Positions 1 through 64,000 of a stretch of 64,000 nucleotides of DNA are shown here, piece by piece. Positions within the stretch are counted from its first letter, which is position 1; each line of letters opens with the position of its first letter. Under the pieces are notes generated by a model. The model saw nothing but the letters and a program-made list of their open reading frames with translations. It did not search any database and was not told the DNA's origin. A program made the position numbers and the translations under genes. Source of the DNA: Rhododendron vialii (Eukaryota > Streptophyta > Magnoliopsida > Ericales > Ericaceae); assembly GCF_030253575.1 (NCBI RefSeq), contig NC_080558.1, positions 8,690,001 to 8,754,000 on the forward strand, given 5' to 3'.

Positions 1-1994
1 TACTCGGTCCCATGAGGTCACTTCCCTTTGCAGTCGCAGATACACCTAAGTTATATATCGAGTGTGCACCCCAATAACTACAACAAGGGGAAAGCTTATC
101 ATGCCTGAATCACAACTAGGGTTCGCCTATCTTATATACCACTTCACAAATCACTTCACAATTCATCACTGGACACCCGCCGGTTTCAATCTCATCACAT
201 CTTAAAATCACGCATGCAGGCAATCTAAAAATAAAACTTTTCAATTCATCCATTATTTTGCATCGCCTAGGTGAATTCTACTCGCATACCACCCCATGTC
301 TCTAGGGTCCAATCTAGCTTTCAAATCAAGTAATAGTGTAATATACAATTCAAACAAACAATAATTAATACAACCTACAAGCAAAATAATCACACAACCT
401 TTTATGAATGGGCCGTTGCCCTTAATCTCGTATGGCCAAGATGATAATAAGTAAGAGCTTTTTAAAAGAATTTTAAAAAAATACTTTTCTAGGCTTTCAT
501 TAATTATTTCTAAATAATTAGATTAATTAAAAACTAATTTATTGCATTAATTAGGTAAAAATATTAAAATAATTAACATGATCTGATTAAGAGTCCTAGA
601 GGTCCTATGCAACCAGTTGAGTATCAAAATTTGGGTTCGGAGGGTCGCGGGGTTATTTTAAATGAAGACATTAAATTAAGTGGCCGAAAGTGAAGTCAAT
701 AGATAATAAATAATTTACTAATTAAAATATGTTGAGGTTAACAAAGTTTCATCTTCGAAATGTAAGGAGTCTAAATAAAATTACTCGGGCATTAATAATA
801 AGGTTTATATGGTCGTAAGAGAATTTTAATTGGAAACACTATAAAAATAACAATAAATAGTAATTTAAATAAAAAAAATATTAATCTAACAAGATATCAT
901 CTTTGAGATGCAAGGAGTCTAGTAAAAAATTAGTTTGGGTGTTAAAACATTGTTTGGAAGGTCGCAAAGATTTTTCGTTTGTAAACTTTGATAGATAACT
1001 AATAAATAATTTAATAAATAGATAATTAAATAAAAAAAATTTGATCTTAACAAGTTATGATTTTTGAGGTGTGAAAAGTCCAGAAAAAATAGTCCGGGTG
1101 TCAAAAATAGTGTTCGGGATGTTCAAAAGTCATTTCGAACAAAAACAGATCAAACCGCAAGGTCTGACCGTTTGACCTTGCGGTGGACCCTCCAGCCGCA
1201 ACCTTGCGTCTGGTTCTCGCGGCCCGCACCTTGCGGCCGCAAACTCGAGGCCAGATTCGATTTTTTGTTGTTTTGGCTTGGTTTCGATGCATGGGTCCAT
1301 TTGGGCTATTGGGTTAAGCATAAAAACATTTAATATACTTAGAGGAGTGTTTGAAATGAATTATAATACTTTAAATCGGATCGAATTGATTTAAAACCGA
1401 AACTTGAATTTTTGAGAAGATGACTTCGGTTTCTTTGATCGGGGAACCTTGGGATCGAATTGGACGATGCTTGGTGATGCTAGGAGTTGTGGGAAGAGTT
1501 TGGAACGATTGAATTGGGTTTCGGTCGGGTCTTGGTACAAAACCCACCTTTCTCTCTCTTTCTTTCTCTCTCTAAAACTCCATGGATTGGTTCGATTTTC
1601 TCCGATTTTTCTCTCTCTTCTGGACTGGTGGGGCGTGGGAAATATTGTGGTATGCCCTAGGGTCGGAGTGATGGGGTATTTATGGACAAATTTTATTGAA
1701 GAGGGTGACGAAATTGAATTTAAATAAAACTCTACCTCTTGGGCTTTGAGCAGGAACGAGATAGGGACGAATTTAAGTCAGGGAGGGAGTAGTAACTGAG
1801 TAGGAGAGGGAGAGGTGGAAGGAATTCGTATTTATGCATGCATGCGATTTGTAACGAAAGAAATAAAATAAAAATAAGGTAATTAGGATAAATTAATTAT
1901 AATTGTATATATTTAATAATAAAGAGAATTTTATTATTAAGAATAAAGTTTTTTTGAATACTATTATTATTGTTAAAAATTACGAGTTGTTACA
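1..1994 (+). repeat. Probable gypsy LTR or LTR-flank sequence, noncoding
   Basis: No credible coding region is seen. The right edge reads GAGTTGTTACA and then turns into unrelated sequence, which resembles the end of many plant Ty3/gypsy LTRs. A pyrimidine-rich tract at 1548-1620 resembles the 5' UTR region of such LTRs. The left boundary was not found and may lie outside the window. There is no recognisable PBS or polypurine tract, so a solo LTR or a 3' LTR are both possible. Short open frames at 1064-1333 and 1449-1727 have no recognisable domain and are taken as chance. Confidence 0.3.
1155..1240. repeat. Cluster of CCGCAAGGT / ACCTTGCGG motifs
   Basis: Within 86 bp the short motif CCGCAAGGT, or its reverse complement, appears four times: 1155-1163, 1175-1183, about 1196-1208 (the two arms overlapping) and 1228-1236. 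The arrangement mixes direct and inverted copies, so local hairpins are possible. It lies inside the LTR-like region and its function is unknown. Confidence 0.6.
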
Positions 1995-2039
1995 GTACCA
2001 AATTGTGCAACGCTTTCTAAGGTTTGAAAAAGAAATGAA

Positions 2040-2408
2040 AAGCATCAGTTCCCCAATTCGCAAGGGATTATAGCGCCAAAATGAGAATTGGCCAAAATTT
2101 GAATCCAAAGAACAGTATTGAGGCACCTAGGGGAGAAGTGCCCTGTTAGATTAGATATCAGCGATGTCGTTTTCAGCCTTTTAAACTCAATTGATCGATT
2201 ATGCCCTGTATTTTGAGGCATTTGCAAGTGCCCCTGCTATACTTGGATCACCAGATCCTATTCACAAGCACACGTTGCAAGGGAAACTGCCCCATTAGGT
2301 CCAACAAATTGCGGCACTTAGCAGGTACTGCCCCGTGAAGATTTTTATGAGACACTTAGTGGAAAATGTCTTTTAAAAATGCCCCTAAATCTGCTTTTTG
2401 TTGTAGTG
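2040..2408. mobile_element. CACTA-type transposon terminal region (fragment)
   Basis: The right edge ends in GCTTTTTGTTGTAGTG, the reverse complement of a CACTACAA-type CACTA (CMC/En-Spm) terminus. The preceding 300 bp contain subterminal repeat units built on GGCAC and AAGTGCCC: GAGGCAC with GAAGTGCCC at 2120-2142, GAGGCA with AAGTGCCC at 2215-2233, GCGGCACTTAGC with TGCCCC at 2311-2334, and GACACTTAG at about 2350. Terminal motif plus subterminal repeats is typical of CACTA ends. No opposite terminus or transposase was seen, so this is an end fragment or a small non-autonomous copy. Confidence 0.5.
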
Positions 2409-3019
2409 ATAACTTTTGAAAGTTACTACTTTTTTTTATTTGACTTAATTTTCAAAATAGGAAAGAATTGAAGGGCCAAAAAAGAAAAAAAGGTCTAGCA
2501 ATATGGAATGGAGAGAGTAATCTTTTGCATTAAAACGTGCGTTTTTGCAAAAAAATCTATTATCACAATAATTTGAAAGACATGATTAAAACATAAACAC
2601 AAAAACTTAGCTCCATTTTTCAACAAGAAATCGCCTTCTCTTCGTTTGTGCTTAGGTTCCGCAGGAACGTGGACGAGATTGCCCACTCCAATGGACAATG
2701 ATCCAATTTTCCAGCTGCGTAGTACTCCAATACCCGACCTATATTAGATTCGACCAAATATTCTACGTACCCGAAAATACACCTCGCCAACCCACTTAGA
2801 ACTTATTAGATGGGTCGACAAAATTCAAATCTCAAAATTGTACAAACTTTATATATATCGATGCGACAAACCTACTGTAGCATGTTTCTAACTCTACTAG
2901 TCCACTTCTAAAGTTCTTAGTCTCTTTAGTCCACTAATAATTCCAATGACAAAACTACCCTATGTAAAAGAAACAAGAGTCTTGCTTGGCTAACACAAAA
3001 AATATTTTTTTTTCATTTT
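2409..3019. other. Intergenic, no feature recognised
   Basis: AT-rich sequence without a credible gene. A short minus-strand open frame at 2495-2698 has no recognisable domain and is not called. Confidence 0.4.
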
Positions 3020-3029
3020 TTTCGATCTT

Positions 3030-3320
3030 GTTGCAACCACGTAACCACACCACCACCACCCTCACCACCGCCACCTCCGCTACCATCACCACCACCACTA
3101 CCACGACGCCAACATATAACATTATGTGTGTGACAAAAATTTCTTTTTTCTTTTCTTTTTTCCCGCCACCATCACCTCCGCCACCACCACCACCACCACT
3201 CCACCTCCAGCACCACCCCGCAAATATATAACGTTATATGTGTGACAAAAATTTCTATTTTCTTTTTTTTTTATTCCTGTTTTGAGCTCTTCCATTCTTG
3301 AACCCACCACCCCTTAAAAT
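3030..3320. repeat. CCA-rich low-complexity sequence with a ~110-bp direct duplication
   Basis: Two blocks of ACC/CCA triplets are each followed by a related segment, ATATAACATTATGTGTGTGA at 3114-3133 and ATATAACGTTATATGTGTGA at about 3225-3245, then by ACAAAAATTTCT and a T-rich tract. The pairing indicates a tandem duplication of about 110 bp. Threonine/proline-rich reading frames here follow from the triplet repeat and are not called as genes. Confidence 0.55.
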
Positions 3321-3426
3321 TTCTTCTTCTTTTTTTAAACCTGTTTTAAGCCTTTCCCTTCCCTTAATATATAATGTTATCAGTCAGAATTGGCGTTATT
3401 GTCTTATGTTTTGTACTACATCAACA

Positions 3427-3695
3427 AAAATGCACATATAATCTTATATGTTCCAATCTGTCTTCTGCACGTTATCAAAAATGAAGATAAATCTGACACA
3501 TATAAGGTTATCTATTGATATCTACAACGTATTTTTTGCCAACATAAGCACATATAATATTATGTGTGTATATTTGAACTTTGTACCATACCAAATATGT
3601 TCTCTACATGCTGAAAAAGTGCACATATAATCTTATATGTCCCAATTTGTTCTCTTACATCATAAAAAATAGAGATAAATCTTAGACATATAACC
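3427..3695. repeat. Imperfect direct repeats (GCACATATAATCTTATATG family)
   Basis: A segment beginning GCACATATAATCTTATATG and continuing through AGATAAATCT to CATATAA occurs at about 3431-3507 and 3619-3693. A shorter related copy, GCACATATAATATTATGTGT, lies at 3548-3567. They appear to continue the ATATAAC/TTATGTG motif of the preceding block, so the whole 3.1-3.7 kb stretch looks like a decayed tandem array. Confidence 0.5.
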
Positions 3696-3903
3696 ATGAA
3701 ACCCTTGCCCCTTCTCTTCTTCCTTGCACTGACAGCCGTCGCAGCATCTACCCCTGATCTCTCTCCATCCCCTCCCAATCGTGTGTGCCCGATCTCTAAT
3801 ACATATAGACACCCAAATCCTGATTCTAATCTCCACCGCTTTCTCACATACTATCAACAAAAAAATCAAAAGACAAGATCCCTTAAAGAAACCTTTTGTT
3901 TCA

Positions 3904-4041
3904 AAAAGATCAATAGAGTATCGTCCGCTAGACATAACGGTGGTGTCGGCCAAGAACCTGAAAGACGTGAACCTGATCTCCAAGATGGACGTGTACGTCG
4001 TTGTCTCGATCACCGACACCCTTCAAAACGAGATAAAGTAA
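3904..4041 (+). pseudogene. Fragment of an SRC2-like C2-domain protein
   Basis: One frame reads IEYRPLDITVVSAKNLKD and continues with VNLISKMDVYVVVSITD before a stop at 4039-4041. This matches the N-terminal beta strands of the C2 domain in plant SRC2 (cold-regulated) proteins, which normally begin MEYRPL or MECRPL. The expected initiator is ATA here, and the frame upstream is unrelated. Only the first strands of the Ca2+/phospholipid-binding fold are present. The rest of the domain and the Pro/Gly/Tyr-rich C-terminal region of SRC2 are absent. It is a dispersed gene fragment. Family assignment comes from memory of the motif and was not checked against a database. Confidence 0.7.
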
Positions 4042-4245
4042 ATTTAATGACTAGCAAGTCTCTAGCATAAACTTCCCTGGAGAAGAAAACTCATCATTTC
4101 TCATGATCTAATAGTCAAATTGAATAATACAAATTGTGATAGAATTGTAAAGCAACACAACTCAAGCCAAACCAATGATAAGTGAAACCGAATCAGTCAA
4201 AAAGACCATCAAACAAAGGATATAAACTTTTTTTATTGTGGCCCA

Positions 4246-4280
4246 AGTCATCGCAGTTTTTGTTTTGTGCTATAAAAGGT
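4246..4280 (+). promoter_or_regulatory. Core promoter of peptide-family copy A: GGCCCAAG element and TATA box
   Basis: CTATAAAAGG starts at 4270, 53 bp upstream of the ATG at 4323. A GTGGCCCAAGT block lies about 30 bp further upstream. The same order and similar spacing are seen upstream of copy C (TATA at 31731, ATG 31780). A TATA also precedes copy D (63593, ATG 63676). Shared promoter sequence is the main reason for treating these as paralogous genes. Confidence 0.65.
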
Positions 4281-4492
4281 CATGAACCCTAGATCCCCTT
4301 CCCTAATTATACTAAAGAAAAAATGGCTCTGAAAATGTTTTTTGTACTTTGGAAAGTCCTTTTGATCTTTACCCTTGTTTTTTGCTTTGGAGGCGGCTGC
4401 AAGGGAACTGCTCGAGACTTTGAATTCCAATGTCCCTCGTAAGTTTGCTTCTCCTTTAACTTCTCATTTGTTGGAGATACTCTTACCAAATA

Positions 4493-4624
4493 TTCCCTCC
4501 GTCTTATTTTAAATGTTCCTTGCAAAAAATTGTGCATTTTTTAATCCCCAAAAAATATTTTTTTGTGTATTGTTTTTTTTTTTTTTTGTATTTTTACACC
4601 CAATTAAAAATGTGACAGAGGGAG
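4493..4624. mobile_element. Stowaway-like MITE in the intron of copy A
   Basis: A 132-bp AT-rich element starts TTCCCTCCGTC and ends GACAGAGGGAG, an imperfect Tc1/mariner Stowaway TIR (consensus CTCCCTCCGTC). It is flanked by TA dinucleotides at 4491-4492 and 4625-4626. The interior is dominated by A and T runs. No coding capacity. Confidence 0.6.
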
Positions 4625-4909
4625 TACATAATAAGGTTTTTTAAAAAAAAACATAATGCTAAATAAGTAGCAAAATACACTTTTAAATCTAATTTTTACA
4701 ATATCTGCTCGAGATACTCTTATTTGTCATTCACTTGATCTGAAAACAATTCCCAGTTAAGGTTCAACATTGTTTATAAACAAATTCAGTTTATAAGCAA
4801 CCCAAGGAAAATGCTACCACACACACCCTGTATTTGAGTATGTGTGCAGTATAAACCTCTAAAAAAGAAAAAATTAAAGTTCACAATATCTGGACATAAG
4901 TTGACAACA

Positions 4910-5074
4910 TCAATCTTGATCTTGTGGGAGGCTGGCCAAGGTTCGAGCCCCATCGTGAGCATTTGTGATTTAGGGCTATGAACAGCCTTTGGACCATCTG
5001 TGGAATAACTTACTAACTACCCCTAATCCCCGCTGATGTATACCGCTTGACAAAAAAAAAAAAAACTCAATCTT
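4910..5074 (+). mobile_element. 5'-truncated tRNA-type SINE with poly(A) and TSD
   Basis: An 8-bp direct repeat TCAATCTT (4910-4917 and 5067-5074) flanks a ~149-bp body that contains a Pol III B-box-like GGTTCGAGCC and ends in about 13 A residues. The expected A box is missing, consistent with 5' truncation. It lies in the intron of the broken peptide gene copy A. Confidence 0.5.
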
Positions 5075-5569
5075 ATTACTTTTGAATAGAAATTCTTAAC
5101 ATGTACATAAATATAATTTCATAACATCAACCGAATTCATGACATTAATTTATGTGTTATGAGCTTTAAAAGAAAAGGTCACTGAGTTTATCTAAAGCTT
5201 TAAGGCATTTTTTTTATTTTTTTTGCCCCTAAAGATTGCCATTGTTAACATGTCATTTGTCTTGTTTCAACAGATAAGAAGCTCTGGAACAGACAGGATG
5301 ATCCCTGGGGCCACCACATATAGGAATATCAAGGATTTCTTTTCAGAATATTAATCCTTGATTTTCGTGATGTCAAAATAAATCATTCAGAATAAGAGAC
5401 TGCTTACCGATCCGGACAAATTAATGTTTAGGTTCGAGTCTCGTATATTTGTAAGCTGCCTTTTTTCTTTGTCAATAATTTTTTTTTGTAGCAATAGGCT
5501 GAAGTTGATTAAACAATCAATTGTAGGGAAGTTGAATGAAAAAAAATCAATAAATCAGTGACAGACTGA

Positions 5570-5938
5570 GGGGGTGTTCGGACAAATAAGCCACAGTGGC
5601 ATATTTTTTGTCCTTATTCAAATTTTTTTCTTATCACTTGGCTTATTGTTATTTTTTTTGGGGATTATTGCATCCTCACGATAAGAGGAATCTAAAAAGT
5701 AAAAAATTTTGACCGAAATCCAATTTTTTTTGAATAAAGACCAAAAAATTGGCTTATTGATTTTTTTCCTCTTTATTCAAAAAAAATTGGATTTCGGTCA
5801 AAATTTTTTACTTTTTAGCTTCCTCTTGACGTGAGGATGAAATAATCCCCAAAAAATGATAATAAGCCAAGTGATACGAAAAAAATTTGAATAAGGACAA
5901 AAAATAAACCAAAGTGGCTTATTTGTCCGAACACCCCC
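5570..5938. mobile_element. 369-bp foldback MITE (Tourist-like), TSD TGA
   Basis: Nearly the whole element is an inverted repeat. It starts GGGGGTGTTCGGACAAATAA and ends with the complement, flanked by the 3-bp duplication TGA (5567-5569 and 5939-5941). The arms extend about 180 bp with only small differences, so the transcript would form a long hairpin. A TIR beginning GGGGGTGTTCGG plus a 3-bp TSD suggests a PIF/Harbinger (Tourist) origin, although the TSD is not the usual TTA/TAA. A degenerate relative lies at about 20598-20825. Confidence 0.8.
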
Positions 5939-6606
5939 TGAAGATATTCTATGCATCAAATTGTAGACCAACTCTATAAATAAAAAAAATTTCAATTTGA
6001 TCAGATATCAATAACTCGGTAATTTAATTCTTGTTAAGATGAATGATAAATTTAAATTTGAAAGTTTCCTTCATAATAAATTCGATTTAACCATGAGGTT
6101 TTCATTTTTTTGATCAACTTGAATTTTGGTATGGATGTAGTACTTGTCAAAATCTACAACATCGACGATTAAGATCTAATTTTTAGTACATGGGATGGAT
6201 TGGTTAGATTAAGAAAGACGAAGAAGAATCAAGGGAGAAGATGAGGGTATATCGAACTTTTGATGCACGTCCGCCACACACTTGACATTATTATGGATGA
6301 AATTGGGTGTTATATGCACACTTCGCAAAGACACAAATTGCACAGGGGTGTTATTGTACTCTTTCAAACCATGAATGATGAATTGCATATGGAAATAGAT
6401 ATGAGGAGTTTGTGGGTTTGTGAAACTGTTTTTTGTTTTGTTTTGGGTTTGGTCTTGGATTCGATACAAAACAGGGGGACGACTTTTCTTTCTAATCCAA
6501 AGCCTGGCTTCATAATCCAAGCCCTAATTCAAGCAAACCCCTACTACTAAACTAATCCAAATCCACGTCACCACTACTAATGTTTACGACCATTAATTCT
6601 ATGGCA

Positions 6607-7190
6607 AATCATTAATTATAAAGAATTACGTCGAGTAAAAATAAGAACCAATCATTTTATTAATATGACCAAGTCATTTTTTTTTTTTCCAGAGAAAACC
6701 TTGTTTCATATGATTAACCATTGTCTGAGGCATTAAAAAGAAAGTCATTAATTATAAAAGACTACACCGCGGATTAGTAAAGACCAACCATTCTGTTAAC
6801 ATGGGCCAAATCATATTTTTTGAGAGAACATTGTTTCTATTGTCTGAGATTTAAAAAAGTAAGTCATTAATTATAAAAGAATACGTCGAATATTAGTAAA
6901 AATCAATCTTTTTATTAACATGGACCAAGTCATATTTTCTAAGAGAACTTTATTTCTATTGTCTGAGGTTTAAAAGAGCAAGCCATTAATTATAAAAGGC
7001 TACGTCATTGTCTGAGATTTAAAAGAGCAAGTTATTAATTATAAAAGACTGCATCATTGTCTGATATTTAAAAGAACAAGTTATTAATTATAGAAGATTA
7101 CGTCTAGTATTAGAAAAGACCAATCTTTCGGTTAACATGAACCAAATCATATTTTTTTAAGAATCTTTTCTCATATGATTGACTATTACA
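6607..7190. repeat. Complex tandem repeat (units ~116-138 bp and ~50 bp)
   Basis: The anchor ATTAATTATAAA (AGA/AGG) recurs at about 6610, 6748, 6867, 6983, 7032 and 7083. The first intervals are about 138, 119 and 116 bp and the last ones about 49-51 bp. Each long unit also carries TTAACATG(G)ACCAAGTCAT and ATTGTCTGAG. The short units look like internal deletions of the long one that were then duplicated. No coding potential. Confidence 0.7.
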
Positions 7191-8990
7191 ACACTAATTT
7201 ATAAAAAAAAATTAATTTTTCCGCGACCCCGTATTCGATTCAAGTGTGCATTGTTTCCATTCTAGGAATTTGAGATCGGAGAATTGGAGGCCTCAAACAA
7301 TTAGCACATAGAATTAGTTTGTTGATCAATTGATTGGTGGGATCTATTTGCTCTTATTCGAATGAAATCGCAGCAGAGGTGTGGGTATCTAAGATAATAC
7401 TCATATGGGAGTTTTTTCCTATGTGAGTCAAAGGGTGCTGACCATATTCCTCCAGTCCGTCGTCCTTGGAGTTGTCGTCGACGGTGGCTTTATAGAGATA
7501 CTCCGTATACGAAAGTAGGAACTCCCTCGCATAAGCGCGAACTCGCTCGAAAGTCGAAACTCTGTACAGACATTCCAGAGAGAGAGAAGAGAAAAGCTGA
7601 AATTTTGTGGCTAGGGCTTTTGAAGTGTTACATGAGGGTAAAATTGTAAACTAAAGTTTCCATACCCTGTGTTGGTGAATACTTTTTGGAATGTCATGAC
7701 AGTGGTGATTTGTGAATTACACACCATGAATTGCTAAATTATTTGGGTCAACACCACTTTCCGGTCATTTTCCCAAAAAGTTAATATGAGAGAGAGAGAG
7801 AGAGAGAGAGAGTGTGTGAGTGTCTTACAAAATAGTTTTTGTAGAATAAGTTAGCGTACAGTCTCACGATGCTTGGGTCTGAAATGAAATAACACTTAAT
7901 AACATGAATGGCCTCTTCAATTATTGTCAATTAATTTCGGAATAGATATAAAGTTTTCTACATAGTATGGCCTATTCGATCCCAAATTAAATTGAAATAT
8001 CCCACACTCCATGACAATACACAAAAAGAAAGCTGCATCAAGATAGAACCAGAAAGTGGCTCTATGTGACAACTTGAGTGATGTTTTTCGAGAATAGTTC
8101 CATCAGTTAGTAGCACGAGACCTCTCCACTCTTTGCCAATTTGTTTTGGACAATTGATCCTCTTGATTTGTACTGAATCAATTGGACTGCAGCGTGTTAG
8201 TCCATCAAAAAAATGGGTGGTTCGAATTTGGGGCATTCGTTTAAGAAGAAGCGGATGCAAAATCACAATGCATGATGACTATTCAGAAAATTTTGCTAAC
8301 AAATGCAACCATGAATGATGAATTTGTTACTAAGGTACGGAATTTCGGAAGGATTGAGGATCTCAAGTTGAAGTTCTCAAGATCACAATTCGACTAAAAA
8401 CAAGAATCAGGTAAAAATAAATACGATCTTCGAGTGATATCACCTCCACAGGCTATCATGGATCAATTTCCAAATTGAAACCAATCTTCAAAGTAGAAGC
8501 TGAAATCAATCTTTAAAGTACACTAGAAAAATGAGAGACTGGAATTTGTATATCGCGCCTCTTTCCAACAATCATCGACAACGTCTACAGTTCTGCAAGT
8601 CACCGGGTCATTGGTTACGATACATGATGAAGTCCTAATGGATACACCAACGAGCCAAAGGATACATCAACGAGCTTTGATAAGGTGAGACGATGTCGGA
8701 GATGCCTAAGGATTTCGATTATATTATTACATATTGTATTTGACACCACTAATAGTAGGAAAATAGCCCCTGAGACAATTAAAATAACAACATTTTCCTT
8801 TCATCGCGAAGTCCTCTGCACATTATCATGGCTTTTGGTACTCGACACCACTGCCCAAAAATCCTGACTCTAACCCTGATAACACGACCGAAAGAGATTG
8901 TTAGGACCGGAGGGACCACACGCACACATGCAAACCCACACAGTAATTTCAGAGAAAAACTCCCTTTTATACATGTGTGTGTGTATCGGA
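7191..8990. other. Intergenic; GA microsatellite, otherwise nothing recognised
   Basis: A (GA)n tract lies at about 7790-7812. Short open frames at 7958-8266 (minus), 8133-8318 and 8685-8867 lack recognisable domains. No transposon ends were identified with confidence. Confidence 0.4.
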
Positions 8991-8991
8991 G

Positions 8992-9358
8992 CAGTTCAAG
9001 GGACACCCAAAAAAATATCTAAAAAAACATTCCAAATCTCAATCTCATAGTTCCAGATCAAATTTTTATGATCCGAGCCGTTGAATGTGTGTAGAGCGTG
9101 ATTTTAATGGTGCTCGCGTGAAATCGGCAAAAAAATTACCTGGAAGTGCTTGTTTTGGGCAATTTTTAATTGAATTGTTCATCAAATCTGAGCTAAAAAC
9201 TGCTCAGATCAAGCCCTGTTCGGTCTTTTTTTTGTTGATTTCTCGCGGGTACCCTTAAAATCACATTCTATTCACATTGAGTGGCTCGGATCATCAAAAT
9301 TTGATCGGAAACTATAAGGTGTTTTTTTATGTGTTTTTTTTTGGTGTCTCTTGAACCG
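8992..9358. mobile_element. Foldback MITE, copy 1 of a three-copy family
   Basis: The left end CAGTTCAAGGGACACC and the right end GGTGTCTCTTGAACCG are inverted repeats. The interior has a second inverted pair built on GTGATTTTAA...GCGAGAAATC and GATTTCTCGCGGGTACCCTT. Related copies lie at 25647-25938 (right end missing) and 59695-60042 (same core, different termini). Noncoding. Confidence 0.65.
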
Positions 9359-12272
9359 CCCCGGGAACCACACGCCTAGAACCACACAATATACATATAT
9401 ATATTCACACAATATACATAAAGCTGAAAAAACTCTCCGGGAACCACACGCCGGTTCCTCTCCGGGAGGTCACAGACCGACCCCCCACACTCACCTCACC
9501 CTTTCCCTCACATTATGTCACACACCGTTCCCTACGCTCTATACATGCATATATATAGACAAGAAAACCAAATACACGTTAAGAAATAAGGTAGAAAGTG
9601 ATCATGTGCTTTGCGCACACCACCCCACTTGGGTGGAATCCTAACAGAGAGAACGAGAGAGAGAAATATCAAGCTTACTAACTGAGCATGGGCAGCTCAT
9701 CAACACCCTTTCTAACAGATTTAACCAACTTTGGACTCACTCTGCCAGCTCTGGCATTCATCTCAAACAAATGAGATGCATCGTACATGGTAGGCCTAGA
9801 ATGTGGATCGACGTGCAAGCACCAGACTGCTAGATTCAAAATGGAATCCAATTCATCTTGTAGCTTCTGACTAGTAGGAGGCGGAAGACGAGGATCCAAG
9901 ACATCTGCCAATTGTATGCGTTCGTTGTCAACGGATGAGTATAGGTTTGAATTGAGTTCTCCCGGAAGCGATCCCATCAAAATCTCAAGTGTCAAAACAC
10001 CAAAGCTGTACACGTTGCATTTCTCTGTCACTGCCATTGTGTACGATAATTCTGGCCATGCCAAGGGGGGGGAAAAAAAAACACACCAACAATGTCACAT
10101 GTTAGTTCTCACTTGCAAATCAAACTAGCTGGCCAAGCAAATAAAGAATGGCCTTTTGAACACTAATTAAAGTTACCTGGAGCAATGTATCCGAACGTGC
10201 CTGCAACCGCGGTCCAATTTGAAGAATCGGGCTTCAAAAACCTTGCCGTGCCAAAATCGGAGACATGAGCCTCCATTTCCGAGTCTAACAGAACATTCTT
10301 GCTCGATATGTCCTGATGAATTATGGGAGGCACGCAGTTGTGATGCAGGTAAGATAAAGCGTGAACCACCCCTTTAACTACGTTCACTCTCTTACTCCAG
10401 TCTAACTCCTTGGCGTCTCTCTCTCTCCTCAAAACATCTGCCAAACTTCCTCTCTCCATGTACTCGCAAACCAAAAAAGTGTGCTTTTTGTGGTAACAAA
10501 AGCCGTAGAGTTTCACGATGTTCCGGTGCCTTATTTCTGTCAGCGTGGCTACCTCATTCGCAAAACTCTTGATCTCCCCAATCTCTGAGCCTTCATTCGT
10601 GAATAGCTTTTTAACTGCTACTACCTGTTGAGGATTTACACAGAATATAAGATAGTTATCAATCTAAAGGAAGGATAGAGAAAATTTATTAGAAACTTCC
10701 AAAAATACCTGCCCACTTGGTAAGTTAACTTTGTAGACTCTGGCCGATCCTCCCTGTCCAATGCAGTATGCATCGTCGAAATTGTCTGTAGCGCGGACGA
10801 TATCTTCAAACGCAATTCTTCCACAGAAATTCTTGATCAAAAAGATGTTTTCTCCCTTCACCACATCTTCTTTCTGGCTTTTGCGGTTACTTTTTCGGTG
10901 AAGCGCGATAGCCCCAACAAGCAGAAGCAAGAGAAACAACGAGCCTAACGAGGGAGAAACTGCGATAATGATCAACCGCGAGTTTCCTCCGTTTTCCTTA
11001 CCGCCCCCAGACACTGAGTTGTTGCATGGTGTCAATCCTTGGTTTGGATCACCACAAAGATTCTTGTTATGGGAAAACGCTTCGGACGGAGACGAATTGA
11101 AAACCTTGGAGTCAGGCAGAGGACCCTCCAGTTCATTGTACGACAAATCGATGGTTGACAAGCTGAGCATTCCACTAAACGAATCCGGTATAGAACCGGT
11201 GAGAGAGTTGTGGGAGAGGTTTAAGGCTACTAGGATAATCAGCGTCCCGAGTTGAGGTGAAATCGCTCCGGTGAGTGAGTTGGAACCAAGATCAAGCAGT
11301 ATTTGTAAAGTTCCAAGATTACCAATCTGATAGGGAATGCTCCCATTCAATTGATTTTTACTCAGGCTTAGAAACAGCAATCTCGAGATGTCTCCAATTT
11401 GACCCGGAATCGGTCCATTTAGCATGTTCATGGAGAGATCAAGAGAAGCCAAATTGGACAGTCCCCCGATTTCGAATGGTATTTGACCAGAAATTTGGTT
11501 GTCACTCAAGTTTAACGTCAATAGTTTCGACAATCGTCCAACTTGAGCCGGAATTCTCCCGGATATCTTATTGGAAGAAAGGTCAAGCACTACTAGCTGG
11601 TTCAATTGGGAGATCTCCATTGGGATTTCACCTCCAATGGAATTCCCACCAAGATTCAGCCGTGTCAAGTTACTGCATTCTCCCCATGTGGGTGAGATTT
11701 TCCCTTGTAAATTGTTGTGGCTCAAGTTGATATACGTCAGGTTCGGGTACGCTCCGAAATCTTGATCAAGATTTCCGGTTAGTTGATTATAATCAAGCCG
11801 GACTTTGTACAAGGATGTGCAGTTTTTGAGGCTCACCGGGATCGGACCGGTGAAGTTATTGTACCCCGCGGTGAAATTCGCTAGCATTCCGCCTCGACAC
11901 ACTTGTGGAGGTAATTGACCACTCAAGTTGTTATCAATTAGATGAAAAACAACCAATGATGAAAGATTTCCGATTTCTTCCGGTACTGGACCGGATAAGT
12001 AGTTCGAAAACAAGCTCAAATCAGTTAACTTGGTCAAGGTGCCGAAATTCTTAGGAATCTGGCCAGAGAATTCGTTTAGGTTAAGATGTAGGAAAGTTAT
12101 CTTACTCAAATTACCCAAAGACTGAGGAATTGGGCCAGAAAATCTGCTGTTATCTATGTCCGCCAGGAGGGGACCACTGAGCAAGGTACCCTGGAAGAGT
12201 AGCCTTCGGAGGCTAAGCAGGCCGGTTTTAGCCTGACTTGACCCGCGGTCAGGAAATAACCGCGGCTCAAGC

Positions 12273-12550
12273 TGTCAAAGCACACTAATGGTTCAGTTAG
12301 TCAGTCAGTTAGGTTTGTTAGAGAAAGGATTAGTTGGTTAAGACGGTTTAGGTAGTGTTTACTCTTGTATTAGTTTTGCCAGCTGGTGTTGTAACAGAAT
12401 GGGATCATCGTGCAATCCCAGACCACTATATATGCTCAGTTCCCTGTAATTGAGAGATCAGAGAAAACAGAATACAAAGAAAGATTTCCCCTTCCTTCTT
12501 TCTCTCACTAGTTCTTGAGTTCCTCTCTCTACTTCTTGTTACTTTCTATA
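12273..12550 (+). repeat. copia-1 5' LTR
   Basis: Starts TGTCAAAGCACACTAATGG and ends TACTTTCTATA, so the termini are TG...TA and not the canonical TG...CA. A TATA-like CTATATATGC at about 12425 probably directs element transcription. Followed directly by the PBS. Confidence 0.95.
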
Positions 12551-12563
12551 TGGTATCAAAGCC
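12551..12563 (+). other. copia-1 primer-binding site
   Basis: TGGTATCAAAGCC directly abuts the 5' LTR. It matches the plant copia PBS complementary to the 3' end of initiator tRNA-Met (usual TGGTATCAGAGC), with one A-for-G difference. Confidence 0.9.
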
Positions 12564-12691
12564 ATTCTGAGACAAAAGTCCACTCGATCCTGAGAAATCT
12601 TCATCAATTACAACGATTCCTTCGATTCTGAGACAACAGTCCACTCAATCCTCCAGAAATCTTCATCAATTACAACAATTTCTTCGATTCC

Positions 12692-15600
12692 ATGGCTTCG
12701 ACTGCAGGTACAACTTCAACTACAACAACAGTTTCCTTACCTCCAGCGTTAGCATTCCTTGTGTCGAATTTTCACTCTCTTGTCAACATCAAGTTGGATG
12801 GCTTCAATTATTCTCTTTGGCGAGTTCAAGTCGAGAACGTTATGGATGCAAATGGCTTCTATAGTTACCTCGATGGATCTATTGCCGTTCCCGCACCTCA
12901 AATTCGTAATGCCGAAGGTGAACTTACTCTGAATCCTGCATATTCTCTCTGGCGTTTAATTGATTCGCAACTTAAATCGTGTCTCTCTGCATCACTGTCC
13001 CAAGCAACCCTACCTTATGTTTTAGGGCTTCGAACTGCTCACCAAGTGTGGGAATCCTTATCGAATAGATATAACTTCTTATCTGAGACTCATGTTCAAG
13101 AACTTAGAGATCAGTTGTATAATTTGTCCAAAACATCCACCATAGAGGCCTATATTGACAATATTCAAGACTTGGCTCAAAAATTGGCTGCAGCTGGTAG
13201 TCCAGTAAATGATGATGAGCTTGTTTTTCATGCCTTACAAGGTTTACCTACCGTCTTTAATGGACTCAGAACTGCTGTTAGAGCAGTTCGTACTAGAGGT
13301 CATAGTGTGTGCTTTGCTGAACTTGTGACCATGATGAAAGGTGAAGAGAAACAGTTAAGTAAGGCAACTTCAGAGATAGATGTTCACAGTACTGTTTTGG
13401 TGGCTTCTCATAGTAATTTGTCTCTAAGTAATACTCCCTCAGGGTCATCTGCTTCTCATACACCTGTCACACAGCCTCATGTTGAACCTTCTCAGTCATC
13501 AGGAGTTGGATATAATCAGTTTGCTTCCTTTCCTCCGTCAACACCTCAACATCAATACTTTCCAAGTAACTTCAGGAATTTTAACAGAGGAAGAGGAAAT
13601 AGAGGCTCACAATTTCCTAGAAATCCGTGTGAGATCTGTGGTAAAACAAACCATTCCACCAACTACTGTTACTATAGACCTCCAACTATGCCATTTGACA
13701 TGTCTGGTTCATCATGGAGGAGTTTTGCCGGTTCAACTCAGTCTTATCCATGGATGTCTTCAATGAATCCTGGTTTTCATCCAGTCAACACACCAGTTTA
13801 TCAGAATTTTCCTCAGGGACCAAGACCTGTTTCACAGTTTTCAGGATTTTCCAGATCAGATGGTAGTTTCAGGCCTGCACCTCTTATGGTTCCAATGCCG
13901 ACATCTATGCAGTCCTCTTTCCCTGCACCACCACCGTCTCACGTACATTCACCACCGTCTCACGTACATTCACATCCTACTTTTGCTGGCCTTACAGAAA
14001 ACTATGTGGTACCTTATCAATCTTCTTATGCTGGTTTTCCTCAGAATTATGTGTTGCCTCAAACTACATCATGTTTATATGGCTCAAGTTTTGCACCATC
14101 ATCAATATATTGTGCTGATAATTCTGCTGGTTCTTCCTCTCAACCTTGGTACTTTGACAGTGGAGCAACGAATCATATTACTAACAATCTGCAGAATCTG
14201 AACCTTGCTCAGACTCAGCAAACAGCTCTCCAAGAAGGTGTATTAGTTGGAAATGGGCATACACTGCCTGTCACTCACACTGGTCAAGGGCTTCTCCCTA
14301 CTCCTCATGGTAATTTTCAGCTTTCTCATATTTTGCACACTCCACTAATTACTCATAATCTTCTCTCTGTACATCAATTTGCCAAGGATAATCATTGCTT
14401 TCTTATCTTTGATTCACATGGTCTTGTCATTCAGGACAAGCAAACTCTCAAGGTTCTGTACAGGGGCTCATGCCGCAGGGGCTTGTATCCCATTCTGACT
14501 CCCTCTAGCTTTTTGTCTCCTGTTTCAACAAGTGGTTCTGCTACTGCTACTGCTTTTCTTGGTACATCTTCTGCTGAACTTTGGCATAGAAGACTTGGTC
14601 ACCCTAGTTTTCCTTTGTTTACTTCTTTAATAAATCAATTTCAGTTACCAGTCGTTAAACCTGTGTTAGTTGATTGTCCTTGTTGTCATATGGCTAAAAG
14701 TCATAAGCTTCAATTTCCTGTTTCTAAGTCATGTACTACAGCACCTTTCCAACTTGTTCATATGGATGTGTGGGGTCCATCTCCAGTTGCTTCTAATAAA
14801 GGATTCAAGTACTATCTTCTTGTCATCGATGATTTCACACGATTTTCTTGGTTATTTCCAATGCATTATAAATCAGAGGTTAAGTATAAAGTTTCTGCTT
14901 TCAAAGCATATGTTCAAACACAGTTTGGCACTTCTATTCAAACTGTTAGAAGTGATAATGGAGGAGAGTTTATTAATCACTTTCTTCTTCATTTGTTTCT
15001 TTCAACTGGTGTGATACATCAAACAACTTGTCCTCATACTCCTGAGCAAAATGGTATTGTTGAAAGGAAACACAGACATTTGATTGAAACAACTATCACT
15101 CTTTTGTTGCAAGCTAGATTACCTGTTTCCTTTTGGTTAGAGGCCTTAACAACTGCTGTTTATCTAGCCAATCGTTTACCTCACTCCTATTTGCATTTTC
15201 AAGTTCCTTATGTTCTTTTGTTTAAAACAACACCAAATTATTTGAACCTTAAACCATTTGGTTGTTGTTGCTTTCCCTGGCTTAAGCCATATGTGGCACA
15301 TAAGTTGCTACCTAAATCTACACCCTGTGTTTTCTTGGGTTACTGTGATAATACTAAGGGATTTAGGTGTTATGATCCCATAACCACAAAGGTCTATACT
15401 TCCAGACATGTTAAGTTCGTTGAACATGATTTTCCTTATCCTACTTTAGTTCCTTTCTTGTCTACATCTAACACTGTGACTCCTACATTCAATGTACCAT
15501 TAACCACTTATGATGATATCACTGTTTCTGTTCCATTTTCTGTGTCTTCTTCTTCCTCTTCTGTTCCTATCTCTTCTTCTATACCTTCTTTGGATTCTTT

Positions 15601-17458
15601 ACCTCAATCTTTTCCTATTCCTTGTTCTTCTGTTTCTCTTTCAAATGCTTCATCTCCTCTTCATTCTACTCCTGTCACTCTCTCTCCTTCTGCTCCTGAA
15701 TCAGTTGCTCCATCTTCATTAGTTCTTTCTTCACCTGTCTCCTCTTCTCCAACTCATTGTACAGAGCTCATTTCTCAACCTCCTTCTGTTCCTTGCACTA
15801 CTAACACACACTCTATGGCTACTCGATCTAAAAATGGGATTGTTAAGCCTAAAACCATTGTGAGTTTGACTGCAGTAGCTAGTGCTTTTTCTACTTCTAC
15901 TACTGAACCATCTCATTTTGCTGAGGCTGTTAAACATTATGAGTGGCAAGCTACCATGGCAGAAGAGTATAAGGCCCTTGTTAAGCAAGGGACTTGGTCT
16001 CTTGTTCCACCCCCTCCTGGGGCAAACGTTATTGGTTGTCAATGGATCTACAAGATCAAACGCAATTCAGATGGCAGTATAGCTAGGTATAAAGCAAGAC
16101 TGGTGGCAAATGGAAATCAACAGACCGAAGGTTTGGACTTCACAGAAACCTTTAGTCCAGTCATAAAACAACCAACAGTTCGTATTGTTCTTAGTTTAGC
16201 AGTTCATTATGATTGGCCTATTCGTCAATTAGATGTTTCCAATGCGTTCCTTCATGGCATTGTTGAGGAAGAGGTCTACATGAGACAACCACTTGGCTAT
16301 AAAAGTGTTTCTCATCCAACCCATGTTTGCAAACTCAACAAAGCTCTTTATGGTCTCCGACAGGCCCCACGGGCATGGTTCTCCTTATTCTCTAGTTTTC
16401 TCCTTCAACAGGGGTTTATTAATAGTAAAGCAGATGCTTCATTGTTTTCTCTTAAGACTGATCATGGCATCACTTTGATTCTGGTCTATGTTGAAGATAT
16501 TCTTATCACTGGGAGTAATTCAGAGTTTATTTCTGAGCTTATCAAGACTTTGAGTACCAGATTTGTGATGAAAGATCTTGGTTCCCTCAGCTATTTTCTG
16601 GGTATAGAAGTTCAGAAACATGGTAAGCGTCTCATTCTTTCCCAAAGTAAGTATGCTACAGATCTTCTTGTTAAGGCAGGCATGTATGAGTGTAAGTCTA
16701 GTCCATTTCTTTCTTCTACAAAACCTGCTATCCTAGATCCAGACCCCTATTTTGAGGATCAGCAATGGTACAGGACTGTGGTTGGTTCTCTTCAGTACTT
16801 AACTCTCACCAAACCAGAAATTTCTTTTGCTGTCAACCTGGCCTGTCAACATATGCATGCCCCAAGACAAAGCCATTATGTTGCTGTAAAAAGGATTCTG
16901 AGGTACATTAAAGGTTGTATTCATCAGGGTCTTTACTTTGTGCCTGGTCCTTTGACCTTGACAGGGTTTTCTGATGCTGATTGGGCAGGGGATAATGTAG
17001 ACAGACGGTCAACAACTGGTTTTTGTTTGTTCTTGGGGTCCAATTTGATCTCTTGGTGTGCTAAGAAGCAGCATACAGTTGCTCGCTCTTCCACGGAAGC
17101 AGAATATCGAGCCTTAGCACAGACAGCTGCTGATATTACTTGGGTCCAACAGTTGCTTTTGGATGTTCATGTCACTCCCACATTACCCCATTTGATTTGG
17201 TGTGACAATCAGAGTGCCATCGCTTTGGCATCTAACCCTATTTTCCATGCTCGGACGAAGCATGTGGAGGTGGACTATCATTTCATTCGAGAAAAAGTGC
17301 TGAGTAAACAAATTCAAATTTATCACATTGGTTCTTTGGCACAGGTTGCTGACATTTTTACCAAGTCATTGGCAGTGGATAGGTTTCTTTTCTTGAAAGG
17401 CAAACTCATGGTCTGTGATACTCCCATGAGTTTGCAGGGGGCTGTCAAAGCACACTAA
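12692..17458 (+). CDS. copia-1 gag-pol polyprotein, 1588 aa
   Basis: One uninterrupted frame encodes a copia polyprotein. The order is: gag (UBN2-like), a CCHC zinc knuckle CEICGKTNHSTNYC (residues ~310-325), aspartic protease (FDSGATNH, ~485), GAG-pre-integrase and HHCC zinc region (LWHRRLGH, CPCCHMAKSHK), integrase core with D-D-E (HMDVWGP, RSDNGGEF, EQNGIVERKH), reverse transcriptase ([31 protein letters not shown]) and RNase H (FSDADWAGD, STEAEYRAL, WCDNQSA). The order protease-integrase-RT defines Ty1/copia. The RT catalytic box is YVED where YVDD is expected (GAA codon at about 16492), which should abolish or impair polymerisation. A 21-bp tandem duplication lies in gag (about 13934-13975). 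The stop lies inside the 3' LTR (17456-17458). Confidence 0.95.
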   Translation: MASTAGTTSTTTTVSLPPALAFLVSNFHSLVNIKLDGFNYSLWRVQVENVMDANGFYSYLDGSIAVPAPQIRNAEGELTLNPAYSLWRLIDSQLKSCLSASLSQATLPYVLGLRTAHQVWESLSNRYNFLSETHVQELRDQLYNLSKTSTIEAYIDNIQDLAQKLAAAGSPVNDDELVFHALQGLPTVFNGLRTAVRAVRTRGHSVCFAELVTMMKGEEKQLSKATSEIDVHSTVLVASHSNLSLSNTPSGSSASHTPVTQPHVEPSQSSGVGYNQFASFPPSTPQHQYFPSNFRNFNRGRGNRGSQFPRNPCEICGKTNHSTNYCYYRPPTMPFDMSGSSWRSFAGSTQSYPWMSSMNPGFHPVNTPVYQNFPQGPRPVSQFSGFSRSDGSFRPAPLMVPMPTSMQSSFPAPPPSHVHSPPSHVHSHPTFAGLTENYVVPYQSSYAGFPQNYVLPQTTSCLYGSSFAPSSIYCADNSAGSSSQPWYFDSGATNHITNNLQNLNLAQTQQTALQEGVLVGNGHTLPVTHTGQGLLPTPHGNFQLSHILHTPLITHNLLSVHQFAKDNHCFLIFDSHGLVIQDKQTLKVLYRGSCRRGLYPILTPSSFLSPVSTSGSATATAFLGTSSAELWHRRLGHPSFPLFTSLINQFQLPVVKPVLVDCPCCHMAKSHKLQFPVSKSCTTAPFQLVHMDVWGPSPVASNKGFKYYLLVIDDFTRFSWLFPMHYKSEVKYKVSAFKAYVQTQFGTSIQTVRSDNGGEFINHFLLHLFLSTGVIHQTTCPHTPEQNGIVERKHRHLIETTITLLLQARLPVSFWLEALTTAVYLANRLPHSYLHFQVPYVLLFKTTPNYLNLKPFGCCCFPWLKPYVAHKLLPKSTPCVFLGYCDNTKGFRCYDPITTKVYTSRHVKFVEHDFPYPTLVPFLSTSNTVTPTFNVPLTTYDDITVSVPFSVSSSSSSVPISSSIPSLDSLPQSFPIPCSSVSLSNASSPLHSTPVTLSPSAPESVAPSSLVLSSPVSSSPTHCTELISQPPSVPCTTNTHSMATRSKNGIVKPKTIVSLTAVASAFSTSTTEPSHFAEAVKHYEWQATMAEEYKALVKQGTWSLVPPPPGANVIGCQWIYKIKRNSDGSIARYKARLVANGNQQTEGLDFTETFSPVIKQPTVRIVLSLAVHYDWPIRQLDVSNAFLHGIVEEEVYMRQPLGYKSVSHPTHVCKLNKALYGLRQAPRAWFSLFSSFLLQQGFINSKADASLFSLKTDHGITLILVYVEDILITGSNSEFISELIKTLSTRFVMKDLGSLSYFLGIEVQKHGKRLILSQSKYATDLLVKAGMYECKSSPFLSSTKPAILDPDPYFEDQQWYRTVVGSLQYLTLTKPEISFAVNLACQHMHAPRQSHYVAVKRILRYIKGCIHQGLYFVPGPLTLTGFSDADWAGDNVDRRSTTGFCLFLGSNLISWCAKKQHTVARSSTEAEYRALAQTAADITWVQQLLLDVHVTPTLPHLIWCDNQSAIALASNPIFHARTKHVEVDYHFIREKVLSKQIQIYHIGSLAQVADIFTKSLAVDRFLFLKGKLMVCDTPMSLQGAVKAH

Positions 17459-17720
17459 TGGTTCAGTTAGTCAGTCAGTTAGGTTTGTTAGAAAAAGGGT
17501 TAGTTGGTTAAGACGGTTTAGGTAGTGTTTACTCTTGTATTAGTTTTGCCAGCTGGTGTTGTAACAGAATGGGATCATCGTGCAATCCCAGAGCACTATA
17601 TATGCTCAGTTCCCTGTAATTGAGAGATCAGAGAAAACAGAATACAAAGAAAGATTTCCCCTTCCTTCTTTCTCTCACTAGTTCTTGAGTTCCTCTCTCT
17701 ACTTCTTGTTATTTTCTATA
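17443..17720 (+). repeat. copia-1 3' LTR
   Basis: Same 278-bp length and same TG...TA ends as the 5' LTR. Differences seen by eye are at the GAGAAAGGA/GAAAAAGGG stretch (2), GACCAC/GAGCAC (1) and TTACTTT/TTATTTT (1). Immediately followed by the second copy of the CAAGC target duplication. Confidence 0.95.
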
Positions 17721-18321
17721 CAAGCTGCCCTGTTATGGCGTTTCGCCCAAAATCCAGCTCAACAACCTTGGTGAGATTCGCGACAGAGAGAGGGATTGTG
17801 CCCGAGAAAGAGTTAGTGGAGAGATCAAAGATACACGAGATTCGAGAGTAGGCCGATGTTGGTGGGTATGGTACCGGTGAGTTGATTGTATTTGAGGTCG
17901 AGACGGAGGAGGAGAGGGAAATATGACAAGTTTAAATGGTCAAGAGTACCTTGTAGTCCCGTGTAGGCAAGGTTCAGCCCGGTTACATTTCCTGCAGCGT
18001 TGCATGAAATTCCACGCCAGTTGCATGGGCTTGAAGCTGAAGAGTTGCCATTTGTTTGGTTGAAAATCCACGAGCTGACAATTGTTTGGTTGTGTAGGCT
18101 TTGTTTCCACCGGAGAAGTGCTTTGGCTTCGCGATTTTGTGGTGGTTGAGCGGTGGAAGGAGGTGGGAAAACCACCAGAACGGCTGAGAGAGCCAGAGCA
18201 AGGTAGTTGAATAGGTTCGGCATTGTGAAAAGGTATGATTCGGTTTCGGTGGTCTGATTTTTCTGGCGCACTTTATTTATTTCCTCTTTCAAGTGGAAAG
18301 AAAGGGGCAGACTTATTTGAT

Positions 18322-18616
18322 TTTTTTTGGCCCACCTCAAGTCTTACACAAACAATTCAAGGCATTCATTAATTGTAAAATATTTTTTCAAGAATCTCCG
18401 CTAAAAATCACATCAATTCAATATCTATAGATGTTTGATCCAATCATCTAACTATTCATTATTTAGAAATCAAAATAAAAAATTGGATGATTCAATCGAA
18501 CATTTATAAGTATCAGATTGAGTTGATTTTTTGCGGAGGCTCTTGAAAAAATATTTTACATTTAATGAACGGCTTGGATTCTTTGTGTAGGACTCGATGT
18601 GGGCCCAAAAAAAAAT
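18322..18616. mobile_element. Foldback MITE directly upstream of the receptor kinase
   Basis: An inverted repeat has arms of about 100 bp. TTGGCCCACC followed by CAAGTCTTACACAAA on the left pairs with TTTGTGTAGGACTCGATGTG and GGGCCCAA on the right. Inner stretches also pair: TTGTAAAATATTTTTTCAAG with CTTGAAAAAATATTTTACA, and CTCCGC with GCGGAG. Its edge is about 100 bp from the kinase ATG, so it occupies the 5' UTR or core promoter region. No clear TSD was identified. Confidence 0.7.
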
Positions 18617-20135
18617 TTGTGTAAAATATTTATCTATTTATATGTGTGGATAGCATCGTTGATACAACTATGAGACAATTATGTTCGGAGTCTTTCCATT
18701 TATGTTATGTGTTTTAAAATCATGTTCTTAATATGTGTGGGTAGCATCGTTTTATAATCTCCGTTTCTTGTATGTGATTAACTTAAGGGTCTTTTTTTTA
18801 TATACTTTTCCTAACCAAGGTGTCTAGGATTTTATCTTGACTAATCTCCACATACATATCATCTTCGTTATACATTTATCTACTCTACTTATAAAAACGT
18901 GAAGCCTCAAAAGAGTTTCCCACACTTTCTACTTCCAAAAATACCCGTCAAATAAACCCTAAATAACAGACCCAGCCCAATTGGAAACAATACCACGCCT
19001 TTTCGCAGCGACGGAAAACACAACATTTCATTCCAAACTATTGTGTCTCTCCAAAACCACAATCCCCTATGAACCGTGTTATCTTCAAGCATAAGACAAC
19101 AATTGCATCCCTCACAACTCTCCGAGACCATAATTTTGAAGAGCCTCTCGAATGTCCTTCTCCCTCTCAACTCTCCGACAGTCAAGAGTTTCCTTGAATT
19201 AGACTCTCTCGATTCTCCTCCATTCTAAATTCAAGACTGAATACCCTCCGACAGTCAAGAGTTCCATTGAATGAGCCTCTAGATTCTCCTCCGTTCTAAA
19301 TTCAAGACTGAATTATGGGGAAAAATTTACCTAAGTCATCCATTTGAAATAAAAAGTTCGCGTCGGTAGGATACACTGGTAAGTTTCTGAAAAAATGTGT
19401 ATTGCTCTCTCTCTCATGGTGAATCTACGTTGAAGCTTTTCTTGCTTTTATGTTAAATATCATGCACAAAAGTTTGATGAATACTCGTTGCATATAAGGT
19501 GTTTGATGAATTGCTCTTGTTGCCCTTCCATTTATTCCACGTGCCGATATTTGTGAGAAAAGTTCAAGGAATATTCTAAGTGGATGTTTGAAATTGGGAA
19601 CATACAAAGTGGATATCCAGCTTGGAAAAAAAGGGAACTAATATAGCACAAATGAATCATGATCAAATTCCAAACGCCATTGTGATGAATAGCCACGTAC
19701 AGTTTATAAATGCACAGGACATCTACATAATAAGGGAGAAGGGTTTTTGAATATTATCTCTCTATAAATCCTAACCATTGAATTGCTCCAGAAATCCTAC
19801 GGCTCTCCCTCTCAAACAATATTAATTGTACAAGCGCCACTAATTAGATCTCATGTTGCATTGTATCTTTAGGCACAGACAAACTCTAGTATAATAATAA
19901 TGATAGAAAACATATCATTATTAATAAGAAGAAAAGAACGCCATATAATTTGCCGAAATACTCTATTTGGAGAGAATTAGGCTCCATTTGCCAAATAATG
20001 TTATACCTAACTGCCGTTGTTTGGTTGCTTGAAAGTGAAGTTAAATATTTTTCAAGTACAATATCTTACATCGGAAGGATGAAAATGTGTCCTCCTTTAA
20101 AATTGGTTTTGGGATCGGTGACTGACAGAATGTCA

Positions 20136-20138
<3 letters not shown>
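18617..20138. other. Intergenic with a two-copy tandem repeat
   Basis: About 72 bp is tandemly duplicated at 19174-19318 (CTCTCCGACAGTCAAGAGTT ... AAATTCAAGACTGAAT, two copies). A shorter direct repeat, ATATGTGTGG(A/G)TAGCATCGTT, occurs at about 18640 and 18731. No gene is supported. Confidence 0.45.

Positions 20139-20169
<31 letters not shown>
20139..20169. repeat. (AT)n microsatellite
   Basis: An uninterrupted run of about 15 AT dinucleotides. Confidence 0.9.
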
Positions 20170-20173
<4 letters not shown>

Positions 20174-20597
20174 TCAGTCCTACCTGTAGCGAAGTCCACA
20201 AACTCATTGACTAAATGCTCAATGTTTAAAATTACAGAGCACTTACAACAAATTATGTTGTAATTCAATAAGTAGACTCGAAGGTTGTGATAACGTACTA
20301 AACATATATATAACTGGTGCATGCGTAAAGCTGTTGATTTACTTTTACAACAAATTATGTTGTAATTCAATGGTGGCCCCGTTATAAGGTTGTGAGTTTT
20401 GCATTGATGATATCTAACTTAGTTCTTTTTTTATTTTTTATCGGATATCTTAGTTAGTTAATGTCAAGATAAGTAACCAAACCTACAAACAGACTAATTC
20501 TTGATTTGATGAACTTCACGTGCAAAGCAGGTGGACCCTTACTAGTTAATCAAAAAACGAACTATAAGTAATTTACGGGTGTCTGGACCCTAGCCTA

Positions 20598-20825
20598 ATA
20601 ATCTTTTTTTAGGGCTTTTTTTTGTTAAATAAGCTAATTGGCTTATTTTTTTGTCCTTCTTTGAAATTATTTTGCATTTGTAAGTTTTTCGTCAATTTTT
20701 TGAAAAATTATTGCTTCATCATGACAAGAGGAATTTAAAAAGTAAAAATTTACGATCGAAACCTAATTCTTTTGAATAAATACAAAAATAAGCTAAGAAG
20801 CCTATTTTTTTATCAGGTGTTTTGG
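20598..20825. mobile_element. Degenerate relative of the 5570-5938 foldback MITE
   Basis: It shares, in the same order, the internal blocks of the 5570 element: AAATAAGC(TAATTGGC)TTATT, TTTTTTGTCCTT, GACAAGAGGAATTTAAAAAGTAAAA and CGAAACC(TA)ATT..TTTTGAATAAA. The outer TIR (GGTGTT..GGAC) is only partly kept. It is an older, decayed copy. Confidence 0.5.
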
Positions 20826-21356
20826 ACGATCCAGATTAAAGACAAACTGTTAACGGTATGAAAATAATTATTACCGGTAATAGTTTAAAAACGTATCTCA
20901 ATTATTGATTGCCTAAACGAACATGTGAGATTACGCGGATAAGTTTATCTCATTTTAATAACATTGACTGAAAATTTGAGTTGCTTCGTTGGTGTTATCA
21001 ATAGTTAGATATGACATACTAGCTCTGTCGTATTTTAAGTAGTAGAGGCAAAGTCGTATTTTAAGTTGAAGTGAGTTAAACCCAGGTATATCGGGCTTTG
21101 GTTCATTTTTGTGCAAGGATGGGTTTGGGTCTTTTAATTCTAATCCAAATTTAACCCATTTTAACCAACCTAAGCCCATATAAATATGAGTTGATATAGG
21201 TTCAACCCATTATATAATATAAGCGGATTGGATTGGGTTGGATTATAAATGGGCGGATTTAGACAAGTTCAAAAATATGGGTTGAAATTGCCATTTCTAA
21301 CCCGGCCTAATGGATTCACTAGCAGGGATTCCAACTAAAACCGAGCAAAGGCCCGT

Positions 21357-21615
21357 GTGTAGAAAGTAACAAGAAGCAGAGAGAAGAACTCAAGAACTAG
21401 AGAGAGAAAGAAGGAAAGGGGAAATCTTTCTTTGTATTCTATTTTCCATGATCTCTCAATTACAGGGAACTGAGCATATATGGTGCTCTTATATGGTGCT
21501 CTGGGATTGCACGATGATCCCATTCTGTTATAATGCGAGCTGGCAAAACTAATACAAGAGCAAATATTACGTAAACTGACATAACTTCTAACAAGCCTAA
21601 CGGAATGGGTGATCA
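21357..21615 (-). mobile_element. Diverged solo LTR of the copia-1 family
   Basis: Read on the minus strand, the segment follows the copia-1 LTR block by block: TTGTATTAGTTTTGCCAGCT, AACAGAATGGGATCATCGTG, CAGTTCCCTGTAATTGAGAG, GAATACAAAGAAAGATTTCC and TTCTTGTTACTTTCTA. It differs by many substitutions and a short tandem duplication of the TATATGGTGCTC segment. No internal region or second LTR lies nearby, so it is a solo LTR. A target duplication was not identified. Confidence 0.8.
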
Positions 21616-21739
21616 CTTAATAATATTTGAGACATCTTCACTCATTGCTTAATTTCTATAAATACACCCTTTCTATATTAAAAAAATATAATTCAAAAAT
21701 TAAGTGCTTCATTTTTTAATTCAGTTGAACCGGGGCGAA

Positions 21740-22200
21740 AATAGTATTTTTTTATTATTTTATTCTAAATTGTCATAATAAATTTTTTGCTCTAAGGCTT
21801 TTCAACGAGCACCCTAAGACTCATTATTTAGTTTTAGGGCTCTCTTAGGGTGTCAATTCTAAGACTCATTATTTAGTTTCTGTGCTCTCTTAAGGTTTCC
21901 ATTGAAAGGCCCTGGAGCCAAAAATTTATGACGACTATTTAGAATGAAATAATCAGAAAAATAACATCTTTGCACCAGTTCAAACGAATTGAAAATCTTT
22001 TTTTTTATTCTTTATTTTCTAATTTTCAATTCTTTTCTTTATTTGTTTCCTTTCAACGAGCACCCTAAAACTCATTAGTTAGTTTCGGAGCTCTCTTTGG
22101 GTGTCTATTGAAAAACCTTGAAGCCAAAAATTTATTACGACCATTTATGATGAAATGATCAGAAAAATAACATCTTTGTATCGATTCAAATTAATTGAAA
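21740..22200. repeat. Duplicated ~200-bp noncoding repeat with inverted segments
   Basis: A unit containing CAACGAGCACCCTAAGACTC, a GCTCTCTTAGGGTGTC-like segment, GGAGCCAAAAATTTATGACG and AGAAAAATAACATCTTTG occurs at about 21800-21990 and again at 22049-22185. Part of it is also present inverted upstream (TTTTTTGCTCTAAGG). It is probably a decayed MITE or LTR remnant. Confidence 0.5.
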
Positions 22201-23505
22201 CACGTATTTGTAAAATCATGACAAAATTTGTAAAATCACCATAAAATAGGGAAATATATATATAGGAATTGTGGGTTAGAAATTGAAACTTACAAAGTCT
22301 AGCCATTTCAAATCGTTGACATATGTCACCACCTAAAGTTTTCCAAGTGAGTTCGACAGAATAAATGGGTTCGGATTGGTTGGGTTTGAGGTAGTTTTGG
22401 GATTTACGGGCCGACCACGAAAGGGGGTTTTTAATTGGTTGTTTCTTGCCAAAATTTAATGTAGATCGCCGACGGGAGGAGGAATCGGACCTGCCATTTC
22501 GAATCCCCCTTTCTTGATGGTTCTGTTTTGAACGATAGTGAATGGAAAATATGAGGCACATAATTTTTGGGATGGTCGGACCTTCCATGTATTAGGAGAT
22601 ATTACACAAATCACTGACCCGTACGCTGCCGACCATTTTTGATACAATAGCAGCAAAAATTGTTCATCAACCAAAAAATCAAATCACTAATCAGGGATCG
22701 AACGCATGAAAAGTACAACCTTGGGACCCACATAACCACAACCATAGTAAGCGGCGGTCAGCGACGTCATCGGAGAAGGAGATACGGTGGACGGCGTCAC
22801 TGGACTCGTTGGATCGCTGCTCCTCTCAAGCCGCCGGATGTGATGGCCTCTAGCCAGAGAAAGGAGAGAGAGAGGACTCAGAATCGGAATGGTGGCTTGC
22901 TTCTTCGGTTTCCGTTTGCCGGATTGGTAAGCAGACGACCGGAGGACGGGACGGGACTTGCTGTTTCAGTTACCCTTTTCTTTTCTTTTCCTCTGTTTTG
23001 ACCAATGAATGGGAAGGTGGGGCGAGATAGGATCGAAGCGGTGGGACCTGCACCAATGAAAATGGTGCGGCAAATAAGGGATAATTAGGTACAAACTATT
23101 TTCTTAAAGAGGGGGAGGCTACGGTTCCTGAAACCCAAAATCCCGATCCGAATTCCACGTCCTGCCGGGCATTTGTATATGTATATATATACAAAAATAT
23201 GGAGTGTTTGGATCGAGAATTTACATACATCGGATGCCGTTGATCCTCGCGAGAACTCACTCGGTTTTTTTTTATAGAATTTTTGGACGGCTCGAATGGG
23301 CCGTCCGGTGGCCGGAGTGTGCTCCGATCGGGATTTTGGGGTCGGGAACCGTAGACTTTCTGTTTCTTAAAATTAGGACCTGCACAAAACATAATGGTCC
23401 GGTAATAAAGGGATAATCACTTCTACTCTATTATAATTAAAAATGTGATAAAACAATACTCCATTCGTCTCTTTTTAAGTGTCCTACTTAAATGTGATAA
23501 AACAA
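22201..23505. other. Intergenic; GC-rich segment without a supported gene
   Basis: A GC-rich stretch at 22735-22990 has an open frame (22660-23001, plus) rich in Arg and Gly, without a recognisable domain. The next segment, about 23100-23390, contains short inverted blocks (ACGGTTCC(T)GAAACCCAAAATC and GGGATTTTGGGGTCGGGAACCGTAG), suggesting another decayed foldback element. No first exon of the peptide family was found here, although the orphan second exon at 23997 would predict one upstream. Confidence 0.35.
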
Positions 23506-23507
23506 TA

Positions 23508-23778
23508 CTCTCTCCGTCCCTTTTTAAGTGTCCTGCTTCGTAACTCCAATTTTTTTAAAAGACATCATCATTATACCTTTCACATCAACTTTTTTCTCTA
23601 CGTTCCCTACTTACCCATCATCATTACACTTTTGCTCACTAACCTTTCAAAATGAAATCTATTTTTAGAGATAAAATAGACAATACACCAACTTTTACCT
23701 ATTAACTTTATAAAATGGACACTTATTAAGGGACAGCCCAAAATAAAATACTTGACTCTAAATAAGGGACGGAGGGAG
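23508..23778. mobile_element. Stowaway-like MITE, TSD TA
   Basis: A 271-bp element starts CTCTCTCCGTCCC and ends GGGACGGAGGGAG, flanked by TA (23506-23507 and 23779-23780). This fits Tc1/mariner Stowaway MITEs. A second partial left end (CATTCGTCTCTTTTTAAGTG) just upstream at about 23461-23490 suggests a tandem partial copy. Confidence 0.8.
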
Positions 23779-23893
23779 TAATAAAAGGGTGAAATGGGAA
23801 CTATCTAAATTTAAGGATGACAAAATAAGTATTCAAACCTTCTAGGGTGAGATCTTAAGTATGCATGTTGGACAGGACTCCTATTTAAGTTAT

Positions 23894-24175
23894 AGAAAAG
23901 ATTTCTTCCTTTTTTGATTTGCTATAGAAATGCCATTATTTTTTTTGAACAGAAGAAATGCCATTATTGACATGCCACAATTGTCTTGTTCAACAGAGAC
24001 ATCACCAAGATTATGTGCACCCCGTGGAGCCAGGAGGCCCCGCACGACATTAATTACTATTCAACCTCGATCTTTCGGAATAAGAGGCTCCTCATCAAGA
24101 CTAACGTTTGGTTTTCTATATTTTTCTACGAGTAATTGAAAATAAACAAATTATCTAAATGAAAATAACTATTGA
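23894..24175 (+). pseudogene. Orphan second exon of the small secreted peptide family, copy B
   Basis: This segment is a clear duplicate of 32585-32865, the intron end, exon 2 and 3' flank of copy C. It shares GCCATTATTGACATGCCACA, TTGTCTTGTTCAACAGAGAC, CCAGGAGGCCCC and the following 3' sequence. The acceptor CAACAG is at 23991-23996. One frame ends HPVEPGGPARH and then TAA at 24051-24053, like copy C (LGEPGGPSRH). A 25-bp deletion relative to copy C shifts that frame with respect to the splice site. No signal-peptide exon was found upstream. It is called an exon-only pseudogene created by segmental duplication. Confidence 0.6.
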
Positions 24176-24692
24176 GGCAAGATTACTTGTCAAAAATGGA
24201 CAGAAACATATGTTTGAACTTTGAAGTTTGAAACATTCAAGGCACAAATATCCAAGCTTGATTTCCTATAACATAGGTCATAGGATTTCCTATAACATAG
24301 GTCATAGGAGTATGAAGTTTCTCTTTATGACCCGAGTTTCCTTCACACTGCAGGAAGCAGTCGCATCTTAACCGTTATTTTCAAGATCAAGGATTCAAAT
24401 TTGTCATATACACGTAAATCAGTAAGAACAAATTAACTCTTAGTGACAAGAATAGACTTTTACTAGCTAGAGTCGTTTTTCTACAAATTTGAACAATTAA
24501 AAATACTTTTGAGTTTAATATCAAATTGCAAATTAAGAGCCAAATCCTTCTCATTAATGCTTCACTAAGTTAAGAAAAGCGAAAATCATACAAGATTTAA
24601 ATACTTCAATTTAGTTATTTTGTATTTGCGACGCGTAGGACAACCTCCAACAAAGACCACCATCCAGGAATGAGGGAATATATATATATAGG

Positions 24693-25516
24693 TGTTGGAA
24701 ATAAGTGAATTGGAAATTGACTCCAAAATAAATCATTTAAGTTGGTTGTAATTTATTTGTCTTATGGTGGATAAATAAATATATTTGGAGTACTTGGAAT
24801 TATTTGGTTTGCCACTGAACCGGGCCGAGCGTAGCAGCGGGTTCATAAGATTCTAATTAAAGACTTAATATCTGAGGGAATTTGTATTAATTATTTTAAT
24901 TAGTTACTTACTTATTTGAAGTCTTTTGAATTGAATTTAGTGTTGGTTATAAACCAACATGTGGCAAAATTAAACCAATGGGTGCAATGCTTCATTTACC
25001 TTGGCATTATACATTTGTAACGTGAGCCTAGGGAAATGGAAGTAACGCGCTGATTCGGCAAGAACAAGTTCGAACAGTGGTGTCTCTCCGGCCGAGATCA
25101 CTCCGAACAGTTGCGTCTTTTTCCTGACACCATTTCAAACAGTCACCGTTCCTTTTCGTTCGGGTGCCTACTTCTCTATAACCCATCTTCTCCCATTCCA
25201 TAGACGAAAAATTTCTGCACTCATAACATACATATTCTGAGAGAGTTCTGCATAGTTTCCTGGTTCGCCCGCTGAACAGATTGTAGTGCTACTTTCGTTC
25301 TTCAAAAATCGGGTAATCCTGGGAGGCAAACGTTCAAGAGACCCAAGAGCACCGGTGTGGAGGACGAATTTGCTTTAAGGATATAGTATTCTCCATAAAA
25401 ATACTAGCCTCGATTGCCAATTTCCGGACGCCTGAAATTGGTCCCGTAAGTTTCTAATATTGTTTCTTTTTGGTGTGTAGCAAATTTCCAGTGATAAACG
25501 AATCCCGGTTCCAACA
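24693..25516 (+). mobile_element. Solo copia-type LTR with ATAGG target duplication
   Basis: An 824-bp segment starts TGTTGGAAATAAG and ends CGGTTCCAACA, the usual TGTTGG...CCAACA termini of plant copia LTRs. The perfect 5-bp duplication ATAGG is at 24688-24692 and 25517-25521. A TATA-like CTCTATAACC is at about 25171-25180. No internal coding region is present, so it is a solo LTR left by unequal or intra-element recombination. Confidence 0.85.
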
Positions 25517-25522
25517 ATAGGT

Positions 25523-26043
25523 CCACATCCAAGTTCACATCTATTCTTACCTCCTTTCTTATAAGTAAAGGTGGTGCCTACAACATTATCTAATTGATCC
25601 CGCCATGACTTGTAAGAGACGATGTGTGTGTGTATATATATAGGGACAGTTCAAGGGACACCCAAAAAAATACCTAAAAAAATACCTCAAATCTCAATCT
25701 CATAGTTTCCAATCAAATTTTTATGATCCGAACAGTTCAATGTGTGCAGAATGTGATTTTAAGGATGCCCGCGAGAAATTAGCAAAAAAAATGACTGGAA
25801 AAGACTTAATTTGAGCAGTTTTTATTTGAACCGTTAAATAAAAAATTGTTCGGAACTGTTCGGATCAAGCCCTTCTCGGTCATTTTTTTTGTTGATTTCT
25901 CGCGGGTACCCTTAAAATCACGTTTTGATCACATTGAAGTTCACATCCAAGTTCACATCTATTCTTACCTCTTTTCTCACAAGTAAAGGTGGTGCCCACA
26001 ACATTATCTAATTGATCCCGCCATGACTTGTAAGAGACGATGT
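25523..26043. repeat. ~103-bp direct repeats flanking a MITE
   Basis: A segment starting about CACATCCAAGTTCACATCTATTCTTACC and ending CATGACTTGTAAGAGACGATGT occurs at about 25523-25625 and 25941-26043, with only a few differences. The foldback MITE copy 2 lies between them. The repeats are far longer than any transposase-made TSD. Confidence 0.75.
25647..25938. mobile_element. Foldback MITE copy 2 (right end missing)
   Basis: It begins CAGTTCAAGGGACACC like copy 1 and follows it through the AATCTCAATCTCATAG, TTTTTATGATCCGAA, GTGATTTTAA and TTGATTTCTCGCGGGTACCC blocks. It stops at ATCACATTGAAG, where copy 1 continues for about 80 bp to its right TIR. The truncation point coincides with the start of the second copy of the flanking 103-bp repeat. 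Confidence 0.65.
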
Positions 26044-26102
26044 AAGAATGGACGTAAATTAAACTCTTCTTGTGGCCGAAGAAGAATTTTCTTTAACATT
26101 AG

Positions 26103-26368
26103 TGAAGAAGTTCTTAATCCAGAGGGAAAACAAAATCAAAGGAAAGCAAATGAGATAGAGAGAATCGGAGAGAGAGAAAGTGTTCTCGTTTTTATTCACT
26201 GAATTTTTTTCTCGATGATTACAAAGTAGAACCCCCTTGGCTCTTATAGCTTTCCCTAAACAACTCAGCTAATCTTCCCACTAATTACAACAACCCAATT
26301 ACTCTAACTAATCACAATGACGTGGCAGCTAAGAACCAATTGTACACGTGGCAGACTTCTCCTTTACA
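26103..26368 (-). repeat. copia-2 3' LTR
   Basis: On the plus strand it runs TGAAGAAGTTC to CTCCTTTACA. It is nearly identical to the 31108-31372 copy. Differences seen are AATTTTTTTC/AATTGTTTTC and CAGCTAAGAA/CAGCTGAGAA. Confidence 0.93.
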
Positions 26369-29300
26369 CTTCCCCGCAAACTTATGGGAGGATCTCCTAC
26401 CATAAGTTTGGACTTCAAAAATTGAAATCTGAGCACAGGCAAAGCCTTGGTAAAAATGTCAGCTATTTGATCCTCTGAGCCAATGTGAAGCAAAACAATG
26501 CGTTTACTAAGCACTTGTTCTCGAATGAAATGATAGTCAAGCTCTATGTGCTTGGTCCTGGCATGAAAAACGGGATTAGATGCAAGAGAAATAGCAGACC
26601 TATTGTCACACCACAAAACAGGTGGCTGGGAAAACTGAATGTGTAATTCAGAGAACAATTGTTGCAACCACACCAAGTCACTAGCCGTCTGGGCCATAGC
26701 CCTATACTCGGCCTCAGTGGATGACCTAGCGACGGTGTGCTGTTTCTTGGCACACCACGAAACCAAATTAGACCCCATAAAAATACTAAAACCAGTAGTG
26801 GACCTGCAGGTAATGGGATCGCTTGCCTAGCCTGCATTTGCATAGGCTGTGATAGATAAAGGGCTGGAAGTAAAATGCAAGCCTTGATTCACTGTGCCTT
26901 TGCTATATCGGAGAATGAGTTTAACAGCAATGAAATCACTAAGCTTTGGACAATGCATATGCTGACATGCAACATTAACAGAGTAAGAAATCTCTGGACT
27001 TGTCAAAGTCAAATATTGCAAAGATCCCACGATAGTTCAAAATAGAGAAACATCTTCAAAGAGAGAATCTGGAATTGATAAACTAGGTTTAATGGAAGTA
27101 GGAGAATCACTAGGTTTACATTCCACCATGCCAGCCTTAAGAAGCAATTCAGAAGCATACTTGGATTGAGAGAGGAACAAACCAGAAGAAGAAGTGGTTA
27201 CCTCAATCCCTAGAAAGTAGTGAAGACTGCCCAAATCCTTCATAACAAACTTGGTGCTGAGAGTGTGAATGAGAGTAGTAATGTAAGCAGAATCACTACT
27301 GGTGATAACTATATCATCCACATAGATCAAAACAAGAGTAATACAGCTTCCTTGAGTCAAAATGAACAATGAAGTATCTGCCTTGCTAGAATGAAACCCC
27401 AATTCAACTAAAAAATTAGAAAACATTGCCTACCATGCTCTTGGAGCTTGTCTAAGTCCATAAAGAGCCTTGGAAAGCTTGCAAATAAAATCAGGATGAG
27501 CTAGATCCCTATACCCCAAGGGCTGTTTCATATACACATCCTCAAATATCACACCATGCAAGAATGCATTTGAGACGTCCAACTGTCGAAGAGGCCATTT
27601 ATTATGAACTGCAAGACTAAGAATAACTCTGAGGGTGGGTTGTTTAATGACGGGACTAAATGTCTCAGTAAAATCTAGTCCTTCTGCTTGTTGGTTTCCA
27701 TTCGCCACAAGTCTAGCTTTATACCTAGCCACTGAGCCATCTGAGTGCTTCTTGATCTTATAAATCCATTGACAGCCTATGACATGACCATGAGATGGAG
27801 GGGGAACAAGAAGCCAAGTACCTTGTTTAACCAATGCTTCATATTCCTCTGCCATAGCCTTTTGCCATATAAGATGATGAATAGCCTCAGAAAAATGAGA
27901 CGGTTCTCGAGTAGGTGAAGAAGAAGAACAACGAGAAGAAGAAGCAACAGAAGTAAAGAGAGTAAGAGGATGTTTTGGCTTAAAAATACCACTTTGTGAT
28001 CTTGTTCTCATAGAATGAGTTGGACCAATTATGGGAGCAGGTAAAACAGATGAAAAAAGGAACAGAAGAAACATGAACAGAAAAGGAATTAGAACAACCA
28101 AAATCAGAACTGGATAAAGGAAAATCAAGAAATTCAGAACCAGAAAGAATAGGAAAAGAAGAAGACTCAAAAACGGGAACTGGAATACTTACTTGTGGGG
28201 GCTGAGAAGAAGGAAGAGGAAGATGAGGATTAACAGTCACAACAATATATCCTGAAAATTAGTAAGTGGAATAGAAAAGGAAGAGAGAATGGGATCTGGA
28301 GAATCTAAAGCAAAAGACTTAGACAGAATCATGGAATAAGGAAAATCAGTTTCAACAAATCTCACATGTCTAGAAATGTAAACTTTATTAGTGATATGAT
28401 CAAAACACCTGTAACCTTTTGAAGTGGTGCAATACCCCAGAAATACATAGGGAGTAGATTTAGGAACCAACTTATGAGAATGATAAGCCTTTAACCATGG
28501 GAAGCAAGCACAACCAAAAGGTTTTAGAGTAAGATAATCAGGTTGTGCATGAAAAAGAAGGACAAAAGGAACTCGAAAATTTAAAGAAGAATGAGGTAAA
28601 CGATTAGCTAGAAAAACAGTGGTAAGCAAAGCTTCCAACCAAAAATGAGCAGGCATTCCTGCTTGATGAAGAAGAGTAAGGGTTGTATCCATAAGATGTC
28701 TATGTTTCCTTTCCACCACACCATTTTGCTCTGGTGTGTGTGGACAAGACGTTTGGTGTATTATACCATGGATAAGAAACAAATGAGTAAGATAGTTATT
28801 GACAAACTCTTTCCCATTATCAGATCTCACAGTTTTTACAGTAGTATGAAACTAATTTTGCACATAAGCTTTGAATTGAGCAAGAGTAGACTTAACATCT
28901 GACTTATAGTGTAAAGGAAACAACCAAGAGTATCTAGTACAATCATCTATGATTAAGAGATAATATCTGAAACCCTTTACTGAAGGAATAGGAGCAGGGC
29001 CCCATACATCCATATGCAACAAATCAAAAGGGCTATCAGATTTGGAAACAGACAAAGGAAAGCTCAACGTGTGACTTTTCACACTGTTACAACTGTAACA
29101 AGAAACATCATAAGGTTTGACAACAGGCAAATCATATTGCTTTATTAATGACTGAAAAAGAAGGAAACTTGGATGGCCAAGCCTTTGATGCCACAAAGTG
29201 GCAGAAGATGTTGGCACAATTTTATTGTTATGAAAAGCAAGAGGAACCTGAGTAGAAGCAAGCTCAGAGCAACTCTGAATAGGGTAAAAACCCTTGTGAC

Positions 29301-31020
29301 ATGGGCCGTGAAATAGAATTTGATTAGAATGGTTGTCCCGAATGACATAACCAGAGGAATTGAATGTTTGAGAACAATTATTGTCTCTATCAAACTGAAA
29401 AACAGAAAGCAGATTGTGTGTAATGGCAGGTGTGTGCAAAACATTGGTTAAATGAAAGTTCGCACTTGGTGTAGGTAAAATCCCCTTTCCAGTACAAGCA
29501 ATAGATAAGGACTTACCATTTCCAATCATCACCCCTGCCCCTGCTGAATAAGGTTGAGTGTGTGACAGGTTAGTAACATCAGGAGTTACATGATTGGTGG
29601 CTCCACTATCAAAATACCAACTCTAAGAAGTAGAACCAGGTCCAGAATTCCCCATATTTGGTGAATGAGTGGCAGTATAAGCAGTAGCATAAGGAAAGCC
29701 TGAGAAAAACAGCTCTGAAGGAGGTTCAAACACTGAAGGAATTTGATGTGAGTAAAATCCATTGCCACAAGAACCACTTTTAGGACCAATATGTTGAGGA
29801 AAACCAGTATTAGCAAAATGAGCCTGAGGAGGTCCATGTTGAAAAGTAGAAGAGTAATTCTGTCCATAGGATGGTGCTGAGAACTGACATGGAAAAGTAG
29901 GTCTCCACATGTTTGTCTGAGGAAATCCTGAAGAAGGAAGCTGGTGGCTGAAACCTAATGGCTGTGTGTTTCTATAATAGCAAGTACGTGCGGTATGATT
30001 ATCTTTGCCACAAATTTGACAACATCCTGGTTTAGAAAAGGGAACAAAACTTTGTCCTCTTGGCTTGGTCCTATTGTTGTTAAATCTTGAATTGGACTGA
30101 GAAAACTGAGGTAAGAAGGAACCTTGTGGAAACTGTGGCTGAAACATAGGATTCAAAGCTTGAAAGCTGTGTGAAGACTGAAAGCCTGGGGGTTGTGACT
30201 GAAAGCCTGGGGGTTGTGAAGGTTGAGCTACAGGTGTAAAGAAAGATCTAGTGTTTAGAACCATAGACCCTTGAGTTGAACTACTTGCTCTAGAAATATC
30301 AAGACCTTGTAGTTTTTGTGTAGCAACAAACACACTAGTAGAATCAGTGACTCCTTTAGACTTATGTATACGAGATTCCTCAGACTTCAAAATGGAAACA
30401 AGTTCATGAAATTTCAAATCTCTTTGTGCTCCAATGGTTGACTTTATAGGATCAAACTCTGTTGGTAAGCCATTTAAAGTGTGAAAGATCATATCATCAT
30501 CATCTACCATATAACCAACTGCACTCAACTTTTGTGCACAAATTTTGATCTCATCAATGTATTGGTCCATTGTACCAGTTTTGGTAGAGTTGAACAACGT
30601 TCTCTTGAGATCATGAATATTGGACCTAGACACAGAATTAAATCGTTGCTCCAAACAACTCCAAACTTCAAAGGCATGTTCTAACCCTAAAACTAAGGGT
30701 AATGCAGAAGCAGATAACGATGCAGTCAGACAAGAAAGCAATTGATTATCAATAAGCTTCCAACGCAAATAAGCTGAATTTGTGACAAGATTATTACTTG
30801 TATCACGGATCTGCATCGGTGGAGGACCAATCGTGCCATCAACATATTCAATAAAACCATTCGCACGAAGAGCATTTAACACCTGAGTTTTCCATAGAAG
30901 GTAATTATCGAAACTTAACTGGATTTTGACGAGCGTGTGAAAATTGGAGACCAGAAATGCCAGAGCTGGTGGCATTGTGACTGCAATTTCACTTGTAGAT
31001 CCAGACATTTCGTTGAACAA
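26329..31020 (-). pseudogene. copia-2 gag-pol, five nonsense codons and two frameshifts
   Basis: Gag starts at 31020 (UBN2-like, CCHC knuckle CQICGKDNHTARTC) and is open to a TAG at 29623, just before the protease (SWYFDSGATNH). Then follow pre-integrase (LWHQRLGHPS), integrase (HMDVWGP, RSDNGKEF, EQNGVVERKH), RT ([18 protein letters not shown]) and RNase H (STEAEYRAM, WCDNRSA). Relative to copia-1 there are stops at 29623, 28852 (TAG replacing CAG), 27430 (TAG), 27037 (TGA replacing an Arg position) and 26827 (TAG). Frameshifts lie near 28232 and about 28050. A 27-bp tandem duplication occurs in gag near 30180-30230. Unlike copia-1, the RT YVDD box is intact. It cannot encode its own replication proteins. 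Confidence 0.93.
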
Positions 31021-31107
31021 GCTTGAAACCCTAAGATGAAGAGTACAACAGTTCTTGATTTAAAAACCCTTGGATCGATTGACTTCCGTCGTCGGGCTCT
31101 GATACCA

Positions 31108-31372
31108 TGAAGAAGTTCTTAATCCAGAGGGAAAACAAAATCAAAGGAAAGCAAATGAGATAGAGAGAATCGGAGAGAGAGAAAGTGTTCTCGTTTTTAT
31201 TCACTGAATTGTTTTCTCGATGATTACAAAGTAGAACCCCCTTGGCTCTTATAGCTTTCCCTAAACAACTCAGCTAATCTTCCCACTAATTACAACAACC
31301 CAATTACTCTAACTAATCACAATGACGTGGCAGCTGAGAACCAATTGTACACGTGGCAGACTTCTCCTTTAC
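31108..31372 (-). repeat. copia-2 5' LTR
   Basis: The PBS complement GCTCTGATACCA lies immediately to its left. The outer end reads CTCCTTTAC followed by GAATT, so the terminal A seen in the other LTR is absent. Confidence 0.92.
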
Positions 31373-31699
31373 GAATTTTCTTTAACATTAGTTTAGCTCT
31401 TGTTATACAATTTGACCACTTCCCCCACTTCCCCTATGGCCCTTGCCTCATAAACAGAATCCGGGGATGGTGCTTGGCCGAAGGTACCGTGCTTAATCTC
31501 AACCGTTTAAAAGTGTTTTGGATGGTCCAGATTTTGAAAACTCATTCCCAGAAGAATTTTTTTAAAATCCAGACCAATAATTGCCGAGACGAACGGTCCG
31601 AATGAGACCAAAAACTGTGCAGCATAGAAGGGCCAATACCGCCCCGTGTCCGGACGACTTTTGGTGACCCAAGACTCCCAAAACTTTGAAGTCTTCTTG

Positions 31700-31740
31700 T
31701 GGCCCAAGTTTCCTTTAGTTTTATTTGGGCTATAAAAAGC
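31700..31740 (+). promoter_or_regulatory. Core promoter of peptide gene copy C
   Basis: GTGGCCCAAGT at about 31699-31709 and CTATAAAAAG at 31730-31739, 49 bp before the ATG. The following leader (CCATGAGCCCTA...CCCTGTCATTAT) is recognisably similar to that of copy A, including an upstream ATG in the same place. Confidence 0.65.
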
Positions 31741-31779
31741 CATGAGCCCTACATTCCCTGTCATTATGCTTGAAGGAAA

Positions 31780-32743
31780 ATGGCTTTAAAAATGCTTTTT
31801 GTCGTTTGGAAACTCCTTTTGTTCTGTACCCTTCTCTTGGCTTTTCAGGTGGCTACTAGGGAACTGCTCCAAACTTCCCTTGACTCGGGTGAGTTTTCCC
31901 CTCTCATCTGTTATTTACTTGATCCGAAAATAATAGAAAATGCTAGAATACCAACTCTATATATATTTGAGTGTATACGATATGCACCCTTCAATTATGA
32001 ATAGAATTTTATGATACTTTGATACGAATTCGTAACCTTATTTCTTGAATTCACAACTTTGTTTACAAATATATAATAACTGCGTATAAATTCAAGAAAA
32101 TAGCCTTAACGTCATAAATTTTTACGTTATGAGATTTTGTCTTGATGTTGTGAATCTTTTGTACAAACGTGATGAGTTTCCTACGTATATTATGTGTTTT
32201 TATATATACAAAGGTTAATTATGAATTTTAGGCGAATAATTCAATAATTGCATATCGTACACCTACGAATAAGGAGTCTATGTTGTAGCAGTTTCGAGAA
32301 CAATACTCTGTAATTTCAGCCATAATGGTGATATTTTTGTCCCCTCTAGAATGTGAAATTTTTGAATGCTTTTTATCGACTTGTTCGGTTTATCTCGACC
32401 AAAAGAAACCGGAATAATAACCGAAACATGGACCACATTTTTACTATTAAAATAAAAAGAAACGTCACTGAAGATAAGAAAACGAAACGCAAACAATGTC
32501 GAATTTGATTAGTCTTTTTTTCTTCTTTCTTCATTGACTTTTTAAATAGGGTAGTACTTGCTGAAAAAAGAATTTTATGGTTCAATAGAAAAGATTTCTT
32601 CCTTTTTTGATTTGCTAAAGAAATGCCATTATTGACATGCCACAATTGTCTTGTTCAACAGAGACATCAGCCTCGGCCCGAAGAGGTTGGGCGAACGCGA
32701 TGACCCGCACCTCGGGGAGCCAGGAGGCCCCTCACGACATTAA
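31780..32743 (+). CDS. Small secreted peptide precursor, copy C (~62 aa, two exons)
   Basis: Exon 1 (31780-31888) encodes MALKMLFVVWKLLLFCTL and a further hydrophobic stretch, then VATRELLQTSLDS, an evident signal peptide with probable cleavage before ATRELLQ. A GTGAGT donor follows in phase 1. The second exon is at 32664-32743. With the acceptor CAGAG|AC it reads DISLGPKRLGERDDPH and then LGEPGGPSRH, stop TAA. The paralogue comparison (copies A, B, D) supports the exon boundary and the DDP...H end. If the acceptor two bases upstream is used, the frame changes to a different 44-residue tail. There are no cysteines in the mature part. The architecture (signal peptide, short variable region, Pro/Gly-rich basic C-terminus ending in His) resembles precursors of secreted signalling peptides, but no named family was recognised. 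No expression evidence. Confidence 0.5.
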
Positions 32744-33060
32744 TTACTATTTCATCTCGATCTTTCGGAATAAGAGGCTCCTCATCAAAGACTAATGTTT
32801 AGTTTTCTATATTTTTCTAAGAGTAATTGAAAATAAACAAATTATCTAAATGAAATTGTAGTGGATCTTGTATAAATAACTTCAATTGAAACAATATATA
32901 TTGTCGTTTGTTGTTTCTAGCTTTATGTGGTTGCAACTTGTAACATTCTTGGACCAACTTGTCCAATGCATTTCTTTTTCTATTGTACTAGTCTAAGGCC
33001 ACGTTTTTCGCGTGCTCATTGGATGAATTGGTTTTGGGAACTATTTTTAGTTTGAGAATA
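32744..33060. other. 3' flank of peptide gene copy C, shared with 24.05-24.18 kb
   Basis: The first ~120 bp downstream of exon 2 (CATCTCGATCTTTCGGAATA to AACAAATTATCTAAATGAAA) are duplicated after the orphan exon of copy B, which shows that the duplication included the 3' flank. The remainder holds no recognised feature. Confidence 0.55.
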
Positions 33061-33232
33061 ATATATATATATATATATATATATCGGCAGTATAAACATT
33101 TGTTTTCTTTAAATCAATTACATTGCGTCACATTGTCAAAACAGTAATCCCAATTAATAGAACACGGCGACGTGACACAATGTAATTAATTTGAAGAAAA
33201 AACAAATGTTTACACCGGCGGTGTAAATAATT
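33060..33232. mobile_element. Small foldback MITE next to an (AT)n tract
   Basis: The left arm (CGGCAGTATAAACATTTGTT, CTTTAAATCAATTACATTG) and the right arm (CAATGTAATTAATTTGAAG, AACAAATGTTTACACCGGCG) are imperfect inverted repeats of about 45 bp around a short centre. An (AT)n run precedes it at 33061-33084. Boundaries are approximate. Confidence 0.6.
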
Positions 33233-33329
33233 TAATCTCTTTTGATTTTAGTAGTGATGATAGTTGTTGAACATTCGATTAAACATTCTATTAATCGCTC
33301 AAATAAATATGAAAATTTAATTGAGGTAA

Positions 33330-33535
33330 ATTATGAAGGTTACATACTAATAATTGAGATACAACAACTAATTTATTGAGATTCAACAACTAATTTATTG
33401 AGATACAACAACTAATTAATTCTTTATTAAATTTCAATTTCAAACCACACATACTAGTAATTGAGATACAACAACTAATTTATTGAGATACAACAACTAA
33501 TTAATTCTTTATTAAATTTCAATTTCAAACCACCG
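33330..33535. repeat. Tandem repeats of a TTGAGATACAACAACTAA unit
   Basis: A ~25-bp unit TTATTGAGATACAACAACTAA is repeated five times. The last two units plus the AATTCTTTATTAAATTTCAA tail form a ~80-bp duplication (about 33378-33445 and 33455-33530). Confidence 0.7.
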
Positions 33536-34398
33536 CAAATTAATTCTATGTCTTTACGGAGCATACATACGATCCCTAAGCTCTTCAAAACATTGGTACA
33601 TTCAAGAAAGCCAATTCCTTTTGAAAACACATTAATTAAGCTCATCTAAATCTATCCCATTTTCTCTTTGTTTCTGGCCATTACAATCTTTCAGCAAACT
33701 ACCAAGCGGAAAATAGAAAAGAGCAAAATTTATTACCACCATTTCGCGTAAATTAGTCTTTTTAATGTTGTCGACATGGGCCTGCACAAAGGTAGAAGCC
33801 TCACATCAAAACCATATCCCATAGTTGTTTCTAAAATTCTCTCTTTCCTTCAAATATACTCCAAGTCCTCAGTGTACCTGAGCAGCTGAGCCTGAGATAA
33901 TGTCATAGCTAAGGCAAAGTCATTGAGCAAGACATCAAATAACTAAATGTAAGCCGATTTGGATGCATTATCCTTGCATAGCAGTGAACAAAAATCTAAA
34001 TAATCAATATCTGCTTAAATAATAGGAAAAATGAGCGGCTGAAGTACAGAATTTGGCAAGCCAATCATCTACAACAAAGAGACCTAGGCTATTGGGAAAA
34101 AGTATATGGGGTTATCTGTTCACTGTTTTGGCATAGCAAGGTTGAACATATAGTAAATGATAAAATACTAATAACATAGATGGAGAAAAAGAGACCGCCT
34201 TTTAAAATTCCTATCTTGTTATGGATCCAGAGAGAAACATATTACCAGAGCTTCCGCCTATATGACATTTTCGGCATCATCGAAACAGTAGCTTTAATTG
34301 AAGCGCTAGCCACTTGGCTGTAGACTTCAAACACAAAATAAACCAATTGTAAGACGAAGGCTCATAAGCATTTTATTCTAGCAGAAGGGATTTAGAAA
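33536..34398. other. Intergenic, no feature recognised
   Basis: AT-rich sequence without a credible gene. It directly precedes a 5'-truncated LINE. Confidence 0.35.
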
Positions 34399-35829
34399 AT
34401 GGCTTTCATTGTGCATGCTCTTCTCAACATTTATGCTCCTAATGATCCCATTGGAAGAAGAAGTCTGTGGATGGAAATTGCTCTTATCAAAAGTTCATCT
34501 AATTTACCTTGGTGTGTGGGTGGGGATTTCAATACTATAAAATCCATCTCTGAAAGAACTGGTTGCACCAGATTGGATAGAATCATGAGAGACTTTGAAA
34601 ATTTCATTAACGTCATGGAACTCCAAGACATCCCTCTCCTTGGCAGGAAATTCACTTGGTCCAACTTTCAGAATGATGAGATACATAGCAGACTTGACAG
34701 AATCCTTCTATCTCAAAACTTTTTGGATAGATTCAACCTCACTCAATGGAGTCTACAGAGGCCTATCTCTGATCACTGTCTCATAATGCTAGCTCAAGAT
34801 ACATGGAATTGGGGTCCCAAACCCTTCAAGTTTCAGGATGCATGGCTCTCTAACCCCTCTTGTATGGAACTGGCTAAGAAAGTTTGGAATGAAACTAATA
34901 CTGTGGGATGGTCTGGCTTTAAACTCACTCAAAAACTGAAGGCTGTAAAAGAGGGTTTAAAGAAATAGAATAAGGAAGAATTTGGTGATATTAATGTGAA
35001 ATTGCAAGAGTGGAAAAAAAAAATTCAACAGCTTGACATTCTTAGTGAGGAGAGAGTTGTCTTTTAAGGAAAAACTTTCTAAAAGGGCTCTCGAAAGTGA
35101 GTTTTGGAAGCATAACAGACTGGCTGAAACACTTTGGAGACAAAAATCAAGAGTAAACTGGCTCAAGCTTGGAGACAAAAATACAAAATTCTTCCAAATA
35201 ATGGCAAACAATAGGTCCAAAAGAAATATGATTGGTGCTATCAAGGCTCAGGATTCTATTATTGAAGACCCTTCTCTTATCAAAGAAGCTGTTGTCAACC
35301 ATTTTTCTTCCATCTTCAGAGAAGGACCTCAAGCTGAATCCTCAATGGGAGGAGTATTTCCAAGATGTCTGCCTCTCTCTGTGGCAGTTCTGTTATAAAA
35401 ACAGTTTGAAGCTGAGGAAATTATTGCAGCTATCAAGGATTGCCACAGTTCTAAAGCCCCAGGCCTGGATGGTTTCAACTTCAACTTCATTAAGAAAGCT
35501 TGGAGCTTTATGAAGGATGATCTGATTCATTTTTTCAATGAATTCCATTCTAATTCAAAGCTGGTGAAAGGTATCAATTCCTCTTTTATTGCTCTCATTC
35601 CCAAAATAGACGGAGCATCCTCTTTCAATGAATTCAGGCCTATTAGTCTGATCGGGTCTTTATAGAAGATTCTCTCTAAACTTCTTGCAAACAGCCTGAA
35701 ATTAGTGCTTCCCAATCTCATTGGTGAAACTCAATCTGCTTTTATTGGAGGGAAGCAGATTTTGGATGGTGTTCTCATGACAAATGAAATCATTCATCAT
35801 TGGAAAAAACAACAAAGTGCAGGGCTCAT

Positions 35830-37295
35830 TGCTTCGCCTTCAAACCTCGCCTTCAAATAAGGTTGAGAAAAACCCCAAGCGTAGGGCTAAATCGTCGGTA
35901 GCATAATATCCGGAAGTCCGGGATCATACCCACAAAGAATTCGAATGTAGCTTAATCGGATTGTAGGTTTTATAAGGTGGATTGTGGCGTTTAAGACGGC
36001 CAACTTGATTTTGCTTTAAACGGTGGAAAAAATAAAGTGAAGACTAGAAATGAGCTTTATAAACTAAAAGAGGCAAGTCTAGGGATCGTCTAACCCTTGA
36101 CTTAAGCCGTTACCGGTTCTCGATTATAACTCAGGCGAGAGTCACGACCGCGTGCTCACGCCCGGAAGATTTAACTTTAATGACTACGTTTATCGAAAGA
36201 TGTGATTAACCGGAACTAAACAAATCTATTTTTTGCGAATGCATCTAACACGTAGGAGGCTACGAGCCCTCGGTATGTCGCTTGCCAAGACCGCTTGACT
36301 AAACTTCATACCAAGGAGTTAACACCCCTCGCTTAGACCAAAAAGGCTAGGTTAATCCAATTCCGAAAACCATGATTTTAAACCTGAAGACTTGAGAACC
36401 AAGTAACCACCTAAGTACTCGGGAAAGATTACCCCGAGACTTGGCCTAAAGACTACTCACACATAGCTAAAGCATAAAAGAAAGCATAAAAACGAGACAT
36501 GACTTTTAACCGATAAAAACGAAAACAAACTTGATATTATAAATGATCTAGTCTGTAGGAACAACTTTAATAAACGAGAAATTAACAAACGAGAATTACT
36601 TACTTGAGTTCTAAGAGATTACACTATAAAAAGCTTCAAGAACATTAATGGAGGAAAAAACTAAAATTAATAAAGAGCTAGATACAAAAGGGAGAGAGGA
36701 AACCCCTATTTATACACAATGGGTTTCTCTCTCCTCAAATATCTAAAAACATACTATTAAATGCAAGTATTCCATAAATGGAAAGCTCAAAAAGTAGCAA
36801 AATATCTGGCCGAAAGCTCTCCGTATTGATACAGATTATGCAAAGTATCGATACCACATTGTTAAGCTGAAAAGGCCAATCTCCCGTAACAATCCCGTAT
36901 CGATACGAATTATACCCGTATCGATACGGGACTCTCTGCTTGGAAAGATAACCAACGCGTATCGATACGGTCCAAAATCCGTATCGATACGGGGAGCTTA
37001 TCTCTGGTTCTTCAAGCCAGCCTCCCAGTCTTGACACCCGACGACCGTTGGCTTGCCCGATGCTTCTCGCCTTCGCTCTTTGGTCACTTTGGCACCCGTT
37101 CCACCGGGCGATGATTCTTGAACTAATTTGGGGGTTGACTTTGCACTCAAAATATGCCTTTTAAAGGCGTTTCGCCTGAAACACTTAACAAACTACCTTA
37201 CGAGCAATATTGATTAAAAACGACAAATAATAGCTAAAAAGACTTCTAACTGACGGATTTAAGCACCACGATCAAGCAATCTTAGGTGTGTATCA
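35830..37295. mobile_element. Solo-LTR-like insertion (1466 bp) with TSD CTCAT
   Basis: The segment begins TGCTTCGCCTTC and ends GGTGTGTATCA, TG...CA termini, and is flanked by CTCAT at 35825-35829 and 37296-37300. Deleting it with one CTCAT rejoins the LINE reading frame exactly (SAGLI|LKLNFEKAFD), which proves the boundaries. It has no coding capacity, PBS or internal LTR pair, so a solo LTR is the simplest reading. A TATA-like TATTTATAC at about 36708 on the plus strand is a possible promoter. It carries the palindrome array at 36823-36990. Orientation and family were not determined. Confidence 0.8.
36823..36990. repeat. Array of GTATCGATAC palindromes
   Basis: Five perfect copies of the 10-bp palindrome GTATCGATAC lie at 36845, 36897, 36918, 36959 and 36981, with a one-mismatch copy (GTATTGATAC) at 36823. 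Most are embedded in a larger palindrome CCGTATCGATACGG. Start-to-start distances are 22, 52, 21, 41 and 22 bp, so four of five are close to one or two times 21 bp. No known plant regulatory element was recognised. Confidence 0.9.
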
Positions 37296-37563
37296 CTCAT
37301 CCTAAAACTGAATTTTGAAAAGGCTTTTGACTAATTGACTGTGTTAACTGGAAATTCTTAATTGATATGTTGAAGAATCTTGGTTGTGGTAAAAAATGGT
37401 GTGATTGGATTTTGGAATGTGTCTTATCTCCTCCTCTGTATGTTTTGATTAATGGTTCACCAACTACAGAATTTAGACCACACAGAGGGCTTAGGCAAGG
37501 TGACCCTCTCTCACCTTTTCTTTTTATGATCAGGGGTGTTAAAGTAGGAAGGAATGGCTTGAC

Positions 37564-37867
37564 TGTCATAACCCGAAAATTCGCATGAATTACATATTTG
37601 ATTACCGAGAATTTTATTCAAAAAACTGAGACCGGGGTTAGTCTCCAAACAATTTGTTCGGGCCACGATATTATTTTTAGGATTTTCCGAAATGAAACCC
37701 GGACTGGGCGATGGAAACGGGACTCGTTTTCGCGTCCGCGGGGAGTTTTTCCTAGCCGACGGCCTATTGTGGCTGGCTTCTGGAGAACCCACCCCATTTA
37801 TTTCTTACAAACCACCCTTGTCTCCCCCATTCTCTCCCAGCCGTACACATGGCGCGCGCTCTCTCCC
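37564..37867 (+). repeat. Probable Ty3/gypsy LTR, first segment
   Basis: Starts TGTCATAACCCGAAAATTCG, a sequence type (TGT.A.AACCCG) seen at the 5' ends of many plant gypsy LTRs, exactly where the old LINE breaks off. It is GC-rich and ends in CT-rich sequence where the full-length L1 begins. Further pieces probably lie at about 44346-44990, 58999-59346 and from 60278 onward. No partner LTR was found, so this is an inference from the terminus and the nesting. Confidence 0.45.
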
Positions 37868-37912
37868 TCTTTTTTGGTAACTAGACGATTCATTAAAACA
37901 AGAAAAACATAA

Positions 37913-40900
37913 TTAAGAGTTTACAATTCTAGGGTACGAGACCCCAATCAAATCCGCATAAAGGAAACTAGAAATACAAATAGGAATAACCGGGTAGATA
38001 TATAAATCTCCCACCGAGACCGGAGCATCATTTGCCAACGCATCTGCACACCGATTAGCTTCGCGATAGATATGCGTGATAGAAACTTCCTCAAACCCTT
38101 GCATCAGCAACCTACAATCAAATATCAAATTGCCAAGCGGGTGATTCACCATGTTAGTGGCATGAATCAAGTTTAACACAATCATGGAATCTACTTCAAT
38201 TTCCAGCTTTCTGATATTTTCATCCTTTGCTAAACTCAAACCATCTCTTAAGGCCCATAATTCTGCCTTTAGGCTGGAGTCCGTGATAATGTTCCTGTGG
38301 AATCCACCTATCCAAATACCATAATGATCACGCAAAATCCCCCCAGTGGAGGCCGAGCCCGTCACACAGTTATACGCACCATCCGTATTCAACTTGGAAA
38401 AACCCATTCTCGGTGGAACCCATCCTACCTGTATATCCTTCCTATGAGAGTTCCTCTCTTGGAAAACAAGAAAGAACCACTCCAAGGATTTGTTCAAGAT
38501 AGTAACTGAAATTTTTGTTGGGTCGATGGTGCTCGAGTTGGAATTTGGGTTAGTATCAAAAAGACGGCAATTGCGATCCAACCAAATATGCCAAATAGCA
38601 AACAAGAAGATAATATTCTTAGGGACACCGGAACTGTGGGTATTAACAGATTTTGAATTCACACGAATCCAATCAAATGGAAGCGCTTGAGAATCCACCA
38701 AAGAAAACTGAAGGGCGCTCCAAATATTAGAGGCACGAGGGCAATCACAAAGGACATGGTATGTGGACTCCGGAATATCTTGACACCATTCACAGAAAGG
38801 GGAAGGAGTGATATTGCGAAGGAACAAATTCTTACGGGTTAAGAGACGGTCATGAGCAGCAAGCCAAACAAAGTGTTGGATGCGGTAAGAACAAGGGAGA
38901 CGCCAAATCCAATCCCACGAGAGATGGGAATTGACATTCTTAGAGGGAATGAGAGAGTGGGCCGATTTGCAATTGAACTCACCGTTGGTTGAGAGGTTCC
39001 AAATGGTACAATCCGGAGATGGGTTGAACCATTGGAACGGAACAACGTGAATGCTAGAAAGAATCTCCTCAGGAAGGACAAAAGAGATGGCTTGGAGGTT
39101 CCAAGAGTGATTAGACCAACATTCTTTAACCTTAAGAGAACTCTCTTGCTGCTGAAGAGGTCCAAGAATTTTAGAACGGAGGGGGCCAGTCCCAGTCCAG
39201 TTGTCCATCCAAAAAGAAGTGGAGGACCCATTACCCAAACGGACCCGGGTACCTTCTTTGAAAAGATTATTTCCCGCTTTGATACCCCTCCAGGTGGTGG
39301 AGGGATTGGAACTACGCACAGACGTGGAACGATAACGGCCCTTTAAGATACGGACCCACAGAAGGTCCACACGTTTAGAAAGTTTCCAATTAAGCTTAGC
39401 CATAGCAACCATGTTATTATTCCTGGTTTTCCTCAACCCAAGACCACCTAAAGCCTTAGGACGAGTGACAGTATCCCAATTGATAGCATGAATTTTCTTA
39501 TGGTTAGAAGAAGAGCCCCAAAGAAAATTCCTACTTAATTGGTCAATTTTGTTAGACACCGAAACGGGAAGAAGGTTACAATGCATGATATGAGAAGGTA
39601 TAGTTTCAATGACCGATTTGATCAAAGAGACTCTACCAGCAAAGGAGAGATGTTTGCTCTTCCAACCAGCAAGCTTAGCTTCAATCTTTTCAATAATAAA
39701 CTGAAAAGAAAGCTTAGTCGGTCTGGACTGGTGGATGGGGCAACCAAGATATTTGCCCACCGAAGTAGTTTCGGAAAAGCCAAGGGCCGTAGCGAACTTA
39801 ACCCGAGCACCCATTGGGGTGTTCTTAGAGAAAAAGATAGAGGACTTGCTCAAGCTTACCTTAAGGCCCGATAAAGCACAAAAATCTTGCAGGAGTGCAG
39901 AAATAGTCTCACAATTAGCTATGGAAGCCTCCGCAAAGAGGACAAGGTCATCTGCAAAAAAGAGGTGAGATAGAAAAGGACCACTCCTAGAAGTCCTAAT
40001 AGGTCTCCACGTGTGGTTATCGCAAGCCAAGGTAATTTGAATGGAGAGATATTCCACACAAAGGATAAAAATATAGGGGGACAGTGGGTCACCCTGCCGG
40101 ATACCTCTCGAGGGGGAGAAAGTGTCAGTAGCACTACCGTTGAAGAGAATGGACATAGATGACGACGAGATAATGGACATAATGAGATTAATCCAAAGCG
40201 GAGGAAAGTTGAAAAAATGCAAAACTTGACGGATAAAACCCCACTCCAAACGGTCATAAGCTTTCTCCAAATCCAATTTGATAAGCATGTTACCCTTGGA
40301 ACCTTTCATGGAATTAAATCTGTGAACAATCTCTTGCACAATGATCACATTATCTGTACTACTCCTCCCCGGAAGAAAACTAGACTGAAGAGGACTAATG
40401 AGATCACACAACAGCGGGCGGATTCTACTTACAAGAATTTTCGTAACCAGCTTAAGAATGGTGTTACAAAGACTAATAGGACGGAGATGACCAACTGTTT
40501 CAGGATTACGGATCTTTGGGATTAAACACAAATAGGTGTGATTTAGCCCGGGAGGAATCCTGCCCACAGAGAAGGCTTCCTCAATCACTTGCACCACAGA
40601 GGGGGCCACGATATCCCACGTTTTTTGAAAAAATCCCGGATGAAGACCATCCGGGCCCGGAGATTTCCAAGGTTTAAAGGACCACAAAACCTTTTTAATC
40701 TCATCGACCATCGGGACAGAGCACAAGGATTGGTGACACTCCATCTCAATGCGAGGGAAAAGAAAGGGAGGGTCAGAGACAAGTTTGCTACAAATCATAC
40801 CTGTGGTGAACAGGGAAATGAAATGAGAGGTGAGGGTTTGTTGGATTAGATCAGCATCATAGAGCCACACACCAGTCGCGTCTTTAAGAGAGCGGATCTT

Positions 40901-42379
40901 ATTATTGCGGCGGTGATTCAAAGTAGTAAGATGAAAAAAACGAGTATTACGGTCACCGTCGCATAACCAATTAACCCGTGATTTTAATGCCCAAAAATCT
41001 TCTTCCATGATTAAAATTTTTTCAAACTCAGAAGTTAAATTTTTTTCCAAATCAGTTAAGTAACGGCTGGGATTGGAATCAATGGCTATTTGAAGACCAC
41101 GAAGTCTAGCCAGAATACGTCTTTTCTTCGCAAAAAGATTACCAAAATGTTCTTTGTTCCAAATAGTGACCTTATTGGAGAAAACTTTGGTAGTATGCGC
41201 AAAAGAAGGGGAAGTGGACCTCCAACTATCATTTACGACCGAATAGATGGACGGGTCAGAAAACCAAAACGACTCAAACCGGAACGGTCGGGGGGAAATA
41301 GGGGAAGAGATTGGGATGGTGGAAAGGAGAATGGGACAGTGATCGGAGTGGGTACGAGGGAGATGAGAAACATGGGCATCCGGGAAAAGTAAATTCCAAC
41401 TCGAGTTCGACCAACATCTATCCAATCTTTCTTTGATCAAGTTACCCGTGACTTGTGTATTAGTCCAAGTATATCTTGGGCCCGAAAAGCCCAAATCATG
41501 CATATCGCAATAGTCAATACAATTGCGAAAGGCCGTAGCACGGCTACGAACGATAGGCCGTCCACCAAATTTATCCGCAGAACACAAAACTTCGTTGAAA
41601 TCACCCGCCATAACCCATGGAAGGTTATGTGAGTCAGCAAATAGAGTAAGATTATGCCAAAGTTCTCGACGAAGAGCATAATTAGGACGAGCATAAATGG
41701 CTGAAAAAATCCAAGGACTAGAGTGAGAATGTACCTGAAGGCATGCATGAATCTCTTGCGGTGCCACGTCAAGAATGTCACACTGGAAAGAGCCCTCGTT
41801 CCAAAGCAGCCATATACCCCCCGCAAAGCCCACGGAGTCAGCGATCACAACCTTATCAAAACCCAGATTCTCACTTGCTCGTTGAGCACGAGAACCCCCA
41901 AGACGGGTTTCAAGAATAACCACTAAAACAGGATTATAACGACGAACCAACTCACGGAAATGACGGCGGAAAGCTGGGTTAGCAGCCCCTCTACAGTTCC
42001 AGATAAGAATCTCCATTTGACAGCTAAGGATTGGTTGTTCCTCCTCCTCCGAGGATATCCCTCCCTCCCTTAGTTCCAGGGGTTCCATTGTTTTTTGTTC
42101 CACACTTAGGCTCAGATGGTGCTGTAACTCCACCTCGCCTGGCGGTTTTTCGAAGTGACAACAAACGTGCAGAGTTTGGAGGTTCACTGGAGTGGTCATG
42201 ACATCCACTCGGCTGTACCCCGCTCGGTAAACACACCGCAAGGGTGCCTGATCCAAGGTTAGGAACTGGGAGTACGGGTCCATCGGCGGTGTGGTCAGTG
42301 TTTCCGCGGTGAGGGTTTGGGTTAACGTTTGGAGATTTGGAAGGAGAGTGGTGAAGGGGATTAGCGATTGGTTGGACAA
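37913..42379 (-). CDS. L1 ORF2: EEP endonuclease, reverse transcriptase, zf-RVT, RNase H
   Basis: Open for 1488 codons. The natural start may be the ATG at 42016 (MEILIWNCRGAANP), where the endonuclease domain begins, giving about 1368 aa. Domains in order: EEP endonuclease (AGDFNEVL, RLDRCWSN, HSDHCPILL), RT (SPGPDGLHPGFFQK, LRPISLCN, KLDLEKAYDRLEW, GIRQGDPLSPY and the catalytic FADDLVLF), zf-RVT (WDWIWRLPCSYRIQHFVWLA, CEWCQDIPESTYHVLCDC), and RNase H with D-E-D-D residues visible (NTDGAY, KAELWAL, EVDSMIV, CADALAND). All catalytic boxes inspected are intact, so the protein looks competent. Target-primed reverse transcription is the known mechanism of the family. It overlaps the end of ORF1 by 19 nt in another frame if the upstream start is used. 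Confidence 0.92.
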   Translation of the reverse strand: MSNQSLIPFTTLLPNLQTLTQTLTAETLTTPPMDPYSQFLTLDQAPLRCVYRAGYSRVDVMTTPVNLQTLHVCCHFEKPPGEVELQHHLSLSVEQKTMEPLELREGGISSEEEEQPILSCQMEILIWNCRGAANPAFRRHFRELVRRYNPVLVVILETRLGGSRAQRASENLGFDKVVIADSVGFAGGIWLLWNEGSFQCDILDVAPQEIHACLQVHSHSSPWIFSAIYARPNYALRRELWHNLTLFADSHNLPWVMAGDFNEVLCSADKFGGRPIVRSRATAFRNCIDYCDMHDLGFSGPRYTWTNTQVTGNLIKERLDRCWSNSSWNLLFPDAHVSHLPRTHSDHCPILLSTIPISSPISPRPFRFESFWFSDPSIYSVVNDSWRSTSPSFAHTTKVFSNKVTIWNKEHFGNLFAKKRRILARLRGLQIAIDSNPSRYLTDLEKNLTSEFEKILIMEEDFWALKSRVNWLCDGDRNTRFFHLTTLNHRRNNKIRSLKDATGVWLYDADLIQQTLTSHFISLFTTGMICSKLVSDPPFLFPRIEMECHQSLCSVPMVDEIKKVLWSFKPWKSPGPDGLHPGFFQKTWDIVAPSVVQVIEEAFSVGRIPPGLNHTYLCLIPKIRNPETVGHLRPISLCNTILKLVTKILVSRIRPLLCDLISPLQSSFLPGRSSTDNVIIVQEIVHRFNSMKGSKGNMLIKLDLEKAYDRLEWGFIRQVLHFFNFPPLWINLIMSIISSSSMSILFNGSATDTFSPSRGIRQGDPLSPYIFILCVEYLSIQITLACDNHTWRPIRTSRSGPFLSHLFFADDLVLFAEASIANCETISALLQDFCALSGLKVSLSKSSIFFSKNTPMGARVKFATALGFSETTSVGKYLGCPIHQSRPTKLSFQFIIEKIEAKLAGWKSKHLSFAGRVSLIKSVIETIPSHIMHCNLLPVSVSNKIDQLSRNFLWGSSSNHKKIHAINWDTVTRPKALGGLGLRKTRNNNMVAMAKLNWKLSKRVDLLWVRILKGRYRSTSVRSSNPSTTWRGIKAGNNLFKEGTRVRLGNGSSTSFWMDNWTGTGPLRSKILGPLQQQESSLKVKECWSNHSWNLQAISFVLPEEILSSIHVVPFQWFNPSPDCTIWNLSTNGEFNCKSAHSLIPSKNVNSHLSWDWIWRLPCSYRIQHFVWLAAHDRLLTRKNLFLRNITPSPFCEWCQDIPESTYHVLCDCPRASNIWSALQFSLVDSQALPFDWIRVNSKSVNTHSSGVPKNIIFLFAIWHIWLDRNCRLFDTNPNSNSSTIDPTKISVTILNKSLEWFFLVFQERNSHRKDIQVGWVPPRMGFSKLNTDGAYNCVTGSASTGGILRDHYGIWIGGFHRNIITDSSLKAELWALRDGLSLAKDENIRKLEIEVDSMIVLNLIHATNMVNHPLGNLIFDCRLLMQGFEEVSITHIYREANRCADALANDAPVSVGDLYIYPVIPICISSFLYADLIGVSYPRIVNS

Positions 42380-44262
42380 AGGTTATTACTGCCATCGGGT
42401 GGTTGGGGTGAAGTTGTGGTATGGGAAAGAAGGGTGAAACATTGGTCCAAGCTCGGATTATGTCGGGATTTGATAACTGAAGAATGGTATCCGGATGCCT
42501 CCTCACATATTGGAGGAAATCGTTGCCCAACCGGGTCCTGTTCGGTTGAGAATCCAAATACCACCCCGGCTGATTCGCTGGGTCCATGTCCATCAGGGAG
42601 AAGGGAATCAGAGGTTCCGGGTGGGGTAGGTTTTGTGGAATTTGTGAAGTTGGTGTGGGGCGGCTGTTGAATAGACGGGATCGGCGGCGCGGAGCCATTT
42701 TTGTTTTTGGGAGGAGCCTTTGAGAAAAGGGTTGGGGTGACTAACTCTTTGCCAAGAATAGGTTTTTCTGGTTTTGGTGGGGAAGAAAGGGCATTTAATG
42801 GATTTGCAGAGGGGACAGACCGGTTGATTGGGACGACACCCAACGAGGTACGAGGTATCACAGAAGAGCTATTATCAGAGATAGCTTCCTTATTTGGCTT
42901 ACCTGAGATAGCAGTCACAAGCAAAGGAGAGGACAGCACTTGGAAAGGGTTAGGTGTGATAGGCACACTGCTCGATGTTGAAGGGTCAACGACTAAAGGT
43001 GTAGGTGTTGGCTGAGAAAGTTTATTTCCTTTACCCAAGGACTGAGCTACTCTAGCTTTTCCAGAATCCATATATGGAAAGTTAGGAATGGGCTTTTGTT
43101 TCTGAGAGGGGAAAGTTTTCCGACCGGCGAGCATCCATTTCCCGTACTGTTCTTCCGCTGAATTAGTAACCGGTATCGGATTCTTCTGAGGGCAGTCAAG
43201 GAGCTTATGGCCAACCACACCACAATGGAAGCAAATGGAGGAGATACCCTCATAGGCTACTCTCTGCCTGTGTTTACCCACTTTTACCCATGAAATCAGA
43301 GGTGCATTGAGATCCACTTGGACACAAAGCCGGGCAAAACGAAGTTTAGTACCCGACTCCGTTTGAACGTCAATTTTTAACAAAACACCAATCTTTGCAC
43401 CCATCTTTTGGAGAATATCTTTATCATACATTTCCAACGGGAGCTCAGGTAGTTGGACCCATATTGCTGAGGTAGAGATAGTGGCTCGTGAAGGTTGGAA
43501 CCCCGCCTCCCATTTACGAACAGAGATAAAATGGGGTCCGATAAACCAAGGACCACCATGTAATGCTCTATGTAAATCAAGTTCAGATTTGAACTTAACG
43601 AGAATAAAACCCAATCCTAGGTCAAAACCCGAAAAGTTGTCCACCATTTTCCATAAAGAACGGAGCTTAGCCATAAGGAAAGATAGAGCGAAGGATTTTC
43701 CAACGACTTTAATAATCAAGGAAAGCTTCCATGGCTGGCGAATACGAATCTTATCCTCTTTAGTCAGCTTGATGGAAGGACAAGAAGGATCCTCCTCCTC
43801 ATCATCATCAGAGAAACAATCCATTTCAGACAGGAGAGCCAGCTCAGAAGGTCCAACTCCATTCAGAGTATCCTTGAAGGATAAGGAACCGGAGTTGGAG
43901 ACGGTAGAGGAAGGTTTGGTTAGAAGATGATTTGGGTTTAGGACAGGATTAATGGGAGGAGGGACAAGGTTTGATGGAGAAGGGTTGGGTGAAGGAGAAG
44001 AGGAAGGGGGGTTGGAAATGGTTAAAGGAGGGTTAGATTTTGGGACAGAAACTTGGGCTCGGGGAAGTCCAAGTTTACATTGGTTACGTTCCAGCAGATC
44101 TTCTTCTTCAGTAGAGAATCCAGAGGCTTCTTCAGGGGGTTGTGCTGCTAAGGACCGAGCATCTTCACCTGTGCTAGCTGCCGTGACACCGCAACCGATC
44201 TGCACGCCCATCTCTCTCTCTCTCTCTTTTCCCTTCTCTCTCTCTCTCTTTCCAACTCCCAA
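42361..44262 (-). CDS. L1 ORF1: DUF4283/CCHC nucleic-acid-binding protein, 633 aa
   Basis: Open for 633 codons. It contains a DUF4283-type RNA-binding region (about residues 165-300: WKLSLIIKVVGKSFAL, GGPWFIGPHFISVRKW) and one zinc knuckle CFHCGVVGHKLLDC (about 355-370). A long Pro/Ser/Thr-rich C-terminal tail follows. This is the usual form of ORF1 in plant L1 elements, which coats the element RNA. The first residues, rich in Arg/Glu/Lys, derive from the GA-repeat leader, so translation may begin at the second Met (MGVQIGCG). ORF1 and ORF2 differ in frame. Confidence 0.88.
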   Translation of the reverse strand: MGVGKREREKGKEREREMGVQIGCGVTAASTGEDARSLAAQPPEEASGFSTEEEDLLERNQCKLGLPRAQVSVPKSNPPLTISNPPSSSPSPNPSPSNLVPPPINPVLNPNHLLTKPSSTVSNSGSLSFKDTLNGVGPSELALLSEMDCFSDDDEEEDPSCPSIKLTKEDKIRIRQPWKLSLIIKVVGKSFALSFLMAKLRSLWKMVDNFSGFDLGLGFILVKFKSELDLHRALHGGPWFIGPHFISVRKWEAGFQPSRATISTSAIWVQLPELPLEMYDKDILQKMGAKIGVLLKIDVQTESGTKLRFARLCVQVDLNAPLISWVKVGKHRQRVAYEGISSICFHCGVVGHKLLDCPQKNPIPVTNSAEEQYGKWMLAGRKTFPSQKQKPIPNFPYMDSGKARVAQSLGKGNKLSQPTPTPLVVDPSTSSSVPITPNPFQVLSSPLLVTAISGKPNKEAISDNSSSVIPRTSLGVVPINRSVPSANPLNALSSPPKPEKPILGKELVTPTLFSKAPPKNKNGSAPPIPSIQQPPHTNFTNSTKPTPPGTSDSLLPDGHGPSESAGVVFGFSTEQDPVGQRFPPICEEASGYHSSVIKSRHNPSLDQCFTLLSHTTTSPQPPDGSNNLCPTNR

Positions 44263-44345
44263 TCTTGGAGGGCTAAAAGACTAGAAGTCCCTGTTTTGGC
44301 TACAGTTATTGCATTCTACTAGTTCTAAGGCTCTGCAATGATAAT

Positions 44346-44990
44346 GTTCGCTCTCTGTCATATGCTGCGAAGACACTCTCTCTTTCTCTCTATGTCTACC
44401 TCCCTCTCATTCTCTTTTTCTTCCCAGCCACATCCACCACCACCCCACTGCCGACACCACACACACCACCTCCTCCTCCTCTCGCCATCTCCCTCACGGC
44501 ACCACACCACCACCATCTTACGGGCCCGTGTTTTGGCTGCCCGTAACCACCCCAAACCCGTCACCGCACCACGGCATCACTACGGTTCACCACCTACTCC
44601 TCTCGGCACCACCACCACCACCCGAAACCACCCACCTCCTCTCTCTCTCTCTCTCTCTCACGGGTCCTCTCTCCCTCTCACTGTATATATGCATGTACAA
44701 ATATGTATATTGGTACATATTTAGATATCAGTTATATATATACTACTGTTCAAGATTTTGTTCATTCTTTAATTAGTTGAATAAACAATCCTTTTTTTAA
44801 GTAATGAAGTTTGAACATGATTTTGAAGTGTGAAAACGTAATAATATGATTTTTAGATGTAAAAATGGAATGCGTATGAGTTTTACTAAATCACATGTAT
44901 CTTACTGGAAGAATGAATAAATTGGAAGTTTATGATTTTTTAAAGTTGATTGTATTGTAGTATAGTTGAAAAAGGTATTGATTTTGGAAT
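44346..44990 (+). repeat. Probable gypsy LTR, second segment (between L1 and Tat element)
   Basis: CT-rich and CCA/CAC-rich sequence with (CT)n at about 44638-44660, then AT-rich sequence up to the Tat element border. It would continue the LTR that started at 37564, because the left piece also ends in CT-rich sequence. No gene is supported here. The Thr/Pro/His-rich frame at 44338-44724 comes from low complexity. Confidence 0.4.
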
Positions 44991-46466
44991 TGTTTCTCCA
45001 CAAAAAGTGTTAAAACCAAATTGGCTTGGAATGCGAGGGCGTGCCAGGACAAATCTGTCCAAATTGCTTTTAAGGCCTTCATACCTCAAAACCTTATTTA
45101 TGTCGAGTGATTGTGCTCGGCCTAAAGGGTAAGGCCTCGTAATGGTTCGTTGGTTTCTTTGTCAGGCTAAGGACTTGAAATATTTTCTACTCGTTGCTAG
45201 AACAATGGAAAGAAAGACAATGCAGTAAACACGGATCAAACGAACTCCATTAATCGATTTAATGAGGTTTGGGTATAGGGAAAGTGATGAAAAATTAAGC
45301 TATTTTTAGAGTGAATACAAGTAATGCTTGATAGGAATGAAAATGTAAGTGCTTAAGCTGTGAGCTTTGAGGTCGTGGACCACTGCCAAGGCCTCCAAAA
45401 CTGAGAATTATAAGAGGCACAGGCCTTGGGCTGCTTCAAAATACTCCAATGCATGGCTGCCATGTGGCCTTCTAGCAGAGGTCTAGGTTTGAGCAGCTTC
45501 AAAATGGTCCAACGAGGGGCTACTCTCTGAACAAAATGTGCCTTTCACTCCAAGAGAACGGCAAAGGCCTGAGAAACCTCTATTCATTCTGCAAAAAGAA
45601 TTTCTGTTCCTGTAGCATCCAGGCTTTTGAGCTGCTTCAACACTCAAACTATTGCTTGAGTGGATTCCCTCCGGGCCCACCACTGCTGAAGACCAGCATT
45701 CCTATCATTTCATTGGACCTTGCATCTCTCGTGGGCCCTTAAACCTTCTAAACCTGGTTCTTTTCGGAAGAAGAATCGAGAATCAAAAGCTCGGGCAAAT
45801 CCGGGTGAGCTGCTTGTGAGCAACTTGCTTAGGTCTGTAAGAGTTATGCACTAGTATCTTCATGGGTTGCATGCGTGCCACCTGTTGCGTGCCTTGCATC
45901 ATTTTAAAAAGCAGGGTCCCACTAGTTTAGACTTTGAGCTGTTTGTGAGCAGCTTCCCCAAACCTGTCTCAGCAAGAATATTCTAGGCCTTTGAGTTGCT
46001 TGTGAGCAGTTTTAAGGCCTTTTTTCTTACTTATTCAAGGCTTTAAATGGAGTTCCTAAAACGGTGGGCCCTTTTCGTACTTGGACCTGAACTCATAGGT
46101 GAATAATGGGCCTTTGCCCATTGTAAGCCTTCTGAGCTTAAGCCTGGTGAGAAAACCAAGGCCTTTACTGATTTGGGTTTGATCTCGAAGGCCTTACCTT
46201 ATTGTAGTGACATGCTTTTAGGTTGGGCCTGGACGAGATAAGTTGACTGATTCAGGCCTTGGGCCTTTAACTGATTTGGACCTACTAAAGGGCCTCATCT
46301 TTTCTAAGAGTCGGGCCAAGCCTGATTTTTATTGAAGTGACATTTCGGCCCAATACCACCGGTAGCCGACTTTCAAATCCTTCCCAAGCCTGAAATTTTC
46401 AACGAGGGCCATCTTTGAACCGACCAATCGGCCTTCTGATTTTTCAGCCAAAAATGGGTGTAAACA
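44991..46466 (-). repeat. Tat element 3' LTR (1476 bp)
   Basis: Similar to the 57489-58998 LTR, with scattered substitutions of a few percent by eye. It lacks one of the two TTTGAGCTGCTTGTGAGCAG repeats present in the other LTR. It contains many AGGCCTT/GGCCTTT motifs. The plus-strand gene starts about 500 bp to its right, so promoter activity from this side could drive it. Confidence 0.9.
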
Positions 46467-46689
46467 TTGCCCCCCCACACCTCAACTTCGTTCGAGAAAT
46501 CGAGGGGTGTGTCGGTTCCATTTTGGCCTCTCTATCGGGCTAATCCTAAAAATGTGGGTGCAACGACAAATTATTCGGTGCTCCTATTACACCTGATCAA
46601 ATTTTAGATGTTCTTGTAACTCCCAAATTTCAAACCAGCCGCCCCTTTTAAAGAACATTTGTTTTTTCCAGGCACCACCTTTTACAGAA

Positions 46690-46730
46690 AAACACAGAGA
46701 GAGAGAAAGAGAGAGAGAGAGAAAGAGAAG
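46690..46730. repeat. GA-rich microsatellite upstream of the antisense gene
   Basis: Runs of GAGAGA interrupted by GAAAGA. A TATA-like CTCTATAACTC at about 46834 follows on the plus strand, about 130 bp before the ATG at 46971. Confidence 0.7.
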
Positions 46731-46970
46731 TACACTCTAGGAAAAAGGGGATGATGATTAACCCACATGGGTCCTTCCCATTTCCCGAAAACGAAGGGGT
46801 AGTGGGCGGTTATATCTTCTCCTCATTTACTCCCTCTATAACTCTCTTCTTCTTTCTAATTTCCAAAACCCATTTCCATTTTTCTTTCTTCCACGATCGA
46901 GAACTGTCCCCCTTCTTCTTCATTCCTCAGGGAAAACAAGAACCCTACTCCTCGGTTCTTTACCCCCACC

Positions 46971-49968
46971 ATGGCTCCCAAAAAGTCTCGGCAGAAGGCA
47001 GCAAGTTTGGCGACCCAAGTCATGCAAATAATCGAAGGAGAAGAAACCCCAATCCACACAGAGATCTTGATCCCGCAAACCATAGCAAAATCAGGAATGG
47101 CGCTTGGCCCGGCCTTCGATGGTGAGTTTCCCTCTTTTTTCTCTTCGTACTATCCCCTGGCCGAAGACTCCTTACCTTTTGGTTCGGTCAATCCTGACTG
47201 GAGCAACTACCATAAACCAAATCCCAATCGATTATGGCCTTGGCCTGACAAGGAGTACCTCTCCTGGTTGGACCAAATGTCCGAGGCCAAGGGCCATCTG
47301 TGGAAATCAATTGGTATCCATGATGCCATCATGCTTAGTAGGTCTGCCATAAACATGGACAATGCCCTCTTTTTTGCTGCGGCCCAATTCTGGTCTACCA
47401 TCACTAACAGCTTCCATTTTAGGGTTGGGATGATGGGGCCGACACTACAAGACATATGCTTCCTTACCGGCCTCCGCGCTCACGGCGTTGAGGCCAACTG
47501 CTTTCTAAGTCAAAAGACTCCTGTCTTTGAGTATCCTGCCTCCGAGTTCCTAGCTTATACCCGTTTCATTCCCTTTTTCCATGGAGAAGGGGATGTAACC
47601 GAAGAGGAGCATGTAGCTTTTTTGCTCTACTAGCTAAACAAATTTAGTTTTTGTGTTTCCTCGAGTCGGATTACCAAAGATTTCACGGATTTGGCCAAGG
47701 CCTTGGCTTCGGGTCACAAGCTAGCCATGGCCCCTTTGATCTTGGCCTATTTGTACAGAGGAATGCATGATCTTTTAGGGAATCGCTATGTGTTCGCTGC
47801 TGGTCCATTATGGATTATGGCCTTATGGCTCTGGGCCTACTTTCCTACTTTGGGCCCGAAACCCAATAAAAACCCCGAAAACACATGCTACGGCCTGCAC
47901 TACCGTGACCTCTCCCCCCGAGAACATACGTTCGAGGCCTGCTTCCATTATTTTTATACCGATTTGGCTTCAATGGGCACGGGTTGGATGCCTTTTGAGA
48001 GGGACACAGTCCCTACATGGCTCAAAGCCGATCCATCTGAGTTTGAGGAGGATGATGACCAAAAAGAGATATGGGCTAGCTTCTTAATCTCCTGAGACCT
48101 GTTGTTCAGTCTGAGTGCCCAATCAAAAAATGAGAAGTCCGGAGTTGAGTTCTATAATGCTGCTCAATTTGCCCGACAATACGGCTTACTTCAACTCATT
48201 CCTCTTCCTCCCTATGCATCACTGAATGTTAACTTCATACTAAGGCCTATCGTTGAACTAAAATCTTTGGAAAAAGTTAAGGATGACTTTGTCAAGGCCA
48301 AGGCTGACTTCGAACTCCTCCCTTATTCTGAATTCCCTGAGAAATCCGACGAGTTCGCTGCTTGGCAGAAAGGTTACATCAAACCCCTGTTTTCCAAGCC
48401 TGTGAAAGAAATCCTGAAGGAGATAATGCCTCCACCTCCTCCCGAGCCCAAGAAGGGTGGCTCTAAAGCCAAGACTACTTCGGCAACTTCTTCGAAATGG
48501 AGGAGTAAGCTTTGACCGCTTTTTCCTTATATAAACTATCGCCATATTTCCTTGTTCTAACAATTTCGATTGATATCGGCCTCGAAGATAAAGAAGTCGA
48601 ACAACAGGAAAACGTCGCCAAGAAGGCTAAGATGCTCCCTGGATTGGCCTCAAAGGCCGTGCCTGGGAAGGGTCTTCCCCCAAAGGTATCTCAATTTTCA
48701 AGCCTTTACTATTGTTAACTTGTGGATTTTGATTTTTATGCCTCTTGATCCTTGTTCAAGCCATCGAGGCAGCTATTGCTGGGCGTACAAGGGGTAGTTC
48801 TACCAAGTCCTTGGACAAAGAGGAATCTCCCCCTACGCCCGTACTCGTTTATCCCTTCTTGGCTTTAACCTCTTGTGTTTTTCTCGTCTGGTTCTAACCA
48901 CTTTTCTCTTCTGAAATTAGGCCACCAAGAGAAGCACTGGTAGCGGGGTCACCAAGCCTACCCTTGCCAAAATCAAAAGGGCACAAGTCACTGTAAAAAG
49001 AAAGACCAAAAGGGGTACCTCTACTGAGGAATCGGATTCCAGTACTCTCGTCGTTCATGTAAGGCAATACTCTCCGTAGGTTCTATTTTCAGCCATTGTT
49101 AACACTAAACTCCTACTGGCCTCGGCAGGAACTTGACGACCCCGATTCTTCAGAGAAACTTGAGGGCTCTAAAGGGGAAACTCAAGCCACCTCTTCGTCC
49201 CACGAAACACAGAAAACTCACTCACTTGCCGAGAAGAAGCCCACTCTTCTTGACCTGGATGATGAATCTTTTGACAAGTTTTTTCAGACCCTGGAAGAGT
49301 TAGTGAACCCAACCATTTCAAGAACCTCTGGTAGTGGAATTGGGTCATCAACCCCAGCATCATTCACTCCCGAAGAGATCAATCAAGCTAAGGAAATCCT
49401 GAAGGCAGCCCTAAACCTGGGCATCAAATCTGCCTTCCAACCAGACCATTACCCTTCCCTTCAGAAATCGATGAACATCCTGGTCAAATCCCAGGCCTTA
49501 GGGAGCAATGCTGAATCTGCCTTACAACTCTTCCTCCGGGATCTTCCAAACCTGAAGAGGTCCTTCATGTCGGCCACCGAGAAGCGTACCCTTGCGACCT
49601 CCAAACTCACCAAGATCGATGACCTGCAGCAAGAATTGAAACAGGGGCTTGGGGCGCAGAACGAGCTCAAGGCAGAGATTGAAACGGCCAAGACTAGGCG
49701 CAAAGAGCACCTCTCGACCATCCAATCCCTAGACCAACAGTTGATCGAAGCCCGACAGCAATTGGCAGACCATGGACAGCATAAAGCCTCGCTAGCCCAG
49801 AGGAGGCAAGAACTTCTCGACGCTGCTCAAGGTCCCTTAGATGCTCTTCAGACTTTGATGGTCGAAAAACCGATAGCCGAGGCCTCAAGGGATCGAGCAG
49901 AAATAGTGATCAATGATGCCACTATGGCCTGGACGGGTCTCAAGGCCAACCTGGAAAATGAGCTCTAA
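46971..49968 (+). pseudogene. Multi-exon plant mobile domain (PMD) gene antisense in the Tat element
   Basis: The first exon (46971-48504) encodes a plant mobile domain (aminotransferase-like, MAIN/MAIL type). Its features include FHFRVGMMGPTLQDICFLTG, HGVEANCFL, the FLLY*LNKF segment, LAPLILAYLYRG-like MAPLILAYLYRG, WAYFPTLGP, and CFHYFYTDLASMG. One frame runs through two nonsense codons: TAG at 47631 where Trp is expected, and TGA at 48093 where Arg is expected. Splice sites then suggest exons at 48588-48685, one near 48761-48840 (boundaries unclear), 48921-49058 (basic, KIKRAQVTVKRKTKRG) and 49129-49968. The last encodes a Ser/Thr-rich stretch and a coiled coil of about 120 residues (DDLQQELKQGLGAQNELKAE onward), stop at 49966. 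Introns can survive because the gene is antisense to the genomic RNA. Function in the element is unknown. Cellular PMD proteins act in silencing and genome stability. Confidence 0.78.
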
Positions 49969-50209
49969 ACTTCACAAAACATGTAATAATCGTAGCCATG
50001 CACCCTTTTAATTTTGCTTACGATAGCCTAGCCTAAAACTCTTTTTGTCAAGCCTGAGGCTAGTCTGTTTTGTTTGTGATGTAGCCTACTATCGCCTAGG
50101 TCTTTTTGACTGTGTTTTGGCCTGCGACTCCCTTTCTGCCAGGCTTTTTGTTTGTTTAAACGTGGCTGACAGACTATACCTTCGGCATTTGGTTTTTCTG
50201 CTTATGTGC
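49969..50209. terminator. Shared 3' region between convergent PMD gene and gag-pol
   Basis: About 240 bp separate the stop of the plus-strand gene (49966-49968) and the stop of pol on the minus strand (50210). Both transcripts must end in or near this space. No single clear poly(A) signal was identified. Confidence 0.35.
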
Positions 50210-53200
50210 TTATGTCTGTGATGGCCATTTCTCATTAAAATCCCCCATCTCCCATATGGTAGGATAATAATGTTTTAAAAACTTGCCATTAATAGTATGC
50301 TTATGGACCTTACCATCCAAGTCCAGAAGGAGATACACGTTACCCCTAAAGACTTGACAGATTTGGTGGGGCCATTCCCATGTCGGAGACCATTTCCCAT
50401 ATTTGGAGGTCTTCGTACCTAAAGGCCACACGGTTTGCCAAACCAAATCTCCCTCTGAGAAGCTTTTCCTTCTGACCCTTTTGTCGTAGGCCTTGGCCAC
50501 CCGTTGCTTTTGGACCACCATATGGTCGAAGGCTGCTAATCTCACTTCATCCAGGTTTTCCAATTCCATGAGCATGGCCTGGGAATACTCTGCTGGAGTA
50601 AGGCCATTGTGGTAGGCCCACCTTGTTGACCTAACGGTGACCTCCATTGGCACTATTGCGTCATGGCCATACACTAACACATAAGGAGTAACGTTAGTGG
50701 CCTCCCTCTTGGATGTCCTATAGGCCCACAAGGCCTTGGACAGAAGTTCATGCCGGACTTTTGGGTTCTCCTCAACCATTGTTTCCACTATCCCGATCAA
50801 GGTCTTGTTTGTAGATTCCGCTTGTCCGTTTTCTTGAGCATAGTAGGGGGTGGAATAGGATAGGGTAATGTTGTACTGGCTACAAAAGGCCTGGACCTAC
50901 TTTCCGAAGAAAACCGATCCTCTATCGGCCACCAAGTGTTGGGGAATGCCAAATCGATGAATGATCTTCTCCCTTATGTCCTTGATGACATCTTGTTGGT
51001 TCACAGCTTTTAATGGGATGGCCTCGGCCTATTTAGTAAAGTAATCCGTGGCCACTAAAATAAAAGTATGATTTTTAGACGACGGTGGGTGTATCATCCC
51101 TATTAGATCCATTGCCCATCCCCTAAAAGGCCATGGCTTAATCACGGCCTGGAAGTTGGCTGCTGGCACGTGTTGAACTTGGCCATGGGCTTGGCAGGCC
51201 TGGCATCCTTTAGCATATCGGATGCAATCTTCAAGAATCCTAGGCCAATAATACCCATACCTCCTAATCAACCACCTCATTTTGACACCTGATTGGTGGG
51301 CACCACAGACACCTTCGTGTACCTCACCCATCACCCTCAAAGTTTCCACCCCGTCAAGGCATTTAAGGAGTAAGTCGTCCTCTAGACTCTTTTTGTACAG
51401 GTCATCTCCTATCAAAAGATAGCTAATGGCCCTTCTCCTAGTCTTCTTTGTTACCTTGGTACACGAGTTTTTGAGGAATGAGATGATGGGATCACGCCAA
51501 CCACTCTGCCGTAGCTCACCTTCTCGTTCAGTATCCTCGATCGTTGGCCCGAGAGGCTCTACTATAAACGCTGGCAGACCTAAACCTCTCCTTCGAACAG
51601 AGGGCAACAATTTCTTCTGGACCGTTACAGCCCTAGACAAGGTGCCTGGAGAAAGTTTCAGGCCTGTTGAGGCCTGAGCTAAACTATTAGCCTCTTCGTT
51701 CATTCTCCTTGGTACGTGCCTCACCGTTACATCGTCAAAATCTTGTACGAGTTGTATTGCGGCCATATAGTAAGGTGCCAACTCCTTGCTGTAACACTTG
51801 AACGTGCCTGCTAAATGGTTTATTACAAGGCTTAAATCCCCTATTACTTCAATAGTTCCGGCTCCTAATTCTCTCAAAATTTCAAGGCCTATCACCACTG
51901 CTTCATACTCAGCCTGATTATTCGTGCACTGAAAATTGAATTGGAAGGACAATTCAATTTTCAGGCCTTCAGGAGAAATTATGATAACCCCACAGCCTGA
52001 TACTTCTTGCGTTTTGGATCCGTCAAAAAGCAACTTCCAAGGTTTTACAGATACCTCCATCGCGTCCAGGCCAGGGCCGACTTCATTGCTGACCTCCAAA
52101 CATAGGTGATCAACCAGGAAATCTGCCAAAGCCTGGCCTTTCACCGCTTTTTGAGGAACGTAACAAAAACTAAATTCCATTAAGGCCAAGGACCACTTGC
52201 CAATTCGGCCTCTCAAGATAGGCCGAGTTAGCAAGTATTTGATTAAGTCCGTTTTACTCATGATATAAACAGAAATGGGCAGCATGTAGTGCCTCAATTT
52301 TATTGCTGAAAAGTACAAGGCAAGACACAATTTTTCGATAGGAGAATTTCATTTTTCACAAAGAGTTAACAATCTACTTAAATAGTAAACCGCCTGCTCC
52401 ATGCCTTGCTCATTGTCTTGGGCCAGTAAACTTCCAACCGAGTCTTCAGCCGCAGAGATATATAACTTCAATGGCTTATTCTTAATTGGAGGCATCAAGA
52501 CCGGGGTTTGCGCTAGATACCCTTTGATTGCTTCAAAGGCCTCTTGATGACAGGCCTCCCAAACAAAGTCCTCTCGGTCCTTTATCCTCAGCAATGGAGA
52601 AAAGGCCTTGACTTTCCCTGCTAAGTTCGAAATAAACCCCTCAAATAGTTTAGGGATTCGAGGAGCTGCTGTAACTCCTTCTTTGTTGACGCAGATTTCG
52701 CTTCCATCAAGGCCTTCGACTTGTTCTTGTCGACCTCGATTCCCCGTTGATGAACTAAAAACCCTAGAAAGTTTCCCGCGGACACCCCAAAGGCACATTT
52801 CAAAGGATTCATCTTTAAATCGAACTCTTTCATTCTTTGAAAAGCCTTCCGGATATGTTCCAAATGCTCATCATAGGATTGAGATTTTACTACCACGTCA
52901 TCAATGTAGACCTCCATGAAATGGCCGATAAAATCATGGAAAATGGCGTTCATTGCCCGTTGATACGTGGCTCCTGCATTTTTCAGGCCGAATGCCATCA
53001 CAACCCACTCAAATGTCCCCAAAGCACCTGGACATCTAAATGCTGTTTTGGTGGTATCGGCCTCATCGATGAAGATCTGGTTGTAACCCGAATGCTCGTC
53101 CATAAAAGACAAAACTTTATGCTTTGCCGTTCCATCTACCATCAAGTCCGCCAATGGCATCGGGTATTCATCTTTTGGCGAAGCAAGGTTCAAATTTCTA

Positions 53201-53847
53201 AAATCTATGCAAACTCGAATCTTGCCATTCTTTTTTACTACCGGGACATTATTAGAAAGCCAAGTCATGTACTTTGCCGTTCGAATGAAGCCAGTCTTAA
53301 GAAGCCTCTCGATCTCCTCTTTGACTTTAAGCTCCACCTCACTTGACATCCTTCTTGGAGGTTGCTTGAACGGCATGAATCCCGGCTGTATTGGCAGCTT
53401 GTGTTCAACCAAATCCCGTGGGAGGCCTGGCATCTCATCATAATCCCATGCAAAACAAACCTTGAACTCCGTCAAGAGCCGAATGAACTTTTCTTTTACC
53501 TCATCGGGCAAGAGCTGGTTGATTTATACAGGCCTAGGATGCTCGGAATCTCCCAAGTTGATTTCTTGCAAAGGATCCTGAACATCGGCCTTCAAATCGT
53601 CCATCTTGGCTGGGGCTGCATCTAAGTCCTCCGATTGTATCACGTTAGGGCCTTTTGCAAGGCCTTCGTCCTCATAGATGAATTCCGCTGCTCCTACTGG
53701 CGAGGGTCCTTCTTCTTCACATGATCTATACATTCTTTCCTCCATCAAGTAAGAACTAAACCGTGCAATCATGGCCTGAAGGGCCGTGTCCTCCTCTTGT
53801 TCAATCAGTCGTACTGACATTGGAAATGGCTTGAGTTGTGGGAGCAA
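50210..53847 (-). pseudogene. Tat element pol: RT, RNase H, second RNase H and integrase (broken)
   Basis: RT (53511-52621) carries RVCIDFRNLN, SFMDEHSGYNQI, AFGLKNAGATYQRAMN and the catalytic YIDDVVVK, all intact. After a frameshift near 52635 comes the gypsy RNase H (PLKLYISAAEDSVGSLLAQ). Then a second, archaeal-type RNase H (LLFDGSKTQEVSGCGVIIIS, NNQAEYEAVVIGLEIL, VIGDLSLVINHLAG, RMNEEANSLA), a hallmark of Tat elements. The integrase follows: H2C2 (HEGVCGAHQSG, CQACQAHG), core D (AMDLIGM), D (ADRGSVFF) and E (ENGQAES), and a C-terminal tail ending at 50210. In-frame stops lie at 53524 (TAA), 52349 (TGA), 51029 (TAG) and 50897 (TAG). Not functional. Confidence 0.9.
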
Positions 53848-56800
53848 TCGGCCTATGGTTATCTAGGCCGACTAGCTCTTGGAAAAGCCTTCTTAACTCA
53901 TCTACGGAGGCCTGTGGAGAGAGGGAAACTATTTTGCGGCGGCCATACTTGTCCAGGCCTGCTACCTTCATTAGGCCAACGTCTGGGTCATACAACATTG
54001 CTTCTGCATGGTTTGTGGAAGCAAGAAAGGGCCTATGATCTGCCCATACTACCTCGACGTCACCTTGGTTCCAGAACACTACGCATTGATGTAGGGTTGA
54101 AGGGATTGCCATGCAGGCGTGGATCCAGTCTCTTCCCAACAGGACATTGTACGACGCCCGAGAATCGACCGCGAAGAAAGGAGTGGTGAGCGTCTTGGAT
54201 CCAACCGTCAACTTCATGATCAAGATACATTGGCAAGCGGTGACGCCTCTCGTGAAGTCAGTCAAGCTTGCACTGGAAGCGATAAGGTCTTGATCGGTCT
54301 TTCCTAACTTGTACATCATGGACTTAGGGATTAGGTTGGCAGCCAAACCATTATCTACAAGCAAACGATTGACCGGTATCCCATCCAAACAGCCTGAGAT
54401 GTACAAGGGTTTAATGTGGTTGGCCACTTTTGAAGTTGGTTTTTCAAAAATGGCACAAGCGGCCTTTTCGGCCTGCTTCTTCTTAGCCTTCTCTTTCAAG
54501 ATAATCACCGATGAGACAGCTTCCACAGGCTTGGAAGACTGTCCCAAGATCTGTGCCATCTCCCCTAATTCCTCTACGTCGCCCTCTATGACGAAAATTT
54601 GGTGCTCTTTGGCCATCGCCTCTTCTGGCAGAATGAAAACCATGTTGCAAGGCTTCGAAAGGCCTTGAGAGGGCCTAAATTCTTTGGCTAATGGGTTCAA
54701 GGCTTGCTTACCCCCCGAGGCCGATCGATCACCCAGCTTTGGAATAGGAGTATTGGCCACCGGCTCAGTCATTTGAAGGATTCTTACTTGGCGTGGAGGC
54801 TCAATAGGAGCCTCCTTTACCATTCTCTCATTGGGCTTGCGCTCCCTTCTAAGCCTAGACGTCTCGTCCTCCTCTGAACAAGAAAGACTCCTTTGAACCA
54901 GGACCTTCTCCTTGCCCTTTTTACTGCTCACGACGCCTTCTTCCTCGCGAAAATCCACCTCCATGTTACCTTGCTTCAAAGTTTCCAGGTCTTCTAAAGG
55001 ATCTCCCTTAGGCATATCCTCCAAATCTATTCCTTTTTCTGCCCTCCGGGCAGCCTGCCTAAACCTTTGATAACGCCGCTTCTATGACCTAGACAAAGGC
55101 GGCTTTTCTGCAGGAAACTTAGGATGTTCAACTCTGGACCACTCGTTTAGAGGAGTGTTCTTAGGTTTCACGGTCCTAGGCCTCCTCTCTGCCGAGGAAG
55201 AGGCCTCAAATTCATAGTCACGCCTCGCTTCATTTCCTTGGCCAGACCGAAGACGTGAGAAGATGGATGGATGCTTGTGCGTTTCTGGTCTTTGATCAGG
55301 CCCAAACTCTGGAGGCCTCACCACTATGCTCTTCTGCCGCGGTCTGGATGGCTCGACTGTCTGTCCGCACTCGTTACAAACTAGCGAGCACCTTGGTGTG
55401 AAGAACTTCTTGATTTCTGACGCAGGCCTGCTCCATCGGGATGGCCGCTGTTCAGTCTGTCTTATTCGACGAAGCCTTTTGGCATCCTCCTCAAAAGACG
55501 GGTCTTCATAAGTAGGCCTTTGTGCTTGCCTAGATGGTTCCCCTAGGCTGATCTTAGGCCTTGAAGAGCTCCTCGGCATGCCCCTCATGTTAAAGGACAC
55601 CATATTGGTACTCAGGCCTGTCGGGAATGGATTTGCATCCACCCCCATGGCCTTCTTATCTTTTGACTCGAACTTGAACTCTTCACATTTGATCTTATCC
55701 TGAATACCATTTCGGAAGACCATGCAGTTATTGGTGGTGTGGCTCCACAAATTATGATATTTGCAATACCCTCTGCCCTTCAAATCCTCCATTGGAGGAA
55801 ACTTATGGCCTGGATGAAGCTTCACAAGCTTGTCGGCCATGAGCTGATCGAAGATTGCCTCGACTTGCCTGAAGATGATGCAAAGTCTGCCTTTTCCAAC
55901 CTGCCAGCTTTTAAGAAATAAGGCTTCTTGTTGATCAACTCCGCGACAGCCACTTCTGCTTCATACCCAGGCTCTATCATGGCCACCTCATAATTGGGGT
56001 CCCTATAGTAGGTTCCCTTCGAGTCGGCCATGCGGTCTTGCTCCTGCCTTAAGATCCGCTCATATCTTGCTGCTTTGGCTGATAACTCAAAAAGATCCGT
56101 GAACTCCGCCTCGTAGAACTTCTTCTTCAATTCGAAGCTTAGGCCATTTAACGCCAAACTCACATACTCCCTCTCGGGCAGGGAGACCTTGCACTTAAAT
56201 CAAGCCTTCTTGAATCTGGCCAAATAAGTCTCCACTCCTTCGTCTGGTAGCTGGCACAAGCTTGAAAGGTCTGCCATTGTGACCTCTGGCTCCACCCTAT
56301 AAAATTGTTGGTGGAATGCATCCTCCATTTGTCGCCAGGTCTGAATGGAGTTGGGAGACAAATTTATGTACCGAGTAAAGGCAGTGGCAGTCAAGGAGTT
56401 GGGAAACAACCTCAACTTCCACTTGTTCTTAGTCCCCGCCTCCCCACATTGAACTTGGAATCGAGCCACGTGTTCCACCGTCGATTCCTTTGCGTCTTCC
56501 CCAGAAAAAGTAAGGAACTCCGGTACTCGAAAACCTTTTGGGAATAGTAGTTGATCAACCTCGTCTGAGTGGGGCTTAGTATAGATAGGCCTCCCCATAG
56601 GCCTAAATTCTGGCCCTAACTGCTCCTGGAGCAACGCTATGATCTGGTCTCTGCCGGGTACCTCTTCGAGGGGGGGAGGCCTTGCATACTCCTAGGGTGG
56701 CAGCCTGATCTGCACAGCGTTGGCTGGCTGTTATTGGCCGTGCCATGCCCCCCGAGCATCTTGCTGTATGAATCACATGTGGGGCGCCACGTGGGGAGTA

Positions 56801-57453
56801 TGGCCTCCTCCCATTGGATGAGGCCCGCCATTTTGGTTTCCAAAAGTAGGACGTGGAGTGGGGCTTCCCCCCATCATGAAACGCCTATCCAAATTCTCAA
56901 CAGGCCTTAATGGGTTTTGGCCTGTCGGGTCTTGAGGTTGATGATGCGCTTCGCCGTGGGCCGAACTTCCACTTAAACTAGAAGCCTGGAATCCATGTGG
57001 TTGTGGTGAAGTGTAACTCCCGTGGGGTGGACGTTCAGAGAAACCATTAAACACCCCAAAGTGCGGCATCACGGGTGTTTGAGAGGGAAGGTCAGCAAGG
57101 CCTTTTACCTTCCTTTCTTCTTTCATCATAGCCACCAAGTCACCCACGGATGCGGACACCGCATTTACGTTGGTTGTGAGCGACCCCATAGAAGCTGCAA
57201 GGTGCAGGTTTGAATCTCGAATCTCTGTCATTGCTGAACCAACATATTGAGAAATTTCTTGTGACATCTCGTGGTTGGTCTCCGGCATATAGTTTCGTAC
57301 ACTGCCCATACACTCGTTCAGGTCTTGGGCGCTGAGGAGAGGCTGTTCAAGGCCTCTGCCTAGCTCGTCATGAGTTGGTTGTTGGAGGATTGGGTCCTCC
57401 GGAGGATCAGAAGCTGAGACGCCTTTCTGGTTGTCTTTCTTTGCCATGGTCAC
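53801..57453 (-). pseudogene. Tat element gag and protease (broken)
   Basis: Starts at 57453, 36 bp inside the 5' LTR edge. The N-terminal part is Gln/Gly/Pro-rich. The retrotransposon gag domain (RFQVQCGEAGTKNKWKLRLF, LTATAFTRYINL, FHQQFYRVEPE) follows at 56634-55822, and a zinc-binding CKYHNLWSHTTNNC at about 55770. The protease (55024-53801) has LLVDNGLAANLIP, so the active-site triad reads DNG where DSG or DTG is expected, and LLGRDWIH near its end. Stops occur at 56773 (TGA), 56731 (TAA), 56692 (TAG), 56200 (TGA) and 55082 (TAG). Frameshifts lie near 55865 and 53835. Every stop is explainable as C to T in CGA, CAA or CAG, or G to A in TGG. Confidence 0.87.
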
Positions 57454-57488
57454 CCTTTACGATAAGAGGTCCCACCGGGCGTGCCAAA
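57454..57488 (-). other. Tat element primer-binding site region
   Basis: On the coding strand, TTTGGCACGCCCGGTGGGAC begins directly after the 5' LTR end (AGAAACA). Its position is that of the PBS. The primer tRNA was not assigned. Confidence 0.6.
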
Positions 57489-58998
57489 TGTTTCTCTACA
57501 AAAAGTGTTAAAACCAAATTGGCTTGGAATGCGAGGGCGTGCCAGGACAAGTCTGTCCGAATTGCTTTTTAAGGCCTTCGTGCCTCAAAACCTGACTTCT
57601 GTCGAGTGATTGTGCTTGGCCTAAAGGGTAAAGCCTCGTGATGGTTCGTTGGTTGCCTTGTCAGGCTAAGGACTTGAAATATTTTCTACTCGTTGCTAGA
57701 ACAATGGAAAGAAAGACAATGCAGTAAACACGGATCAAACGAACTCCATTAATCGGTTTAATGAGGTTTGGGTGCAGGGAAAGTGATGAAAAATTAAGCT
57801 ATTTTTAGAGTGAATACAAGTAATGCTTGATAGGAATGAAAATGTAAATGCTTAAGCTGTGAGCTTTGAGGTCGTGGACCACTGCCAAGGCCTCCAAAAC
57901 TGAGAATTATAGGAGGCACAGGCCTTGAGCTGCTTCAAAATACTCCAATGCATGGCTGCCATATGGCCTTCTAGCAGAGGTCTAGGCTTGAGCAGCTTCA
58001 AAATGGTCCAATGAAAGGCTACTCTCTGAACAAAACGTGTCTTTCACTCCAAGAGAACGGCAAAGGCCTGAGAAACCTCTATTCTTTCTGCAAAAAGAAT
58101 TTCTGTTCCTGTAGCATCCAGGCCTTTGAGCTGCTTCAACACTCAAACTATTGCTTGAGTGGATTCCCTCCGGGCCCACCACTGCTGAAGACCAACATTC
58201 CTATCATTTCATCGGACCTTGCATCTCTCGTGGGCCCTTAAACCTTCTGAACATGGTTCTTTTCGGAAGAAGAATCGAGAATCAAAAGCTCGGGCAAATC
58301 TGGGTGAGCTGCTTGTGAGCAGCTTGCTTAGGTCTGTAAGAGTTATGCACTAGTATCTTCATGGGTTGCATGCGTGCCACCTGTTGCGTGCCTTGCATCA
58401 TTTTAAAAAGCAGGGTCCCACTAGTTCAGACTTTGAGTTGTTTGTGAGTAGCTCCCCCAGACCTGTCTCACCAAGAATATTCTAGGCCTTTGAGCTGCTT
58501 GTGAGCAGCTTCTAGGCCTTTGAGCTGCTTGTGAGCAGTTTTAAGGCATTTTTCTTACTTATTCAAGGCTTTAAACGGAGCTGCTAAAACGGTGGGTCCT
58601 TTTCGTACTTGGACCTGAACTCATAGGTGAATAGTGGGCCTTTGCCCATTGTAAGCCTTCTGAGCTTAAGCCTGGTGAGAAAACCAAGGCCTTTACTGAT
58701 TTGGGTTTGATCTCGAAGGCCTTACCTTATTGTAGTGACATGCTTTTAGGTTGGGCCTGGACGAGATAATTAAGTTGACTGATTTAGGCCTTGGGCCTTT
58801 AACTGATTTGGACCTACTGAAGGGCCTCATCTTTTCTAAGAGTTGGGCCAAGCCTGATTTTTATTGAAGTGACATTTCGGCCCAATACCACCGGTAGCCG
58901 ACTTTCAAATCCTTCCCAAGCCTGAAATTTTCAGCGAGGGCCATCTTTGAACCGACCAATCGGCATTCTGATTTTTCGGTCAAAAATGGGTGTAAACA
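57489..58998 (-). repeat. Tat element 5' LTR (1510 bp)
   Basis: Partner of 44991-46466. It is about 34 bp longer, mostly because of a ~30-bp tandem duplication around 58480-58540 (CTAGGCCTTTGAGCTGCTTG, twice). Confidence 0.9.
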
Positions 58999-59338
58999 AG
59001 AATTAAAAAGATGAAAAAGATATAATTGATATAAGTTATATTTTTAAAAAGTAAAAATAACATTTTTAGAATAATTATGTTATTTATAAGATGTGAACAT
59101 AATTTTTGGGAAAAATCGTGTGAGTTGATAAGAAATGATGATTATTGGTGAAAGTTATGGAGTTATTAATTATTTTTTAAATACGGGTTGTGAAGCCACG
59201 AGGCTCCGAACCATCGCTGGAATTTTTTTAAGCACGACAAATACGCCACTACACTAGAGCGAGGTTTTAAGTTAGAAGCGTCCGATTCATTTAAGATATT
59301 AACTATAGTTGAATTTATGACCCGAACTGGCCGGTCCC
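58999..59338 (+). repeat. Probable gypsy LTR, third segment
   Basis: AT-rich sequence turning into GGTTGTGAAGCCACGAGGC and GTTTTAAGTTAGAAGCGTCC. By position it continues the LTR interrupted by L1 and the Tat element. No gene. Confidence 0.35.
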
Positions 59339-59605
59339 AGTGCAACTAGACCTGGATAACAGGTCGTGTCGGGTCGTGTTCGGATCGTGTTCGTGTCGTG
59401 TCAGCCGTGTTCGTGTCGTGTCAGCCGGGTTCGTGTCACAAATCACCCAACCGAACCCGACCCATTTGGAATTCGTGTTTCTCGAGTCGTGTCATTTTCG
59501 TGTTTCATGTCAGAAATGCTCAATCCTAACCCGTTAACTACATGTACGGTTCGTGTCATGTTATCGTGTCCGTTGCCCAACTCTATATAGAATTACAGAT
59601 ATACC

Positions 59606-59610
<5 letters not shown>

Positions 59611-59679
<69 letters not shown>
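59611..59679. repeat. Long (AT)n microsatellite
   Basis: About 34 uninterrupted AT dinucleotides. Confidence 0.95.
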
Positions 59680-59682
<3 letters not shown>

Positions 59683-59694
59683 TTATTTTCAAAT

Positions 59695-60042
59695 AAGGAG
59701 GTTCTTATTTTAGTTAAAATAAGGACCTCCCCATTTCTCCCATTTTCCGATTGAATTTCGATGATCCGAACCGCTCAATGTGTTTAGAACGTGATTTTAA
59801 GGGTACCCACAAGAAATCGGCAAAAAAAATGATCGGGAAGGGCTTGATTTGAACAGTTTTTATTTGAACCGTTTGATAAAAACATAACAAAAACTGCTCG
59901 GATGAAGCCCTTCCCATTTTTTTTTTTGCTAATTTCTCGCGGGTACCCTTAAAATCACGTTCTGAATACATTGAGCGGCTCAGATCATCAAAATTTGATC
60001 GGGAAAGGGAGGTCCTTATTTTATTAAAATAAGGTGGTCCTT
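59695..60042. mobile_element. Foldback MITE copy 3, alternative termini
   Basis: It shares the inner palindromic core of copies 1 and 2 (TTTCGATGATCCGAACCGCT, GTGATTTTAAGGGTACCC, TTTCTCGCGGGTACCCTTAA). It ends instead in ~36-bp inverted repeats AAGGAGGTTCTTATTTTAG... and ...AAAATAAGGTGGTCCTT, which are themselves near-palindromic. It is nested in the hAT-like element. Confidence 0.65.
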
Positions 60043-60285
60043 AGGAGAAGGGGACTCTATATATATATGTATATATGTTCATGTTAATGGGTGACATAGA
60101 TTAGTAACCGTGTTGGTCGTGTCAATTTCATGTCTCTCGTGTTCAACCCGAACCCGTCCCATTTAGAATTCGTGTTCTCGAGTCGTGTCATTTTCGTGTT
60201 TCGTGTCAGAAATGTTCAACCCTAACCCGCTAACTTCGTGTCTGGTTCGTGTCGTGTTATCATGTTGCCCAGCTCTAAGTGCAAC

Positions 60286-61200
60286 CCATTAAATCTCCCT
60301 GTATTGTGTTGCTTTGGATTTACGCTTCAGAGGTGAGTAATTACAAATATACTATGTTTACATAATTATGGTTTAGAATGTTGCATACGTGGTTATCTAT
60401 ACTACTTCTTTTAAATGTACGAAAATGTTTTCTCCTTTTTCTTTTCCAAAAATGCCCCCAGTACTTGCAACTAATATCAGTCCTATCTATACTTCTTGCC
60501 CACCGTCACAACCCAACCCAACCCAACAACTCCTTATCAAAGGGTGAGATGTTTGTTTATTTTTATAACCTCGCTCCATCTCTGGAACGCCCCAACCCAA
60601 ACGACTTATACTCTCTCCATCTCTCGAACGCTCCATCGGCCATCAACTAGAAACATCATGTCTTCCTCTGGCTCTCCCTCCATCTTCTTCTTCTCCGGCC
60701 TTCATCGTGGTTCCATCTTCCTCCATGTTCTCCTTCGGCCTTCAATCCTTTTATAGACTGTTACTAAGATCCTATTCTCTCCGCATTCATTGAAGACGAG
60801 CCCGGTGTCCGTTTACAGACGTCTTCATGTCTAGCCCTTCATCCATTTCTCATTCATACAGAAGACCTGCCTGGACTTCCAAGTTCTCTACTTCCAACAA
60901 TATTTGCATAGTAAGTTGCATTTTCCCCACCCTCTCTTCCCCATCTTCATCGATTGTAAACATGTGCATCAAGTATAGGTATCTTTGCTTTCAACATCAA
61001 ATTGATATTCCTTAAAACAAAATTGAATTGTTGATGTCATGCACACCACTTGTTCGATGGAATTACCCAACATTGTGTGTTGTTTGTTGTCTTTGGGATA
61101 GTGCCGACTGTCGAGCAAGCCAGACTCCGTTGCCCCAAATTTATACCAAGTACTACAACCCTTGACATGGATGATTTTGTCTCACAAATTAAAAGTTTAA
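60286..61200. other. Intergenic; possible remainder of the gypsy LTR
   Basis: The first ~80 bp (GATTTACGCTTCAGAGGTGA) resemble LTR sequence and may end the interrupted LTR series. Short open frames at 60378-60650, 60496-60756 and 60827-61015 have no recognisable domain. Confidence 0.3.
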
Positions 61201-61204
61201 TTTG

Positions 61205-61312
61205 GGCCAAAGAGGTTGGCATGGTGGACAAGGTTTCCCGATGTTCGCGTTCGAATCTCGCTACTGCAAGTTGCTACTGTACTGTACTGTTTTCTGTTTT
61301 ATTGTAACAAAA
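61205..61312 (+). mobile_element. tRNA-related SINE-like segment
   Basis: An A-box-like TTGGCATGGTGGAC at about 61216 and a B-box-like GCGTTCGAATCTCG at about 61246 are spaced as in a Pol III promoter. The segment ends in TTTATTGTAACAAAAAAAA. No target duplication was found. Confidence 0.4.
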
Positions 61313-61926
61313 AAAAGTGAAATAATGAAAATAAGTTGTTTGTGTACTGCAATTAATTAAAGCCGAGGAAAAACTACGTCCACACTGACCCCACATGAAA
61401 AATTGTTAGCATGGGGTGATGAGTTGAAAGGGTGGATGGGATAACACTACAAAAAAAGGTCCGGATGGAAAAACATGCAAAAAATTGGACAGGCTCAGAA
61501 TTTCCCGCTAGAACAACCTATTGCAAAAGCCCGTTGTTCCCAAAACAACCTATTGCACTCCCCCATATTTAGCCCGAGAATTGAACAGCCCAAGTACCAG
61601 CCAAAGCTGTTTCCCATCGGCCCATACCCTCAACATCAAAACATACATATATATAAAGGTCATCCAAAAGAAAAGGCAAACATACATGTAAGGCTCAATT
61701 TGGATGGCAGAACTCTTGAGAAGAAATGATAATGTGACGCCATACTTTAATGATTTCGATGTTTGGAATTGACGGCAACAGAAACTTGATGCCATACTTT
61801 CAGGATTCCCACGTTTGGAAGGGACAGGAATAGGATTGTGATTCCTGTTGTGATTCCTGTTGACACTTTCGACCAGGAATCATATTATATACCAGATTGA
61901 GTGAGAATCTGATCCATCCCTTTCCC
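61313..61926. other. Intergenic; single CACTA-like end, otherwise nothing recognised
   Basis: CACTACAAAAAAAGGTCCGG at 61446-61465 looks like a CACTA terminus, but no subterminal repeats or partner end were found. The open frame at 61475-61729 has no recognisable domain. Confidence 0.3.
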
Positions 61927-62841
61927 TATGGCTCCATTTAGTTGCCAGGAATGTTGTACAAGAAAGTTATTCTCAGAAAAAATGAAGTAAAAGAAAATGA
62001 AATCTATTTTCCTATGAATGTTCATTTGACAAAAGAATTTTGTAGAAAAACTAAAGTTTAGTTGTTCATTTGTCTGGAAAAGACACTTCTGAGAAACTTC
62101 TTTATTTTACTTCCCATGGTTAGTTTTAAATAAAAGTAACTTTGAGAGATAAATAATGAGCTACCATATTTCAATTTTTTTTTTTGAAAGGCAAAAAAGG
62201 AATTTATTAATCTTTGAAAACAAATTACAAAGATTAAAAAGATCTTAAACATAAGGTATCAAGCCGGAGAAGAGCTAACCCACAAAGAGGCAACAACAAA
62301 CTCCAACAATTATGTGTTGCAAGGATCTGAAGGGATAAAATAACAACCCGTGGTTGGCAAGAAGTCAACAATGACAAAATACCACCACTCCCAAAAAAGA
62401 AACACCTCACACCTCCCTAAAAAAAACTCCTCAAAACAGAAAATATTAACACATACAGAAAATATATTTTATCCAATACAAAGCCTTAATATGAAGTAGA
62501 AAAAATTTTAATACACTAACTGGAATTCCAAGATGAAGAATTCACAGAACTATATTCATGGGCACGATGCCAAAATGTTCTGGCAGCATTTTTTTGGTAT
62601 TGGCACCATTCTCTTTTTTTCTTACCCGCCAATTATTTTGGTACTATAATTGACAAATCTTTTTTCGTGACGCAAAATCCTATACTTTTGGTCAGATTAC
62701 TTTTGCAAGAAAGTAAATCTTGCATGAAAACTCAAAAACATCCATCTCACTACTTTCCTAGCATCTGAACACTACAAAAGTTATGGAAAGTTGGTTTTCC
62801 CATTCTTTCATGTCCTTTGCTGGCAACTAAACGGGGCCTAT
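61927..62841. mobile_element. Tourist/Harbinger-like element, 909 bp, TSD TAT
   Basis: Ends GGCTCCATTTAGTTGCCAG (61930) and CTGGCAACTAAACGGGGCC (ending 62838) are inverted repeats matching at 17 of 19 positions, flanked by TAT (61927-61929 and 62839-62841). No transposase frame remains. A T-run at about 62174-62186 followed by GAAAGGCAAAAAAGGAATTT resembles the antisense 3' end of a truncated LINE inserted inside. Confidence 0.65.
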
Positions 62842-63038
62842 GGAATTCTTAGATTCCCGTCTCAATCAAGAAAAAAAAAAAGAAGGAAATGTTGTCTTTG
62901 ATAAATTTCTAAAATAATTTATTCCTGTGTAAAATTGCTGAATTAACCCAAACACCGGAACAAAATTACTTTAGGTATTGTATTTCTATTAATTTAATTT
63001 CTACTAATCATATTTCCATTCCTGCTCAAGAAAATTTC
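62842..63038. other. Short AT-rich intergenic spacer
   Basis: No feature recognised. Confidence 0.4.
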
Positions 63039-63345
63039 TAGGAATTTGATTTCTTTTTTTTTTTTTTTGTTAATCAATAAAAGAGATCATTTTACATAAG
63101 ATATGAAGTACATAGTACACACTAGGGACACTATATTAATTATAAGAGTCCACGAGATAATCAAGTCCAACAACTCAACCAATACAAGAAATAAGCTCAT
63201 TATAGGGTAGAAACAAAGAAATAAATGAAAAGTTCTCTAAGGGAAGAACATTCACACGCAAGTGGGGAGACTCAAACTTCTGACCTCCTAGTGACATGCA
63301 AGAGTCTTGGCCAACTGAGTTAAGCCCAATTGGTTAGGAATTTGA
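63039..63345 (-). mobile_element. tRNA-derived SINE with 11-bp TSD
   Basis: TAGGAATTTGA at 63039-63049 and 63335-63345 flanks a 285-bp body. On the minus strand the 5' end carries GGCTTAACTCAGTTGGCCAA (A box) and GAAGTTTGAGTCTCCCC (B box), and the 3' end is a run of 14 A. It is an intact, recently inserted SINE by structure. Confidence 0.8.
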
Positions 63346-63592
63346 CTCCTGTCATTCAAACATAGTTCTATTCCTACATAAGATTCCAGTCATCCAAACA
63401 TAGTCAAAATTCCGGTCAACCATGCATGAGATGACTGTGGAGGGAATAGGTCCATGATCACCCAATAATTTCCCCAAATCTTAGGACTGGATATCTGCTC
63501 ACCAGTTGCACCCTGCAGTCGCCGTCTACCATCCAAAACCAAAAGTCCAAGTATTGCTAGAAATTGGATCCGAGTCCTAGCCTGTTTTTGGC
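63346..63592. other. Upstream region of peptide gene copy D
   Basis: No repeat or gene recognised in this stretch. It leads into the TATA box of copy D. Confidence 0.4.
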
Positions 63593-63600
63593 CTATAAAA
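63593..63600 (+). promoter_or_regulatory. TATA box of peptide gene copy D
   Basis: CTATAAAA, 76 bp upstream of the ATG at 63676. It is preceded by GTTTTTGGC as in copies A and C (GTTTTGTGC, TATTTGGGC). Confidence 0.55.
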
Positions 63601-63675
63601 GGTGAACCACCCCCGCCCCTTAATTTGTACCATTCAAATTGGTAGCACTTCTGTTTTCCTTGGGGGTTAAAAAAA

Positions 63676-64000
63676 ATGGGTCTAAGAAAGCTTTTTGTTG
63701 GTGTGCAAGTCCTTTTGATCATCTCCATCATTCTCTTGGCTTTCGAGGTGGCTGCCAGGGAACTTCTCCAACAATATCCGAGCCCTCTAAATCCTTGTAA
63801 GTTTACCATGTTTATTTACTTTAGTTTTTGTACAGCCGACTGTTCGGATCATTTTTACGTGTACCTAGGGATGACAAATGAACCGAGCTTTTCGTTTAAT
63901 TGTTAATTTACTTGAATTAAACATTTTTAAGCTTTTGTTTTTGTTCAAACAGATGATCATAAGATGGAGAGGGAGCTCGCTGGTTCGGGCACTTTGGATA
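63676..64000 (+). CDS. Small secreted peptide precursor, copy D (partial, runs off the window)
   Basis: Exon 1 (63676 to about 63800) begins MGLRKLFVGVQVLLIISI, followed by a further hydrophobic stretch and EVAARELLQQYPSPLNP, the same signal-peptide and RELLQ pattern as copy C. A GTAAGT donor follows in the same phase (1). The acceptor TTCAAACAG ends at about 63952, and exon 2 reads DHKMERELAGSGTLD before the window ends. The second exon differs from the DDP/EPGGP ends of copies A-C, so the C-terminus of the family is variable or D is a distinct subgroup. Reading through the donor gives a longer false frame. Function unknown. Confidence 0.55.

Follow-up and report, generated by a model that had tools for sequence, protein, structure and literature searches.

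In this study, we asked what is represented by a set of short, related coding fragments that lie scattered over a 64,000-nucleotide stretch of Rhododendron vialii DNA (C2:8690001-8754000, here called the window; the genome comprises 13 contigs and 532.6 Mb). The initial annotation had described four copies, A to D, as two-exon small secreted peptides with a conserved promoter and diverged tails. We hold with moderate confidence that these are pieces of a family of small secreted signalling-peptide precursors that has been amplified in tandem, forms one 1.4-Mb cluster and has candidate receptors in the kinases linked to it. The parts of this family that lie in the window are the following:

4323..4438, plus strand: first (signal) exon of copy A, frameshifted, with TATAAA at 4272-4277 and GGCCCAAG at 4240-4247
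5274..5323, plus strand: second exon of copy A, with the end QDDPWGHHI
23997..24053, plus strand: copy B, an orphan second exon without exon 1, whose later frame reads DYVHPVEPGGPARH
31780..31888, plus strand: first exon of copy C (C type), with a GTGAGT donor, TATAAA at 31731-31736 and GGCCCAAG at 31701-31708
32662..32743, plus strand: second-exon region of copy C, where the TAA at 32741-32743 is in frame only from acceptor 32664
61147..61300, plus strand: 3' part of an E-type peptide gene remnant (93% over 154 nt)
63676..63796, plus strand: first exon of copy D, intact, with TATAAA at 63594-63599
63953..64000, plus strand: second exon of copy D, cut through by the window edge, with the end LDKPWPTNV in the genome

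All four reported copies are real relatives, but the E-type remnant at 61147-61300 is a fifth and the family as a whole is far larger. The first exons of A (4323), C (31780) and D (63676) are homologous as claimed (73-81% mutual identity over 93-98 nt, E 5e-10 to 2e-20), and the GGCCCAAG block does lie upstream of both A and C. Exon 1 donors are GTAAGT or GTGAGT and the intron is in phase 1 in intact copies. The TATAAA boxes are likewise present, but at 51 (A), 49 (C) and 82 (D) bases from the ATG rather than at the 49-76 bp given. Only D is intact, and A, B and C are damaged. The frameshift reported for A is borne out by an exon 1 of 116 nt, 1 nt longer than the 115 nt of the intact sibling at 8771433, and B is indeed an orphan. 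Copy D had been called partial; it is cut by the window edge, but the genome holds a complete gene of 63 aa whose stop ends at the equivalent of window position 64023. The second exons of B and C are alike (78% identity over 299 nt, E 1.6e-73), but the EPGGP(S/A)RH end that they were said to share belongs to damaged copies and needs non-conserved acceptors. In copy C the sibling-type acceptor at 32662 puts exon 2 out of frame, because the copy is 1 nt shorter there than its sibling at 8799435, and the DISLGPKRLGERDDPHLGEPGGPSRH reading requires an AG 2 bases later. In copy B both AGs at the conserved place (23997, 23999) fail to give the EPGGPARH frame in phase 1, which is reached only from an AG further in, at 24010. 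Among the 37 intact genes described below, a related tail (EPGGPGGRR) occurs only in that at 7962401. Other features of the window are a copia-type LTR element at 26103-31372, the second in the window, which has 265-nt repeats that are 99% identical and ends about 400 bases upstream of the copy C ATG; frames with a plant mobile domain (PMD, PF10536) at 46860-48092; and tandem-like repeats with units of 49-119 nt at 6606-7174.

The size of the family became apparent on searching the whole genome. Clear first exons, each of at least 91 nt, were found at 58 places, and every one of these is on chromosome C2 and in plus orientation; 60 places had been found at first, of which two of 29 and 26 nt (7439360, 7652036) were removed. 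Together with seven weaker places, namely six weak tblastn matches (E 0.0085 to 1.03) and one fragment (8156067), the list, merged by hand, comprises 65 places over 1,396,359 bases (1.40 Mb). DNA searches gave at least 66 matches with copy C as the query (40 of 67 candidates scored) and at least 44 with copy D (40 of 69), and a protein search (tblastn) for exon 1 with an E limit of 10 yielded 55 matches, all 55 candidates being scored. The family counts are lower bounds, because the DNA searches scored only the best 40 of their 67 and 69 candidates. Among the matches listed, all those to the peptide family fall on C2 at 7.40-8.80 Mb and none places a signal exon outside this cluster, an absence that rests mainly on the protein search; the family is probably lineage-specific. 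Its members fall into four subgroups, E (MASSKLFVVLQ...), D (MGLRKLFVG...), C (MALKMLFVVWK...) and A (MALKMFFVLWK...). Large block duplications mark C2 8.15-8.59 Mb, where the series D, C, receptor, E returns every ~130-150 kb.

We modelled 55 of the 58 clear places (7440544, 7468049 and 7651457 were left out), and 37 encode an intact precursor of 52-69 aa with a putative signal peptide, a phase-1 intron and a second exon. The other 18 comprise seven loci for which no acceptor was given, several of which offer a possible other acceptor, six without an ATG, two with a frameshift, two with a short product and window copy C. Of 53 family loci, 47 have a TATA[AT]A box at 30-110 bases upstream, where shuffled bases would give 4.5. 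The family at large fits the earlier picture of small precursors encoded in two exons, of which the first is signal-like and the second more diverged, behind a conserved TATA region. Two second-exon copies in the same phase follow a single signal exon at 8169479 (L034), 8298847 (L036), 7841356 (L010), 8586607 (L039) and 8062114 (L031), and no exon 1 was found between the paired copies at any of these loci. Both acceptors are present in L034, L036 and L010, and one acceptor AG has been lost in each of L039 and L031; it is possible that such pairs serve as alternative C-terminal exons.

What the family shares is a C-terminal, D-x-P(-W) core. Second exons were located by the similarity of their surroundings and then read in phase 1, which gave 41 sequences, 37 from the intact genes and four from further copies. 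D-x-[PSL] is found in all 41 and D-x-P in 37, while D-x-[PSL]-W and D-x-P-W are found in 34 and 30, respectively. Of these second exons, 14 end in NP and 13 in forms of P.H[GE]. A typical core is DDPWGHNP, and YHKMERELVNSDDPWSKGHNPRHG, YHKMDRELITGNKPDNPWPHNP and ETAPSPTKKLGKRDDPWPVEP are examples of tails. Basic residues (KR or RR) precede the core in C-type genes (8 of the 41), and cysteine occurs beyond residue 27 in only 2 of the 37 intact precursors. A short precursor, a hydrophobic N-terminal stretch, here judged by eye, and a conserved C-terminal core, which together mark the small secreted signalling-peptide precursors as a general kind, are all present.

The initial annotation had seen diverged tails in a rapidly evolving family, but the core does not diverge freely. 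From 35 distinct intact genes we obtained pN/pS values of 0.50 (bootstrap 0.40-0.60) for the core, 0.71 for the linker, 0.92 for the signal part and 0.47 for what remains of exon 1; the test took in intact genes only and is biased toward constraint. Across all genes together the core is constrained, and at this level there is no support for positive selection having made the tails variable. The proposed contrast between a conserved exon 1 and a diverged exon 2 is seen, but part of the apparent conservation of exon 1 comes from low divergence at its synonymous sites too, with a pS of 0.17 in the signal part as compared with 0.48 in the rest of exon 1, 0.64 in the linker and 0.54 in the core. 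This low synonymous divergence suggests homogenisation or recent spread of the signal part, and the contrast between exon 1 and the core may be due to spread or gene conversion. By group, core pN/pS is 0.56 (0.37-0.75) in E, 1.07 (0.78-1.46) in C and 1.56 (1.17-1.85) in D, so that relaxed or diversifying change may have occurred inside the C and D groups, which are represented by eight and five sequences, respectively. These values near or above 1, together with the 18 of 55 loci not counted intact, are among the points that speak against our main reading.

The cluster contains a second amplified family, which the initial annotation had not noticed and which is represented in the window by a broken gene:

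9681..18343, minus strand: MIK2-like LRR receptor kinase gene, broken, with LRRNT at 17828-18343, LRRs at 10667-12274 and kinase at 10166-10663 and 9681-10094
12271..17720, plus strand: copia-type LTR element inside the receptor gene, with 280-nt terminal repeats 99% identical and an RVT_2 domain, outside the peptide family

The frames of this receptor carry LRR, kinase and LRRNT_2 domains. A genome search with a 2590-base receptor query gave at least 55 rows (40 of 55 candidates scored). Among the matches listed, every row at 80% or above lies on C2 at 7.47-8.81 Mb, where hand-merging gave about 18 places, nine of which cover the whole query; the other matches listed reach 67-74% and lie on C4, C6, C7, C10 and C11 and on C2 at 10.7-10.9 Mb. 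The 18 or so receptor places and the 65 peptide places are interspersed within the one 1.4-Mb interval, the receptors being on the minus strand at 16 of 18 places and on the plus strand at two, both in the E-rich part. L043 and L068 each have an open frame of 880 codons that runs to a kinase intron, and L069 has one of 705, with ectodomain pN/pS values of 0.26-0.43 between the three; open receptor copies lie at 8788494 and 7915586. The catalytic loop of the kinase reads IIHQDISSKN in the window receptor (10166-10663) and IIHRDISSKN in L043, L068 and L069. In alignments with solved structures, two of which were printed for L043, the best single stretch of L043 is with MIK2 (8weg; 329.9 bits, as compared with 257.8 for At4g26540); by summed score At4g26540 is ahead of MIK2 for L043, and for the window receptor GSO1 comes first and MIK2 next. 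Judged from these structure-database alignments, 'MIK2-like' is the best label for the linked kinases, which we take to belong to receptor class XIIb.

Based on these findings, we propose the following mechanism. A TATA promoter stands before exon 1, which encodes the signal peptide and a mature N-terminus of the RELV/RELLQ kind; after the phase-1 intron, exon 2 encodes a linker and then the C-terminal core, ~8-13 residues long (D-x-P-W-G-H-N-P, in some members extended by R-H-G). We infer that the precursor would be secreted and then cut, outside the cell or on the way out, in the C type presumably after the basic residues in KR/RR-D-x-P-W, and that the resulting short, cysteine-free C-terminal peptide would signal by binding an LRR receptor kinase. 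The best candidate receptors would be the MIK2-like kinases amplified alongside the peptides. These are natural candidates because both families have been amplified here and no close relative of either is among the matches listed elsewhere, and the map suggests a locally amplified set of signals and receptors. That the peptides are ligands of the linked MIK2-like receptors we nevertheless put forward only tentatively, because segmental duplication alone could give the same map. The same caution applies to the wider proposal of a co-amplified ligand-receptor supercluster, in which ~65 D-x-P-W-x-H-N-P peptides and ~18 MIK2-like kinases would co-evolve, with the peptides as ligands and some alternative C-terminal exons; as a whole this seems doubtful to us.

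Of the other explanations, the one that survives best is that the peptides are true secreted signalling or defence peptides whose linkage to the kinases is accidental, a founding segment with both genes having been amplified as a block while the actual receptor is encoded elsewhere. We consider this possible but less than likely. It would explain why the series D, C, receptor, E is repeated in unchanged order at ~8.15-8.17, 8.28-8.30 and 8.57-8.59 Mb, and it agrees with the upstream comparison, in which no promoter block common to receptor and peptide genes was found. The only upstream match, between the window receptor and 7982459, was discounted as a shared promoter, because it aligns in both orientations, which fits an inverted repeat. 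However, receptor copies are also found in the older, E-rich part of the cluster (7.47 and 7.64 Mb), in opposite orientation and at 80-87% identity, and the pairing is therefore older than the recent blocks.

That the family consists of divergent members of a known hormone family, be it PSY, RGF, CLE or GmPep914-like, we regard as improbable. In a similarity test on 35 typed core peptides (the damaged copies B and C included), with each control made up of 60 shuffles, the core did beat the shuffles under the strictest control, with z values of 3.3 for RGF, 2.1 for PSY and 2.2 each for CLE and GmPep914/890, followed by 1.5 for IDA/PIP/CEP, 0.8 for PSK and -0.2 for CIF; RGF alone exceeds all 60 shuffles, and some members, such as DYPIPINRKHSNP, look close. 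Yet these scores are modest and alike for several families, which points to shared composition or convergence, and no motif of PSY, RGF, CLE, CIF, IDA/PIP/CEP, PSK or GmPep914/890 as a parent family was found. The CLE motif, for which the pattern P.GP[ND]P.H[HN] was used, occurs in 0 of the 37 intact precursors. The same is true of both PSY motifs given in the available excerpts, DYXXXX[AP]NXXHXP (PMC11641228) and DYX5-7NXXHXP (PMC10629525), DY itself being present in 3 of 37, and of the C-terminal DY...HN/NN end of RGF/GLV peptides, a pattern that we drew from sequences in an excerpt of PMC11534595. The earlier placement of the family outside PSY, RGF and CLE is therefore upheld by motif. The family does resemble PSY in its short D-, P-, N- and H-rich C-terminal peptide (PMC11641228, PMC10629525, PMC11534595, in excerpt), with N..H in 25 of 37, and the RGF1 sequence DYSNPGHHPPRHN (PMC11534595) resembles the DDPWGHNPRHG of this family; RGF/GLV precursors, however, are ~100 aa, and their DY...HN end is absent here. 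The soybean GmPep914/890 octapeptide DHPRGGNY (excerpt of PMC7730307) has the D.P.G.N. of DDPWGHNP, but RGGNY differs from WGHNP; the comparison covered the mature peptides. Literature searches on core strings, on RELLQ small secreted peptides and on tandem signalling peptides in Rhododendron gave no paper, and among the papers listed for Rhododendron MIK2 or linked ligand-receptor clusters nothing on this peptide family was seen. We class it as a new peptide family, known in kind but unusual in its genomic setting.

That the array is now mostly dead, consisting of functionless, decaying copies of a once coding small-protein gene, for example one whose signal exon was shared with glycine-rich proteins, has little probability. 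In favour of it, 18 of the 55 modelled loci are not counted intact, three of the four reported window copies are damaged and the Pfam glycine-rich protein family (PF07172) matches three of six scanned proteins, but in the signal region only and at best with E 0.0027 and 18.7 bits against a gathering cut-off of 30. Against such decay stand 37 intact genes with consistent splice sites, TATA boxes and a conserved core (pN/pS 0.50), and the lack of a glycine-rich tail in all 41 second exons listed.

Taking the fragments, as we prefer, as signalling-peptide precursors with linked candidate receptors, two known systems invite comparison. MIK2-like receptors occur beyond the range of the SCOOP peptides. 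In Arabidopsis, MIK2 is the receptor of SCOOPs, which are the plant peptide ligands described for it and have been reported only from Brassicaceae, according to the available part of PMC8448819. The excerpt describes, as seen here, a signal peptide, a variable part and a conserved C-terminal part, tandem duplicates and a receptor like the linked kinases, and the cleavage site of SCOOP12 is preceded by a basic pair, which may be compared with the KR/RR before the C-type core (PMC8448819). The family in Rhododendron differs in its C-terminal core and in having no conserved SxS motif (PMC8448819, in excerpt); the known MIK2 ligand motif is not shared, because S.S is found past residue 26 in only 9 of the 37 precursors. 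Another plant in which a different peptide family has multiplied among MIK2-like receptors would offer candidate ligands for direct synthesis and testing. The RISP/SPUF genes of poplar are, in the part of PMC3975113 available, likewise orphan small-protein genes among LRR receptor genes, and there too a couple was proposed from position. The receptors in that case are LRR-RLPs without a kinase, whereas here LRR kinases accompany one homologous peptide family, and a shared promoter region of ~300 nt is reported there and none was found here (PMC3975113, in excerpt). If the proposed link holds true, this would be the second case, after poplar RISP, in which ligands were found through their position among receptor genes.
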